Shown: one piece after another, positions 1 through 64,000 of the stretch
Layout: every line of letters starts with the position of its first letter
Position numbering within the stretch: position 1 is the first letter of the stretch
Origin: Phlebopus portentosus
Lineage: Eukaryota; Basidiomycota; Agaricomycetes; Boletales; Boletinellaceae
DNA length: 64,000 bases
Assembly (NCBI GenBank): GCA_037892935.1
Contig: JAYXKI010000012.1
Span: 1 to 64,000 of the forward strand
Direction of reading: 5' to 3'
Made by a program: the position numbers and the translations under genes
Notes under the pieces: generated by a model
What the model was told of the DNA's origin: nothing
Seen by the model: only the letters and a program-made list of their open reading frames with translations
Database searches by the model: none

Positions 1-193
1 CGCATCCATGACAAGGCGGATCAGGGTTCTGAGCATCGCGCTTAGCTTCTTCATCATCCTTCTGTTTTTGCTTCTCGTCAGCTCGCCTCTGCTTCGAGTC
101 CTTCATCTCCTCATGAGCGTCTTCCTCATGTTCCTGATGGTCTGCTTCTTGCTGCCCATCTTCAATCTCGTTTCGCATTATCGCGTCCTGTGA
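1..193 (-). CDS. Partial charged (E/K/D/Q-rich) protein, runs off window edge
   Basis: On the minus strand a frame stays open from about position 193 to the window start, roughly 63 codons. It encodes a highly charged segment with many Glu, Asp, Lys and Gln, of the sort seen in coiled-coil or disordered regions. The plus-strand reading of the same DNA gives an unlikely Leu/Phe/Ser-rich peptide, the usual antisense shadow of a charged protein, so I chose minus. A possible splice acceptor (ttcacag) lies just upstream, so this may be an internal exon whose remainder lies outside the window. No family is recognised. Confidence 0.4.
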
Positions 194-3100
194 ATATCGC
201 AGTATTTAGACACCAGTGACTGCAAGGAACGGGAGGTCCGTACGTCGCCTCCATATTCAGTGTATAAGGTATTCATACGTGGATTTAGGCATGCACCAGA
301 TAATGCTGTTCGACGTCCAGTGAGATTGGTGGTCGATGCTTCGAAAGTATCCATTTTGACATATGGTGTCCTCAGATGTAACAGGCTCGGACGGATGGAT
401 AGAGAATCGCTCCGTATTGACTGAACGTAAAGTAGTAGTCAATTGAAAAGAATCTCCTTGAGAAGCGACTCAGACCCATACGCTTGACAACGTTGATAAA
501 ATATACTTGTCCAGGATGTTTGTCCTATCACTTTCATTCACTGGAGGGAAGGAGGATGTGTAAGCACCATTGACCTTAAGAGAAGCATGCAGAGAAAACC
601 TTTCAATGTACAACCGGATCCATTGTCACCCTCGCTAAGAGCCGCTTCAGCAACAATCGACAGCACAGAATCTATAGGAGCATCACAGGATTCTGCGGTT
701 TGCGACGGTACGGAGAAAAGAGGGGGTTGAGCCATTCCGAGAGGATCAAATCGACGCTCTGATCCTGAGACAGACGTAGCGCAGGGTGGGTCATCGTTGT
801 TGACGCAGGTTACTACCGAAATGTGATTCTTTATTTATATTATAGGCCGGGTCCGAGGTTTCAGTCATCCATTGCCTTTCGTAGCACCGCAGCAAAGGCT
901 AAGACTGCGAAGCTCGAATTAATGACAGCGCAGTCATTCAGAGCAACGTGAACAACCGAAAGATACCTAAATATGGAGACCATGAATGCCGATAAGGACT
1001 GATTCCGATTTTTGAGCGACTTCAGATCTAACCAAGAATATTCACCAAGACGAGCGTTGAAAGGGAAGATGAAGGCTTCAAGAATCTCGGGAAAGGCTCA
1101 CGAACAAAATTCAAGAGGCCAGAACGCAAGTATCCTGAACGGCGACCGGAAAGAGGCTTGTCAGGATCGGTATGCGGATCGCGCGCGGATATATCTGAAC
1201 TTCCATTCCGGTTACTGTGAAGTAGTGCTGCGTAACAAGATGACAGAAAGGACCTATCAACGATGTTAAGATAGGGGAATTCATACTGTCAGAAGTTTTC
1301 GAGTCTGCGAAAAACGTAGAGCCCTTGAGATTTTGGTAACCTTAGAGTAACATTCCCCTCTTCGGAATGTCGATGTTTGGGTGCGTGAAGTGCTTGTCCG
1401 GTCCGTGTCAAAAAGGTGATGATTCGGATCAGAATCACATGACGTCAAGGTGACGGTCACTTTTGATACCCCGGCTGTATGTGACTTTCTGTGACAAGTC
1501 ACCAGTTTCACGATTTTCATGGAAAATCACTGAAAAGTGAGTTGTAAAGATTTATATATTGGTATGGGAAGTAATTAGGGAGGAAAATTACAAAAACCTC
1601 GAATGGGTACAGGAAAATGGGAAGCGAGTCTTCGTTGTGTCTTGTACTAAGCCTTAAACGCAGGAAGTACCAACTACTACTGCTTTCAGTCTCATCCGCT
1701 AACGAGTTCCAGTCACCCCCCGTACTGTCGTCCACTTCAGTGATTGTCCACACTTGTATTCTCCTTGATCTGATTCTGGACTGTTCTGTGACTTGACTTG
1801 GATTCGGATTGCATCGTCCTTTGGAAAATAGATTGTTGGGAAAAAACGGTGGCTGTTTCCGCCTAAAAAACCCGAACACGTGTGGTAAGTCATTGTATAG
1901 TGGAGGTGTATTATCGATTGAGGTAACATTGTCGCTGAGCAACTTGGTACATTCATAGGTGTGAGGGCTCTTGCGAGGCCTCATCCTGTGGTGTGGTAGG
2001 ATTTGGTATGGGAGGTAACGATTGTGGTGTTGTAGTTTTGATATCGCAGACTACAAACTGTAGAACTTCCCTCACCCCCAGGGTGTCGGATACAGGTTTT
2101 GACCAGCCTGCCTGGTGCTAGGGTTTATACTCGCCCACTGAGGCGCACATTAGCACGGGCCATCTCACATTTAAGTGAAGGGTAAGTTACCATTTGGTAT
2201 GGGTAGTGTAGTTGTATGGTGGTGGTAGAGGGAAAAGTGAGTTGCGCATGCAGGAAGGTTGCGGCTCTTGGCTCAGTAACAGGCAGTCACATAAGGGTGA
2301 CAAATATGGCACTGACCATTTTTTTTGCAGAAGATCCGTGCAGCCTCAGAGGCTGTACAACTACTTGACGCGATATTCATCCGCTTCTCTCCCTATCTCA
2401 TCCTCTCAGGGTCAACCTTCATTGTATATATACACCTACCCGACACGAAGCCCTGAACTGCCTCTTCACTTTCATGTTTGTTTTGCGGGTCCTGCCTGTG
2501 TGACTTTTTTTTTGTCATTTCATGAGATTTATCGATTTCATAAACAGCCTAGTATGATCAACACACATTTCCCTACATACATCAGACAATAATCAGCAAG
2601 TCCCCCCATACAATGTCCAGACATGCTAAATGCTGACCGGTGCTGAGAGACATTATGTCAATAGATCATAGCTTTCAGAAGGGCCAGGGCATGTGAGAAC
2701 AGACGTGCAGAGGCCCCAGTGCAAACGATTAGCCGGTGTTCGCATCGCTTAACACGCATCAATCTGGTCAACTGTTTACAGAAGGTACTAAGGTAGGAAA
2801 AGTATAAACTCGACCAACCTGTCATATGTGACTGATGACCCTGACAGACCCTGATTTAACCCGATTTAGAAGGACCCTGCAGCAAAAATCTGAGGTCTGG
2901 TTGACCCAACCCAGGACTTTTGTTTTATTTCCCTTGAGACTCATGAATTTTAAGCTCTGCAAATGTAGATTAGCTTCCTAGAGCTGGTTTGAAGCCTTTG
3001 TTTAGCTACTCTATGCTTTTCTGGTCTTTCAAGTAAAACTACTTGATCTGGATATGACAAAGCTATTACAAATGTATGACAAATGTATGATAAATGCAAG

Positions 3101-3600
3101 TTTTACATAATAATTTTGCACATATAAGCAGCAAAAATCCAAGTCGAAAAATTTCAAGTTGTGCCAAAACGTGCAAAAATGACATTCTGAGTAAATTTAT
3201 AAAGTCAGGGTTCTTCCTTAAATAGGAAGCTCAAATAGCCTTATTTTTAGGAAATAAGACCAACAAAATGTAGGTATGGATACCCCCTACAAATGTACGC
3301 AGTCAGAATTTTCATTTGAGGTGTTGTGTTGTGTGTATTTCTGTTGAAGTGTTGTGGGAGGGTAGATGACCAAATGGGGTAAGCGCGTCGCGTCACGGTT
3401 GGTCGGGTTTATACTTTCCCTACCTTAATAATACTAGTACTTCTAGCCTAATCGGTACATCACTCGCGTGGAAAAAGAGAATCACGTAACAGTAGTAATT
3501 TACTTAGGAAGAGACTGCGATCCGGAGGTTTTCCGGATTGACCGGATCATCGCAAGAAGAGCAAGTCGGCAGCTCGGCGACTGGTTGACCTTAGTCACTC
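194..3600. other. Decayed intergenic DNA, no recognisable gene
   Basis: I see only short open frames without codon structure or recognisable motifs. The longest, about 155 codons on the minus strand near 1,517-1,984, is Ser/Thr/Pro-rich with no conserved features. From about 2,800 to 3,350 the DNA is AT-rich with homopolymer runs. I find no promoter, RNA gene or clear transposon end. Old, unrecognisable repeats are the likely content. Confidence 0.5.
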
Positions 3601-3635
3601 CTTGGTCCTGGTGGACCGAGCTGTTGAAGGACCCC

Positions 3636-4301
3636 CGGCAATCCCGATAAATGCCTGTGCTCAATCCGGCCATGAGGAGCCAAATTTTGGCCCTTAGGCC
3701 TGTGGCGTTCCCGGCCATTTGGGCCGCAAAAATGGATGTAGGCCTATGCAATTATCCGGCCATCGGACCTGGGTATGCGCGATAATCCGGCCATGGGAGG
3801 GTCTGATGGGTGTGGTGATCCGGAGTTATTGGTCAGCCTAGCCTGCCCAATTCGGGCAGTTATACTATGTGGCCGAACGTGAGGAGTCGCGACATAAACA
3901 AGGAGGTGTGGGAGTAGCTGACCATATATAGTTTTTGTATTGGACCATGTAATAGAGAATATAAGTCTTAGTTTTCAAGATTACGAAATCTTGTGTCTCA
4001 ACTCAAACCAAACCAAATCTTATGCTTGACTTGAAGAAAAGAGAGTAGATGTAGTTCATTCTGTATAGTACATTTACATTGTCAGTTCTCACCTCTACAT
4101 GCATAAATTCATGGGAAATCCGAAAAATATCCAAATCGGGACGCTGATCCCCAGTTTTGGAGGCCTGTGCCGAAAATCCGGCCATAATGGACCCAAATCC
4201 ACATAGGCTCATGCCAATCCGGCCATCACGGGCGCGTTAGCGCCCGGAGCGATCCGGCCATGAGAGCCAATTTTCGCAACAGGCATCTATCGGGATTGCC
4301 G
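3636..4301. mobile_element. 666-bp non-autonomous TIR element (MITE-like) with internal motif array
   Basis: The ends are inverted repeats. The left end reads CGGCAATCCCGATAAATGCC and the right end is its reverse complement with one change (ATAGATGCC). The octamer AGGACCCC lies immediately outside both ends (3,628-3,635 and 4,302-4,309), a candidate 8-bp target duplication as in hAT elements. The right flank then continues into another copy of the same terminus, so the duplication could instead be part of a second element end. Inside, the motif TCCGGCCAT or a close variant occurs seven times, four near the left end and three near the right, all in one orientation. No transposase is encoded. 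A deletion relative with the same terminal core lies at 42,207-42,292. Confidence 0.6.
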
Positions 4302-4345
4302 AGGACCCCCGGCAATCCCTATAGATGCCTAATCGGATACGGACA
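4302..4345. repeat. Second copy of the TIR-element terminus, next to the 666-bp element
   Basis: Directly after the right end of the 666-bp element comes AGGACCCCCGGCAATCCC followed by TATAGATGCC. This is the left terminus of the same family in direct orientation. It may be the remains of an older element into which the 666-bp copy inserted, or the head of a neighbouring truncated copy. Beyond about 4,345 I cannot follow the similarity. Confidence 0.45.
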
Positions 4346-4649
4346 CAAAATTTCAAAATTTCGGCCTGATGCCTGAGGTTTTCCGGACATTTTGGAGCGA
4401 AAAATTTGTGCATCCCTGAGGTACTTTTCGGACACGGAGGTGGTCCAGATCAAGACGCCTCCGCCAATCCGGATACCGACGACAATCACCTGACCGCTGC
4501 TGACTACTGTTTATTGTATCTGGGATTGCCTTGTAATAATTTGGGGTCCTGCTGTTGACCGCTCCTTCAGTAGATCTAGATTCATGAGGTTTAGTCTGGC
4601 CTTTTTTTGTGCACTGATGGATGACCAACTATTCGGCTCGCCCTTAGAA

Positions 4650-4735
4650 CCCACAAAAAGGTTGGTGGACCGGATTCAAAACTGAACCACCTTAGCCCAC
4701 AAGGTTGGTGGACCGGAAAAACTGAACCACCCCTA
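4650..4735. repeat. Short tandem duplication, about 45-bp period
   Basis: The string AAGGTTGGTGGACCGGA followed a few bases later by AACTGAACCACC occurs twice in direct orientation at a spacing of about 45 bp. The two halves GGTGG and CCACC are complementary, so each unit could fold into a small hairpin. No gene is associated. Confidence 0.55.
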
Positions 4736-4843
4736 CGGATAAGCATCCACTGCTCTCATAAGCAATCAGTCCTTTTACATAAATCTGTCGCTCAGTGCGT
4801 ACATATTTAAGCCCTCCGTCCTGTCCTGTTCAAGCGCCATCCC

Positions 4844-5650
4844 ATGGCGGAACTGAAACAGCCTTCCTTTGAGCCCCCGCATTCTTTGCCTGTCCTCGTA
4901 ACACAAATGTCTCTGTCTGAGAATGGGACAAGGGATGTACTCCTTGTGAACGAAGAACTTCCACCGGTCCATCTGGCAGCGAAGCTTGTCATCAGGCCCG
5001 ATACGCCTCCGTCCATCGCGTCTATTCCGGAAAGTTCTCCGATTGACGTAGGATTGAATACGCCTCCACCTAGGCCTGTTGCGCCTCTGATCTCTATTCG
5101 CCAAAAGTTTCCATTGGGCAAGGACGAATGCAGTGCGCCCATAAACTTAGCCCGTCGGGATAAAGACATATTTCGTTCCTCGTCGCCCGAAGGCTCTGCA
5201 ATGTCGGAATTCTCGATTCTTAGACAGATTGCGAAGCCTCGTGGAGAGCCTGGGCGTCCTCAGAGCGGCGGGTATAATGTTGAGAGTGCGATGGGCTGGG
5301 AAAAATCAGAGTACGATGGGTTCAGGGTGCGCAAACTCTGTCAGCGGTCTCACGTCGCCTAACTTATCAAATAGAAAGGAGTCGTGACGCTTGTAAAGGC
5401 ACTCCTGGACGAAACAAAAACACTCACTGAACAGGATCCATCACAAATACGTGAGGTCCGTGGAAGGGTGAGACTTCTCAGTTATCCATCAGACCATATG
5501 GTGACTCGCTTTAGGCCTTAAAAATGTTCCCTAGGTTGCTCGCATTCGAGGACGAGTGGCCAGTGATTGACGTGGCCAAAATTCACCTCCAACACTCTGC
5601 TGCAAAGCATAGGAAAGCGGAGGCAATTGATGCGCTTAGCAAAGTCATCG
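4844..5650 (+). pseudogene. Broken fungal hypothetical protein (multi-exon relic)
   Basis: A 172-codon open frame from 4,844 has a Pro-rich N-terminal half and ends in a segment with GRPQSGGYN and a following Trp-Glu-Lys motif. Further coding-like sequence follows in other frames: about 5,385-5,520, and 5,524-5,650, where FPRLLAFEDEWPVIDVAKIH and a downstream basic helix are seen. I recall this order (GRP-GGYN block, helical block, FP-x-L-x-x-[FY]-E-x-x-WPV block) from uncharacterised, often multi-copy proteins of mushroom genomes. In-frame stops lie between the blocks (near 5,360 and 5,520) and no clean splice set rejoins them, so I call a pseudogene. Function unknown. Confidence 0.45.
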
Positions 5651-6510
5651 TGACTAGGCGATCAAAGGTCTGTGTGCTATGGGTGCTATATTATAGAACT
5701 CACCTTTCCTTCGATAGAAAAGGGTCCAACTTCCAGGTATTCGAGAGGGATCCTAGTTGTTCCCCGCCATCCTGTTCCGATATACTAAGTATACTAAGCG
5801 CTGATACTCCCCACATTCCCGGTGTCGTATTGAGTCTACTTAAGAAGAGTGAATAAATAGCTGCAGTGAAGGGGCTGGTCGTATGGTATTCCGACGGATA
5901 CTTCGTTACAGCAGACTCGTATGTCACTTCCTGATGCACATAATCAATGTACACTTAGCGTCTATGCACTTTTCCTAAGACGTACCCTTTCCTTTCCTTC
6001 TTTTGGAACCTTATCCTCTCCGTTATCCCTCCCTTGTTCGTTTATTCGTGCATCATCATTCATTCTGTTCTTTCTCGAGGACGTGGACTTCGACAGTCGT
6101 GCCGTGTGCTATCAGGTGATCCCTCTTGGACAAGGATAATGTGTGTGATTGCTTTCATGGGATACCAAGACAAAGTAAAGAAAGCTCGGTATTGGATTAC
6201 AATACCCCTACCTCCGAGCCGCCTGTTATGTAATGTCGACACTGTTCTGTCCGTCACGGCCTGCTACACGAATGCTGTAGTTATGTATCTAGTTCGAAAT
6301 GGTACGTCCTCTAGTCCTCACAAGGACGACTACTGTATGACACCGAACTCATCTGTCTATTCAAGATCCAGGAAAGAAAGGACCTGGACACATTGGCCCG
6401 CCAGCCTTTTGTTGTCGATGTAGCATCGCCTTCGGGCCTCCTTTGCGGCACATAAACTGAGTGCCTGAATAAAATCTGATCCCGGTCACACGAGTTCCTG
6501 GTTAAGTAGA
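5651..6510. other. No recognisable gene
   Basis: Several overlapping short open frames run on both strands, none with conserved motifs. The stretch separates the broken hypothetical gene from the kinase-like relic. Nothing else is seen. Confidence 0.4.
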
Positions 6511-6676
6511 AATTTGCCATCATTCAAGTCCGACATGGCCACTTCTGAATCATGCGAAAATACAAGTCCTTTGCTCGTCACGGTAGTTGTATGGAAAGAC
6601 CAATATGCGATGTCTGAATCTTGTGGATATCGTCTCCGTCAGCCGTACAAACCCAACTGGACACTCTTGATTTTCG

Positions 6677-7360
6677 ATGAAAGGAGCATCGTTTCGCTAC
6701 GAAGACTACCGCTGGTGTATTGTGAGTACTATTTTGTATTGGGAAATACTCGCTGACTTCTGCCTCGATAAAAAATGCCCCATAATGGGTTTCCCCATGA
6801 TAATTGCGGATGGCCGAAGGGTCTTCCTTAATCGGGTGCGGTCCGACAGCGATGAAATTGACATTCACTGCTTCTTCTCGCAACCAGACAAACTTAAGGA
6901 TCCACACAACTATACAGAGCCTCTCCTTGATGCAGTAGCTGATGACGAGGATCCAAGCTTCACCTATATGGTTCTTCCTTTGTTGCAAAACTGCTTTGGA
7001 CCGGAATTTCACTTCGTTGACGAGGTTGTGGACTTTCTTGGGCAGCTTTTACAAAAATGTCAGTCCAAACCGACGTTTTATCCAACCGCATAACTCTGGC
7101 AGCGTTGAATCTGCTGCTCCGGAACTGACCGAGAGTTTTACAGACTGAATGACATGATGGATGCTTATCCATTGTATCCGAAAGGCTTTCATCCCACATT
7201 CGACGCATCTGGCGCCAAGATCGCACTCCGAAGCGACGCCGGGACGTTGGGACAGGACCAGAGGTACCTGAGATATTGTAAGCGTGTCATACGACCCGTT
7301 CTTGACGGTCATCTTCATCATCGGAAATTTGATCAGAAAAGAGTTTCTGAAGGTGTGTAA
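6677..7360 (+). pseudogene. Degenerate protein-kinase-like gene of a basidiomycete family
   Basis: The readable part begins with a strand-Lys/Arg-strand segment (IIADGRRVFLNRVR), then a block resembling kinase N-lobe to hinge (DPHNYTEPLLDAV, then DDEDPSFTYMVLPLL) and a helix (VDEVVDFLGQLLQ). The catalytic-loop region expected next is scrambled, with stops near 7,093 and 7,148. A later block, MMDAYPLYPKGFHP (about 7,155-7,197), matches what follows the catalytic loop in a kinase-like family common in Agaricomycetes, where N-I-M-M-D is usual. The HRD and DFG-type motifs are not recognisable, so catalytic activity is unlikely. Family assignment comes from motif order only. Confidence 0.5.
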
Positions 7361-7679
7361 TCCGTCTTTACATGCAACGGTCACGGAATGAGATCCGAAA
7401 ATACAGGAAATTGAACTTCCTGGAATCTCTACTGGACGACACGCTGGAACCGGATCCCGGATACCGATGCGACTCTATTCTGGCCAAGGCGATGTTCGAG
7501 CGTATAATAACCGAGCAGTCGTGGCTCACTTCGCTGGAGACTCAAAAAGAAGGACTCGGGCCCGGCTATACACTTCTTCCAGGACCTCGGAAGGACTTAC
7601 GGAGAAATCCTCAACGTCTCGAAGGAGCTGCTTGGTGACTCGGAGTTATATGCCTTTCATGCAATTTCTTCGTGACTGA

Positions 7680-8650
7680 CGTTGGGCCTGTAATACATTC
7701 ACATCGACAGTTTTGTAGAGCCCTTCTTCACCTTGAAAACCCACTTCGAACCAACGACATTGACTCTCTTAAGTACGTGTCGAACTTCCCACATTTCAGC
7801 GGCTTCCAAAGCTCTCAGCTCCTAGCTCCTATTTTATAGCGTTCTCCCATAGGGGCCATTCTGGTAGTTCTCTAACCTCCTGAATCGTCCTCGGTTCAAC
7901 AGGTTCCTCAAGGTCCATCATTGCGGCGAGGGCGCATTCCTCATCAAAGTCATCCTCCCTCTCGTCGGTCACTGTAACGGTGTTCGTTCGCATTGCTCTC
8001 GGGAGTTCACCACCGCCAGCCATGACTCGCCTTACTCTTTTCGCGCTGAGCACTGTCGTCTGGCTGAGTTGGGGCCGCTTTGTCTTGGTGAGCATCAATT
8101 GGTTCGGAATTTCGCAATCTGTTTGATGTTATGGCAATTGCTCTTGCTCCTCCTCAAAAAGCTCTAACTCGGCGGCTTCAGGTGAGAAATAGACACTTCT
8201 TCCAACAGATACGCTTTTGCCTTTGGGGCAGTAGAGCCGTTCGTGCTAAGGTCGTAACCAAGCCGTCGACCTTCCCAAGTGCGTTTATCAAGCTTCGAAC
8301 GGGTATTGTCGTGTACCCAGCACTTTGTACCCCATTCTTGCAAGTCTGCAAGATTGGGTTTCTGATTGGTGGGTGCCTCATAAGGAGTTTCGCCGCCTAA
8401 ATTCTTTGTTGACGGTCTGCTCTTCAACCAGATAGGATGCTTCACGCATTCGGCCCATAAATTATTCGGAAAGCTGCTTGCGTGTAGCATGGTTCGCGCC
8501 TTCTCCCCAGTGGTCCTGTTCAAACGTTCCGCAACACCGCTGTGTTCGGGCGTGTCATGTTTGGCGAGTTTCTGTTCAGTTCCTTGCGAGTTCAAGAAAA
8601 ACATTAAACGCATCAAATATAAATCCGAGACACGTGCCCGAAGCATCTCT
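7680..8650 (-). pseudogene. Ty1/copia retrotransposon relic: integrase C-terminal half to start of reverse transcriptase
   Basis: On the minus strand, 8,650 to 8,164 encodes the end of a retroviral-type integrase core. Diagnostic pieces are HDTPEHSGVAERLNRT, LWAECVKHPIWLKSRPSTK, GGETPYEAPTNQKP and the LQEWG / VHD segment typical of copia elements. After a stop, 8,098 to 7,829 carries the acidic linker ending in LPEWPLWENAIK. From about 7,820 to 7,690 comes the first conserved block of a copia reverse transcriptase (VNVVGSKWVFKVKK). The element then breaks off: no YVDD catalytic block, RNase H, gag or LTR is visible. Several frame breaks and stops show it is old and dead. Confidence 0.8.
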
Positions 8651-9520
8651 GGGTCGGGATTTCATCGATTTGGATTCCAACAGATCATCCTTCTCATCGT
8701 GCAGCTGGTGGCATTTCTCTCGATCACGTTGTATGACTATGGAATCTGCGAGCGCCGGAATCGAATTTTTGGGTCCGCATCTCAGATGTTTAGGCGAGCG
8801 AGGAGGAGAGAGGCTGGTAATATGGGAATGCGTGATACGGCTCAGCAGAGACTCGCAGACAGGCCTCTCGTAATTCGACAAAGAAGCAGGAACGCTCCGC
8901 ACGCTGGAGGGCAAGCCAATAGATCTGAGTGGATCGCGAATATTTCCGCTATAGTCATCGTTTGGTCGATTCTCGTCATGAATACTGAGCTAACTATTAC
9001 ACGGAACTATTCTGTGGGTATGCGACAGTTCGTTTGGGGCCCAGGACAGATCTCGGCGATGGCCCTTCTGGTTGTTCCTGTAACTAGTCTTGCTAAAGTC
9101 ATTGCCGTGAGATACCGGGTCGACTGGTTATGCTATCTTCTGGTGGCAGAGGAGATACCTCATCCATTGCGTCCTCACGCGAATGGCATGGATGATCGCC
9201 AGGAGCAGGGCTTGGTGTCCCATATCACGGAGCAAGAATCATTTGAAGGCGACGAAGCCAATTTTCAGTCATCAGCTTTTCACTCGGACGCAATGACTGG
9301 CCAACAGGCGGAGCGTAATGGAGAGAAGGCTTTCGAGAGAAATGACGTAATACTTGTCTCTTCGTCTTCGATCAAAAACGCTCGCACTACAAGAACAGGG
9401 CTCATCACGTCACCCACTCTACGAAATAGTTTGTCCAATAAAAATGAGGGATTGTACAAAGGGGCCCAGGATGGGTTTTCGCGAGTCTCACAGATAGCAA
9501 AAAGCGGACAACAAGAATGA
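8640..9520 (+). pseudogene. C-terminal part of a fungal multi-pass membrane protein
   Basis: The frame is open from 8,489 to 9,520 (343 codons), but the first 50 or so codons lie antisense to the copia integrase and are probably not original. The convincing part has hydrophobic segments near IILLIVQLVAFLSITLYDY, ANISAIVIVWSILVMNTELT and a GPGQISAMALLVVPVTSLAKV block. It ends in a long hydrophilic tail rich in Ser, Gln and Glu (about 9,140-9,518). Trp-x-[FP]-GQ-x-x-A-x-x-L-x-x-P followed by a short amphipathic segment is common at the end of uncharacterised mushroom membrane proteins. It is probably a truncated gene copy joined to the copia relic. A hidden upstream intron cannot be excluded. 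Confidence 0.45.
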
Positions 9521-9529
9521 AATAAGGGG

Positions 9530-11470
9530 AAGTTGGAAATCTAAAGATTTGGAGCGAAGTTGAGGGAGAAATACATAAGGAAATTTAAAGCTGTCGAAAA
9601 GGAAAGAAAATGCTTACGTTGTTTCATTTTTAATTTTCATTTCGTCTCAAAAAATTCCAGATATCTTCATCGGTGTCAGCGATCCGTTCTGAACGGAACG
9701 ATGTTCTCATTCCTCGTAGTCCAGTCCTCGTATTTCCGTCGAGTCGACAAGAATACTCTTCCCTGTCGAAACACATTCACAGGCCAAAGAGACTCTTGTC
9801 GTCAACAAGCTGGCCCCGTGAGCCGCCGGATGAAGCGCCAGGTCTAAAAGCAATGTCGTCAACACCACATCAACATGAGAATCACTCATTTTCTCACTGG
9901 GCTTGGACTTGGACCAGGCCGCTAGGCCTGCAGCTTGCGTTCTTGCTATTCAGACCCCATCGACGATACTTTCAACATCTTTGTGGAAGGCCGACTTTGT
10001 CGAGAGCAACACTGCCAGTTGTACAGGGGGTGGTTCAGATCGGCATGTTTACTTTCCTTAGATGGTGTGCAAATCACTTTCCCAAAATGGGGGTGACGAA
10101 GACTTAGAGGAACCACCTGTAATAATAGCTTGATTACATGTTCGAAGGCATTAGCTAATTTCAACCTTGGCATCTTGTTGCTTCCTGTCTGTCCCCGATG
10201 CACGTGACCCAATCGTGGCGACGAACTTGGAAAAGTGAAGGTCACGCGACGGATGTCCATCTTCTTCCCGAACACCGGACGTGTTGGGACCACGGACCCA
10301 AATTCGAACCGGGATGACAGAAGCACGAAACCAGGATGCTTCTTGGACGTTAAAATACCCCACTGCCAATGAAGATGGGGTGAAAGGGTCACATAATCGA
10401 CACCAAATCCCTTTCCTCGACATGATCTGTGTTGCGTAGCAAGTGACCATATATGTTCTGATCGACGTTGAGAGCTCAATGAGGAAATCTATCGACTTCA
10501 TTCCCTTGCTGTGATTGCTTAACGTACTGCACTGCACTGTTGCTTTTTCATCTCCCGATCTGCTTCATATTCTTGTATTCTCCCACCGTCAACAACTCGA
10601 AGCTCCAAGATACATTTCATTTCACCAACGGCGGCATCTGACACGCGCTCTAGTCGTCACGTTGATCCGTTAGTACGGAAGTCCTATGCATTTATTCGTT
10701 TCGATTCGTGTTAACAGCCACGTTGCACCTATTGTCTCCAGATAAATGGAGTCGGTACATACACCAAACGACAATGACGAAAGCAGCTTCTACGGTTATG
10801 GTCGTTTTTGCTCAAGATTCTTCCAAACCATCGGACACTTTCTTGCATCCGCGTATCCACTCATGAAGAGCTTACTATGTTTGCACCAAGTAGAAGAAAG
10901 CAGAGAAATGGTATGAGGAGACACATTTTCTAAAGGTAATACTTTCGCTGAACTTGCCTGCCAATCCTGACACAAGAGCTTTGCAGTTCACGGACATGCT
11001 ATGGACATGACGATTGTTCAGCATACAAAGTTATCCTTAAAGAGCTTGCTTGTATCGATTCTCCCTGCTTTCCACGGTGTATCCTTTTTGCTTGCTGCAT
11101 GCATCACCAGAGATTAATCTTGCTTACTTTTATCTCGAATAGTACAAATAGTACTGCCTAGTCCTTCTAGTCCAAATTCATGCACCTTAGTTTATGTAAT
11201 ATCAAAGAATATTTCGCGATCGAAATACTTCATTTTAGGAAGGTGATCGTCGCGTGCTTCAGCTCGGTTTAGAGTCTTACTGCACTTCTACAGTACAATT
11301 CCACGTAGGTTTTGCCTGTTGTGAAGAATCAAAGATGATTTTATGCATCTTCATGACCTTTTCTTGTTATGCACTGTATTGATGAACATGGGGCAGGCCC
11401 AGGAATCTAAATTTCAAGTAAGAGATCTACCAAATCACCAAAATGGTATGAAATATACTTAATTCTGTGT
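9530..11470. other. No recognisable gene; contains one copy of a short dispersed repeat
   Basis: Open frames up to 177 codons run on both strands at 9,670-10,540 without conserved motifs and largely antisense to each other. From 10,540 to 11,470 the sequence is AT-leaning with no coding signal. The segment near 10,070-10,121 recurs at 37,710-37,762 (separate entry). Confidence 0.45.
10070..10121. repeat. Short dispersed repeat, copy 1
   Basis: The core GGGGGTGACGAAGACTTAG followed after one variable base by GGAACCACCTGT is found here and, almost unchanged, at about 37,710-37,762. About 15 bp of looser similarity precede it in both places. No gene or clear element end is associated with either copy. 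Confidence 0.6.
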
Positions 11471-11499
11471 CACCGGGAGGCACGGGCCCTTAGCTCCGT

Positions 11500-11665
11500 A
11501 TATGGCGTATAAGCCGTAAACGTCAAAATTTCAGACCTTTGTATACGGATACGGGCGTATATATACGACCCGTATATTTTGCTCTTATTGGATCATACGG
11601 ATACGGCCCCATCCGTATACGGACAGCCCGTATACGGATTATACGCATACGGCCAGAGCCGGCTC
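11500..11665. repeat. Cluster of GTATACGG-type motifs, copy 1
   Basis: About 150 bp contain roughly ten matches or near-matches to CGTATACGGATACGG and its complement, for example near 11,542, 11,601, 11,619 and 11,630. The core GTATAC is a palindrome, so motifs read on both strands. A second cluster with the same vocabulary lies at 28,430-28,562. No gene overlaps either cluster. Confidence 0.65.
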
Positions 11666-11679
11666 CTAATAGTGAGATG

Positions 11680-12970
11680 ATTCTCTTTGCTTGTTTATCA
11701 AATCAAGCTCACCATCTCAAGCATCAGCATGCGCGACCCAGGAACGATATCAACGCTCATAGAGCATGCCTCGAGATTGCTTCAGACTTCCTCATGCCTT
11801 CCCTGGTTGATTGGCACCCGAACAATGTCGTTGATCTATGGCGTTGACTGGCCCGTTTGCCTCGCACTAGCAGCAATGCTTCCCGGAAGTTCGCCCCTTT
11901 CATCACGATCAGGTGTATCCATATCTTTGATATAAACCTGGATCGTCAGCTGATGGTTGGCTAGGTGCTCTCGAATGGATCCTGGATCGTCGTGATTGCC
12001 TCACGTGCCCCTCGAATAGACCCGTTCTGCGTTCGTACCCTGCACTCTCGCTCGGCATTTTCGATACTTGCTGGTATCTCACGGACCGGATCTAATAGAG
12101 TCATGTTCTTCTATGGCTCCGAATTCGACTATAAGAAGATAAGATTGCTTATAATACTGTTGACGTCAGTTGAATGGCCTGTAGATCTTCATCTGGAGGT
12201 AGCGCTGTCTCCTGTAATTGACTCAGTTCAGATACCCTTGATTGCAGGCCGAATACCGCTTTTGTAAGGCGTTCTCTTCCTTCAGGTTCGCTTCGACATT
12301 CTTCGTCTTTTTAGGCTCGACTAGGGGAACGTCACATTTGGTAAGTGATTTGGAAAGCTGAGTTGCGAACTGATCAGTAGGCTTGAACTCGCTCGGTTTG
12401 CTTTTTGATGCGCGAGGGCTGGCGTTCAAATTGGACAACGCCAAAATTATATCTTCAAGTTCAGCAAGAACTCCAGCAAGAGCACAATCAAGATTTCCAA
12501 TTCACCTTGGGTCCTGGCGTATTCAGCATAAACTTCGGTGAGATCCTGCCATTCTTCTGCATGCGGTTGATCATTGAAATGCTCGGACTACAGCTGAGCA
12601 AGATACCGGAAGGGATGAAGTAAAGGCCGTATTATAAAGGAACCTGCGGGTGACATGTTAAGTGAACTGTCGCCTCACCTACTGGAGGGCAGGCATAGAG
12701 GTAAGAAGCAACGACCGCGTTGGCAATGGCGGAAACTGAAAGGAGGCGATATATGAGGAGGGAAGAGAAGAAGAGCAACAGTAGCAACAAATTGCCAAGA
12801 TGACTACACATAAACAATAACAAGAAGACTGGTAATATCGAAGATAAACCAAATAGTAAGCAGGACAAATGTAATCTTACTGTAAAGACTTTGTTTCATC
12901 TGTTCGTCGCCATACACAAATTGTGGCGTATTATTTCCAGAATACGCAGTACGTAAAAAGAGACAGCGCG
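11680..12970. other. No recognisable gene between motif cluster and zinc-finger gene
   Basis: Frames of 70-100 codons occur on both strands without conserved motifs. The minus-strand piece near 12,223-12,444 is Lys-rich and low in complexity. The interval includes the 3' flank of the minus-strand zinc-finger gene, so part of it may be its untranslated region. Confidence 0.4.
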
Positions 12971-12976
12971 AGATAA

Positions 12977-14382
12977 TCAAAAAAGGAACTTCACTGCGTG
13001 GTGGCCGTACACATAGAAGACGTAGTCGGACATCTCGATCCACTTCGGAGAGCATGGTAAGTCTCTAGGGCCAGCTTTAGTCGATTCTTCCTTTCCAGGG
13101 CACTCTCGGCAGGAACAACGCTTAGTGTCACACAGACTGCATACGAAGCTTTCTCCATGACGGAATGTGAAGGAAGATCGAGGCGTCGAGTAACGTTTTT
13201 TACGAGGTGGTTCCTTACCGTCGACATCCTTGAATATGACTTTTCTGCACGAGGCGAACTTCCTATCAGAGGCGTGAGAAGGAGAAAAATGACCCGTCAA
13301 ACAAATAAACGAGACGGACATACCAACGGTGGAAATATTCCGCGCAGTAATGTCTCTTGCATGTTTTGCAGGTCATGTATGCCCATCCGCAGGCGACGTC
13401 TCTCCCCGTATCAGTTTTTTTGTGGGCGGTGCAGCAGTGACAGATGGGTTCTTCCTTGGCGATCGCGCTCCATAACGTCATAGTCATTTTACGTCCGGGC
13501 ATATGAGCGAGACTTTGTTTGTAGATATCATGTTGATATCTATCCTTCTTAGTAATTTCGGCGATCCGTGACAAGATCTCTTCTTCTCTGTATTTATAGG
13601 GTCCCGGAATCGCCATCGGTTCTTCGAAAGCAACTGGCGTTCCGTATGCGATGATAAGGATCAGACACATCGTGACAGAAAGTCGATACGAAATACTCAC
13701 GAGAACGACGTCCTACGGTGCTTTCATTTTCAGCAGCGGGATCGGCAGATGCTTCGACCGTGACTTCCTCGTATTCGCGGTATTGACGACTGGTGGCGCC
13801 TTTCTCACCAGCAGTCTCACCAGTTCCTTCGCCAGAGCATCCATTTGATGTATCTAACAACGCCGGAAACGATAAAAGAGGTAATCAGTGTTGCCCAGTG
13901 AGGATAATTTCTGTTGGACGAACCCTGTAGCGTACTTCCATCAAGGTCCACGTATTGGGCAAAGAAATCGACCCCAGAATCGTTTTGCGCAATTGCCTCC
14001 TCTAATAGTAGATGATGATAAAGAGAGGATTCAAGCAAGCGCGAGCTGTATACGAACGAACCATTCGCAAAACTGAGTCCAAGTGCTGCATGCATAACGC
14101 GTTAATGGTCGACTAACACCGTATGCCAATGAACATACATTCTGGCAGCGGCGGCAGCCAATCCTTGAAAGGCCTCATACACTGAGCGTTGAGCATAGAA
14201 TCTTCACTGGCATCTGACGGAAATCATATACACGGACGGGTGAGTCAGCTCAGGGCAAGTCCGCGTCGCGACGATAGTCAATGCTTACCCACAGCCTGAG
14301 GATCGAACGTCTGCCCTGGCCATTCATCGGCAATCGTTGGCAAGCCCGTGGAGAAGGCGTCTGCGCCTTCATCAAAGTTCAT
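12977..14382 (-). CDS. CDCA7-like zinc-finger (zf-4CXXC_R1) protein, six exons, apparently intact
   Basis: Six exons (14,382-14,289; 14,213-14,139; 14,085-13,924; 13,853-13,701; 13,633-13,324; 13,262-12,977) joined at GT-AG sites give exactly 1,080 nt with no internal stop, 359 residues, supporting a real gene. The N-terminal part is acidic and low in complexity. The C-terminal part has CHCCTAHKKTD, then CKTCKRHYC and, across an intron, CSLCDTKRCSCREC, matching the spacing of the zf-4CXXC_R1 finger of CDCA7-type proteins. In vertebrates and plants that family works with the remodeller HELLS/DDM1 in DNA methylation; the fungal role is inference. One expected Cys (in YCAEYF, where C-x-x-C is usual) is Tyr, so one metal site may be altered. 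The ATG lies 294 bp from the end of the SMC1-carrying element, which therefore sits in its upstream region. The C-terminus after the finger is less certain. Confidence 0.7.
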
Positions 14383-14779
14383 TTGCGATAGATCAAGGGC
14401 AAAATAGGAACAGAAATGAAAAGACACAGGACCGGGTTTATATAGTAGATCATCACATACCCGTACTGCGCAGCGCAAGAGCTTACATACAATTCGGGCC
14501 ACCTCTCGTAGACATCAGCAAGCCGATCGATACGAGAGCGCTACAAGGTCACCGTAGATGTATCCCGAAAGCCGGCGCGGGGGACGGCGAGTGATAAGGC
14601 GGGTATATTGCTGGAACAGATTGACTGAGGAACTCTGGAACGCATATTGGTGGTGGTGGTCGGCAATGGTATTGTCACAGCGGGCAAAAACCGGTTTCGG
14701 CAGTGCTGCGATAACGGTCGAAAGTAGGAATGAAATTAATAATCGCGTCAATGATTGCGTCAGCGTCGTGACTTATTAT

Positions 14780-15229
14780 CACAGCAGGCAAAGGTCGGTT
14801 TCGGCAGGGCCGCGATAACGAGCGAAAGTAGAAACGAAATTAATAATTGCGTCAATGATTGCGGCAGGGTTGTGACTTATTGATGCAACGTGCCTGTCGG
14901 CTTTGTTGAGACAATAAATTGCGTAATTGATTGCAAAAGGGGTTTCGACCTATCTGAGATTACAAATTGCAACATGTTTGCCACGGAAAGGGAAATTTGA
15001 AGTTGCGTCACGGTGGCAATTTATTAAGTCACTCGCGATTTCCCCCTTTGTGAGATTTCAAATGTCACACTTGACGCGATTTGTAATTTCGCCACCGGGT
15101 GGGCGATCAGTGGGCGATCAGCGGGTCGTTCCGCGGGCGATCACCGCATCCAGTGGGCGATCAGCGGTCCGTTCAGTGGGTGATCAGCAGGCGATCACCA
15201 CATTCAGTGGGCGATCTGCGGGCGATGGG
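14780..15229 (+). repeat. Left terminal inverted repeat of inner element
   Basis: This about 0.45-kb arm is matched in reverse complement at 17,850-18,302. The outer 320 bp are unique sequence; the innermost part, from about 15,097, is an array of GGGCGATC-type motifs separated by 8-20 bp. About eight matches or one-base variants are visible. Confidence 0.85.
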
Positions 15230-15232
15230 ACG
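15097..15232. repeat. Subterminal GGGCGATC array, inner element, left side
   Basis: The unit GTGGGCGATCAGYGG and variants repeats about eight times, always in the same direction here and in the opposite direction in the right arm (17,850-17,985). Arrays of short motifs next to the termini are the known transposase-binding regions of CACTA-type elements, so a binding role is a reasonable inference. Similar but diverged arrays occur in the outer element at 18,530-18,656 and 21,185-21,312. Confidence 0.75.
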
Positions 15233-15317
15233 CATCAATTTCTTGTCTTCTTGCCACCGTCATCCTCCATCCTGTCTTCCTTCACCGTCCCTGCTTACTT
15301 TAACGACTCGTAACATT

Positions 15318-17575
15318 AGGCAACTGCACGACCTTAACAGATCAAGGCCATGAAGTAAAGCAGATGAGAACCTAGTGGTCGAGATCACACGCATAGAATC
15401 ATCCCTGACTCTAGTAAAAGATGACTTGGTATGCTTAACGTTGGCTCCTTTGTCAGGGTACTGAGGGGTGACCTCCAATTCCCCAGGCTGCTTTGACCTC
15501 AAGTCTTAAAGGCAAGCAGGATGAGCTGCGACACATCAAGAGCGAAATGAAAAAGAAGACGCCGGAATTGAAGTAGGTTCGCGCCTTGTGACACAATGCC
15601 ATTTTGAAAGTATTGAAACAGAATTTACAGGCCAAAGCGAATCACGCTGCTCTGGTCGAAAGGATAGAAGCTTTGTCCACAGTCGTCAACAAAGCGGAGG
15701 ATGAAATATTCGCACGATTCTGCGCACAAATTGGCGTGGAAAACATTCGGGAATACGAATCGCGGCAGCTGAAAGCCGCGAGTGAGGAGGCTGCGGCTCG
15801 TAGGCGTTTCGAGACACAAACTGCACGTCTTACCCATCAGTAAGTTTCCTTTTTTTTATAGTTTGCCGTGAAGATCGGACGTACTGAGTGACGCCCTCAG
15901 GTCGCAATTCGAGGAACAGCAACTGGCAACGCTGCAAGAGCGCCTTGCAATGCTTGACACCGCTATAAATGCCGAGCGCGCAGCTATTAAGAAGCATGAA
16001 GCCGAAAAGCAAGCAGTCCAGGAAGAAATTGATCAGCTTCAGGAGTCTATCCTCGAGCTTCAAGAGGAGCTCAAGGAACTCAACGAGGTTTTAGAGACTA
16101 AGACGAAGGAACTTGATACCGTCAAGAAGAACACCGCTAGAGCGTCAAAAGTCCTTGACCATGCTCTAAAGGAAATTGCTTCGAAGGTTGGAATAAGCAT
16201 GCGTTCCCTATAACATCGTCTAATCATATGGATCTAGAATGACGAGATTGAAAAACTTGCTCTGGAGAGATCGTCTATCTCTCGAAAGTGTCGGTTGGAA
16301 GAGATTAAACTTCGTCTCGGATCAGGCAGCTTAAAGAACGTTCCAATTGAAGAGGTGAGTTTTGGCTCGATTTCCCGTCGTACAATCAGTTCTCATTGCT
16401 TTCTGTCACTCACTTCGATGCAGAATCTTCGAGAAGAGGTGACAATGGACATTGATGACGAAGACGGTACACAGAGGCCTCGACGCGTCCCTGATTACGG
16501 TATTGAGGTGGAGTTTGACTTACTGGACGACGAGGAGCGAGAAGTATGTACAGTCAAGTCCTTTTCATGTATGAACAATGTCCGACGAAAGTCGTTCAGG
16601 ATGGATCAGCAGAGATGGGATCAACGTACGATTCGTCTATCACCAAGCTTAATACAGAGATCGAGCGCATGGCACCGAACATGAAGGCAATGGAGAGGTC
16701 AGGTAAATCTAGTTCTTAATTAAGGACATTCACGAACGTCCGGATGTAGACTGGACGATGTTCAAACCAAGCTGCTGGACACGGAGAAAGCGGCTGAGAA
16801 AGTCCGCAAAGAGTCGAAACGCGCTCGGGACGAATTTAATGATATAAGAAAGCGAAGGTAAATATTGTAACGTGGTGAAGCTCAATCTTGTTTATAATGA
16901 CTTGTCTTCTGCAGATGCGATCTTTTCAACAAAGCTTTCACTCATATTTCGGAGCGCATTGATCAAATCTACAAAGACCTTACGAAAGGGAAGGCTGCGC
17001 CAATGGGCGGTGTTGCTTATCTGAGCCTGGAAGACAACGAGGTTAGTCGATGAATTTTGTATCAGAAGAAGTTATTTGCTAAGCTTTGCACGCAGGAACC
17101 GTTTGCTGCTGGCATTAAGTACCATGCGATGCCTCCGATGAAGCGATTTAGAGATATGGAGCAGCTCTCGGGAGGAGAGAAGACTGTCGCTGCTCTCGCA
17201 TTGCTTTTCGCTATTCACAGGTATCCCTTTCTTCATTGTTCTCACGAACTTTTCCTTACACTCTTTTCACCCGTCACTCTAGTTATCAACCAGTCCCTTT
17301 CTTCGTTCTTGATGAGGTTGATGCAGCACTCGACAATACGAATGTCGCCAAGATCGCTAATTACATCCGTTCCCGGGCGTCTGGCGAGTTCCAGTTTATA
17401 GTCATTAGTTTGAAGAATTCCCTGTACGAACGAGGCAACTCGTTGGTAGGTATCTACCGTGATCAGGAAGTGAACAGTTCCAGCTCCTTAACATTAGACG
17501 TAAGTGACTTTTTATCATACCACTCGCAAAATTAATGGGGAATTTCTCTTTCAGCTCACACAATATGATGACTGA
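15318..17575 (+). pseudogene. SMC1: Captured C-terminal half of cohesin ATPase SMC1 (inner copy), introns retained
   Basis: Exons between 15,318 and 17,575 encode SMC1 from after the hinge to the natural C-terminus. They start with a coiled coil (LNRSRP, then ARFCAQIGVENIREYE at about 15,714-15,762, then long E/K/Q heptads). Next come DLLDDEERE-type linker, FNKAFTHISERIDQIYKDLT, the ABC signature [17 protein letters not shown] (about 17,166-17,218), Walker [16 protein letters not shown] (about 17,297-17,343), and the end SLVGIYRDQEVNSS then LTQYDD-stop at 17,573. Introns at conserved-looking sites with GT-AG ends show capture of genomic DNA rather than cDNA. SMC1 normally forms the cohesin ring with SMC3 in the nucleus; this fragment lacks the N-terminal Walker A half and hinge. 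In-frame stops (TAG near 15,571 and TGA near 15,587) prevent a single product. Confidence 0.9.
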
Positions 17576-17849
17576 TTGCCGTGAACTCTGCTGAATCACC
17601 GCACACTCTATTTATTCTATCAACCCTTGCTGTCATAATCATAAATGTAATAACAATATGTAGCTTGTACGAATTCCACAACATAAAATGGGCATACGGA
17701 GTAAATGTGATGATCAATGCAATGCGAACGTGAACAGCAAATAGAAGAGAAGACAGCATAGAACAAAGGAAACAACTAGCACTAAAATTACCAGCAATGA
17801 AAGAAGTTGAGATGAGATTATATGTAATAAATTTCTTTCCGCCCGTTCA
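17576..17849. other. Captured sequence downstream of SMC1, inner element
   Basis: About 270 bp after the SMC1 stop are AT-rich and match 20,923-21,184 of the outer copy closely. They are probably the SMC1 3' untranslated and flanking region, picked up with the gene fragment. No open frame is convincing. Confidence 0.6.
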
Positions 17850-18302
17850 TCGCCCGCCACATTGATCGCCCAGTGATCACCCGCAGATCACCTGCAGATC
17901 GCCCACTGAATGTCCCGCTGATCGCCCACTGAATGCAGTGAACGGCCCGCTGATCACCCGCTGATCGCCCACTGATCGCCCACCCGGTGGCGAAATTACA
18001 AATCGCGTCAAGTGTGACATTTGAAATCTCACAAAGGGGGAAATCGCGAGTGACTTAATAAATTGCCACCGTGACGCAACTTCAAATTTCCCTTTCTGTG
18101 GCAAACATGTTGCAATTTGTAATCTCAGATAGGTCGAAACCCCTTTTGCAATCAATTATGCAATTTATTGTCTCAACAAAGCCGACAGGCACGTTGCATT
18201 AATAAGTCACGACCCTGCCGCAATCATTGGCGCAATTATTAATTTCGTTTCTACTTTCGCTCGTTATCGCGGCCCTGCCGAAACCGACCTTTGCCTGCTG
18301 TG
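17850..18302 (-). repeat. Right terminal inverted repeat of inner element
   Basis: This is the reverse complement of 14,780-15,229, with a few substitutions and indels concentrated in the motif array. It ends CCTGCTGTG and is followed by the duplicated TAT. Confidence 0.85.
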
Positions 18303-18305
18303 TAT

Positions 18306-18656
18306 GGCAACGTGCCTCTCGACTTTGTTGAGACAATAAATTGCGTAACCAGTTGCGAAAGGGGTTTCGACCCATCTGAGATTACAAATAGTAACGTGTT
18401 TGCCACAGAAAGGGAAATTTGAAATCTCGGCAAGGTCGCGATTTATTATGTCACACACGATTTCCCTCTTTGTGAGATTTCAAATGTCACAACTGACGCA
18501 ATTAGTAATTTTGCTACCAGTTGCACTCGGGTGAGCGATCAGTGGCTGCTCAGCGGGCCGTTCAGCGGGCGATCACTGCATTTGGTGGGTGATCTGTGGG
18601 CGATCTGTGCAGTGGGCTGTTCAGTGGGCGATCAGTGTGAGTGAGCGGGCGATGGG
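18306..18656 (+). repeat. Remainder of the outer element's left TIR
   Basis: This continues the outer TIR that starts at 14,676-14,779, as shown by alignment to the reverse complement of 21,185-21,638. Its inner end carries diverged GGGCGATC-type units (about 18,530-18,656). Confidence 0.8.
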
Positions 18657-18748
18657 TGGGATGCGTCAACTTCTTGTCTTCTTACCACCATCATCCTCCA
18701 CCCTGTCTTCTTTCATTGTCCCTGCTTACTTTAATGGTCCGCAACATT

Positions 18749-20922
18749 AAGCAACTGCGCGACCTGAACAAATCAAGGCCACGAAGTACAGCAGATGAGA
18801 ATCTAGTGGCCGAGATCACATGCATAGAATCGTCCCTGACTCTAGCGAAAGATGACTTGGTATGCTTAAGTCGGCTCTTTTGTCAGGGTACTAAGGAGTG
18901 ACTATTTATATCACAGGCTGCTTTAACCTCAAGTCTTAAAGGCAAGCAGGATGAGCTGCAACACATCAAGAGCGAAATGAAAAAGTAGACGCCAGAATTG
19001 AAGCAGGTTCGCGCCTTGTGACACAATGCCATTTTGGAGGTATTGAAACAGAATTTACAGGCCAAAGCGAATCACGCTGCTCTGGTCAAAAGGATAGAAG
19101 TTCTGTCAGCAGTCGTCAACGAAGAGGAGAATGGAATATTCGCACGATTCTGTGCACAAATCGGCGTGGAAAACATTCGGGAATACGAATTGCGGCAGCT
19201 GAAAGCCGCGAGCAAGGAGGCCGCAGCCCGTAGGCGTTTCGATACACAAATTGCACGTCTTACCCATCAGTAAGTTCCTTTTTTTTACAGTTCGCCGTGA
19301 AGATCAGACGCATTGAGCAACGCCCCCAGATCGCAATTCGAGGAATAGCAACTGGCAACGCTGCAGGAGCGCCTTGCAATGCTTGACACCGCTATAAATA
19401 CCGAGCGTGCAGCTATTAAGAAGCATGAAGCCGAAAAGCAAGCAGACCAGGAAGAAATTGATCAACTTCAAGGGTCTATCCTCGAGCTTCAAGAGGAGCT
19501 CAAGGAACTCAACGAGGTTTTAGAGACTAAGACGAAGGAACTTGATGCCGTCAAGAAGAACACCGCTAGAGCGTCAAAAGTCCTTGACCATGCCCTAAAG
19601 GAAATTGAATAAGCATCCGTTTCCTATAACATCATCTAATCATGTGGATATAGAATGATGAGATTGAAAAACTTGCTCTGGAAAGATTGTCCATCTATCG
19701 AAGGTGTCGGTTGGAAGGGATCAAACTTCCTCTCAGATCATGCAGCTTAAAGAACGTTCCAATTGAAGAGGTGAGCTTTAGCTCGATTTCCCATCGTACA
19801 ATCAGTTCTCACTGCTTTATGTCACTCACTTCAATGCAGAATCTTCGAGAAGAGGTGGCAATGGACATTGATGACGAAGACGGTACACAGAGGCCTCGAC
19901 GTGTCCCTGATTACGGTATTGAGGTCGAGTTTGACTTACTGGATGACGAGAAGCGAGAAGTCAGTACTGTCAAGTCCTTTTCGTGTATGAACAGTGACAC
20001 TGACGGAAATCGTTCAGGATGGATCAGCAGAGATGGGATCAACGTATGATTCGTCCATCACCAAGCTTAATACAGAGATTGAGCGCATGGCACCGAACAT
20101 GAAGGTGATGGAGAGGTCAGATAAATCTGGTTCTTTATTAAGAACATTCATTAACATCCGGATGTAGACTGGACGATGTTCAAACCAAGCTGCTGGACAC
20201 GGAGAAAGAGGCTGAGAAAGCCCGCAAAGAATCGAAACGCGCTCGAGACGAATTTAACGAAATGAGAAAGCGAAGGTAAATATTGTGACGTGGCGAAGCT
20301 TAATCTTGCTTATGATGACCTGATTCTGCAGATGCGATCTTTTCAACAAAGCTTTCACTCATATTTCGGAGTGCATTGACCAGATCTACAAAGACCTTAC
20401 GAAAGGGAAGGCTGCGCCAATGGGTAGTGTTGCGTATCTGAGCCTGGAAGACAGTGGGGTTAGTCGATAAGTTTTGTATCAGAAAGAGATATTTGCTAAG
20501 CTTTTCATGCAGGAATCATTTGCTGCTGGCATCAAATACCATACGAAGCCTACGATGAAGCGATTTAGAGATATGGAGCAGCTCCCGGGAGGAGAGAAGA
20601 CCGTCGCTGCTCTCGCATTGCTTTTCGCTATTCACAGGTATATCTTTCTTTGTTCTTGATGAGGTTGATGCAGCACTCGCCAATATGAATGTCGCCAAGG
20701 TCGCTAATTACATCCGTTCTCGAGCGTCTGGCGAGTTCCAGTTTGTGGTCGTTAGCTTGAAGAATTCTCTGTGCGGAGGAGGTAACTCATTGGTAGGTAT
20801 CTACCATGATCAGGAGGTGAATAACTCTAGCTCCTTAACATTAGACGTAAGTGACTTTCTATCGTACCACTCGCAAAACTAACAAAGAGTTTCTCTCTCA
20901 GCTCATGCAATATGAAGATTGA
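18749..20922 (+). pseudogene. SMC1: Captured C-terminal half of SMC1 (outer copy), more decayed
   Basis: This is the same fragment as in the inner element, in the same orientation and with the same introns, ending at the equivalent stop (20,920-20,922, peptide LMQYED). It is more damaged. A TAG lies in the first coiled-coil exon near 18,985 and the TGA near 19,018 is shared with the inner copy. The ABC signature is PGGEKT instead of SGGEKT (near 20,586-20,603). About 65 bp are missing around 20,650, taking most of the last-but-one intron, its acceptor and the residues before Walker B. The flanking TTTCTT repeats suggest a slippage or microhomology deletion. The shared TGA lesion shows decay began before the two copies separated. 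Confidence 0.88.
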
Positions 20923-21184
20923 TTGCCACGAACTCAGCTGTATCACCACGCACTCTATTTATTATATCAACCCTCACTGTCATAATCATAAATGTAATAA
21001 CAATATGTAGCTTGTACGAATTCCACAACATAAAATGGGCATACGGAGTGAATGTGATGATCAATGCAATGCGAACGCGAACGGCAAATAGAAGAGAAGA
21101 CAGCGAAGGGCAAAGGAAATACCTAGCACAAAAATGACCGTCGATGAAAGAAGTTGAGATGAGATTATATATAATAAAATTCTT
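20923..21184. other. Captured sequence downstream of SMC1, outer element
   Basis: This matches 17,576-17,849 of the inner copy. It is AT-rich, has no open frame, and is presumably the original SMC1 3' flank. Confidence 0.6.
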
Positions 21185-21638
21185 TCCACTCATTGCCCGC
21201 TCACTCACACTGATCGCCCACTGAACAGCCCATGGATCGCCCACAGATCACCCACCAAATGCAGTGATTGCCCGCTGAACGGCCTGCTGAGCAGCCACTG
21301 ATCGCTCACCTGAGTGCAACCAGTAGCGAAATTACTAATTACATCAGTTGTGACATTTGAAATCTCACAAAGAGGGAAATTGTGTGTGACATAACAAATC
21401 GTGACCTTGCCGAGATTTCAAATTTCCCTTTCTGTGACAAACACATTGCTATTTGTAATCTCAGATGGGTTGAAACCCCTTTCGCAACTGGTTACACAAT
21501 TTATTGTCTCAACAAAGTCGAGAGGCACATTGCCATAATAAGTCACAACCCTGACACAATCATTGATGCAATTATTAATTTCATTCCTACTTTCAACCGT
21601 TATTGCAGCACTGCCAAAACTAGTTTTTGCCTGCTGTA
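21185..21638 (-). repeat. Right TIR of the outer element, CpG-eroded
   Basis: This is the inverted match of 14,676-14,779 plus 18,306-18,656. Compared with the left arm, most differences are CpG in the left arm changed to TpG or CpA here, for example TGCGATAACGGTCG versus TGCAATAACGGTTG. The terminal C of CACAG also reads as T. The element is followed by TGT. Confidence 0.8.
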
Positions 21639-21641
21639 TGT

Positions 21642-23100
21642 AGTTTGTGATTTGCGTGCGTTCATTCCCACACTCTCAGTTAGCCTCATGAAATGTTGGA
21701 GATTGAATGCACTTTATACCAGTTTCTTTAACCTCTATCCCTGCATTGCACAACTTGATATCAACAAAAGAAACTTGTAAAATAGTATATCTATATTCAT
21801 TCCTATATGGCTGCAGATTTATTTTTTCAAACAACTTGAATTTAGAATTTATATAGCTGATTTAAAAGATTACAGTGTGCATATCTTAGGATTGAGTACA
21901 AAACTTGAAATTATAAATCCAGAGAATGAATCATTTGCATCCAAAACCCTTGCTACTGCAACAAGAATGATAAATTTTTGTGCTGTTGTGGAGTAGATAT
22001 CTGCCATCTCAGATGGCAGAAGACTAGCTTTTCATGGCACTGAGTGTAAAAACAAAGCTTATTATTCAAAAAAGTAATTCTTTTCTGAAGATTATATCAG
22101 AATGGACTCAAACAGATTCAAATTCCTATAAAAACAAGCCTAGAGTTTCATTGAGAGAGCATGCACAAGATTGTAGTTGAGAGTGAAGTAGTGTACATTA
22201 TTCCTAAGTGACTTTCTATATATGGGCACATTTTTGATCTCTGGCTGCAAGTCATATGCAGATGTTAACTATAAGGTCTTGCAACATTGGTGGTGCCATC
22301 GCATGCATTCCTACAAGCCATGCCATGTCATGCCAGTGATTAACGTAGGCTTGAGTCACTTTGAATCCTTTTTAACTGGCTGTCAAGTCACCCACATCAC
22401 ATAAAATATAGTAGGAAAGTGTTAAGTATATGTAATCTTACTTGTATGAACTTGTTATCTGCTTTTTGAAAATTTCTATAGAAAATCGGTCAAAATATAA
22501 CAAAATCTTGTTGGCAATGACCAATAAAAATAGTTTTTAATACAATTGAAGAAATCATGTAAAAATACATATTGTGCACTTTATACAGAAGAAATTTGTA
22601 AATGTGGAAGGCCTGAAGCTTAAGAACTTAAAAAGAGTCTGGGAATGCTCTGTTTCAATATATCTCCCTCAAATGGGCACCAATACCACTGACTTCTCTA
22701 CAAAGACATCATTTCTGTCACAGGAAGTCTTCAGACCCATTTGCATGTAATCAACTTTTGGTGTTGAGGATAACTAGTACTGCAATATGCATACTGAAGA
22801 GATGTTAGATATATGCTATAAAGAATGAAGAAGCACTCAACAAACAATAATAATTCAAGACAGAAAAACTTCATTAAATACATATAGTATGATAATATAC
22901 AGCCACGCACAACTATTATACATGACTATTTGCTTTAAATTTCTTTTATTGTGGTAAATTGAGAAGTGACACAGTGAGATCGGCGTGAGTTATCCAAAAA
23001 AAGCAACAATTTGAGCTCCGCCTTTGCCAGTCCCCACACGCACACACACAAGTTCTCGGTCGAGTCCCATGCACTGGCCGTAGTCGCTCAAGTGTCCCTG
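21642..23100. other. AT-rich empty stretch
   Basis: About 1.45 kb are strongly AT-rich, with short A/T runs and no open frame above about 60 codons. No element ends or coding motifs were found. It may be heavily mutated old repeat sequence. Confidence 0.5.
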
Positions 23101-23109
23101 TTTCTTTGT

Positions 23110-23639
23110 TACCCTCAACATCTATGACATCACTTTGTTCAAATACAAGCACGTGAGCCTACGAAAACCCGCAGATCAAGCAACCCAAACGAAAACTACT
23201 GGCACGGACATCGATTCCGAGTCTTCGCTAGTCGACATCATTCCCAGCGTACCTGTCCAGATCATCGACTATGATCGAGTTCGTCCCATGACTCGGTCTC
23301 TCGGCAACAAACGTCCACATTCGCATCCGGAGCGTTATTCAATTGCAATCCTCTTTCTCCGACACTCTTACCAGCGAACCAGATCCTGACAATCGACCCA
23401 CCCTACCTAAGCGAGATGACAGCGATTACAGATGCCCATTATGCCTTGACCAGGACGCGGACGGATACCTGAACTGAGCAGTGTCAGGTGTGATCATGTT
23501 TTCTTTACGCCGTGCGTATTTTTTTTAATATTTTCATCTGTCGTTCGCTGACAAAGATAAAGCACCTTCGACGTATTTTCCTCAGTTTCTGGCTTGTATT
23601 TTATCGTTGTTGGTGCCATTGCTCTCAAGCAGGTGCGAT
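23110..23639 (+). other. Coding-like fragments upstream of the HIRA copy, unidentified
   Basis: A frame from 23,135 to 23,389 continues with coding-like character to about 23,480, where CPLCLDQDADGYLN is seen in another frame. The single C-x-x-C is too little to call a RING or other finger. It may be a second gene fragment joined to the HIRA copy, or its degraded upstream region. No known family is recognised. Confidence 0.25.
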
Positions 23640-25060
23640 TAGATAAAGTTCATAAAGCTATCCTGGGTGATGCATCAAGGCTCGTGTCCGTACGCACAAG
23701 CAACCAGTGTGTGTTCTAATATTTTGTGCAGACAGCTATCGATATTCTCGGTCCACGTCTACCCAGACGGCTCCCGCATAGCTACATGCGGACTCGACGC
23801 GAAGATCTACATATGGATCACGAAACCTCTTCTCAACGAGGCAGCCGATGCAGTGAACAGGCCGCCTAAGTCGCTCTGTACGCTCACAGTGCACACTGGC
23901 CCCGTTCTTGCTGTCCATTGGGCATACTCAGAGCGCTGGCTTTCAAGTCGCAGCGACGACGAGATTATCATGATCCGGGATCTCGACCCGTCCGTGGGAT
24001 ATTTTTTTCTGCTTTCGCATTAGAACGAATTCCGCGCTCATGGATGGTGCCAGAACAGGTTCTAGAAAGGTTTGGAGCTCGGACGGAGTCAACGCTGAAG
24101 GATGGAAGCCTCCCAAGCGTCTCCCAGGCCATGAAAGTGGTATGAATTATAATCATGCTCAACATTATTTTCATTGCCTTTATCGATTTATTAGATGTAA
24201 CAGATCTCGCTTGGGCTCCTGAGGACCGTTTCCTTGCCTCGACTGGTCTTTATTCTTAAATCATGATCTGGTGCGGTTACAACTTGGAACAACTCACCAA
24301 ACTCGACATGCACCAGGGTTTCGTAAAGGATGTGTGCCGGGACCCTGTGGGCGAATTCCTCCCTAGCCAGTCTGACGACCGCACTGTGCACATGTAGAGG
24401 ATCACTAACTAGTGTCTGGAGGCGACAGTCACAGAACCTCTTTAACGTTCGCCCGGTGGCACGTCCTTCCGTCGGCTGAGGTGCGTCTACATTTATCATA
24501 TTCTCAATTTCCAGCTCATAGGATTTGCTTCAGCTGGTCCCGATGGTGCGCACATAAAAGCGTCGAACGCAACAAACAACAATGGATACGGGTTCACTGC
24601 AGCCGTCAGCTCTCACAATACACGGACGCCCGACATTAGTCTTGTCGGTCATGAGAATACTGTCGAGGTCGCTTGCTACAACCCGCACATCTTCCTGCGC
24701 GATCCGCAGATGCCGGTCGTAACATCCAACGTATGCGGCGTCGTCGCTCTGGGCTCAGACGGCCGCTCCATCAACTTCTGGCGGACGAGAAGCACGCGAC
24801 CGATCAGTGTTGCAAAGGAGGTCTTTGGGAGACGGATTATGGACCTTAGCTGGTATGCAGACGGTAGTTGTATGGTGTTGAGCGATAGCACCCTGACTAC
24901 GCTAGCATTCGAACTTGAGGCTCAGCGCCAGTATCTCAGCAAACTTGGCTTCTCCATTTGCCAAATAGCTACTTGCATTCTGCTGCTGAGCCGACGCTGT
25001 CTGTCATTGGTAAACGGACACGCAATGGGACGAGCCGTACCTACCTGACGCCTCCATTTG
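23640..25060 (+). pseudogene. HIR1: Broken copy of histone chaperone HIRA/Hir1, N-terminal WD40 region
   Basis: The order of HIRA landmarks is preserved: KLSWVMHQG (about 23,655-23,684; the expected ATG is lost), then after an intron IFSVHVYPDGSRIATCGLDA, PPKSLCTLTVHTGPVLAVHW and SDDEIIMIRDLDP. Next come GWKPPKRLPGHESG, after another intron DVTDLAWAPEDRFLAST (about 24,195-24,245), MIWCGYNLEQLTKLDMHQGF, a damaged SQSDDRTVHM, and ISLVGHENTVEVACYNPHIF (about 24,638-24,697). The last blocks are VTSNVCGVVALGSDGRSI and SVAKEVFGRRIMDLSW. HIRA deposits histone H3-H4 independently of replication. This copy has several frameshifts and stops (near 24,020, 24,260 and 24,395), and the first intron donor reads GC. 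Introns are retained, so the copy was made from DNA. The Hira/B-domain C-terminal half is absent. Confidence 0.85.
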
Positions 25061-26060
25061 TGCAACAGCAACATAGATCCGGTCGTGCAGGATCTTCGCG
25101 ACCGTGTGAACAAGTCACCTAGTTCGTCGCCCGGCGCGTTCCCAAGATTTGTGATCGTGATCGCGGGCAACGACGCGTGAAGCCTACAGTTGCAGGTTCA
25201 CTTGGAACCGCAGCAAGTGTCCATTTGGCGTCGATCTCTTCAGCATCAATTTCTATTCCCACACAGCTACCTCTGCCATTGCTGCCCGTGCATTGTTTTG
25301 TGATGTTTTTCATAGCTATATAATATAAAGTGATCTTGGAACTGATATGCATGGGTCATTGCAAGTGTATATACTTGTGCAAAGTAAAAGCCTAAAATGA
25401 AGGTATTGAATGCGGTCAAATCTCTCTCTGAATCCTCTTGTAATTTCCCAAATCCCTTCAAACTGCGAACCGGTCATAATGAATCTAGTTGTAATGGAAG
25501 ATCCCTGGAAACTTCTGAATTCTGTCAAATTACAGTGGAACTACATGTAATTCAATGTATTCTGGCCTTCCATTTTTTTCTGATGGCTGCACAGCCGCAG
25601 GCAGTCAACTGAGCGCACTGTTGATTGCATGTGACTGTGACTATCCCACATGATCCTCAGTCGGAAATACAGTCGGATATAAAGTGTTCCACACCCGAAT
25701 TTGGAAGATGGATTGCATGTCTTTTCTTGGGAAACAACTTGAATCAAGGGCATCTCCCGTCTTTGCCGACATGAGCAAGTTGGCGAAGTTGTATCCAATC
25801 CTTATAAAGCATGAAAATAGTAGGGGGGGGGGGGGGGGGTGAATACTTTTTGTACCCACGTAATAGTATGTACTTAATTTAGTAGATAGATTTGGAACGT
25901 TGGCAAGGATTTCTAGGTCTAGCTCGAGAACATTGCGTCTGCGTCTTCAGGCTCACTTTGTTGTGAGTGTTTGTGATTAACACGCGAGATATGAGCACGC
26001 TCAATGTTTACAGTATATAGCGCCAGTCTTCTCTATGTATTGGCATTGCGTGATTGGGTT
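25061..26060. other. No recognisable gene; G homopolymer
   Basis: The first 150 bp may hold the decayed linker after the HIRA WD40 domain. The rest is AT-leaning without coding signal. A run of about 17 G residues lies near 25,825-25,842, and an imperfect palindrome around 25,600 resembles the one at 37,979-38,004. Confidence 0.4.
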
Positions 26061-26067
26061 GTTTTAG

Positions 26068-26155
26068 CCACCTGAAGCACCTCAGAACGCAAAATAAATC
26101 ATCTCTCAAAGAATACTCGCCCGTTCTGCGTGGTCATAGTGTTAAAATCATGCTT
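26068..26155 (+). repeat. Dispersed AT-rich repeat, copy 1
   Basis: The pattern CCTCA(A/G)AAC(A/G)CAAAATAAAT, then CAT-TCTC, then a CCGTTTTGCATGATC-like piece and TTAAAATCAT is shared by 26,068-26,155, 32,913-33,000 and 46,138-46,215. All three copies lie in intergenic DNA in the same orientation. Probably untranslated remains of one transposon family. Confidence 0.6.
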
Positions 26156-26339
26156 TGATCATATTTCAGCTTGAATAAGAGTAAATGGCGCGCTGGACCG
26201 GGAATAATATTGCAAAAAAAAACGTGACTCGGACGGCGAGTTGCGACCAGGTGAGACTGACGGAGAAGCTACTACTGTTCATCTGTTTCAAACTAACAAC
26301 TATAACGTACAGTGCTTCAAATTTTCGCTCTGGACAAGA

Positions 26340-27230
26340 GCTCCGGACAGCTTCCATGCTAATTGCCGACCTCCCGTGGAAGTCCAGAAGGACACGCAAT
26401 ATCCGATATGTCGGAACATCAGGGTGGTATCTGGCTGTCGGTACCCTATGGAGCGGTGTTTGCCAAATGGCGCGCATTTTCAATTTGTCGTGGGCTCCTA
26501 CGAGTTTCTAATTGTTCTCTCGACTTGCAACAGGCTATGGCAGTTTGTAACTGATTGTCCGACATCAAGGAGAAGTCTCTTCGTGTACCTTCTCCGAGGA
26601 GAAAGATGGGCAGACTAGCATTACGCAATGATTATTTGGAGGATTAATCTTCACCCGCAGAAACATCGGGCAGGCGAGATCTTCCGTGTAGGGTCCCGCA
26701 ATGCATTAAGCCACGGTCATGGACCATTCGTATGTGGATACGCGCCGCTTTCGCATCAAGTTTTTGCAAAAAGAAACACAGCTTCTCAAAGCACGGGCCG
26801 TCTCCGCAACTGAATGGGGCAAATATGACCATACCCACCTGGCCGTGTGGAAGAGATCAGCACACTTCACAATGTGCTTGTCCTCACCTGATATCTCAAA
26901 TTCGGTTCTGGTGGACACAACATGTACAGAGTCATCAGTACCATAAACTTACAGTCCAAAAATGCAAGAAATTATACGAACAGGAATATGGGCTCAAAAA
27001 AGTGCGCTCCATCAGCATAGTCGAAGCATAAATTTCACTCGTGATCATTCAAGTTTACGTATGTTCCAGAATCTTACTTCAATGTTAAACAGAATTCAAG
27101 GGGATAATGGGAAGCGGACCCTGCAGACTACTCGAACTGCCGTAAATCTCTGAAACAGTGGATTTTCACTCCACTATCTAGCGATGCTTGCTTGTTGCAT
27201 TTGTACGGCGTTCTAAAAGCACAGCTGACG
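26340..27230. repeat. Mosaic dispersed repeat, copy 1 (blocks X, Y, W, Z)
   Basis: Three blocks recur elsewhere. Block X (about 26,373-26,560, with CGGAACATCAGGGTGGT) also lies at 36,630-36,815 and 42,345-42,490. Block Y (about 26,752-26,945, with CCGTCTCCGCAACTGAATGG) also lies at 35,733-35,920 and, inverted, at 42,703-42,860. Block Z (about 27,090-27,225, with ACAGAATTCAAGGGGATA) also lies at 36,943-37,078. A small block W (TGCAAGAAATTATAC) follows Y. Open frames inside are short and not conserved as protein, so this is probably a non-coding element. Confidence 0.65.
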
Positions 27231-27289
27231 TGGCCCGCATCGTCTATATGGCATAAAAGTAGTTCAAAAGTGTCCTTCCCTCCCCCAAG

Positions 27290-28292
27290 ATGGACTCAGC
27301 CACGTCAAGCACACCGCCTCATCCTTATGGTTACAAGTCCTTCCCGCATGCAGTGGACATGATCGAAGACTTGGGCTATGACCACAGGGTAGTCCATGCA
27401 CCACGCATGCCGCCTCTCAATCCTGAGGAAGACCATGGTTTCCTTGGCTATCTACTATGTGCCTTCAATCGAGCAAAAGCTCTCTCATCGAGCGTGGTAG
27501 GATCGCGACTCACATTGAGCGAGATCTTCAACTCGAGCCGAGTCACTCTCCTCAAGGCTCTCATCGGTCTCGTAAGTCATAATTTAATACTGTCTTCCGC
27601 TTCGTGCCAACACATTCATCATTCTCAGGCCGAGACGCTCAAAAATCGAGAAGCAGTGCAGGTCATCATCCTCGCTTTCGACGCAACTGAAGTCGAGGAT
27701 CCGAGAAGCGTGGCCTGGTATGCGCCGGGCGTGGCTCCAGCAAGATTAGCTTGCTTACTTGAGCAATTTTCTCGGTCGACAGGTGAAGCGGCGCAGCCTC
27801 ACCGGGAGGTGAGTAGCATTTCCACAGTAGTATTCATAAGTTCACAGATTATTGTCAAAGATCTACAATCCTTCGCCTGTCGTGGATTCAAGAAGGTCAG
27901 ACCAGCGGTTGAGCCTTCAGCTTCAGACGGAGCCACCTCCTTCATACACCGCAATGGCCTCCATCGCCTCGGACGTGCGCAACGGACTACCCGTTCTGCC
28001 CCTTAGGCAGCGAAACCGCGAGTCGCAGGCTTTATCGACGGCTAGCGCAGTGCAACTCATCCCTCTTACACATGACCATGAAGTAAACTGGCCCGACGAG
28101 CGGCCTGAACAAGTTATTTCTGTCAGACGCACGTCGTCCTTCCTTCTGGACGAGTCTGACCGCTTGGAACAGTCTGCGCCTAGGATGGAGAACGGTGGAG
28201 AGTCCCTTGGTCTATGGAACTTTCTCCGGTCCTTTTTTGCTCCTCTAGTACAGTCATGGACCGGTCCTTGCGCCACCCCACCAAATATGTAG
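27290..28292 (+). CDS. Three-exon hypothetical fungal protein, apparently intact
   Basis: Exons 27,290-27,571, 27,629-27,808 and 27,861-28,292 join at GT-AG sites to 894 nt with no stop, 297 residues. I chose the acceptor at 27,860 because it puts the last exon into its long open frame; an acceptor at 27,847 would give a shorter, less regular C-terminus. The N-terminal part reads like a folded domain (GYKSFPHAVDMIEDLGYDHR, then LGYLLCAFNRAKAL). The middle has a VQVIILAFDATEVEDPRS strand-rich segment. The C-terminal half is Pro/Ser/Gln-rich and probably disordered, with PPPSYTA, a possible WW-domain or arrestin ligand (PPxY). No family is recognised. A mosaic repeat ends 60 bp upstream. Confidence 0.6.
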
Positions 28293-28429
28293 CACATTTA
28301 CATTTTCAATGCGAAAAACACATTAGACACGTACCTATCATCATGATGTTACAGCAGAAAAAAAATCAAATGAATTGATGGAGGTTACAGCATAAATTGT
28401 CTAAAATGTGTACTTTTCAGTCTAGGTAC

Positions 28430-28562
28430 CGACCGTATCGTATACGGATCCGGCCGTATAACTCGAGCTTTACACGGATACGACCGTATATGGTGGTCAA
28501 GGTCTCATACGGATACGGAACACCCGTTTACGGGAATACGGCGTATACGAAGGTTCCGTAAC
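28430..28562. repeat. Cluster of GTATACGG-type motifs, copy 2
   Basis: About 130 bp carry repeated CGTATACGGATCCGG, CACGGATACGACCG, CATACGGATACGG and GCGTATACGAAGG strings, the same vocabulary as at 11,500-11,665. The cluster lies just beyond the 3' end of the three-exon hypothetical gene and next to the TGTGTAG-rich stretch bordering the HSP70 relic. Confidence 0.65.
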
Positions 28563-28616
28563 TCTACCAAATCAGGGTATACTACAATAACACGGACCGT
28601 TATAGCTCTACTAAAA

Positions 28617-28700
28617 AGACCATCTGTGTAGTTTCGTGTACATCACTGTGTAGTTCTGCGTAGTTTGTCTTATATTTCCTGTGTATTCATGCTCTAGCAC
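28617..28700. repeat. TGTGTAG-rich stretch on one side of the HSP70 relic
   Basis: Repeated CTGTGTAGTTT, CTGTGTAGTTC and CCTGTGTATTC words occur here. A matching vocabulary (CTGTGTAGATT, CTACACAG on the other strand) fills 30,905-31,175 on the far side of the HSP70 copy. The pair may be the subterminal region of an element that carries the HSP70 fragment, but I could not define exact ends. Confidence 0.4.
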
Positions 28701-28839
28701 AGTATTCAAAAATCCGATTTCTATTTGTGCAAATTTATAGCTTTATTAGGCAATTATCGAAAACATTCTTTGAAGGCCATCTTGTCATTGTACAGACAAC
28801 GCAACACTTAGATCGTGGCGAGAGACCGATGAGCTAAGC

Positions 28840-30770
<1,931 letters not shown>

Positions 30771-30904
30771 TGGATGAAGCAGGGACGGAGATGATTTGTA
30801 GGTGCTGGGGGTGGATAGAGTGGCATGACAGTACTAGTGGTGGCAAGAGACAAAGAGGACGACACGTCAAAATGCATCTAAGTTCGTCTGACACTCGTCA
30901 CTCG

Positions 30905-31175
30905 CACGCGTAGAGATCTGTGTAGATTCTGTGTAGATTTACATAGTTCGATTATACAAATCTAGTCTAGTTCTTATATATCAACTCTCAAAATCTAATC
31001 AAGCACCACGTCAGCTAGACAAAACTATACAGACTTTTGTGTTGCGTGATCTACACAGAAATGCGTATATCTGTGTTCCTAATGTATCTTGTTCTACACA
31101 AATTTTCTGTGTGATGTGAGACAGATTTTTGCGTAGATTTTTTTATCTTAGGTACGTACGGCTACACAGGTATGT
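30905..31175. repeat. TGTGTAG/CTACACA-rich stretch on the other side of the HSP70 relic
   Basis: The words CTGTGTAGATT, GATCTACACAGA, TCTACACA and GGCTACACAGG recur on both strands across about 270 bp. See the matching stretch at 28,617-28,700. Confidence 0.4.
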
Positions 31176-31179
31176 GTTA

Positions 31180-31980
31180 CGGACTGGCAATCCCGAAGGT
31201 TGCCGCGTACACGTTTTTTTTTCTGTCGGAGTTCAAATACCTGCCTGTTGTAGTAGTTAGCGTCGATCACAATGTCTCACTTTTACTTCACACACACTTA
31301 CACGTTGCTTCTGGAATCTATCTGCTAGATCTTGTTCGGTCGGCCTCGGATACTTGTGGAGTGCCTCGCAACACACGCAAATCTTATGTTTGACCTTCTA
31401 AGTTCTAAGATGATCATCCAACCTTGAACAGGAAAGTTTATTGCATCAAAAAATTACCGAGGCCCGCCAAATGATACAGCAGTCCACTGCAATGTCCACT
31501 CTCTGAAAACGAATGCAGACAAATTACTACAAAGATCCTAAGACAAATGGAATCCTCTTCCTCTTATCATCTGAATCAAGGCTGTGGCATGTAGATACCT
31601 TAGACGCTACTCTCCCAAAGTACGTACGCCACTTAATTTGAACTGTGGACAAGAATAAATTTATCACATTAGCTCTATATGCATACATGCAAGCCCAAAA
31701 GACAACAGCTCCAAGCCTCTCTGAACATGGAAAGTGACATGAAGCAGCCCAGTTCATTGTGCATATATTATCCTTTGATTTTGTCCTTTTTGTCTGCGAC
31801 AGATGCAAGCTTCACCAGTTTCATACTGCTGCAGATCAAGGTGAGTGCATAGTCTTGTAGCTTCAGGTTTGGTGTTTGTACAGAGATATGGACACATTTG
31901 ATGTTCACTGGAATGAGACAAACAAGATCATCATCCGCTAGCAAATTTGTATGGAGTACAAAAATATACAATGAATCGTT
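31180..31980. other. No confident gene
   Basis: The minus strand from about 32,000 to 31,750 may continue the Lys-rich relic described next (KLVKLASVADKKDKIKG). The remainder has only short frames. No RNA genes or element ends are visible. Confidence 0.35.
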
Positions 31981-32845
31981 ATTCTTCTTGATGTTCCACA
32001 TTGTACCTGGCAACTAAAGCAAGCAAAATTGCTTGCTTTTCAGCTTTCTTTGACATTGTCTTCTCAGCAGGCACGTCAGCTGGATAAATTTTTTTTAATT
32101 TCACAAGCTGAATTTTCATTATAGGGATGGTCATTCGCTCGACAGTGGAACTGTCCTGCTCCATAGAGACCAATTCAATGTGTTCATCTCAGTCCTTCTT
32201 CTTCTGCATAAGTAGGTCGGTCTTCAGTTTTTTTGCAGCATGTTCCTGATCCTTTTTTGCAGTAACTTCATGCTGCCATTTCCTCTCCAGGCCGCTTGAA
32301 TCCTCGGCACGTGCCTGCACACGCAAAAACTTTTGGTCTTCTTCACTGGTGAGTACAGTTTCAATAAATTCTTCTATGTCGTTGTGTCGATATCTAAATA
32401 CTGAATTGAATAGTCACAAAGATCTGCTTGGATTTTTGCAGGCAAAAAGCCTGAGGGAGCCAAGTGCTCCCTCATTTGCATCATTTGTTGCAGGCATCCA
32501 AGCCTGCTCCTTCTCTGCTTCAGTAAGTGCTACAATTGCTTCATCATCATTAAATTCTGATGAAAAGCACTCCCAGGTAGATAGTGCACAGTCAAGAAGG
32601 CCCTGAAAAGGGCCTCTAGTTCTAGCAGCCTCTTTTCAGTAATAAGGGTTTAAATAGCTTCAATTGCATTGGGGCAATTCCAATTCTTATTTCCATCCAG
32701 GGTGGCCTCATGAGGCTTTGCCTGTGATGAAATGATGAGCTGTGATGAGCAGATCAATTTCTGCAAGTGTTGCTTGACCTGTGTAGATGTTCGAGACTCA
32801 AGTAAGTACCTTTGATAGATCCTAGCTGAGTATAGTCTCACCTGC
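31980..32845 (-). pseudogene. Relic of a transposon-associated fungal protein
   Basis: Reading the minus strand from 32,845 downwards there are coding-like blocks in shifting frames: HEATLDGNKNWNCPNAIEAI, TEKRLLELEAL, AWMPATNDANEGALGSLRAF (about 32,505-32,445), EEDQKFLRVQARAEDSSGLE (about 32,345-32,285), a Lys-rich helix, and ADVPAEKTMSKKAEKQAILL. The pair N-[DA]-x-NEGALG followed by DDQK-[FY]-x-x-x-x-AR is a combination I associate with multi-copy proteins near DNA transposons in mushroom genomes. Stops between blocks show it is dead. The surrounding DNA is AT-rich, consistent with mutational decay. Family assignment is from memory and weak. Confidence 0.4.
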
Positions 32846-33970
32846 TCTAAGCGTGGCCTGATTTCTAGGGCATTCCATAATACACTAGTAATTTAGACAT
32901 GTGACATATTTTGGCCCTCCTACACCTCAAAACACAAAATAAATCATATCTCACCCAACACTTAACCGTTTTGCATGATCTAAGTTTTTAAATTCATCAT
33001 TGATTGTGGGTTTCATATTAAAACTTGAGCAAGGGAAATTGGTGCAAAATTGACCCCAAAACGTTGCAAACTGTCAATTTTGCATACAACCCTGACTTTC
33101 TCAAAATTTCCTGACCTCAAACCTGGCTGTACAGCTCCCCAGACCAGTCCTAAATGATAATATGACTTTATTATGAGTTTAAATATTGAGTTTGAGCTGA
33201 AATGTGTACTGGAATTGTCAGCCTGTGGCATGCCTGAGTTGCTGAAAACTGCACATCTCCCCCTAAGCTCCCTGGACCAAGAGAAGCAGTTTCCTGGCCA
33301 GATTCATACACATAAAATCATGATAATTGCACTAGATTATATATGAGCATCGTTCAGGGCTCCAGACTCAGCTGGTGAGCTGGGAAGATGCTGACTGGGA
33401 TGCTGCTATATGCCTCAGATGTTGAAGTCCGCATTGCTTTTATAGAGTCAAATGATTGAAGACTACACAGGTTGTGACTCTGGCTTGGCCAGATCTAGAG
33501 GCGGCGAGGGCTTCAGTGATGACACAAATAAAAGGCGCCAAATGATGGAATGATAGTGATCACAAGACGGAATGAAAGGAAAAAAGCAGGGTGCGGAAAG
33601 GTGACATGAAAATATGCAACATTGGGAAAAAGATGGGACGAAAGGAGAGAGGGAACTAAGGAGCTTACTTTGAATACGTTCCTGCGTATTCGACGAGATT
33701 TAAAACCTCCATGGATTTCGAGAGTTATCTTGCGGCCGACGATTGCTCCTTGTGAGTTGTGCCACGGATTTGGGCAAAATGTCATGCGTCGCAGGACTCA
33801 TGAAGAGAAGGCTAGATCACACAAAACGGGCAAGTGCACTGTTCATCGGGATATGACTTATATTTCGTGATTTGAGGCACAGGGGCCGAAATTGGGAATG
33901 TATCGTGTCTCAAGACTTCTGAAGAAAACCGAAGCTATCATGGTAATATGCTTCATCCGAGCCTCCTTCC
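32846..33970. other. AT-rich stretch without gene; holds dispersed repeat copy 2
   Basis: The interval contains the AT-rich dispersed repeat at 32,913-33,000 and otherwise only short frames. One of 82 codons at 33,622-33,870 has two Cys pairs (CELCHGFG), but no family can be named. Confidence 0.4.
32913..33000 (+). repeat. Dispersed AT-rich repeat, copy 2
   Basis: This copy reads CCTCAAAACACAAAATAAAT, then CATATCTCACCC and CCGTTTTGCATGATC. It matches 46,138-46,215 best and 26,068-26,155 less well. Confidence 0.6.
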
Positions 33971-33973
33971 TAT

Positions 33974-35556
33974 CTACCGCCCCTGGGCATGCCGTCTACT
34001 AAATGTCTCATTTGCTCGAGTTCCGCACGTACCGCACGAAGCTCGTGTTGAGCATTTGGAGTAGAGTCGCCAGAATCGTCGATATTCGTAAGACTACTCG
34101 AAAGCAATAAGCCTAAGCGCTACAGGTGTATCGTCAGTCATCCTGCAAGGCGCTTAGAATTAAAACGCGACAAGTGGTTCTTACTCGAGAGACATGAGGC
34201 TGTAACAATGCCACTAAGAATGCGAGGACGAATGCTGCATGCGCAAGAGTAAGGATATCAAGCCAACCCCAAGAGGTTCGCGGATACTTTCTCGAGTGTG
34301 TCATCCGCCAGAATGAAATGTACGGTTTTGAAGACCCGTAGTTCGTTGATGAACCACCCATGACGAGCGTTTCTGTCGACCCGTCGAAACTCTGAAGAAG
34401 AATATTTCAGCTTTGATAGTTTTGAGCATATTGATGCGCACGGCCACCGTCTGGACGAAACCAGAACTCTCATGCTGCAGCTTCTGAGTGACTTGCCCCG
34501 TCTCCGCATTGTAGACGTAAAGCATTCCATGATCGGACCCTCCAATTATTAGCTTCTGGTGGTGAGCCCAAGCTACTTGCTTGGGCACGGTCTTATTTAC
34601 AGGACAAGGCAGAGCGCGGACCAAGCTACCCGTAGCGACATCGATGACGCTAAAGCCATCCTCGGAATTATCAATGACCGCTAACCTGCGACCAGGACAA
34701 AATGCTGCGTAGCCACTGCATCGCCATTGAGTCAATGAAACAGTCGCAGACTATGCCGAAGGTCTCACCAAATTTGCGAGAAGGCATTTGTTGACCTTAG
34801 AATGTTACCCCTCTGCCCGTGAACAGTAAGGCTGGGTAATTCTGGTCATTACTTAAAGAAAGTTTAAGAAGCGCGGAACTGTTACATTCGCCCGTCCATC
34901 ATCCCAAATATAATGAGGTCGGCTCTCATGTTATCGGCAAAGGCAATGGACTTCGGAATCGTTCCAGCGAGCTGTACCGAAAAGACAGCTGTGGGAGTCC
35001 CAGGAATTTCGTCATCGTACATAAAGACGCGGACCCAGCGTTCGTACGTGCCGAGCGCAACACGGAAGGACTTGGTGTCCGGTTTCGAGACGGAGAGGCT
35101 GATCACTTGCTCGGGGGTTCCAACGCGGTGTGCGGACAGCTCCTTAAAAGCTCCCTGGCAGTAGGTCAGCGCAAGCTAAGGAAATACGAGGGATATCTCA
35201 CCGACTCGGATTCTTTCCAAACGATTAGGTAGCCAACGGAGGTCGCAAAAATCAGGGTTTTTCTCCAGTCACTGGTGGGTAGCCACGAGGTGCAAGTGAC
35301 TTGGCCACGGACATTAACCCTGTGGTCCGGACGAAATGGTGGTCGCAGTTCTTTACAGGCTACTATGTCCCACAGACGCAGTGTATCCGAGCCTATAAAA
35401 ACTGTTCTCAGTGGACTCAGTTCCAGACGGAGGAAACGTACCCCCGCTAGCGAGGACTGTGCCGTCGTTTGATATAGAGAGGGAATTAATTCCCTCTGAG
35501 TGTCCGTAAAGGCGGCCAACGAGAACAAAGTGCGGTCTGCTCCAGAAGAACACCAT
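33974..35556 (-). CDS. WD40-repeat protein with C-terminal membrane anchor, multi-exon, apparently intact
   Basis: From an ATG at 35,556 the exons encode WD40 blades: LYGHSEGINSLSISNDGTVL, then after an intron SDTLRLWDI, ATSVGYLIVWKES, a PEQVISLSV / RWVRVFMYDD blade, VFSVQLAGTIPKSIAFADN, YAAFCPGRRLAVIDNSEDGF and IIGGSDHGMLYVYNAETGQV. A near-C-terminal hydrophobic segment (LDILTLAHAAFVLAFLVALL, about 34,255-34,195) looks like a membrane anchor. A short helical tail (ELRAVRAELEQMRHLVD) ends at the stop at 33,974-33,976. All breaks fall at plausible GT-AG introns of about 45-60 nt, so I call it intact. Members of this family are common, multi-copy and uncharacterised in Agaricomycetes. Function unknown; beta-propellers usually scaffold protein complexes. 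Exon edges are approximate. Confidence 0.7.
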
Positions 35557-35732
35557 ACTGCACTGGATGAGTACGACGAATTTTAGGAATCCAACAAAGC
35601 GATACAGATCTATTTAACTAATCGGATATATCGATCAATTAGAAACAAACCAGAAACGTCGGAGGCTACGGAAAGTAGCGTTCTAAGCAAAGTACGGTTA
35701 CGGGTTGTCTGTACACGTGTACACGCCACTTT

Positions 35733-37080
35733 CGTTTCAAGTTCTTTGCAATGAGAAACACAGCTTCCTAATGCACGGGCCGTCTCCGCAACTGAATGGG
35801 GCAAATATGACCATACCCACCCGGCCGTGTGGAAGAGATCAGCACACTTCACAATGTGCTTGTCCTCACCTGATATCTCAAATTCGGTTCTGGTGGACAA
35901 ATATGCACAGAGTCATCCAATACAAAGCTGAAAGATAATACCGATACTGGTAGATGTCAGTCACATGATCGTCTTACAATATCATCCGTCGACGGATTCC
36001 TTTCCTTTGATTTCCATTTCCCGTTTTCTTCTCGTCCCCTCAAGGTCAAGCCTTCATCGCGTACGACTACCCGACACGATTCCTTGGATTTGATGTCCGT
36101 TTCTCCCCACCTTCTCGCCAAGTCCGTTCGCAACATCGCGTACACCTACCTGACACGATGCTCTGACACCCTTAATTTGATGTCCCTTCGGCTACTTCTC
36201 GTTCTCTTTAATACAGCCGGCGTGTTAGCGACGGATGTTTCTGTCTGAGCCGGTTAATGCGGAGTCAGATCATTGACGCAGATCCGATTTCAGCAGGATT
36301 AGTTCCTTCGTACAGCGCGGAGCCGTTGAATTTGAAGACGTTCATGGGATGCGTAAAGTGCGCTCAGGGTTGCTCACACTCTCCCTAAGGGTTGTGCGGC
36401 GTAGTGTAAATGGTTGCGAGTCAAATCTATGCTTTTTTTCTGACGGATCGTATGTTATGCCAGCCCATTCCTGTTTGTAAAGTTTCTTGCATTCACGGAC
36501 TATAACATACAACACTAAATTCACTCCAGACGAGAGCTTCGAATAGCTTCAGTGCTGAGATGGTCAATACACTAGGAAACTGAACCTGGGCGATGACCAG
36601 CATTCTCAACCGGGGAGAACTTGCTGATCTCCCGTGGAAGTCCAGAAGGACACGCCAATATCCGATATATCGGAACATCAGGGTGGTGTCTGGCTGTCGG
36701 TACCCTACAGTGCGGTATTTGCCAAATGGCGTGCATTTTCAATTTGTCGTGGGCTCCTGCGAGTTTCTAATTGTTCTCTCGACTTGCAAACAGGCAACGG
36801 CAGTTTACTGACTGTCAGACATCAAGAAGAAGTCTCTTCGTGTATCCCGCCAAGGAGAAAGTTGGCAGACTAGCCTTATGCAGCATCGGGTGGGAGAGTA
36901 GTGCTCTTACCCGGTACCAGACGGACTCATCTTCCGTGTTCGACAGAATTCAAGGGGATAGTGCGAAGAATCCTGCAGATTGGCCAGCCCGTCGTTAATC
37001 TCTGAGACAGTAAAATTTCACTTCTCTATCTAGCGACGCTTGCCTATTACTTTTACACTACGTTCTGAAAAGCACAGGAA
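35733..37080. repeat. Mosaic dispersed repeat, copy 2 (block order Y, W, X, Z)
   Basis: Block Y lies at about 35,733-35,920, block W (inverted relative to copy 1) near 36,475-36,505, block X at about 36,630-36,815 and block Z at 36,943-37,078. Compared with copy 1, X and Y have swapped order and about 0.7 kb of other sequence lies between. It begins about 180 bp upstream of the WD40 gene's ATG. Confidence 0.65.
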
Positions 37081-37978
37081 TCAAGCCAAATACGCACATA
37101 CTGTACTATGTGATAGAGTGCATCGCATACAGCCGACATTTACACAAGGGACTGAAAATGTAAGAGTCATCTGGCTCTGAATGAGCATACGATCAACCTC
37201 AAATCCGATACACTGGACGCTTATCCGTAAGGGATCTGGCGACGGTGCCAAACCTAAACCACCGGTCCGACGCTGCCCGAGAGGTCGAGCCGAATTTTCG
37301 GTAGCCTCAGACGGCGCCAGACTGGAGTGATCTGGGTAGGACCAGTGAGGAACCCCCTTGCCAGACTCAGAGCGAGCGCCAGGCAACAGGGTCCTCCTTC
37401 CTTAAATGGGCTATTATGTCCGAAAAATGAGATCACACGATCGATTGTTCACATCGATCAATGCTTCTACATAGAGAAATTTGGTAATCAATATCACATT
37501 AGGTCAGAAAATCTAGGACTGGTCCGGGTTCTGTCCCTAGTAGTTGCTGCAACAGCTAGGTCCTGTCCCAGATGCAAATTCAGCGGAGTTTCAACCCATC
37601 GCTGGCACCAGATCCCTTATAATTATATATATATTACGGATAAGCATCCAATACATAACGAACAGAAAATGCCAAAGCGCGCGCTGTAAGAGTTGGGTGC
37701 GGCATGTGCCGATCACCTTCCACAAACGGGGGTGACGAAGACTTAGGGGAACCACCTGTTAGCCACTGTAAGGTCATATCTCACATTTGAATTACTGTAG
37801 GAACACTGTAGGAACAATCACACAGTCCATTCATGCCCGCTTTCTACAACAAAATGTGGCGGAAGACATATACACGATGTTCTTGAGTTCGACCCAGAAA
37901 TCCGATATTCACAATATTAATAAATAGATTCAATTACATAGTCCAGTTGATCATGGGAATGACGGCCTTGTAGGCAAG
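37081..37978. other. No recognisable gene; short repeat copy 2
   Basis: Open frames up to 120 codons run on both strands near 37,080-37,735 without conserved motifs. The short repeat first seen at 10,070 recurs at about 37,710-37,762. Confidence 0.4.
37710..37762. repeat. Short dispersed repeat, copy 2
   Basis: The core GGGGGTGACGAAGACTTAG and then GGAACCACCTGT match the copy at 10,070-10,121. Confidence 0.6.
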
Positions 37979-38004
37979 CAATCAACTGCGCGCGCAGTTG
38001 ATTG
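37979..38004. repeat. 26-bp perfect palindrome
   Basis: The left half CAATCAACTGCGC is followed directly by its reverse complement with no spacer. A looser relative (CAGTCAACTGAGC, then GTTGATTGCATGTG) lies near 25,600, and both copies continue into a similar ATGTG-CTGTG tail, so they are related rather than chance. It may be a tail-to-tail junction of two element ends. Confidence 0.75.
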
Positions 38005-38650
38005 TATGTGGCTGTGCAACCATATTCCCACCTAATATCCTCTTAAATTTCCCAGAGATTGCGAGTCAAAGGAACCTGCATTGCTGAAGTGTGGATGTTT
38101 TAAGAAAGATGAAATAAGAACTAAAAAGCTCTGCCTCGCGGTAATTGCAAAAGAGACACCCCCAACTTAGTAACTTCTCCGCTGAAATACTTTGATCCTC
38201 ATAGAGCTCTCTGCATAGTTGTAGGTATTGCGCAGTAATGCGCTTCTCTGAGTTTGTAAGAACAATTTTACCGGCAGAACGCAAGGCTTAAGTGATAAGT
38301 GAAATCGACCGTGTCATGAAAGAAGGTAGATCCTATCATGGACTTGCACCCAGTCATCGGGTCGTCCACTTAGATGACATTTTCTTGGATCTATTCAAGA
38401 AGGATTTGTTTATTAACAATATCCAGTGCCATCCCAATACCGTCAATTGCGATGTCACCATCTTGCATAAGAACAAGTCGTGGGCTGTTGCGGACTATAT
38501 GAGGGGTTAATCGCATACGGACGTTGTTGCTTTCCCATCAAGAACAACCAGACAACAAAACAATATGGCGGTACTGAGATGACACCGCCATTAAGTTTGA
38601 TGGAGATATCGCGCAAAGCTCATACTTCTATTGATAAGACCCGGTCATTT
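38005..38650. other. Unresolved stretch with short frames
   Basis: A plus-strand frame at 38,292-38,510 and a minus-strand reading containing MQDGDIAIDGIGMALDIVNK (about 38,470-38,410) compete. Neither continues cleanly. The minus reading has better codon periodicity and may be a gene relic, but no family is recognised. Confidence 0.3.
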
Positions 38651-40982
38651 CTATTGTATCCACATATTTATGCATGACCAATCAAAATCTTCCTCAGCGA
38701 GGTGAAAAAGAACTGTCCTCTGAGCAGGACCCTGGACACTGAGCCAATTGTCGTTATAAAAGGAGAGCGGAAGATTCAGGACCGGCTCGCGAGAAGTCTC
38801 TTTGTAGCCTCGCCTTTCCCTTAATACAGGCTTCGCTCCCCGTCTGGAGTAGATGGTACGGTCAGACCTATGGGAGTCAATGTGAACCAAGAGAGTGCGA
38901 ATGTTTCTCCGCCAGGGCATCGCCTTGACTCGTGTACCGGAAAATCCGTCGTCAGGGTCACTTTCGTCAGAACTCATACCCGCCGGCCCCAATTTCTCGA
39001 GCACGTCCTGCGTTTTCTTCCACCTCCTGCTCTCTTCCTCATCGTTCAACCTTTCACATTGCCTGACTTTTGCCTCGACGATGCGCAGTCGTGACCTATA
39101 TTTCTGTAGGGTGATTAACACATAATCGGAATAACCAGAAAATCAGTACTCACATTGTGTCGTCTGGAGTTCCGCCTAGCTCTCGTCAATCCTTCGGTAT
39201 AGTGCTTTGTCACCCTGTCGTCCACCTCCTTCGACGTTTCAAATGACTCGCCGTCGGATTTAGGCTGAGCTTGTCCGTTCTTCCATTGGGCACGGATATT
39301 CCTGAGCCTATTCTTGATAGACCGAACCCAATCGGACTTCGTAACCCCTAGCTTTATCGCTTTCTCCCTCCTCATGACTTTGTCAACCAGAATTCGGATG
39401 ACCTCTTTGTTCCATTCCGAGGCAAGGGTGTCGCGCATGTCGACAAGGGGTCGGGCCTCGTCTGGACCACCTGCACCGGTACGATTGAAGGTTTCGACTA
39501 GAATGGGGTCGGCAGTGGCACAGAAAAGAAAATCCAGGACCGTCGTCACATTATAAGTTTCCCTTATGACCTTTCTGATGATACGCTGAGGGATCATCAG
39601 CCAAAAAAATGGTTCAACTTTTATGCGCTGACATTTTTCTTGTCTTTGATTCGCTTTCCGGACCAACGACTCTGTGCTTTTGTCTTCGGGACATTTTCTT
39701 CGTCTGTTTCGTCTTTGTCGGTCTGATCGAGGTCGAAGTGGTCTTCATCGCCAAGCTCCGCCCCGTGCTGCTCTATTTGATCGTCAGCATCGTAGCCATC
39801 ATCGTTGCTATTGTCAACCATGATGAAGTCCTCCTCTTCCTCAGCTGTCCATCTCTGATTCTAAAACGTTTGTGAATGAAGCTCAACACTTATATGTCAA
39901 AGAATAGTCCTCTCACCGACGTTTCGTGTCTCGGACTCATCACAACCCCCGAGCACTTCGCAGTTCTCCGGCTTGATGCCTTGTTTTTAAGACCGCTCTC
40001 GCCTTGTTTCTCCTGCGTTGGTGTCTGCACCGTTCGCCCCGCTGCATTTCCCCTCTGCGACCGTACGTCAATTCTATCTTTTGATGTCGTGATTTCTGAT
40101 GAGTTAGCAAGTAGAGTCTGCGGAGATGATTCGGAAGCGAGCAGTATCTGACGAACTGGGAGAGTCAACAACTGGCGCTTGTCAACCTCAAGCGACGTGG
40201 GGAGACTTTGAAGAAGCAGGTCGTCACCGCGCTGTCGCCACGAAGCCTCTGTTCGCATTGTCTCACCGTCGAGACGCTATAGATAAATGCATGAGAATGG
40301 ATCAGAACTTGAATACCAGGAAGAAAAGAAGTAAAGCGTACCAAATTCATCAGCTCAACTTCGAGGCCATTGATTCGGACATCCTTCTGTCGGAGGATTT
40401 CCATCAGCTGTGCTTGACTGGTACTAAGTTGTTCTAACTGCATCGCCAGTTGCGAGACACGGCTGATTATGGCCTGTGATGACTCAGACGGACTACTCGA
40501 TGTTGATCGCTATTCTCATAAATCCAGGCTTGAAACGAGAGATGATGGAAATCTCACCTTCGAAACTGTACTCGCGTCCCGTAAATTCGACTGTATACGC
40601 TTACTTTCGCCCGCCCCAGGAGACATCTAAGTGTAAAGCCCATCAGTCGCACATGTGGGAACTTATCGAATGACAGCGAGGTCTAACAGATGACACAGGG
40701 ACTATCATTTCGAGGTCTTGCTCCTTTTAAGTTTTGGGTCTGTCAGTCCGTCTGGTCCGCTGACCATAGCCAATCAGGTCAACTCACCGTCAAGGCCATA
40801 TCCACATCCTCGTCGGGGTATGCCACGACGCTTGCCAGACTAGCAGCTCTGAATGCACCCGGTACAGGTTCTGCGCAATCGTGTGATCTTGTCGAGTTGA
40901 CGGGAAAGAGAGGTGAGGATTCATTGCCGGATTTAATTGGGACTGTGGAAGTGTGGTCCGGGGTGAAAAATCGAGGAAGCAT
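38651..40982 (-). CDS. Multi-exon hypothetical protein of mushroom genomes, apparently intact
   Basis: From an ATG at 40,982 (MLPRFFTPDHTS) the exons splice through small blocks: MSPGAGESKRIQSNL, a coiled coil SRVSQLAMQLEQLSTSQAQL, an exon with RMTEAS-like start and EITTSKDRIDVRSQRGNAAG, and an acidic exon starting NQRWTAEEEEDFIMVDNS. A long helical exon carries LDFLFCATADPILVETFNR and WVRSIKNRLRNIRAQWKNG. The last exon has WKKTQDVLEKLGPAGMSSDE and a C-terminal NLPLSFYNDNWL. Introns are 50-60 nt with GT-AG ends. The MSSDESD block followed by a Trp-Arg segment and an L-P-x-x-F-Y-x-x-x-W end is, from memory, shared by many uncharacterised, often multi-copy Agaricomycete proteins. RWTAEEEE resembles the start of a Myb/SANT helix but is not enough to call one. 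Confidence 0.6.
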
Positions 40983-41169
40983 TGAGGGAATTGAGTGGCA
41001 TGTACGTTGACATTTTTATAGCCTTCTGTATATACTGTATATAGCACAATCGGACGGACGAGAGACAGACAGGTGTCGAAACTCCACGAGCAAGGGCTCT
41101 GTCACAGAAGTCACATCGTCTAGTTTTGGGAATGCCGATCAACTGGTCTAACTCTTCCTCGTTCAAGGA

Positions 41170-42200
41170 GTAGGAGATGAGAATAATCTGACAAATTCAT
41201 GCTATTGTATTCACATCGAGTATGTGCTCTTGTAGTATATATTTCCTCGAACCAGAGCTTTAATCACGAAAAGAATTTTATTTTGACTTGAAGGTTGTGG
41301 AGACAAAAGAATTACCAATCAGGTCAGAACCGCGTTACGGCAAGGTGTCGCTTAAGTCTTTGACATGATCTCTCGCGTGCGTTGTTCAAACGGTGTGCCC
41401 GGAATTTCAAAACGGTCGCTATCAGACACCGCTTAATAGCAAAAGACCTCTAGTGGGCGGTTTTGCCCGATCCTGAGTGGATACTGGTCTTCAATCACAT
41501 CACCCGCTAGACTTACGCGTCCGCCTAACACAGAGGGCAGAATTATGTTTCTGAGCCTGCTTAAAAAATTGCAATCACGGATCAAAATTTCAGGTTCGGA
41601 AATAGGGGTTTGGTCCCTGTGAGCTTCTTTCAAGAAAATAGTCCCGCTGCGCAATTAGCGAAATGCATCAGAATTCATGATGAAATACAGTACTAGTGTT
41701 TCACCGGTGTGTTGAACACCTAATTGAAGTTTACATATGCATAAATTAAATTATGCATGATACGAAAAGTTTGGACTGATTTCGACGAGCTGGGAGGCAA
41801 CTAGTAACGTTTACTGCATTGAAAACTACAGTATATAATCGAGTTGCTCGAGATGAAAACATGCAGAATTGAGTGAGAAAATGCGGGTGTTTAATACATA
41901 TGCGGTTTTGACACGCCGGTGAAAAAGTGTAGGACGTGAAATAATTAGACAAGACAGGGCCGCGCGTCGGGTAGGTGCGCGAGATGTAGACTTGGCCCTG
42001 AGGGGAGAGAAGAAAGCGAAGCGAGAAATGGAAATCAAAGCAAAGGAGCCCGGGGATGACTGACATATACTTCGTAAGTATGACGGTAATGTAAGACTGC
42101 TGACTGCTGGAGAATTGTGAGAACGACTGACGACTATAAGTATAACGTAATACTATATTATAGTATATACGTATGTACAACACCTCCAGACGAGTTACGG
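41170..42200. other. No recognisable gene
   Basis: Only short frames occur on both strands; the minus-strand frame at 41,746-42,228 lacks conserved motifs. AT content rises around 41,650-42,170. Confidence 0.4.
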
Positions 42201-42206
42201 AAGGAG

Positions 42207-42292
42207 CCCCGGCAATCCCAACGCCCAACAGATGGCTGTTCTCGGATAAAATGGTCGATTTCCAAAACAGACATCTGGTGAGATTGCCGGGG
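42207..42292. mobile_element. 86-bp miniature element with 11-bp perfect TIRs
   Basis: CCCCGGCAATC at the left end is exactly inverted as GATTGCCGGGG at the right. The terminal core is the same as in the 666-bp element at 3,636-4,301, so this is probably a deletion derivative. The inverted match extends imperfectly outwards (AGGA-G-CCC versus GGGTCCT). No target duplication is evident. Confidence 0.55.
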
Positions 42293-42299
42293 TCCTGTT

Positions 42300-42870
42300 C
42301 CAGACGAGTTCCAGACGAGACCTTCGAACAGCTTCCGTGACTTCCGTGCTAAGGTAGTCAATACACTAGGGAGCTGGCCCTGGGCGATGATCGGCATTCT
42401 CAGCCAGAGAGTGACCTCCCGTGGAAGCCCAGATGGACACTTCGATATCCGATATGTCGGAACATCAGGGTGGTATCTAGCTGCCGGTACCAAATCCTGC
42501 TTGTCTCTCGTGGCGTACGTATCTTCTGGAGCTGCTCATCTCAGGGTCGCTTCTGTGAATTCTAACTACTAGCTATAGGGTTCCGCAGCGTACGTAAATG
42601 GTCACGGTTGCTTTGATTATGCCGACGGATGGTATTTCTTGAGTCTATATACCTCTTTGTATAATTTCTTGCATTTACGGACTTTAAACTTGTGGTATTG
42701 ATGACTCCGTGCATATTATGTCCACCGAAGCCGAATTCGTGTGCTGATCTCTTCCACAGGGCCGGGTGGGAATCTTCAGTTGCGGAGACGGCCTGTACAT
42801 TAGGAAGCTGTGTTTCTCATTACAAAAAATTGATGAGAGCGGCGCGTACCCACATATGATCAGACTGTAA
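42300..42870. repeat. Mosaic dispersed repeat, copy 3 (X, then W and Y inverted)
   Basis: Block X lies at about 42,345-42,490 in plus orientation and shares its upstream part (AATACACTAGG, GGGCGATGA) with copy 2. Block W at about 42,660-42,690 and block Y at about 42,703-42,860 follow; Y is inverted relative to copies 1 and 2. Y carries an internal deletion. Confidence 0.6.
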
Positions 42871-43075
42871 CCATAAATATGCGCTGCCAAACCCTAATCC
42901 TGACCTTTGGCGAGTATAAATATATTTAATTGTTTAACTTTGCATCATTCTCTGGACTGGCAGTAGCTGGAACGATCAGTTATCATTTACACTGCTTCAA
43001 GTAAGTCTCTATTCATGAATCAGATTTCTTTAGATTCTACTCTCGTCGTACTCGCTCTGATTTGATTGCAAGGAG

Positions 43076-44550
43076 ATGAACTGCCCTAATGAGATCCTGC
43101 TGGACATTATTGATGGGGTTGTTAACCTCGAGGACATACGTTCTCTGGTACAGAGCGGAGGACGTTTAGGTGGCCTGGCTACTCAACACTATCTAAAAAA
43201 GGCAGGACTTCGCGTCGAGCGAGATCCGGTTTCGTTGATGACGTCCGTGAGGCTCGAAACTACTGCCAGCGTGAAGGCCTTGCCAGTTTGGTACGAAGCG
43301 TGTATGCAGCCCATTAATTTGCTGGCAATCAAATTTGTTGACCACCGGGACGAGGCGACCTTGGAGACGAGGATAATGACATCGTTCCTATTCGCCATCC
43401 ATCCCTCAAAGAGGTTTTTTGATGAACTGCACATCGAATACGATCACGAGTGTCCGGATTCTAAAATTGTTTCAGATTTGCTCCATGCTATAATCAAAAC
43501 CGGCTGTAGGAGGATATTAATCAAAGGCACGGTTTCGTTCCAGCCTGATGAGCCGAGGCAAACAGTAGGTGCCACTCATGCCGCGACTCTTCTTTCTGAT
43601 CATGATCGCTCTCTGCAGGATATTGACGAATGGAAAATAAGCCATTCTGACGTGGCGATAGAGACGCTATGTTTACTCGGAACTTCTAGGCTACTGAGAA
43701 GCACCTGTCAAGCATGGAGTATTTCTGCACTCACGAGTCCATTCCTTCAATGCGTGAAGCTGTCCAATTCCGGCCTTCACCAAGACGCTCTGACCATGAT
43801 ATTCAGTACTCTTGTTCTTCCCAACCTACAGCACTTCGAAGTCGACGATCATTTTTATCTCGACTCGGCAGTGTCTTTTCTTCTCAGACACTCGGGCATT
43901 TTGAAGTCAGTTGCCATCGCGAAATTGTACGGATCGCCAGAAGGAACAATGAGGTCTCATATCGAATTTGTATATTTGAGAAGTCTGGCGGCTCCGATGG
44001 CGCTACTTCATGTTCTGTTTTCTGCCGAGGCCGAGATGCCTGCACTCAGTCGCATGTGCATACGAAATGATACATGTCTTTTAGGGGGGACGGACGTACA
44101 GAACATAGTCACCGTGGCATCTTCCTTTGGGATACGAGAACTCGAAATACCGTTAGAGATCGGCCTGAGGCTACTTCGCGGGGCTCGAGAAACAAAATGG
44201 GCGGGATCCCGATGCATAGAGTCATTAACTATACGCCTTGAAGAAGGCAGCTCGATTGAATTTCAACAGAGACTCCAAACGGTCAGTTCGCCCCGTTATG
44301 GCTTTATTGGATTCAATTTTAATTTGCTTTGAGCCAGGCGGCTTGTGCATTTTGGATGCGATACCTTCCGAAGTTAGATTCTTTGTTTGTGACAGGGGAT
44401 GAATGGTTGTGTAGGCTGGATGTCAATTTTGATGGAATTCCTGATCTTGGGACCGCTGGAACAATAGTTCGCGAAACCTTTAGGATTGTGGACGATGTGT
44501 ATGTCGAGATCCTACCGCATGGCTACCCTTGGGTGAAAGACTTGTACTAG
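43076..44550 (+). CDS. F-box/LRR-like protein, two exons, intact
   Basis: The start MNCPNEILLDIIDGV matches the F-box opening LPNEIL-x-x-I and follows an in-frame-clear ATG at 43,076. Exon 1 (43,076-44,281, 402 codons) and exon 2 (44,338-44,550, 71 codons with stop) join at GT-AG in phase 0, giving 472 residues with no stop. The body alternates short hydrophobic strands and helices (SPFLQCVKLSNSGLHQDALT, LPNLQHFEVDD, VSFLLRHSGILKSVAI), as in the irregular leucine-rich region of mushroom F-box proteins. Typical members link substrates to the SCF ubiquitin ligase through Skp1; the target here is unknown. The F-box is shorter than usual and could be degenerate. Start context and length fit the family. 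Confidence 0.75.
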
Positions 44551-44789
44551 TAGTTCTATGGCTGTACTGCAGTTCACCGTATACCGTGAGATCAGCCATG
44601 ATTCGAATAAAGCTACAAGTAAAACTCCGACATCACTGCGCATGCACTGCATATCTTCTGCTCATCACCACTCGATGTTGTCACACAACCATCATGTCGC
44701 TGGCAACACGACCGAGTAGAGATCATCGCAAAAAGCCCGTACAGTCTCGAGCTTCTTTCTGCATCCGTACCTCCACATTGACCGCCTCA

Positions 44790-45235
44790 TAGGCGATGCT
44801 GCGTTGATGTAGATCCCGATAAGGGAGACGACTCTCTTCTGGTGACCGTCTCGTAGAACCAGTTCGCTCAGGAGATCAAGCGCAAGAACAAGAAGGTATA
44901 TACATCGTTTATGACATTATGCGGATTTAATTACGATGCCTATGCCACACAGACTCAAACCCAAACATCGGCGTCAACACGTACATAATCTTTCGGGCGA
45001 CCCACAAAGCCGAGATCTTCTACCCTCAAAGGGTGCCTACGTACTTCAGATATGGCGGAGACTACTTCAACATCGCTATCCCAATTTCAATGCCGCGGAT
45101 AGCGCAACTGTGTGGGGATGATGTGTCAGGGATTCACAACGCACGCGATGAACGTGGGCAAATGCTCTCTAACGCAGAGTATACAACCGTCCGGACGAAG
45201 AAGTCCGAGATCTTCTCGTGGCATTCATAACGTGT
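44790..45235 (+). pseudogene. Small scattered HSP70-like fragments
   Basis: Near 44,865-44,900 the reading FAQEIKRKNKK followed by an intron-like GTATATAC matches HSP70 ([11 protein letters not shown]), with the intron at the same place as in the copy at 30,400. Near 45,184-45,220, TTVRTKKSEIFS matches HSP70 TTVPTKKSEIFS. Between them lies unrelated coding-like sequence (AEIFYPQRVPTYFRYGGDYF, in another frame). As at 28.8-30.8 kb, HSP70 pieces are thus mixed with pieces of something else. All fragments are too short to function. Confidence 0.45.
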
Positions 45236-45309
45236 GCTCAGAAGGCAGGTGGATAGATGGCAGTAAACGAAGGAATTTGAGTTACAGAGTAGTACATGGC
45301 GCAGCATCC

Positions 45310-46031
45310 CCACGTATAGTTGCGTACATCTGTTGTTGCTGTTGTGGTGCTTGTAGGGGCGGCGGCGGTTGTAGCTGTTGTGATTGTTGTGGTTGCTGTG
45401 ATTGTTGCTGCTGGTGTTGGAGAGCAGGTGCGTTTGGAGTGGTCATTGGTGTAGTCTTTAATTCGTTTGGTGGGTTCTACTTTTGTTCCTTAGTGAGGTA
45501 GTTCAAGTGCGACAGAAAGATCTTCAAGCTGATCTTTGGATGTTGAAGATAGTGCACCGATGAAAATACCGATCGCTGCTGTTGCGGCTCGCTCTTCGTC
45601 CCTCTGTTTTGCCTTCATATCGTATGCCTCTTTTTCGGCCGCCTCCTTTGCCTTCTTTTCCTCCCTTTTTCTTCACGTTCCTTGAGACCATCCTCCGAGG
45701 TAAGCACACTGGCTTTAGATACGAATCGATGGCTTTTCTTCTTTTGCGACTTATTCTTCTTCATTTGTAGCCTTTTACGTTCGCGCCGCATGAGAACCTC
45801 ATGGACTTGAGCCGCCTCTGCTGCAGCTCGAGAAGTTTGGAGCTCTGTTTCAAGCTCTCGAACTCTGGGTCGGAGTCTCTTGATCTCCTTGTCGGTATCT
45901 TCCTGTGAGTTGTATCTTTGTTTCCTTCTTGTGATGCTCTGAGGTGCATCAGTGGTCGCACTCTCTCCATTTTGGCCAGAGGAAGCCTTCTGTGCGATTG
46001 CAGTGTGGACAATTTCATTTCTGACTGTCAA
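45310..46031 (-). pseudogene. Coiled-coil, Lys/Glu-rich protein with poly-Gln tail, probably frameshifted
   Basis: From an ATG at 46,031 a 138-codon frame encodes a helical, basic protein (EIKRLRPRVRELETELQTSR, then AAEAAQVHEVLMRRERKRLQ). In a second frame the coding signal continues through a Lys/Glu/Ala helix (AYDMKAKQRDEERAATAAIG) to DLSVALELPH-stop near 45,500. Beyond, the minus strand reads Gln/Pro-rich (HQQQQSQQPQQSQQ) from the CTG/TTG-type low-complexity DNA at 45,330-45,420. A frame change near 45,660, in a GGAAAAGAAGG-rich spot, suggests a slippage frameshift. No family is recognised. Confidence 0.4.
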
Positions 46032-46039
46032 CGCAAATC

Positions 46040-47380
46040 AGATCAAGGATCAGCGAACTACAGGCATTTACCAGTTATTTACAGCTAATTGCAAAATTAT
46101 TGGGAATCATGTGATTTCGTCACTTCTTCTGTCACAAGAGCCTCAAAACACAAATAAAATCATATCTCACCCAAAACTCAACGGTTTCACATCATCTAAG
46201 TTGCTAAATTCATCTCTTTGAAAGGGCTTTTATTATAGCCATTTGCAAAAGTAATGAGAAAAGCCAAAATCACATGATTTTTCACTTGTGTCATGCTCTC
46301 GAAAGGCAAAAATGAACAAAATGGCCAATTGCTCACTCAATATTGCACATTACAGCTAATTGCAAAATTGTTGGCAATTTGGAAAATCACGTGTATTTTT
46401 GACGCATAGTGCATCCTGGATGAGCAAAAAAAAACAAAATAGCAAATATCTCAGTCAATACAGCACATAAAAATCTGATATAACCATGTAAAAAACCTGC
46501 TCGAAAATGCGCTCCAGTACATATAAAAATGTCTGGGTTTTGTTGAGTATGTACTTCGCTACTAAAAAGATAGCATCATTGTGCTAAATCCTTGTCATGC
46601 CCTCCGTTCAGTGTAAAAATCATAGCTTGCCCAACGTCATCCGGAAAAATCTGATTCAAGTTTGATAAATCAGGCCAGCCCAGTGGGCACCTGTACGCAA
46701 CTCCTCAAGGCTCCCTGACATGATTGTGGTAGTGAAACTGGGTGGTTTGTTGTCACTCCTGCTCGCAGAACTCTCCCCTACTTCATTGCATCTGTCATAA
46801 CTCACGCATTCGGACACTAAAAAATCTGATTGTTTCTGCTAAAAAGACAGCAGCATAGGCGCTTTCAGCCAAGACAGTAGCTGAGCTGAGTTAGGCTTGG
46901 GTGTAGCTACATTACATGTACTATCTACCAATCAGACTTGAAACCACCTCGGTGACCATCCTCTGCTGAAATGTCACCCAAAATCATATCTGGGCAAGGG
47001 CGAACAAGGTCAGCTCAGCCATCATGCACTCCTGCTACAACCAAACCGAGTGTGTCTGCCAGGGCTGCAGAAACATCTCTCAGAGAAACATGAGTGTACA
47101 CACACGATGGTAGTCTTTCGTATGCAGTATCTCCCTGCACAGCAGCTCTCATCACTTGTCCACAGTTCCCTCCTCATCCTCACCAATCCCTCATCACCTA
47201 CAGGCATGAGGGAACCTCCAGTTGCTGGGGACGGACCATCATGAGAGATGAGGCACCACGGCAAAGAGATAGGAGCAGCGACGCATGTGAGGATGAAGGG
47301 GTTAACTCACGTGTCGAGTCGCCACTTGATCTCGAGCCATCACCATCTTCACAGTCACCATCTCTACAGCTTATGTTGAG
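46040..47380. other. AT-rich stretch, dispersed repeat copy 3, no gene
   Basis: This contains the AT-rich dispersed repeat at 46,138-46,215 and several loosely similar A-rich lines up to about 46,620. From 46,900 to 47,380 open frames on both strands lack motifs; this may be the 5' part of the transposase element that follows. Confidence 0.4.
46138..46215 (+). repeat. Dispersed AT-rich repeat, copy 3
   Basis: This reads CCTCAAAACACAAATAAAAT, then CATATCTCACCC, AACGGTTTCACATCATC and TAAATTCATC. It is related to 26,068-26,155 and 32,913-33,000. Confidence 0.6.
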
Positions 47381-47389
47381 CATTCATTC

Positions 47390-48580
47390 ATGCAACCCCG
47401 GCGACATGGCAGACAGCTGTCCAACGATTTACGGGAATGCATCATCACTATGAACAAGAAACTCAGCGCCTCTCAGATCGCAGCCTTGACCTACATACCC
47501 AAGACAACAGTTTTCTGGATAATACGAGAGTTCAAGCGCAATGGGACTGTTGCTGCGCATGAACTTGGTTTTCGTGGAAGGCCTCGAGTGCTTGATTATA
47601 TCCACACTGAGGTATGCACATGTTGAAACCTGTCCTGGTAGCTGTTGGTTCACACCACGTAGTTGCTTTTCGGGTCACTAAGCAATCTCAATGACCATTA
47701 CATTGACGAGTTGAGGCTACTGCTCCAGGAAAGATGGGAGAAGGAGGCTTCGGATGTGACTATATGCAGGTCCTTGCTGTGTGCTGGTTTCACACTTAAG
47801 AAGATGGCTGTCTCTGTCGCTTTGCTTCCCCACGCAGTCCACGCGAACTGAAATCGTTGTGGTCTAGTTATCGAAAAGGGCTCTCGAGCGGAATGAAACT
47901 CTGCGTATGCAGTACGTCGCACGTATTACCTCTCAGTACACAGCGGAATAGCTATTTATCGATGAGAGTGCTTGCGATCGGCAGGCTTTTCTTCGCAACA
48001 CTGCTTGGGCCCTTGAGGGTCACCGTGCGTGTCGCAAGCAGTTTTTCAATAGGGGGAAATGGTGATTCTGCCTCTTGTGGCACGTCACAAGCTTCTGATT
48101 CACTCCGTTAGCTTCTCCGTCTTGCCAGCTATCAGCCTCAATGGGACAATCGACTGCACTATCGTACAGGGCGCATTCAATATCAAATTGTTCACGGAAT
48201 TCATCGCCAGCCTGTTGGACAAAATGCATCCCTTCCCCAGTAATCAATCAGTCATTGTAATGGACAACTGCCCAATACACAAGGCTCCCAAGATTTGGGA
48301 GCTTATCGAATCTCGGTCTGTCTCACTAGCAATGCAAGTTGCAGCATGTACTGACCCCTTTGCTTAGGGGTGTCAGGCTTGAATTTCTTCCTCCTTACTC
48401 ACCAGACTACAATCCTATTGAACTTGCATTCTCCGTAATCAAGTCCAGGTTAAAACGGCAGGGTCCCGGTCCTCAGGATGACACTTCAGTTGTTGAGCAA
48501 CTCTGCAGGCAGGTGTATTCCATTAATTCTTTGGATAGTTATTCCTTCTTTCGCCACTGTCGCTATGATGTGCTTGTATA
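47390..48580 (+). pseudogene. Tc1/mariner-type DDE transposase, inactivated
   Basis: The N-terminal helix-turn-helix is clear (KLSASQIAALTYIPKTTVFW, about 47,459-47,518), then after an intron LLLQERWEKEASDVTICRSL. The DDE core shows all three landmarks: FIDESACDRQAFLRN (first Asp, about 47,955-47,999), VIVMDNCPIHKAPK (second Asp, about 48,253-48,294) and LPPYSPDYNPIELAFSVIK (acidic third position, about 48,382-48,438). An intron between RGKW and FSVLPA fits GT-AG ends. TAG codons near 47,868 and 47,950 and a frame break near 48,340 kill the gene. No matching terminal inverted repeats were found by eye, so element limits are unknown. Confidence 0.8.
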
Positions 48581-48717
48581 GGCTGTTGAATCTGAAGATA
48601 GTGTATATTTGCGGACTTTGGATCGTCAATCTCCGGAGGGCTAGTAAGCGAGCTGGGAACACGTTTATAAGCAGCTACCTTCATTGCCACATCACTTTTT
48701 TTTTATCTCTTACCATC

Positions 48718-49241
48718 ATGAGTCCCACCCCTAGAAAACTCGCAGCTCGCAAGACTGCAGCTCGTAAGACTGCCGGGACGAAGCAGGCATCTGCCGTCAC
48801 AAGAAACTCCTCTCCCAAAAAAGCAGCAACGGCCCTGGAGCCCCAGCGAGCAAATGGCCCTCATTCGAACTCTCAAAATGCAGATGTCATTGCTGAAGGA
48901 CCATGGAAACGAGGCCGGCCAAGGAAGGCAGAGCAGCCTGCTGTCAACAAGAACGGTGTTAAAGAGATGGTAGTACTGATAGTCTTGTCTTCTGGTATTG
49001 CAGTCATACTTCATAACAGAAAAACATGGAAGTGGAGCCCGCCATGACAAAAGCAAGGGGCCGGAGAGCTGCTGACGAGGACCTGACGTATCAATATGAA
49101 GAGCCCTATGATGAAGAACCATCACAACTTGATATTGCCCGAATGGCTAATGACGATCCGGGTCAAGAGTCAGATACCAACAGAGTCGGTACTGGTGATC
49201 CTTGGGACTTTGATAATCTATTGCTTGCAGCCAGTGCATAG
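48718..49241 (+). pseudogene. AT-hook-bearing hypothetical protein, probably frameshifted
   Basis: An ATG at 48,718 opens a basic N-terminus of Arg-Lys-Thr-Ala repeats (RKLAARKTAARKTAGTKQAS) and an AT-hook-like GPWKRGRPRKAEQ near 48,898-48,936. The frame then runs into an intron-like stretch (48,966-49,004) and an acidic C-terminal segment (49,026-49,241, with DLTYQYEEPYDEEPSQLD and GDPWDFDNLLLA) in another frame. This basic-AT-hook-acidic layout is familiar from repeat-associated mushroom proteins, but I cannot name a family. AT-hooks bind the minor groove of AT-rich DNA. Confidence 0.4.
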
Positions 49242-49255
49242 ACCATTATAGGAGT

Positions 49256-49560
49256 TTGTCAGTCTCTAATGATTTAATAGACTACGCTGACAATTCGGAC
49301 CAAGAGTATAGATGCGACTCGTCAGTTGTATCTTACGTGCATTTCATGGAAAATCTCAAATGTGAAAAAGAGGAGCAGCAAGCTCCTAAAGAAATGCGAT
49401 CAACACTTGTCGTTCTGGTTGACGATGGGCGGGCTTTGCGCAAAATGAACGTTGAACCTCAACACAGCATAATTGATGTGCGTCAGAACGTGGCAAGTAT
49501 TCTTCAGTGCTATCCCACCTCGGTTACACTAGGCTACACCGGTCCGTGGTTTAAGAAGAT
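49256..49560 (+). pseudogene. Unknown family U1, copy 1
   Basis: The segment SSVVSYVHFMENLKCEKEEQ, then RSTLVVLVDDGRALRKMNVE and IIDVRQN closely matches the minus-strand copy at 63,540-63,998. After VRQN the two copies diverge, this one running into unrelated sequence. Both are fragments; the source protein is not recognised. Confidence 0.5.
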
Positions 49561-49811
49561 TGGGACGAAGATTCAACCCCTGTTACGAAAATTGTGGATA
49601 TACAATGCGGCGTGGAATCAGACACTTTACACACCGAATCATGCAGCCTAATCAGGAACACTTCGAAAGGCTTCAAGGACAGAATAGTGGAGGCGATTCT
49701 TGCCCACTAGCACAGCAAGGACCTGGGGAGGTCGCTGTGGAAGATATGCAAGAGGAACCCGATTGACGATATTACGAAGACGAATGTGACGAGAGGGAGG
49801 ACCCATACGAT

Positions 49812-50588
49812 TTGCAGGAAGGACTAGCTAGAATGCATATCGGGCACACTCCTCCACCCGAGAGAAGCTACGTGGACATGGAAGAACGGAACATCGCAAG
49901 ATACGTAGAACTCCTGCAGAAGAGGCGATATCGACGAGGAGCAACCAGACGCTTTGTTCACGAAGGCCTGGTCTGTGCAAACTGCTATTTGGCATACCAA
50001 AGGAGTTGGGTTCTTTCGGAGTGGCTCCTCAAGAACTTTGTGGAGCGCTTAGTAACCAGGGAGGCAGCCGATGTCAAGATTCGACATAAGCCTGGACCCT
50101 CGGAACGAATGTTTGACCAACCAATGCCGAACCGCGGAATGAGCGCATACGATCATGAGGTATCAGTATGGCTCACCGATAGAGACATCTATGCACTGAA
50201 GGTCTGCGTGAGAGCTTGGATCAATCAGCATCGTCACCAGACACTCTGTCGAAACACTGCAGTGGAAGTCGATTGGCCAATATATTGGTCGGCACCATCG
50301 GACGTCGAAAGTCTTATCGATGAAGCAACGGATCGAATGCTAGAAGCATGGGAACGATCGGAAGAAGGGGTTATTACAGTCGACGAATGGCATGAGACAA
50401 ATCACCTGGGAAGAAGATACAGGTTAACGTCGGGAACTGGACTACAATTCTCCGACATCGATATAGCGGCAAGGCATAGAAGGGTATCTGCCAAGTTTAC
50501 ACAGCTGCCAAGGTTAATCTCCAAAGATCGGCAGGGGTTGCCGATCCCGAATCCCGAAATAACGGTCAGCCCCATGATGGAAGACTAA
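49812..50588 (+). CDS. Uncharacterised 258-residue protein next to an LTR, possibly a retroelement accessory frame
   Basis: A continuous frame without introns encodes a soluble protein with many Trp and Arg residues (ATRRFVHEGLVCANCYLAYQ, WVLSEWLLKNFVERLVTREA, VSVWLTDRDIYALKVCVRAW, INQHRHQTLC). One C-x-x-C (CANC) is present, not enough for a finger. It ends about 90 bp before an LTR-like region, where a last frame or accessory gene of a retroelement would sit, and no host promoter or intron is visible. Upstream coding-like sequence (49,560-49,770, acidic) may belong to it. I do not recognise the family, and the retroelement link is inference from position. Confidence 0.5.
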   Translation: MQEGLARMHIGHTPPPERSYVDMEERNIARYVELLQKRRYRRGATRRFVHEGLVCANCYLAYQRSWVLSEWLLKNFVERLVTREAADVKIRHKPGPSERMFDQPMPNRGMSAYDHEVSVWLTDRDIYALKVCVRAWINQHRHQTLCRNTAVEVDWPIYWSAPSDVESLIDEATDRMLEAWERSEEGVITVDEWHETNHLGRRYRLTSGTGLQFSDIDIAARHRRVSAKFTQLPRLISKDRQGLPIPNPEITVSPMMED

Positions 50589-50667
50589 CGGCAGAAGCTC
50601 GGCCGGAGTAACGAAGCGCCGGCGAAGCAAGATCGCGGCACAGGAAAGAAGTCTCTCGTGGGAGGAT

Positions 50668-51074
50668 TGGCGTTAAGGATTAACATGTGATAGGAATGGA
50701 GATTGATAGAAGTATGGGGAAGCTTCTTCGGAACGGAGGAAGAATAGGGCCTGCCTAATTGGGAAGGGAGTAGGCGGTGGTGCTACCAGGAGTTTTGGTA
50801 GCACCACCAGAGTTGTCAGTAGTACCACCGACGCAAGAAAGTGGTGGTGAAACCAGCTGAAACATATTGTCCTAACCAATGGCGAGGCAGGGTCGGTAGT
50901 ATTTGGTAGTCGGTAGTATTCAGTAGAAACTTTATTTAAGGCGCCAGCTGAGCGGGGTGTTGTCCCTCAGCAAAATTATTTTGTACCTTCAATCATAACT
51001 GTACCCCTTTAATTGAACCTCTGCTCTACTGCTAAGTTAAGCTTGAGCCTATAGCTCGCTTCTTAAGTAGTACA
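50668..51074 (+). repeat. Candidate LTR (3' or solo)
   Basis: The segment starts with TG after a purine-rich stretch (GTGGGAGGA) and ends TAGTACA. It contains a TATA-like ACTTTATTTAAGG near 50,929 and a downstream pyrimidine-rich region, as in fungal LTRs. Internal repeats of GTAGCACCACC are present. No second copy exists in the window and no target duplication could be shown, so this rests on form alone. Confidence 0.4.
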
Positions 51075-51079
51075 TCTAA

Positions 51080-51640
51080 CCTTTGCTACTATACTCTCCA
51101 ATCACACATTGTCAGAAGGAGGAAGCAGGGACTTGTTCCGGTACGCTCGGACTAGCCACCTCGTCTGAAAACGCTGGTCCTAACAACCCCGATGTTTTGA
51201 AATGTAATGGATATCCGCGCATCAACCTAATTCTACTTGGGTTGACAACCGACGAATTGATTTCAATGGCGTCACAGTCGGGTGTTCACATCACGCACGG
51301 GCTTGCATCCGCCATGCTTTTCTATGCCCAGGAGGACATTGGCTGAACGACAAAGACAATCACATTCAATAGTAAACATGATATGTGTTACATACAGTCA
51401 TGCGCACAATAAATAAGGGTACAGAAAGGAAGCGGGAACAAACTCCTGGCTGAAGACGATCCGAAATCAATAATGTTCCCGGAAATTCCTATCGAAAAAC
51501 TGGTATGCAAATCAAACGAACCGCCATAACAAAACGAGAACAAGTCAATTTCTAAAAATTACACGAACTCAAGGCCCAAACGCAAGGAGTGAACCTAGAT
51601 CATGTCAGTTACGACTATGAAAAATGGTGTGGAGGCCCAA
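51080..51640 (+). other. Short unidentified coding-like fragment, then nothing
   Basis: A frame at 51,083-51,346 (ending LTTDELISMASQSGVHITHG, then ASAMLFYAQEDIG-stop) looks coding in its second half but has no recognisable family. From 51,350 to 51,640 I see no gene. Confidence 0.3.
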
Positions 51641-52373
51641 ATACCTTAAGAATTTATACAAAGCTCGCCTCCGGTGAAGAACCGTGCGACGTTGAGGATT
51701 CACTCTCGTCGCTCATATACATGTCGGAAGTCTTGGCATCAGAACCATCAGAACCATCAGAACCATCATCCGAATCACCATCCGTGTTCGCTTGAGTGAG
51801 AATGAGAGAACTACGATTCCGGTCGTCCAATATCTGGTCGTCGGATTCGGCCCGCCTGACCCGATCCTGCAGAATTGCGAACGCTGAAGATTGACCAAAA
51901 GACTGAAAACGCATCTTCACTTCAATCAGTTCATTGCCATGCTCGTCATCGTGCCTCACCTTAAAGTCGTGCGCATCTCCTCGGTACCGATGGGAATCAT
52001 GTGGATCCTTCATCGCAACCACTTTATGTTCAGTCTCACTACCAGAGGTCTCCGGCACAAAAACCAGAAAGGATAGGATCTTAATTGAGCCATTATCGTT
52101 CGGAAAGCATTGAAGCGCCCGCTTTAGGTGACAAAATCGATCCTCTGCCAGATCTATATCCAGCTTGAAGGCGCCACACTCCTTGGTACTTTTGAGCTGA
52201 TCTTCTGCAAGTTTAGCCCAATCAACCAGCTTTCGGCAGAAACACTGTGATAACCATGCCAATTCTGTTCTCTGAATGGGATCGTGCTCGAGTTTGAGGA
52301 ATTCCCGGAGCTTCTGCGTGAGAATCTCGGCATTAATACGTCCGTCGGAAGTCTTTGCTTCCTCCAGTCTCCA

Positions 52374-52831
52374 TGTTAGGTGGACGGCTCAAGGACTGAG
52401 TCGAGGCAGGCCAACACAATAACAAACAAGCGCGAATGAGATAATCCCAAATACGTCGCTCAGGTCAAGACAGCTAAGACAAGGCTTAAGTCCAGACCGT
52501 CGAACGCTATGTCAAAGTGAAGGTAAGTAGAATTCAGTAAACTATTAATACAAGAGTAGATACCTATGTCAAAGTGAAGGTAAGTAGAATAGAAAGACAA
52601 GGAACGAAAGAGTCAAACTATCTACTTATATAGACTTTGAGCGTGGGAAAGGTCTACCCTAATGGGAAGTCACATGACAAGGAATGGGATGATTAGTGAG
52701 CGTGATAGAACATTGTGGAATGTTCCGGCAAAAGGATGAATAAGCACATAAGAAAAATAAAAGAAAAGAAAAAGAATATTAAAATAAATGATGACGTCAG
52801 AAAAGAAAAGGAAAATGTTCGAGTCCTTACA
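52374..52831 (-). repeat. 3' LTR of the Ty3/gypsy element
   Basis: On the minus strand this begins TGTAAGGACTCG and ends CCTAACA. It holds two copies of TGTCAAAGTGAAGGTAAGTA (plus-strand spelling) 57 bp apart. At the sites I compared, differences from the other LTR are all transitions. Confidence 0.9.
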
Positions 52832-52846
52832 TCACCCCCCCTTCAA
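52832..52846 (-). other. Polypurine tract
   Basis: On the minus strand, TTGAAGGGGGGGTGA lies directly before the 3' LTR, the position of the plus-strand primer for reverse transcription. The same bases form the end of the integrase frame. Confidence 0.7.
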
Positions 52847-55800
52847 GGTTGGGCGTCCCGACCAACCAGATAAGCCTTCTGAGGACGTGAACTTGTACAG
52901 CGCTCGCAGGCTTTGTCGAGGTATCGTTAACTTCCTTGGAGCTCCAGGATGTTTGCGGTAGAATTCTTGAATTGACTCCTGCGCATTATCCTTGACGTCG
53001 GATTCTGGCTGCCAAGTCGCTTCCTCATATCCAACCCACTTGACCAGGAATTGGAGTTTGCCTCGATGCAGACGCGAGTCGAGTATTTCTTCAACCTCGT
53101 ACTCTTTCTGCTCATCAATGATCACTGGCGGTGGTGGAGGTGGTTTCTTCTGCGATTCGAAGGACGGTTGGACGGCTGGTTTGAGCAAGATCTCGTTGAA
53201 AACTGGATGGACCTTCTTCCAGGTCTTCGGTAGTTTGAGTCTATATGCGCTTGCGCCAACCTTTTCCACTACCTCGAAGGGACCGAACCATTTATCATCC
53301 ATCTTCTTCATCGGTCGGATCGTCTTGATATTTCGTCCATCTAAGAAGACTTTCTGTCCTGCCTCATAGGTAATGGACTTCCCAGCATGGCGGTCGTAGA
53401 AACGCTTCATGTCTTCGTTTGCTTGGGTTAGGTTACCTTGAGCGAGTTCGTGCACCTCCTTGACATGTTTGGCAAATTCTTCTGCTGACAGGTTCGATGA
53501 TGCCGTTCCAACCCCCGTGAAGTCTAAGGGGTGCATTCCTGTATTGACGAAGAAGGGAGATAGCTTCGTCGCTGAATGTTCACGATTGTTGTATGCGAAT
53601 TCTGCGAGAGCTAGCCAGTCCGCCCAGTCCGACTGCCGATGGTTGACGTATAGCCGCAGGTATTGTTCTAGTTCCTGATTAACCCGCTCTGTCTGTCCGT
53701 CAGTTTGTGGGTGATACGCTGTCGATGGGTTGCCTTCAATGTGGAGGAGCTTGTACAACTCCTTCATCATCTTTGCGTCGAATTGCACCCCTCGGTCATG
53801 AATGATCTTCCGTGGTAGTCCATGTAATCGGAAGACGTGGTCTCTGTAGATCCTAGCCATGCCTTCCGCCGTTAACTTTGTCGTTGTTGGAATTGCATGG
53901 ATCTGTTTGCTAAAGCGGTCGACCACTACGCAAATCGCATTGAACCCATTCGATTCTGGCAACTCTCCGATTAGGTCGACCGTGACAATCTGTCATGGCG
54001 CCTCCGGCACCTCATTAGGGTGCAAAACCTTTGCTCTCGTTGTCCTTAGAGCCTTCGTCCGCTGACAACGATCACACCCCCGCACGTACACCCGCACATC
54101 TGCACTCATCCTCGGCCACCAGTACCTGTGTGCTATCAGCTGGATCGTCTTTGTTGCTCCCGGATGTCCTGCCAGGGTCGAGTCATGGTGTTCCTTCATG
54201 ACGTCCTCTCTGATGCTCGCTGGTACATATAGTCGGTGGCCCTTTCTCTACATGTCACCTCTCTTCTCGACGTCCTTCGGCCTCACTCCCTCATCCTCTT
54301 GTTTCTGCGCTTCCACGACCTTTTCAACGAGTACTTCTCTTGACGTCTGAACCATTCCTCTAACCAGCCATTCCTTCTTGATGAAAATCACATTTTCATT
54401 ATCGCGCTCGCCCTTGTCATAATCCGCCCGGCGTGACAACAGATCAGCTTTTCCCAACGTCTTTCCGGGTTTATGGACTAGCGTGAAATCGAACTCGGCT
54501 AAATCGAGTCGCCAACGAGCTTGTCGACGATTTAACTTCTGCGGAGATCGGAAGTACGTTAGATTTGCATGGTCTGTCCATACCTCAAAAGGTTGGTTAG
54601 CTCCCTGGAGATATTGTCGCCATTCCTTTAGGGCTTGAACGATGGCGAGCATTTCCTTGTCGTAAATCTCATAGTTTCACTCTGCCTCTAGGAATGTTGA
54701 CGACCGATAAGCGATCACCTTCCATTTACCGTCTTGTTTCTGGAGAAGGACTCCACCAGTCGCAAAGTCCGACGCATCTGCTTCTACACGGAAAGGGTCC
54801 TCGTTGTTGGGTATCGCTAACACGGGAGGACTACTCAAACAACGCTTCAATTCCTCGAACGCTGCCTGCTCATCTTCGCCCCATTTCCATTCCACCTTAC
54901 CCGTTAGGGTAGTCAAGGGTTTGACGACCGAACTGTAATCCTTAACAAAACGTCGCAACCAATTTCCTAATCCCAGGAATTGTTGCAGTTCGTGGACGTT
55001 CCTTGGAACTGGCCAGTCCTGTACTGCCGCCGTCTTCTTGGGATCCATTCGAACTTCGCCATTGCCAATAATGTGCCCGAGGTACTTGACTGTATCAACT
55101 TCGAACTCGCACTTCTGCGGCTTTAGGAAAAGTCCGTTTTGGCGAAGGATCTCAAAGACTCGTTTGGTGCGTCTGCGGTGTTCTTCTAGGTCATTCGAGA
55201 AGATGAGAATGTCATCAAGGTAAATGATGACGATACCCTCATGAATTAGCTCCCAAAAGATGTCATTCATAAAGCCTTGGAACGTCGCTGGCGCATTACA
55301 CAAGCCGAAGAACATGACTGTGGGTTTGAATAAGCCTAGATTTGTCCGGAACGCTGCCTTCCACTCGTCTCCCTCGCGAATCCGGATGTTGTAGTATCCC
55401 CAACGAACGTCGAGCTTCGTGATGTACCTTGCATCCTTAACCTTGTCGATGAGCTCATTTATCAGTGGCAACGGGTATTTGTTCTTGACCGTTCCTTCAT
55501 TGAGCTTTCGATAGTCTTGGATTGCTCGTAAGCTCCCATCCTCTTTCTTGATAAAGAAGAATGGTGACGCCATTGGAGACTTCGACTGTCGGATACGTCC
55601 TGATGCTAGGTTTTCCTCAATGAACTCCCTCATCGCTTCTTGTTCTTTTGGCGATAACGGGTAAACCTTGCAGTCGCTGGGTTTGAAATCCGGTTTCAGG
55701 TCAATAGCGTGGTCCCACGTTCGGTGGTTTGGTAAGCGTTCGAACGATTCCTCACTAAAGACGTCGGCGTATTCCTCCAGGTAAGGTGGCCATCTTGCCG

Positions 55801-56656
55801 CTTCCTTCATCCGCACATTCCTCACAAACTCTTCATCTATCTCCTCGCTCGACAGTGGCGACTCACATTCATCAGGGCAACGGGTGAACTTAACTGTTCC
55901 TAACCTCCAATCAATCTCAGGATTATGCTTCGTCAACCAGTCATGTCCGAGGAAGATGTTGCTTGACGCTAAGGATGTCACTGCCAGTCGAATCTCTTCC
56001 TCGTGTTTCCCAAAGAACATTCGTACGACTACATATTCCTTGATCAATCCAGCCTCGTTGCTTGTCCCGTCAGCATTGAAGACTGGTCTAGGCCGAATGT
56101 ACCTTTGGGTGGGGAAACCATACCGTTTGACAAAACCTTCGTCGATGCATGAGCCCGTGCACCCTGAGTCGATCAGTGCATGAGCATCAATGAAGTTTTC
56201 CTCTTCGAGTAGGGGGTTCGACAAGTCTACTTCGTCATCACCTGCTACCTTTGGGTGTACGATGCTAACAAAGGCGTCTAACTCCTTTCCTCCCGCCCGT
56301 CGCACGAACTGATCTGCGTCCGCAATGCCCTCGCGCCATACCTCAGCCGCGCATCTGCCTACTACATCCCACACTGCTTCAGTGACGTTCGCCTGAGCAA
56401 CAACGTTCTCGCGGTAAGGTGCTTCCGCCACAACCTCATTTTTTATAGCGGTTTGATTCCGCTCTTCCTCTCTCAATTCGCCTGCTTGCGCATCTGTTCT
56501 TCTGACAAATAAATCTTCATAGACTTCGAAGTCATCGTTGTCATCTTCAGATTCATCTGGCAGTACGTCGGTAAGGATCTTTCGAAGGATGAAACCGTCA
56601 CTGGTATTCGCATCTTGATATTGTACAACAGGACGATTATATTTTAACGAGTCCAA
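52832..56656 (-). pseudogene. pol: Ty3/gypsy pol: protease, RT, RNase H, integrase, chromodomain, with three in-frame stops
   Basis: A single frame of about 1,275 codons is interrupted only at 54,677-54,679 (TGA), 54,248-54,250 (TAG) and 53,993-53,995 (TGA). The order is: aspartic protease (HALIDSGCTGSCIDEGFVKR), reverse transcriptase (LDVRWGYYNIRIREGDEWKA, FFGLCNAPATFQGFMND, YLDDILIFS active site), and RNase H (FRVEADASDFATGG, FEVWTDHANLTYF). Next are the integrase zinc site (HHDSTLAGHPGATKTIQL, CDRCQRTK), the integrase core (VVDRFSKQIHAIPTT, TAYHPQTDGQTERVNQELEQ) and a chromodomain (YEVEEILDSRLHRGKLQFLV, WVGYEEATWQPESDV). All motifs look functional; only the stops disable it. Each stop can come from one transition (W to TAG or TGA, R to TGA), the last two falling at expected Trp codons. 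Confidence 0.93.
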
Positions 56657-56697
56657 CGAAAAGAGTCCTTTAGGAGACCGACCAGTCGTTCCGACGT

Positions 56698-58143
56698 CTA
56701 CGCCTGGTCTGCTGGAAAACCCTCACCGTCCACTAACTCTTCCAGCTCAGTGGGCACTGCCCGGACCTCAACCTCTTCGAAGGAGGATTCCTTCGCTTGA
56801 CCGAGTTCTTCGAGGAGCGCTTCTCTGTCTTCTGGAACAAAGGCTGCGATGATGGCACGTATCGCTTCACGGCCTCGCGGGCATTCCCTGATGTAGTGGC
56901 CCACCTGACCACACTTGTAACAAGCACGTGTACGACGCGCCTGGTTCATCATTACGTCCATTGGCTGTCCTAAGCCTCCATATGTCACTCCCGTTGCATC
57001 ACGACGATCTTGGGCGGGGGGCACAAAGGGACGAGCTGCTTGTTGAGGCGGCACTGGGCGTCGCAGTGGTGGTACTGGAGCCGGCTTCATCATAGTCGAG
57101 TTTGTCGCCTTCCGCCGACGTTCGGCCATCAGATCCCTGATTTGGCGTTCGACCCTGTCGACCTTGACGGCGGCTTTCTTGAACTCTTCATACGACGTTG
57201 GTTCATTGGGCAATCTCATGACCCCTTCCACAACCTTCGGGTTTAGCGCCCTCTTCAGGCAACTCATCAACCATTCATCATGTGCCTCTGTTGCTAGGCC
57301 AGCATCCACTCGACAAATGTCAAACTTGTTGAAAAACTCGTCGGCGTTGAGGTCTCCTTGGTACATTGCATCTAGTCGTTCGAAAGCTTTCTGAGACCTG
57401 GCGGGGTCGTCGAACGAAGTGTCCAGCTTCTTTAAGAAGGCGTCCCAGGCGTCCGTGAACGTCAGGTTGCCATCTGCATCGACTGCTCCACTGGTGTAAC
57501 TCTCTGCCCAGCGAGCCGCCGCACCACTCTTCATGTACGACAGGGCGAACATAATCTTACTCTTGTTCGTCCTGAACTCTGACTCGGATGCGTAGATGTA
57601 GAGGCGCAGCTCTCGCTTGAAGTCCACATAATCGTGTTCACCATCAAAGTCTCTTGGTTTGGCGACGTGGACCTTCTTCGACACCTTTGATCCTTGGTTC
57701 GCACCTTCGCCTGCAGCTTGGAGCGCTAGTGCGACCGCCGTTGCGAGATCAGTCATCGCTTCCTTTGACAATGACATCTCGTGTTCTTCTTCTTCTTCTT
57801 CGTCTTCTTCGCTCGGTATAAGCGGCGCTGGTTCTCGGAACTTTCCAAATGCCGGAGAAGGCTCGACAGTGGGGGCCAACGCTTGAGTGGTCGAACCCGA
57901 TGGTTCTGGTAAGGGGGCCGTTGGTTGCGTCGGAGTAGGAGGTGAGGGCTCGTCTACGTCGTCTTCTTGTTTCACTCTCCAGTGGATGGACCTTCCTTCC
58001 CTCTGGGAGTACCACCTCTTGGCAGTCTCGTCCCACCAGGCGCCGAAGACTTGATTTCCTGCTCTGACGATATAATGTCCTCGCGAGGTGCTCCACCTAG
58101 AGTTCGCAGGGAGGGCCGCTCGTTGCTCGTCAGTTAGCTCCAC
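56698..58143 (-). CDS. gag: Ty3/gypsy Gag-like protein with zinc knuckle
   Basis: The frame is intact at 481 residues. The N-terminus has a Trp-rich segment (GAWWDETAKRWYSQREGRSI), followed by a Pro-rich stretch and an acidic EEDEEEEEEHE run. The retrotransposon gag fold is around residues 165-300 (FDGEHDYVDFKRELRLYIYA, AARWAESYTSGAV, LDTSFDDPARSQKAFERLDA). A CCHC zinc knuckle (CYKCGQVGHYIREC) is near residue 410, as expected for RNA packaging. The stop lies 42 bp before the first Met of pol, which is in another frame, so pol expression would need a frameshift or re-initiation. No internal damage is seen, unlike pol. Confidence 0.93.
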   Translation of the reverse strand: MELTDEQRAALPANSRWSTSRGHYIVRAGNQVFGAWWDETAKRWYSQREGRSIHWRVKQEDDVDEPSPPTPTQPTAPLPEPSGSTTQALAPTVEPSPAFGKFREPAPLIPSEEDEEEEEEHEMSLSKEAMTDLATAVALALQAAGEGANQGSKVSKKVHVAKPRDFDGEHDYVDFKRELRLYIYASESEFRTNKSKIMFALSYMKSGAAARWAESYTSGAVDADGNLTFTDAWDAFLKKLDTSFDDPARSQKAFERLDAMYQGDLNADEFFNKFDICRVDAGLATEAHDEWLMSCLKRALNPKVVEGVMRLPNEPTSYEEFKKAAVKVDRVERQIRDLMAERRRKATNSTMMKPAPVPPLRRPVPPQQAARPFVPPAQDRRDATGVTYGGLGQPMDVMMNQARRTRACYKCGQVGHYIRECPRGREAIRAIIAAFVPEDREALLEELGQAKESSFEEVEVRAVPTELEELVDGEGFPADQA

Positions 58144-58559
58144 CTTGATAGGCTGGGGGTGGAACGGGGATCGGGATGCTGTTCGGGCGGGACCGACTTC
58201 GGATAACCGGCTCGTCTTTGAAATTGATGACTAAACGAAAGGCTCCAAGGTAGATAATGAAGGAGATACTTGTCGACGACTGGACTCTATGCGTTACCCA
58301 CGAGAAGGTTTGATGGGAGTTCCAGAGAAGGGTGATTTGGAGCGCCACGGTGATGTGATTGGTTGATACTTCGGGTACTATCGGGTCACGTCGGAGTCAA
58401 TCGGACTTCGACGGGCAAGATAGGGGTTTGTTGTCTGCACGGTAGGAACCGGGTTTCGTTCAATGTCGTCCTTCGAAGATATACTTCAGGGGACACGTCA
58501 CAGGCGAGCGCTCGACGACAACGGAATCGGGTGTGAGCCAGAGGTAGGTCTTTCTATTA

Positions 58560-59017
58560 TGTTAGGCGGACGGCTCAAGGACTGAGTCGAGGCAGGCCAA
58601 CACAATAACAAACAAGCGCAAATGAAACAACCCCAAACACGTCGCTCAGGTCAAGACAGCTAAGACAAGGCTTAAGTCCAGACCGTCGAACGCTATGTCA
58701 AAGTGAAGGTAAGTAGAATTCAGTAAACTATTAATACAAGAGTAGATACCTATGTCAAAGTGAAGGTAAGTAGAATAGAAAGACAAGGAACGAAAGAGTC
58801 AAACTATCTACTTATATAGACTTTGAGCATGGGAAAGGTCTACCCTAATGGGAAGTCACATGACAAGGAATGGGATGATTAGTGAGCATGATAGAACATT
58901 GTGGAATGTTCCGGCAAAAGGATGAATAAGCACATAAGAAAAATAAAAGAAAAGAAAAAGAATATTAAAATAAATGATGACGTCAGAAAAGAAAAGGAAA
59001 ATGTTCGAGTCCTTACA
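58560..59017 (-). repeat. 5' LTR of the Ty3/gypsy element
   Basis: This is 458 bp long, the same as the other LTR. Around eight differences are visible (for example GTGG/GCGG, GCGCGAAT/GCGCAAAT, AATAC/AACAC), all transitions, or about 98 percent identity. This LTR would drive element transcription on the minus strand. Confidence 0.9.
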
Positions 59018-59561
59018 CTCCAGTCGACACCCCCAGGAACCTGCTGGTTCACGAATTGTAGACTATCTACATAAGCGGCAACTGCATCATACACAATGGT
59101 CAACGCTCTCTTGAGAAGTTCTAGATTTGCCTCGTCTGCTTTTGTCCGGAGTACCTATTAAACATAACATATCAAACCTCCCATTATACCGAAAAAAAGG
59201 GGAATCCTATGGAATTGAGGTAGCTCTCATCTTTCTTCAAACGCTCTCTCTGTTTTTGCAATTCCTCACATAAGGCGGCAAATTTTTCTTCGGTATCCTT
59301 AACTCCAGATCCAATTCGCTTGTGCATAGACATAAAACATTTGCACATGCCATCTGCAAACGCCTTCTCCTCCTCCTCCTCCTGCTTCTTCTTCACTGCT
59401 TCTGCATCTGGAGATACATACTTTGCAGAAGTTACTATCTTAGATGCTGATCGAAAGAGTTCGAGAGTGTGCATACTACAGCATTCAACCGAGGAAACGT
59501 ACCTAGGCTGACTTTCTCCAGCTGGGGAATTCTTCTGGAACTCAGGGCTAGGTGGAGGCAT

Positions 59562-59997
59562 TTAGTTATTTTCAGTGCTTTGAACAATAACAGCTGATAC
59601 TCACAGCCCCTAACGGTAGCTCGAGAGGAGTGCATGACACTACTCAGACAGAGTTTAAGTGGGGGGAGATCTGTGCAGGAAAGGGGAGGAGTTACCAATG
59701 ATGGTGGGAAGAGGCAAAGTGGGTACTAGGGATCATTCATCCCTGGCTCCCTTATATACGGAGACGAGCTGAATCTTACAAAGACTCAGCTGACTAACAT
59801 CTAGGTCGCCTGACCTAGTCTCTATTATATAGTGTGGCCTAGTACCGTGCGCTTTCTTTGAATCTTTTTGGAGCAGAGAACACAGAGCTTGGACTAAAGT
59901 AAAGTACACAATCATCTCCTCTTCTTCACTTCCCTCTCTTCCTCTACACTTGACACCTTTGTACTCGGCCTCGCCTTCTCTTTGTCTTTCCCCTCTA
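59562..59997. other. Intergenic region between the two helical-protein genes
   Basis: This is the presumed promoter of the interrupted gene (ATG at 59,561) and terminator region of the upstream gene. A CT-rich stretch lies at 59,910-60,000. No TATA-like box stands out. Confidence 0.4.
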
Positions 59998-61228
59998 CTA
60001 CACTTTGTCACTCCCTCCTATGTTCCATTCGATCAGTGGCACTTCAAGCTCGCTTGGTCGAGGTACTCGGCGGACCAGCCTCTTTGATACAAACGTATTG
60101 CTAGTCCACGTCGGGATTATGGGTGAGCATTTTTTCGAGTCACCGAGTAGGCTGAAAATGACATCGCCCTTCTCCTTCCCCTTCTCCTTCTCCTTCTCCT
60201 TCTCCTTCTCCTTCTCCTTCTCCTTCTCCTTCTCTTTCTTCGGCTCCTTCAACCCATACCCGAACTTGAGACCTTTGAACTCATCCTGAATCTTCTCTAT
60301 ATTGTGAGAGATTTGGTGCAAAACTTCCTTATCCTCCGCGTTTATGTCAACCTGCTCCACCAAAAATTCCATAGAAGAGTAAGACATCCCGATCTCCAAG
60401 GGATGCGCTGCATCGTTACCGAATTGTCGAATCAGATTCTTTTTAATGAAAAAGTAAAGGACCGCAATTCGTGTGGACCCTTCTACAGGCGGGAAGGCCT
60501 GCAGGAAGCACTCTAGTGCCCATACCTGGTCTTCGCGCTATGACCATAGGCTCATTGCCACAGTTTCGAGGGAGTCCTTCAAAGGACTGGTTCGCGTTGA
60601 TACGGCATTCAAAAGTGCCATCATTATAAGGATTGCTTCTGGTTCCTTCCCCTCCTCCACTGTAAGATCCCTGAGTCCGATTAATAAGGAAGCCAAATGT
60701 GAAAGGAAAGTAGATGGCTTGAGTTTGCCGTAATGGTCAAAACAAGTCACAAAGGCCCTAAGCCTCGCATCATTGCCACTGTCGTTGAGGATGCCTTCAT
60801 CCTTTCTACCGATCTCTGCAAGTATTGAGCCAATTTGGCCAAACATCTCTAAGCTGATATCAAAAGAAAGCCTTCCTCCGATGGCCAGAACTGCTGTCAT
60901 CTCCTAAGAGAATATAAGCAACTATAAGTCCTTGAAAGAAAGTGCTAAAACTCACCTCCGTCATCCTGACAGACAAGTCATTCGACGAATCTCTGGTCTC
61001 CTTCACCTCGTCGAACAGGGTATCCGCGAGCTGCGAGGCATGCATGCTTGCCTCAAAAAGTGCATGGATGCAGGGCGCTACATGCTCAACTGCATCCCGA
61101 TAGCCCCGGATGTAACCGACATTGCTGTCCTGGGCTTCCTCAACTTTCAGTACAGCCTTGTTCCACTCGTATATTACGCCTTTTAAATCATCCGCTGTAG
61201 TGCCCTGGCCAGTCCTGTGCCAGGACAC
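59998..61228 (-). pseudogene. Two-exon gene for a helical protein with a Lys-Glu repeat; one in-frame stop
   Basis: Exon 1 (61,228-60,956, 91 codons) and exon 2 (60,903-59,998) join in phase 0 at GT-AG. The combined 393 codons are open except for one TAG at 60,538-60,540, which one C-to-T change would make from CAG. The N-terminal two thirds are helical (GVIYEWNKAVLKVEEAQDSN, HALFEASMHASQLADTLFDE, FDISLEMFGQIGSILAEIG). Then come VLHQISHNIEKIQDEFKGLK and a (Glu-Lys)n run of about 20 residues from the hexanucleotide repeat at 60,171-60,237. No family is recognised. Same orientation, size and style as the downstream interrupted gene; they may be diverged tandem relatives, although I see no alignable block. 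The stop could also be hidden by an unseen intron. Confidence 0.55.
60171..60237. repeat. Hexanucleotide microsatellite (CTTCTC)n / (GAGAAG)n
   Basis: About eleven near-perfect units lie in coding sequence and encode alternating Glu and Lys on the minus strand. The period of six keeps the frame under unit gain or loss, so protein length may vary between strains. Confidence 0.8.
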
Positions 61229-61249
61229 TCATACTATGGCTCTCCCCTA

Positions 61250-62900
61250 CTTCAGATACCATATCCCTTCGCCGCCTACACCTCAGAGGACCAAGGCATA
61301 CTCATACCACACTCTAGAGGCCATACGAGCACATATCTATGGATTCTAGCCTACGCTTCCCCCTGCGGTGCCCTCCGAGAGCCCAGACGAGTCCGCCGCT
61401 GGCTCCCTGGCACCCATACACATCCGCCGAAGGCTCCTACCCAGCACCAGACACCATAGGAGATGTCCCCCAATCATTATAGGCCTTCGTTATTACGATT
61501 CCTCATACGTACAGCCTTGAGGTGGATTTGGACACCCCTGCGGCGGCCCCCAAGCCTCAGATTGGTCCGGCGGCCACTCAGGCGTCCTCAGGTGCCCTCG
61601 CCGAGGCCTCCCACAACTTACCAGGCAGTCCCCCAAGGCCTATAGATTTATCTAGTATCATCCCTGCTCATATGCCACTAAAGGCCACAGTTTTACGAAT
61701 CCACTGCCGATCGAGCGGCGAGTTGCAGATCCGCCGCTCCGGCGCCCTCCTTAGTTACCATGGATCGCCTACACTATATATTGAGTGCGGCGGCGGCCTT
61801 GGGCGGCCCAGAGACCCTGACTGATGTGCCCTCTATCTCATATATGCGATATGAGCCTCCGAACATCGGCCCTGATGTTTCCCGACTTCCCCCCAAGCGG
61901 CGGGCGACTCTAGACCATATATGGCAGTCAGGCATGTGGTACAGTGGCGTGCCAAGCCACCGACCGCCGCCGCCAAGCCAGACTCCGCCGATGCCCGTTT
62001 TATTGCAGATACACAATATATCATACTATTGGACAGCCCCCTCACGTTGGCGCTGCCGTACGCCTCCTAGAAGCTCCGGCGGCGGCCCTTGGCGAGCCCA
62101 GTGACTCAGGAGATGTTGTCAGACAGTAGGACTCATCGGCGAGAGCAGTAGAGTATATATAGAGTGTATATTCATCAGTAGACAAGAGAGATAGATGGGA
62201 TAGAGAGCTTATACAGCACCCAAGGGCCAGGGTTCGAGATTCCCTCACTCTGAGCTCCCCCTCATGTACTGAGCTCCCCCATTGACTATATACTACCCTT
62301 GACTCGTCGTTCTATTCTCCTTCGGCGCCTCTGACATTTAGTGTGTGAGTTAGGACTGGGAACCTACCCCCAAACGTCCGCCGCACTACATCGTACCTGT
62401 CGGGCGGCCTCTATTCGACCTCGGCAGCCCTCCGGCGACCCAGGCCTCCTTTCCTATTCCCCTTCGGCGTCCTGTTCATCTGTTGGCCGCACGTTGCCCC
62501 TTATATTCATCGTATACGGTCCCTCCCTTTTGTTTATCCAGTTTACACTACCGCGGCGGATTTGCACAAGCTCCCTCATCCCCGGCGGCCCCCTATTCGA
62601 CCTCGGCGGCCCTCCGGCGACACAGGCCTTCCATTGTATTCCCCCTCGGCGTCTTTTTCACCTACTCGCCGCACATTACGCCTCATATTCGTCATATACA
62701 GTTCCTAGCTTCGCCCTACTGAGATTGCGCTACTCCAGCGGACTCCTGTGACCTCCCCTTCTGTCCGGCGGACCTACTACTCCATTCCTTTCATACCTCG
62801 GCATCCCTAGGGCACTCCCCGACGTCTCTGATGGTTTTTGGCACCTGCCAGGTGGTTAGTGGTTAGAGTCTGATAGCTTGAGGCTTCATTTCTGGAGGTT
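61250..62900. repeat. GC-rich repeat region with a 181-bp tandem duplication
   Basis: The region is rich in GGCGGC, CCTCGGCG and CCGGCGAC words on both strands. Units 62,401-62,525 and 62,582-62,705 share long runs, for example CTATTCGACCTCGGC, CCCTCCGGCGAC and CGGCGTC then GCCGCAC, at an offset of about 181 bp. Similar but looser phrases (CCAAGCCTCAG-TTGG, CGGCGGCCCTTGG) occur at 61,530-62,100. Frames up to 136 codons are Pro/Ser/Arg-rich and follow the base composition, so I do not call genes. The region contrasts sharply with AT-rich stretches elsewhere and may be a decayed repeat of unknown class. Confidence 0.5.
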
Positions 62901-63530
62901 TCTTCACACATTCAGCTCCCTTAGTAGGACGGACATCTGTAGTGCCTTCAGATAGAGAGACCCACCAAAAATACCACACCGCGATCACTTATACCCAATA
63001 TTACAATGAGAATGAACTCTATATAAGAGAAGATACTTATGATCATTGTCGGGCACGGATAAGTCTAAGACAATTTTAGAACATGTCAAGGAGAGTGGAG
63101 GATGAGAACCCACATAAATCTCTGTCCTGGCGTTCGACAGACATGTCGGTCATGGTCAGAGGGGAACAGACATCGATATCGATCAATCGACTCGATCTCA
63201 TGGGAAAGCAAAGTCATGCCGTGAGACCAAATAGATATTTACGGATGCTTCATCAAAAAGAAGCATACTCTTCAAAAGAACTCACCAAAAGTGACTGCTG
63301 CTTCATAAATAAGAATCAGAGCTTCTTTGATTGTTTCTGGCTCTGCAGGCAACGATCTCTATTTATACTCACACATATAAAATGCGAGCATTGCATTGAG
63401 GTTCCCTGGAGCTACATGGGCCGCACTGGTGAAAGCGTCTCCTGAGCATTTGGAACACTTCCTATCAGAACAAATAAGTGCACAATGCAAGGAAAGGGGC
63501 AAGGCAAACAATCACACCTATCATTCATTG
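62901..63530. other. No recognisable gene
   Basis: Frames of about 60-120 codons are seen on the plus strand at 63,083-63,445 and 63,396-63,599, without motifs. The second is antisense to the U1 copy. Confidence 0.35.
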
Positions 63531-63998
63531 ATCGTGTTCATCAGTGCTATATCCTTTAACAAGTTTGCCCAGGCCTTCATTGGAGTCGAGGTACCATGAT
63601 GGAACATTGTGATAACCTCCTTGAACCACGGCGAGGTGGCGTTCTGACGCACATCATTATGTCGTGTTGCAGTTTGATGTACATTTTGCACAAAGTGCAC
63701 CCCTCATCAACTAGAACAACGAGTATTGATCGTCTTTCATTGGGAGTGTGCTGTCCCTTAATTTTACATTCGAGATTTCTCATGAAGTGCATGTAAGATA
63801 GAACTGACGGGTCGCATCTATTATCCGGTTGTACATCAAATGCGATGGCTATTGAACCGTCAGGCATTGCCATACTCCTATGACAGTCAACGTACCAGCA
63901 TTTAAGGCCAAAAGTGATTCCAAATGCACTTGGTGTCGATTTCGTTAAAATCAACTTTCGGCCAGTATCCTCATTGGTTGTTCCGTCAAAGCGGTATG
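63531..63998 (-). pseudogene. Unknown family U1, copy 2, runs off window edge
   Basis: From the window end the minus strand reads TYRFDGTTNEDTGRKLILTK, YVDCHRSMAMPDGSIAIAFD, PSVLSYMHFMRNLECKIKGQ and RSILVVLVDEGCTLCKMYIK. Then, after a one-base loss near 63,655 (CATAATGATG here, CATAATTGATG in copy 1), VRQNATSPWFKEVITMFHHG, AWANLLKDIALMNTIN and a stop at about 63,531. The natural C-terminus seems preserved here and lost in copy 1. The gene continues beyond the window. Function unknown. Confidence 0.5.
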
Positions 63999-64000
63999 TT

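Follow-up and report, generated by a model that had tools for sequence, protein, structure and literature searches.

How did part of the cohesin gene SMC1 come to lie twice, in two nested elements, between long terminal inverted repeats (TIRs), and has it been passive cargo ever since? The window (the whole 64,000-nucleotide stretch of DNA that was analysed) holds two elements, A and B. A preliminary description had proposed that these are nested members of one family, with TIRs of about 0.45 kb starting with CACAG, the same C-terminal stretch of SMC1 with introns in both, and no transposase. All of this was borne out, with target-site duplications (TSDs) at the boundaries of both elements, and its interpretation is supported overall, with the corrections given below. 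We put the probability at roughly 0.88 that A and B are nested copies of a non-autonomous DNA transposon, likely of CACTA type, whose SMC1 piece was likely captured once and is predicted to move by means of the tnp2 transposase of larger relatives. The two elements are laid out as follows.

14673..14675: TSD TGT left of B
14676..14779, plus strand: first 104 bp of the left TIR of element B, severed by A
14777..14779: TSD TAT left of A, within the left TIR of B
14780..18302, plus strand: element A, complete, 3523 bp, with ends CACAGCAGGC...GCCTGCTGTG
14780..15227, plus strand: left TIR of A, with 5 forward GGGCGATC subterminal repeats in its inner part
17848..18302, minus strand: right TIR of A, with 5 inverted GGGCGATC repeats
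18303..18305: TSD TAT right of A
18306..21638, plus strand: rest of element B, with the right terminal base changed from G to A, hence CTGTA
21639..21641: TSD TGT right of B

A thus sits inside the left TIR of a related element. Long TIRs with a CACAG start are present in both, and the arms of A (14780-15196 and 17886-18302) pair without gaps over 417 nt with 95% complementarity. An intron-bearing SMC1 piece of 2.5 kb is the sole content of each element (15320-17830 in A, 18751-21177 in B); no tnp2 or Plavaka match was found in the window, A and B included, and neither element has an ORF of at least 260 aa. The termini, CACAG...CTGTG in A and the relatives, have the CAC..GTG form of CMC/EnSpm elements, with one end changed in B (final base altered, CTGTA instead of CTGTG). 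CMC/EnSpm (CACTA) elements also carry short subterminal repeats that are inverted between the two ends. In A, the word GGGCGATC, chosen by eye, follows this arrangement, with five forward copies on the left, five inverted copies on the right, none in the middle of A and none in 56,900 bases of the remaining window; its counts at the two ends are 3 and 2 in B, and 2 and 4 in C2, a larger relative. Fungal EnSpm families are described, in the part of the source available to us, as having CAC..GTG termini and 3-bp TSDs (PMC12730594), matching the elements here.

Because a short TIR pattern hit only 3 places and missed known copies, the genome was searched by DNA similarity. This returned 20 copies of the cargo at seven insertion sites, together with one intact SMC1; all but eight of the 20 were read as sequence. 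The preliminary description had anticipated further copies with shared ends and cargo, and many were found. Clean 3-bp TSDs flank five of the six SMC1 sites at which both ends are readable (TAT at A, TGT at B, TAT at C4, CAA at C8a and CAT at C8b), while C15b is flanked by a 4-bp repeat, AATG, and not by a clean 3-bp TSD. At C6 the TSD is unreadable because the left 84 bp of the copy are absent. The empty site of A, an exact single TAT, is preserved in 5/5 copies of B without A, whose loci match the window at 98.6-100% identity across several kb. No empty site of B was found with joined flanks, all ten copies of that place carrying B.

The same preliminary text had named TIR-like sequence around the native gene as the mark of a segmental duplication. 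None occurs in the 9.9 kb fetched around native SMC1, to which A matches only over A 541-3051, in one colinear block. A segmental duplication of the SMC1 fragment, with inverted repeats adjoining it by chance, would fit the fact that the surrounding stretch is itself duplicated, as seen in the ten copies of the B site and the near-identity of the B-only loci to the window. It does not fit the seven different insertion sites, six of them with both ends readable and short flanking repeats, the empty site of A, the lack of TIR-like sequence at the native gene or the relatives that carry the same end without any SMC1. It is refuted as the principal explanation, its likelihood being close to nil, and applies only to additional copies of the A/B site. 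Transposition of a captured fragment agrees with the features of Pack-TYPE elements: host gene sequence lies between TIRs, its source gene lies elsewhere without them, and the same cargo recurs at several independent sites.

Larger relatives have one end in common with the SMC1 elements and contain no SMC1, which fixes the left joint of the capture to the base. Across this joint the sequence changes from ...ATTA to AGTAATAAAG in four larger relatives, from ...ATTA(G/A) to GCAACT in A and B, and from ...TTTC to GCAACT in the native gene, with at most 1 bp shared. Alignment of the fragment to the intact SMC1, as the preliminary description had suggested, defined the joints; both coincide to the base in A and B, and the non-SMC1 sequence beside the left joint is homologous. 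Given that at most 1 bp is shared there, the capture may have arisen when a break or gap was filled and synthesis switched template between the SMC1 locus and the element.

One relative, C2, is the only larger one seen with both ends. It is 29.7 kb long, bounded by TIRs and flanked by an AAG TSD, and its disrupted tnp2 (PF02992) ORFs suggest that the family belongs with EnSpm/CACTA. The transposase ORF matched PF02992 at E 1.2e-10 and, weakly, PF18759 at E 0.018; among its 322 homologues at E up to 1e-20, PF02992 was present in 118 of the best 120. Two stops lie inside its last matched piece. No pair of flanking TIRs was linked to the next closest tnp2, at C11 (88%), and a tnp2 protein of Sanghuangporus sanghuang gave a 98% match over residues 214-544. 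Nine ORFs at loci of TIR relatives, from a set that did not yet include the middle of the 29.7-kb element, had no Pfam family above the cut-off. For the autonomous relative with the same TIR that had been expected, the observation is a TIR-bounded element whose ORFs of EnSpm/CACTA-type tnp2 are disrupted; no intact one with both ends was found. Judged by these sequence features, the nested elements are likely to belong to the CACTA (CMC/EnSpm) superfamily, and they would have moved by cut and paste, with tnp2 transposase supplied in trans.

It is highly improbable that the ends are those of a Plavaka/KDZ element rather than of EnSpm. This genome does contain Plavaka transposases and the tnp2 ORF has the weak PF18759 match noted above, but its significant match is to PF02992, and 0/36 PF18759 matches lie, by coordinates, inside known elements of the family of A and B. 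Plavaka termini, given as TGT..ACA or CATCA..TGATG in the portion of the source at hand (PMC12730594), also differ from CACAG..CTGTG, and Plavaka was rejected as the mobilizing family.

The cargo of A and its lesions are as follows.

15320..17830, plus strand: cargo of A, at 92.2% identity to native, SMC1 codons 698 to stop, with introns and some 240 bp of 3' flank
15351..15353, plus strand: premature stop TGA (native CGA), cargo codon 11, common to the six A-type loci read
15574..15576, plus strand: premature stop TAG (native CAG), cargo codon 66, common to the six A-type loci read

The native counterpart is C7:314199-316691 on the minus strand. All 11 introns of this segment are kept in A, which rules out a processed (retro) copy as the captured sequence. 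A TGA lesion had been thought to be common to A and B. This was mistaken: a codon-by-codon check ruled out any shared premature stop, and the only stop in common is the TGA of SMC1 itself. In B, the premature stops are instead a TAG at codon 60 (18986) and another at codon 142 (19346), and two deletions extend into exons.

Premature stops were present in 9/9 cargo copies translated, and three further copies are identical in cargo to one of these. Between A and C8a, differences at codon positions 1, 2 and 3 number 39/542, 24/542 and 36/541; coding constraint is absent among the copies, which have decayed neutrally after their spread. CpG decay is seen in several copies, with C8a having lost 155/426 CpG positions compared with 43/1208 other C/G positions, a pattern that suggests likely CpG methylation of several copies. 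In S. sanghuang, the models P0121 and P0122 are 97% identical to the cargo and begin with translated TIR sequence (83 residues of P0122 match A 283-531 at 96%), pointing to the same element family in that species. Such fused TIR-SMC1 models, which are predictions, and the retention of most splice sites could be read as signs of a functional cargo that acts as a truncated SMC1 head or gives rise to small RNAs against SMC1. With stops in every translated copy and in the three identical to one of them, no codon-position bias among A-type copies and CpG decay in several, function is decidedly unlikely; the cargo is a decaying passenger, not a working gene.

The cargo of B falls into two parts with different histories.

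18751..20434, plus strand: first part, near resident SMC1 and with resident-private residues, likely rewritten from the resident gene
20454..21177, plus strand: second part, of greater age and divergent at every codon position, one deletion spanning an intron/exon edge

The mosaic break in B thus lies between 20434 and 20454. In a test on 191 informative sites, it mapped between native positions 6406 and 6426, a result reached in 0/10,000 permutations; tested copy by copy, the break fell at 6406-6426 in 5/6 A-type copies and at 6458-6461 in C15b. In a tree of the first part (~1.7 kb), native SMC1 grouped with the B types (support 100), and the A types grouped with S. vaninii, two S. sanghuang models and P0127 (support 90); the evidence linking A to S. 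vaninii consists of protein sequence, with two private residues in common and supports of 90 and 72. Among the best 120 of 4304 proteins, native SMC1 itself lies nearest to those of S. baumii and S. vaninii; the fungus is a relative of the medicinal mushroom Sanghuangporus. Differences found only in A in the first part number 9/408, 12/408 and 31/408 by codon position, and 50/449 in introns. A differs from the B-type copy C7t by 18.0% in the ends and 8.4% in the SMC1 3' flank. The excess persists when CpG positions are removed (14.9% and 5.2%), ruling out CpG as the sole cause of the older ends, and the contrast is not explained by one capture with equal rates.

Two independent captures, an A-type one in an S. 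vaninii-like fungus and a later B-type one from the resident gene, would accommodate both the 18% difference in the ends and the grouping of the first parts with different functional SMC1 lineages. Against this, the joints of A and B are identical to the base, the sequence beside the left joint is homologous, and the last ~0.7 kb of the B types is old and not resident-like; two captures are therefore unlikely. Conversion in the reverse direction, with transposon cargo rewriting the resident SMC1, is very unlikely. Five residues common to the B types and native (R945, G950, A974, E1071 and M1072) are absent from S. baumii, S. vaninii and Fomitiporia, as such rewriting would predict. However, private residues in that part number 8 in native, 13 in S. 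baumii and 5 in S. vaninii (the last counted on sequence without 20 of the 416 positions), so that there is no clear excess in native, and the differences between A and B/native are concentrated at third positions and in introns, as in a working gene. The same lack of a clear excess led us to reject the idea that cargo had contaminated the native gene.

The preliminary description had held that the fragment was captured once and then moved as cargo. A single capture remains likely, whereas passive carriage is too simple, since the B-type cargo has likely been partly rewritten. We propose that the A-type SMC1 may derive from a lineage allied to S. vaninii, that A-type elements may have reached this genome through crossing between species, and that gene conversion may have replaced the first ~1.7 kb of the B-type cargo with resident SMC1 sequence. 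We give even odds to this proposal, in which a transposon takes part of an essential chromosome-cohesion gene from one related species to another and exchanges sequence with its source gene, the cargo being overwritten through ectopic gene conversion by the resident copy of SMC1. On the same reading, one family would store SMC1 alleles of more than one species in one genome.

DNA transposons that carry host genes are not new to fungi, as cases have been published of hAT elements with histone H3 (PMC3538342, PMC6710886) and of a TET/JBP dioxygenase gene in EnSpm and in further superfamilies (PMC12730594), all consulted as partial texts. The preliminary description knew of no described fungal family with only a cohesin gene, and we found no fungal Pack-CACTA family or SMC1 cargo among the papers listed, covered by title and abstract start, with few subscription papers; a fungal paper (PMC10853768) has Pack-CACTA in its reference list only, and the accessible part of PMC4858842 deals with rice MULEs only.

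The following comparisons draw on the portions of each source available. Like the Pack-CACTA and Pack-TYPE elements of plants (PMC8903248), those described here are non-autonomous and enclose host gene sequence between TIRs, but they form one family with one cargo, in a basidiomycete, and that cargo appears partly rewritten from its source gene and of mixed species descent. The hAT histone H3 elements likewise represent housekeeping-gene sequence amplified by a fungal DNA transposon (PMC3538342, PMC6710886), of the hAT rather than the CACTA type; in PMC6710886 a transcript was captured and its copies were hit by RIP, whereas the copies here retain introns and decay mainly at CpG. EnSpm elements with TET/JBP share CAC..GTG termini, 3-bp TSDs and a captured gene, but theirs is a transposon-encoded protein with a proposed anti-silencing role, in contrast to the broken gene fragment, without transposase, found here (PMC12730594). 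Pack-TIR elements of animals show gap filling or template switching with little homology at the joints, followed by amplification; rewriting of cargo by the source gene was not found in the text available, where 'gene conversion' has 0 occurrences (PMC8277862).

Helitrons, to our knowledge, have neither TIRs nor target duplications. Those of Pleurotus with captured genes are also basidiomycete transposons with host gene pieces, but are rolling-circle elements, unlike those here (PMC4289320, as far as its accessible part goes).

These findings extend to a basidiomycete the Pack-CACTA habit of plants, and a single genome provides the joints, an empty site and a relative that bears transposase. 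They also carry a warning for annotation, as the S. sanghuang models SMC1_1 and SMC1_3 have the look of transposon cargo joined to translated TIR sequence. With an intact source gene and relatives against which to date the cargo, rewriting and species crossing are open to direct test: whether captured fragments continue to be rewritten by their source genes, and whether such fragments cross species borders.

The genome holding the window (38.4 Mb in 23 contigs; the window is C12:1-64000) carries there two nested TIR elements, A and B, whose cargo is a C-terminal piece of SMC1 with introns:

Element A, window positions 14780-18302, begins CACAGCAGGC and ends GCCTGCTGTG
Element B, window positions 14676-14779 and 18306-21638, flanked by TGT

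The TIR arms of A span 417 nt without gaps and are 95% complementary, and TAT flanks the element on the left and right as a target duplication. A is inserted 104 bp within the left end of B, an element whose last base is altered to an A, and all five B copies found elsewhere in the genome without A show its empty site with a single TAT. Repeats of the subterminal word GGGCGATC, chosen by eye, are directed inward at both ends of A and are absent from 56,900 other window bases. The window also contains a Ty3-type LTR retrotransposon (52373-58858) with a chromodomain integrase and LTR pieces that are 98% identical.

Four larger elements (C2, C8c, C8d and C11, named by contig), of which both ends were seen for C2 only, share the left end through A position 539 and carry other sequence beyond it. 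Their left joint, ATTA followed by AGTAATAAAG, falls where A and B carry SMC1.

C2 element, C2:2575957-2605672 (loci L023, L030, L031 and L024), 29,716 bp between TIRs, flanked by AAG on both sides

This element contains nested insertions and, at C2:2589384-2591535, ORFs including one that matches Transposase_21/tnp2 (PF02992, E 1.2e-10), a domain found in 118 of the 120 homologs listed among 322 for this ORF. The gene is disrupted, with two stops in the last piece matched to a S. sanghuang tnp2; a relative (88%) on C11 was not assigned to an element with TIRs at both ends. Beside the transposase lie long ORFs that match no Pfam family, such as an overlapping pair of 418 and 350 aa. A window stretch of ~270 bp (29322-29589) is about 70% like part of the larger elements' interior; of the 40 genome places listed, 34 are partial matches of this sort. 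Fungal EnSpm families are described with CAC..GTG termini and 3-bp target duplications, and Plavaka families with different termini (PMC12730594). Together, the relatives' shared end, the tnp2 ORF, the subterminal repeats, and the termini with 3-bp duplications lead us to place the SMC1-carrying family with EnSpm/CACTA.

Using a DNA search, we obtained 33 matches, representing the native gene and 20 cargo copies. Five places hold both A and B, five more hold B, one copy each lies on C4, C6 and C15, and two lie on C8. These correspond to seven insertion sites; duplication of a wider stretch accounts for the repetition of the A and B sites. Sequence was read for 12 of the 20; at C12:1474k, C18, C20 and C21, A and B are known as search matches only. 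Both ends were readable at six of the seven sites, with a clean 3-bp repeat at five and AATG at C15b, while in the C6 copy the leftmost 84 bp are missing. The numbers of TIR ends are minimum figures, as 40 of 56 candidates were scored. The window stretch from about 11853 to 24379 recurs at 98.6-100% identity per aligned piece at five further loci, on C7, C12, C13, C15 and C16, and there are ten occurrences of the B site overall. The stretch belongs to a large duplication family with several copies close to contig ends. The C15 cargo copy holds a 1.8-kb insertion (L016:3224-5049) flanked by a 9-bp repeat of cargo; the end of the C2 element is interrupted by a stretch of comparable size whose translation is partly alike.

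A aligns with native SMC1 (on the minus strand of C7) as a single colinear block (A 541-3051, introns included) at 92.2% identity, and the 9.9 kb retrieved around that gene contained no other match to A. The block runs from SMC1 codon 698 (numbered on a 1238-codon model spliced by hand) to the stop and ~240 bp further, and GT-AG is kept at all 11 introns of A. The TGA lesion that the preliminary description ascribed to both elements is not shared by them: the premature stops fall at cargo codons 11 and 66 in A, and at 60 and 142 in B. Both A stops occur in 6/6 A-type loci read, indicating that the A-type lineage spread with dead cargo.

A and the native gene differ at 10/542 first, 18/542 second and 55/542 third codon positions; in the introns, 67/627 bases differ. 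As a neutral copy would not show such codon-position bias, we infer that most of this divergence arose in working genes. The bias is lost among A-type copies (A vs C8a: 39/542, 24/542 and 36/541). B types are nearly native up to native position about 6400 (14 B-only vs 103 A-only sites), beyond which the pattern reverses (50 vs 24); 0 of 10,000 permutations of the group consensus sequences (six A-type and three B-type copies) reached this mosaic. Within this first part, 5/8 native-private residues occur in B types and none in A types, whereas 2/5 S. vaninii-private residues occur in A types and none in B types. A protein tree of the first part was built from 7 of the 12 copies read, omitting three whose cargo is identical to that of C7t and two that are more decayed, C8a and the B copy of the window. 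It groups native with B types at support 100. A types fall with S. vaninii, its protein P0127 and two S. sanghuang models (90), S. vaninii joining A types and the S. sanghuang models directly (72). The second part was too short for tree resolution. The likely reading is that the SMC1 piece was captured once, as the preliminary description proposed, that A-type cargo derives from the S. vaninii side, and that resident SMC1 overwrote the first part of B-type cargo. Between A and C7t (B type), the ends differ by 18.0% and the SMC1 3' flank by 8.4% (14.9% and 5.2% with CpG positions left out), a gap that a single capture with equal rates leaves unexplained; it could be due to recurrent exchange among the cargo copies or to a higher rate of change in the ends.

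The S. sanghuang gene models P0121 (513 aa) and P0122 (600 aa) are 97% identical to the cargo. Both start with translated TIR sequence (P0122 residues 1-83 align to A 283-531 at 96%), and in P0121 a match to A 331-420 is followed by one spanning the joint, so an element with A's left end exists in S. sanghuang, annotated there as SMC1. A term search of that species' genome paper (PMC8537844) found no mention of CACTA, CMC, EnSpm or SMC1. In S. vaninii, P0127 (89%) represents another truncated copy, which begins within the cargo.

Counted against group consensus, loss amounts to 5-36% at CpG positions and ≤3.6% at other C or G in six of nine copies, including C8a (155/426 vs 43/1208) and the window's B (22/364 vs 7/1213). 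Scarcely any CpG loss is seen in the window's A (3/426), C7t (2/364) or C16t (1/364). CpG-biased loss is a mark of methylated CpG, so the older copies were likely silenced. CpG observed/expected is 0.37 in one strongly decayed cargo copy (L012, C8:1507455-1509553), against a range of 0.95-1.14 for native SMC1 and the remaining copies.

Plants have Pack-TYPE elements (PMC8903248) and animals Pack-TIR elements (PMC8277862); among the titles and abstract openings listed in our literature searches, none concerned a fungal Pack-CACTA family or SMC1 cargo. In fungi, a hAT transposon carries histone H3 in Pyrenophora, Pseudocercospora and relatives (PMC3538342, PMC6710886), and EnSpm, among other superfamilies, carries a TET/JBP gene (PMC12730594). 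DNA transposons carrying a gene are thus already known in fungi, and we regard the SMC1 family as a variant of that kind.
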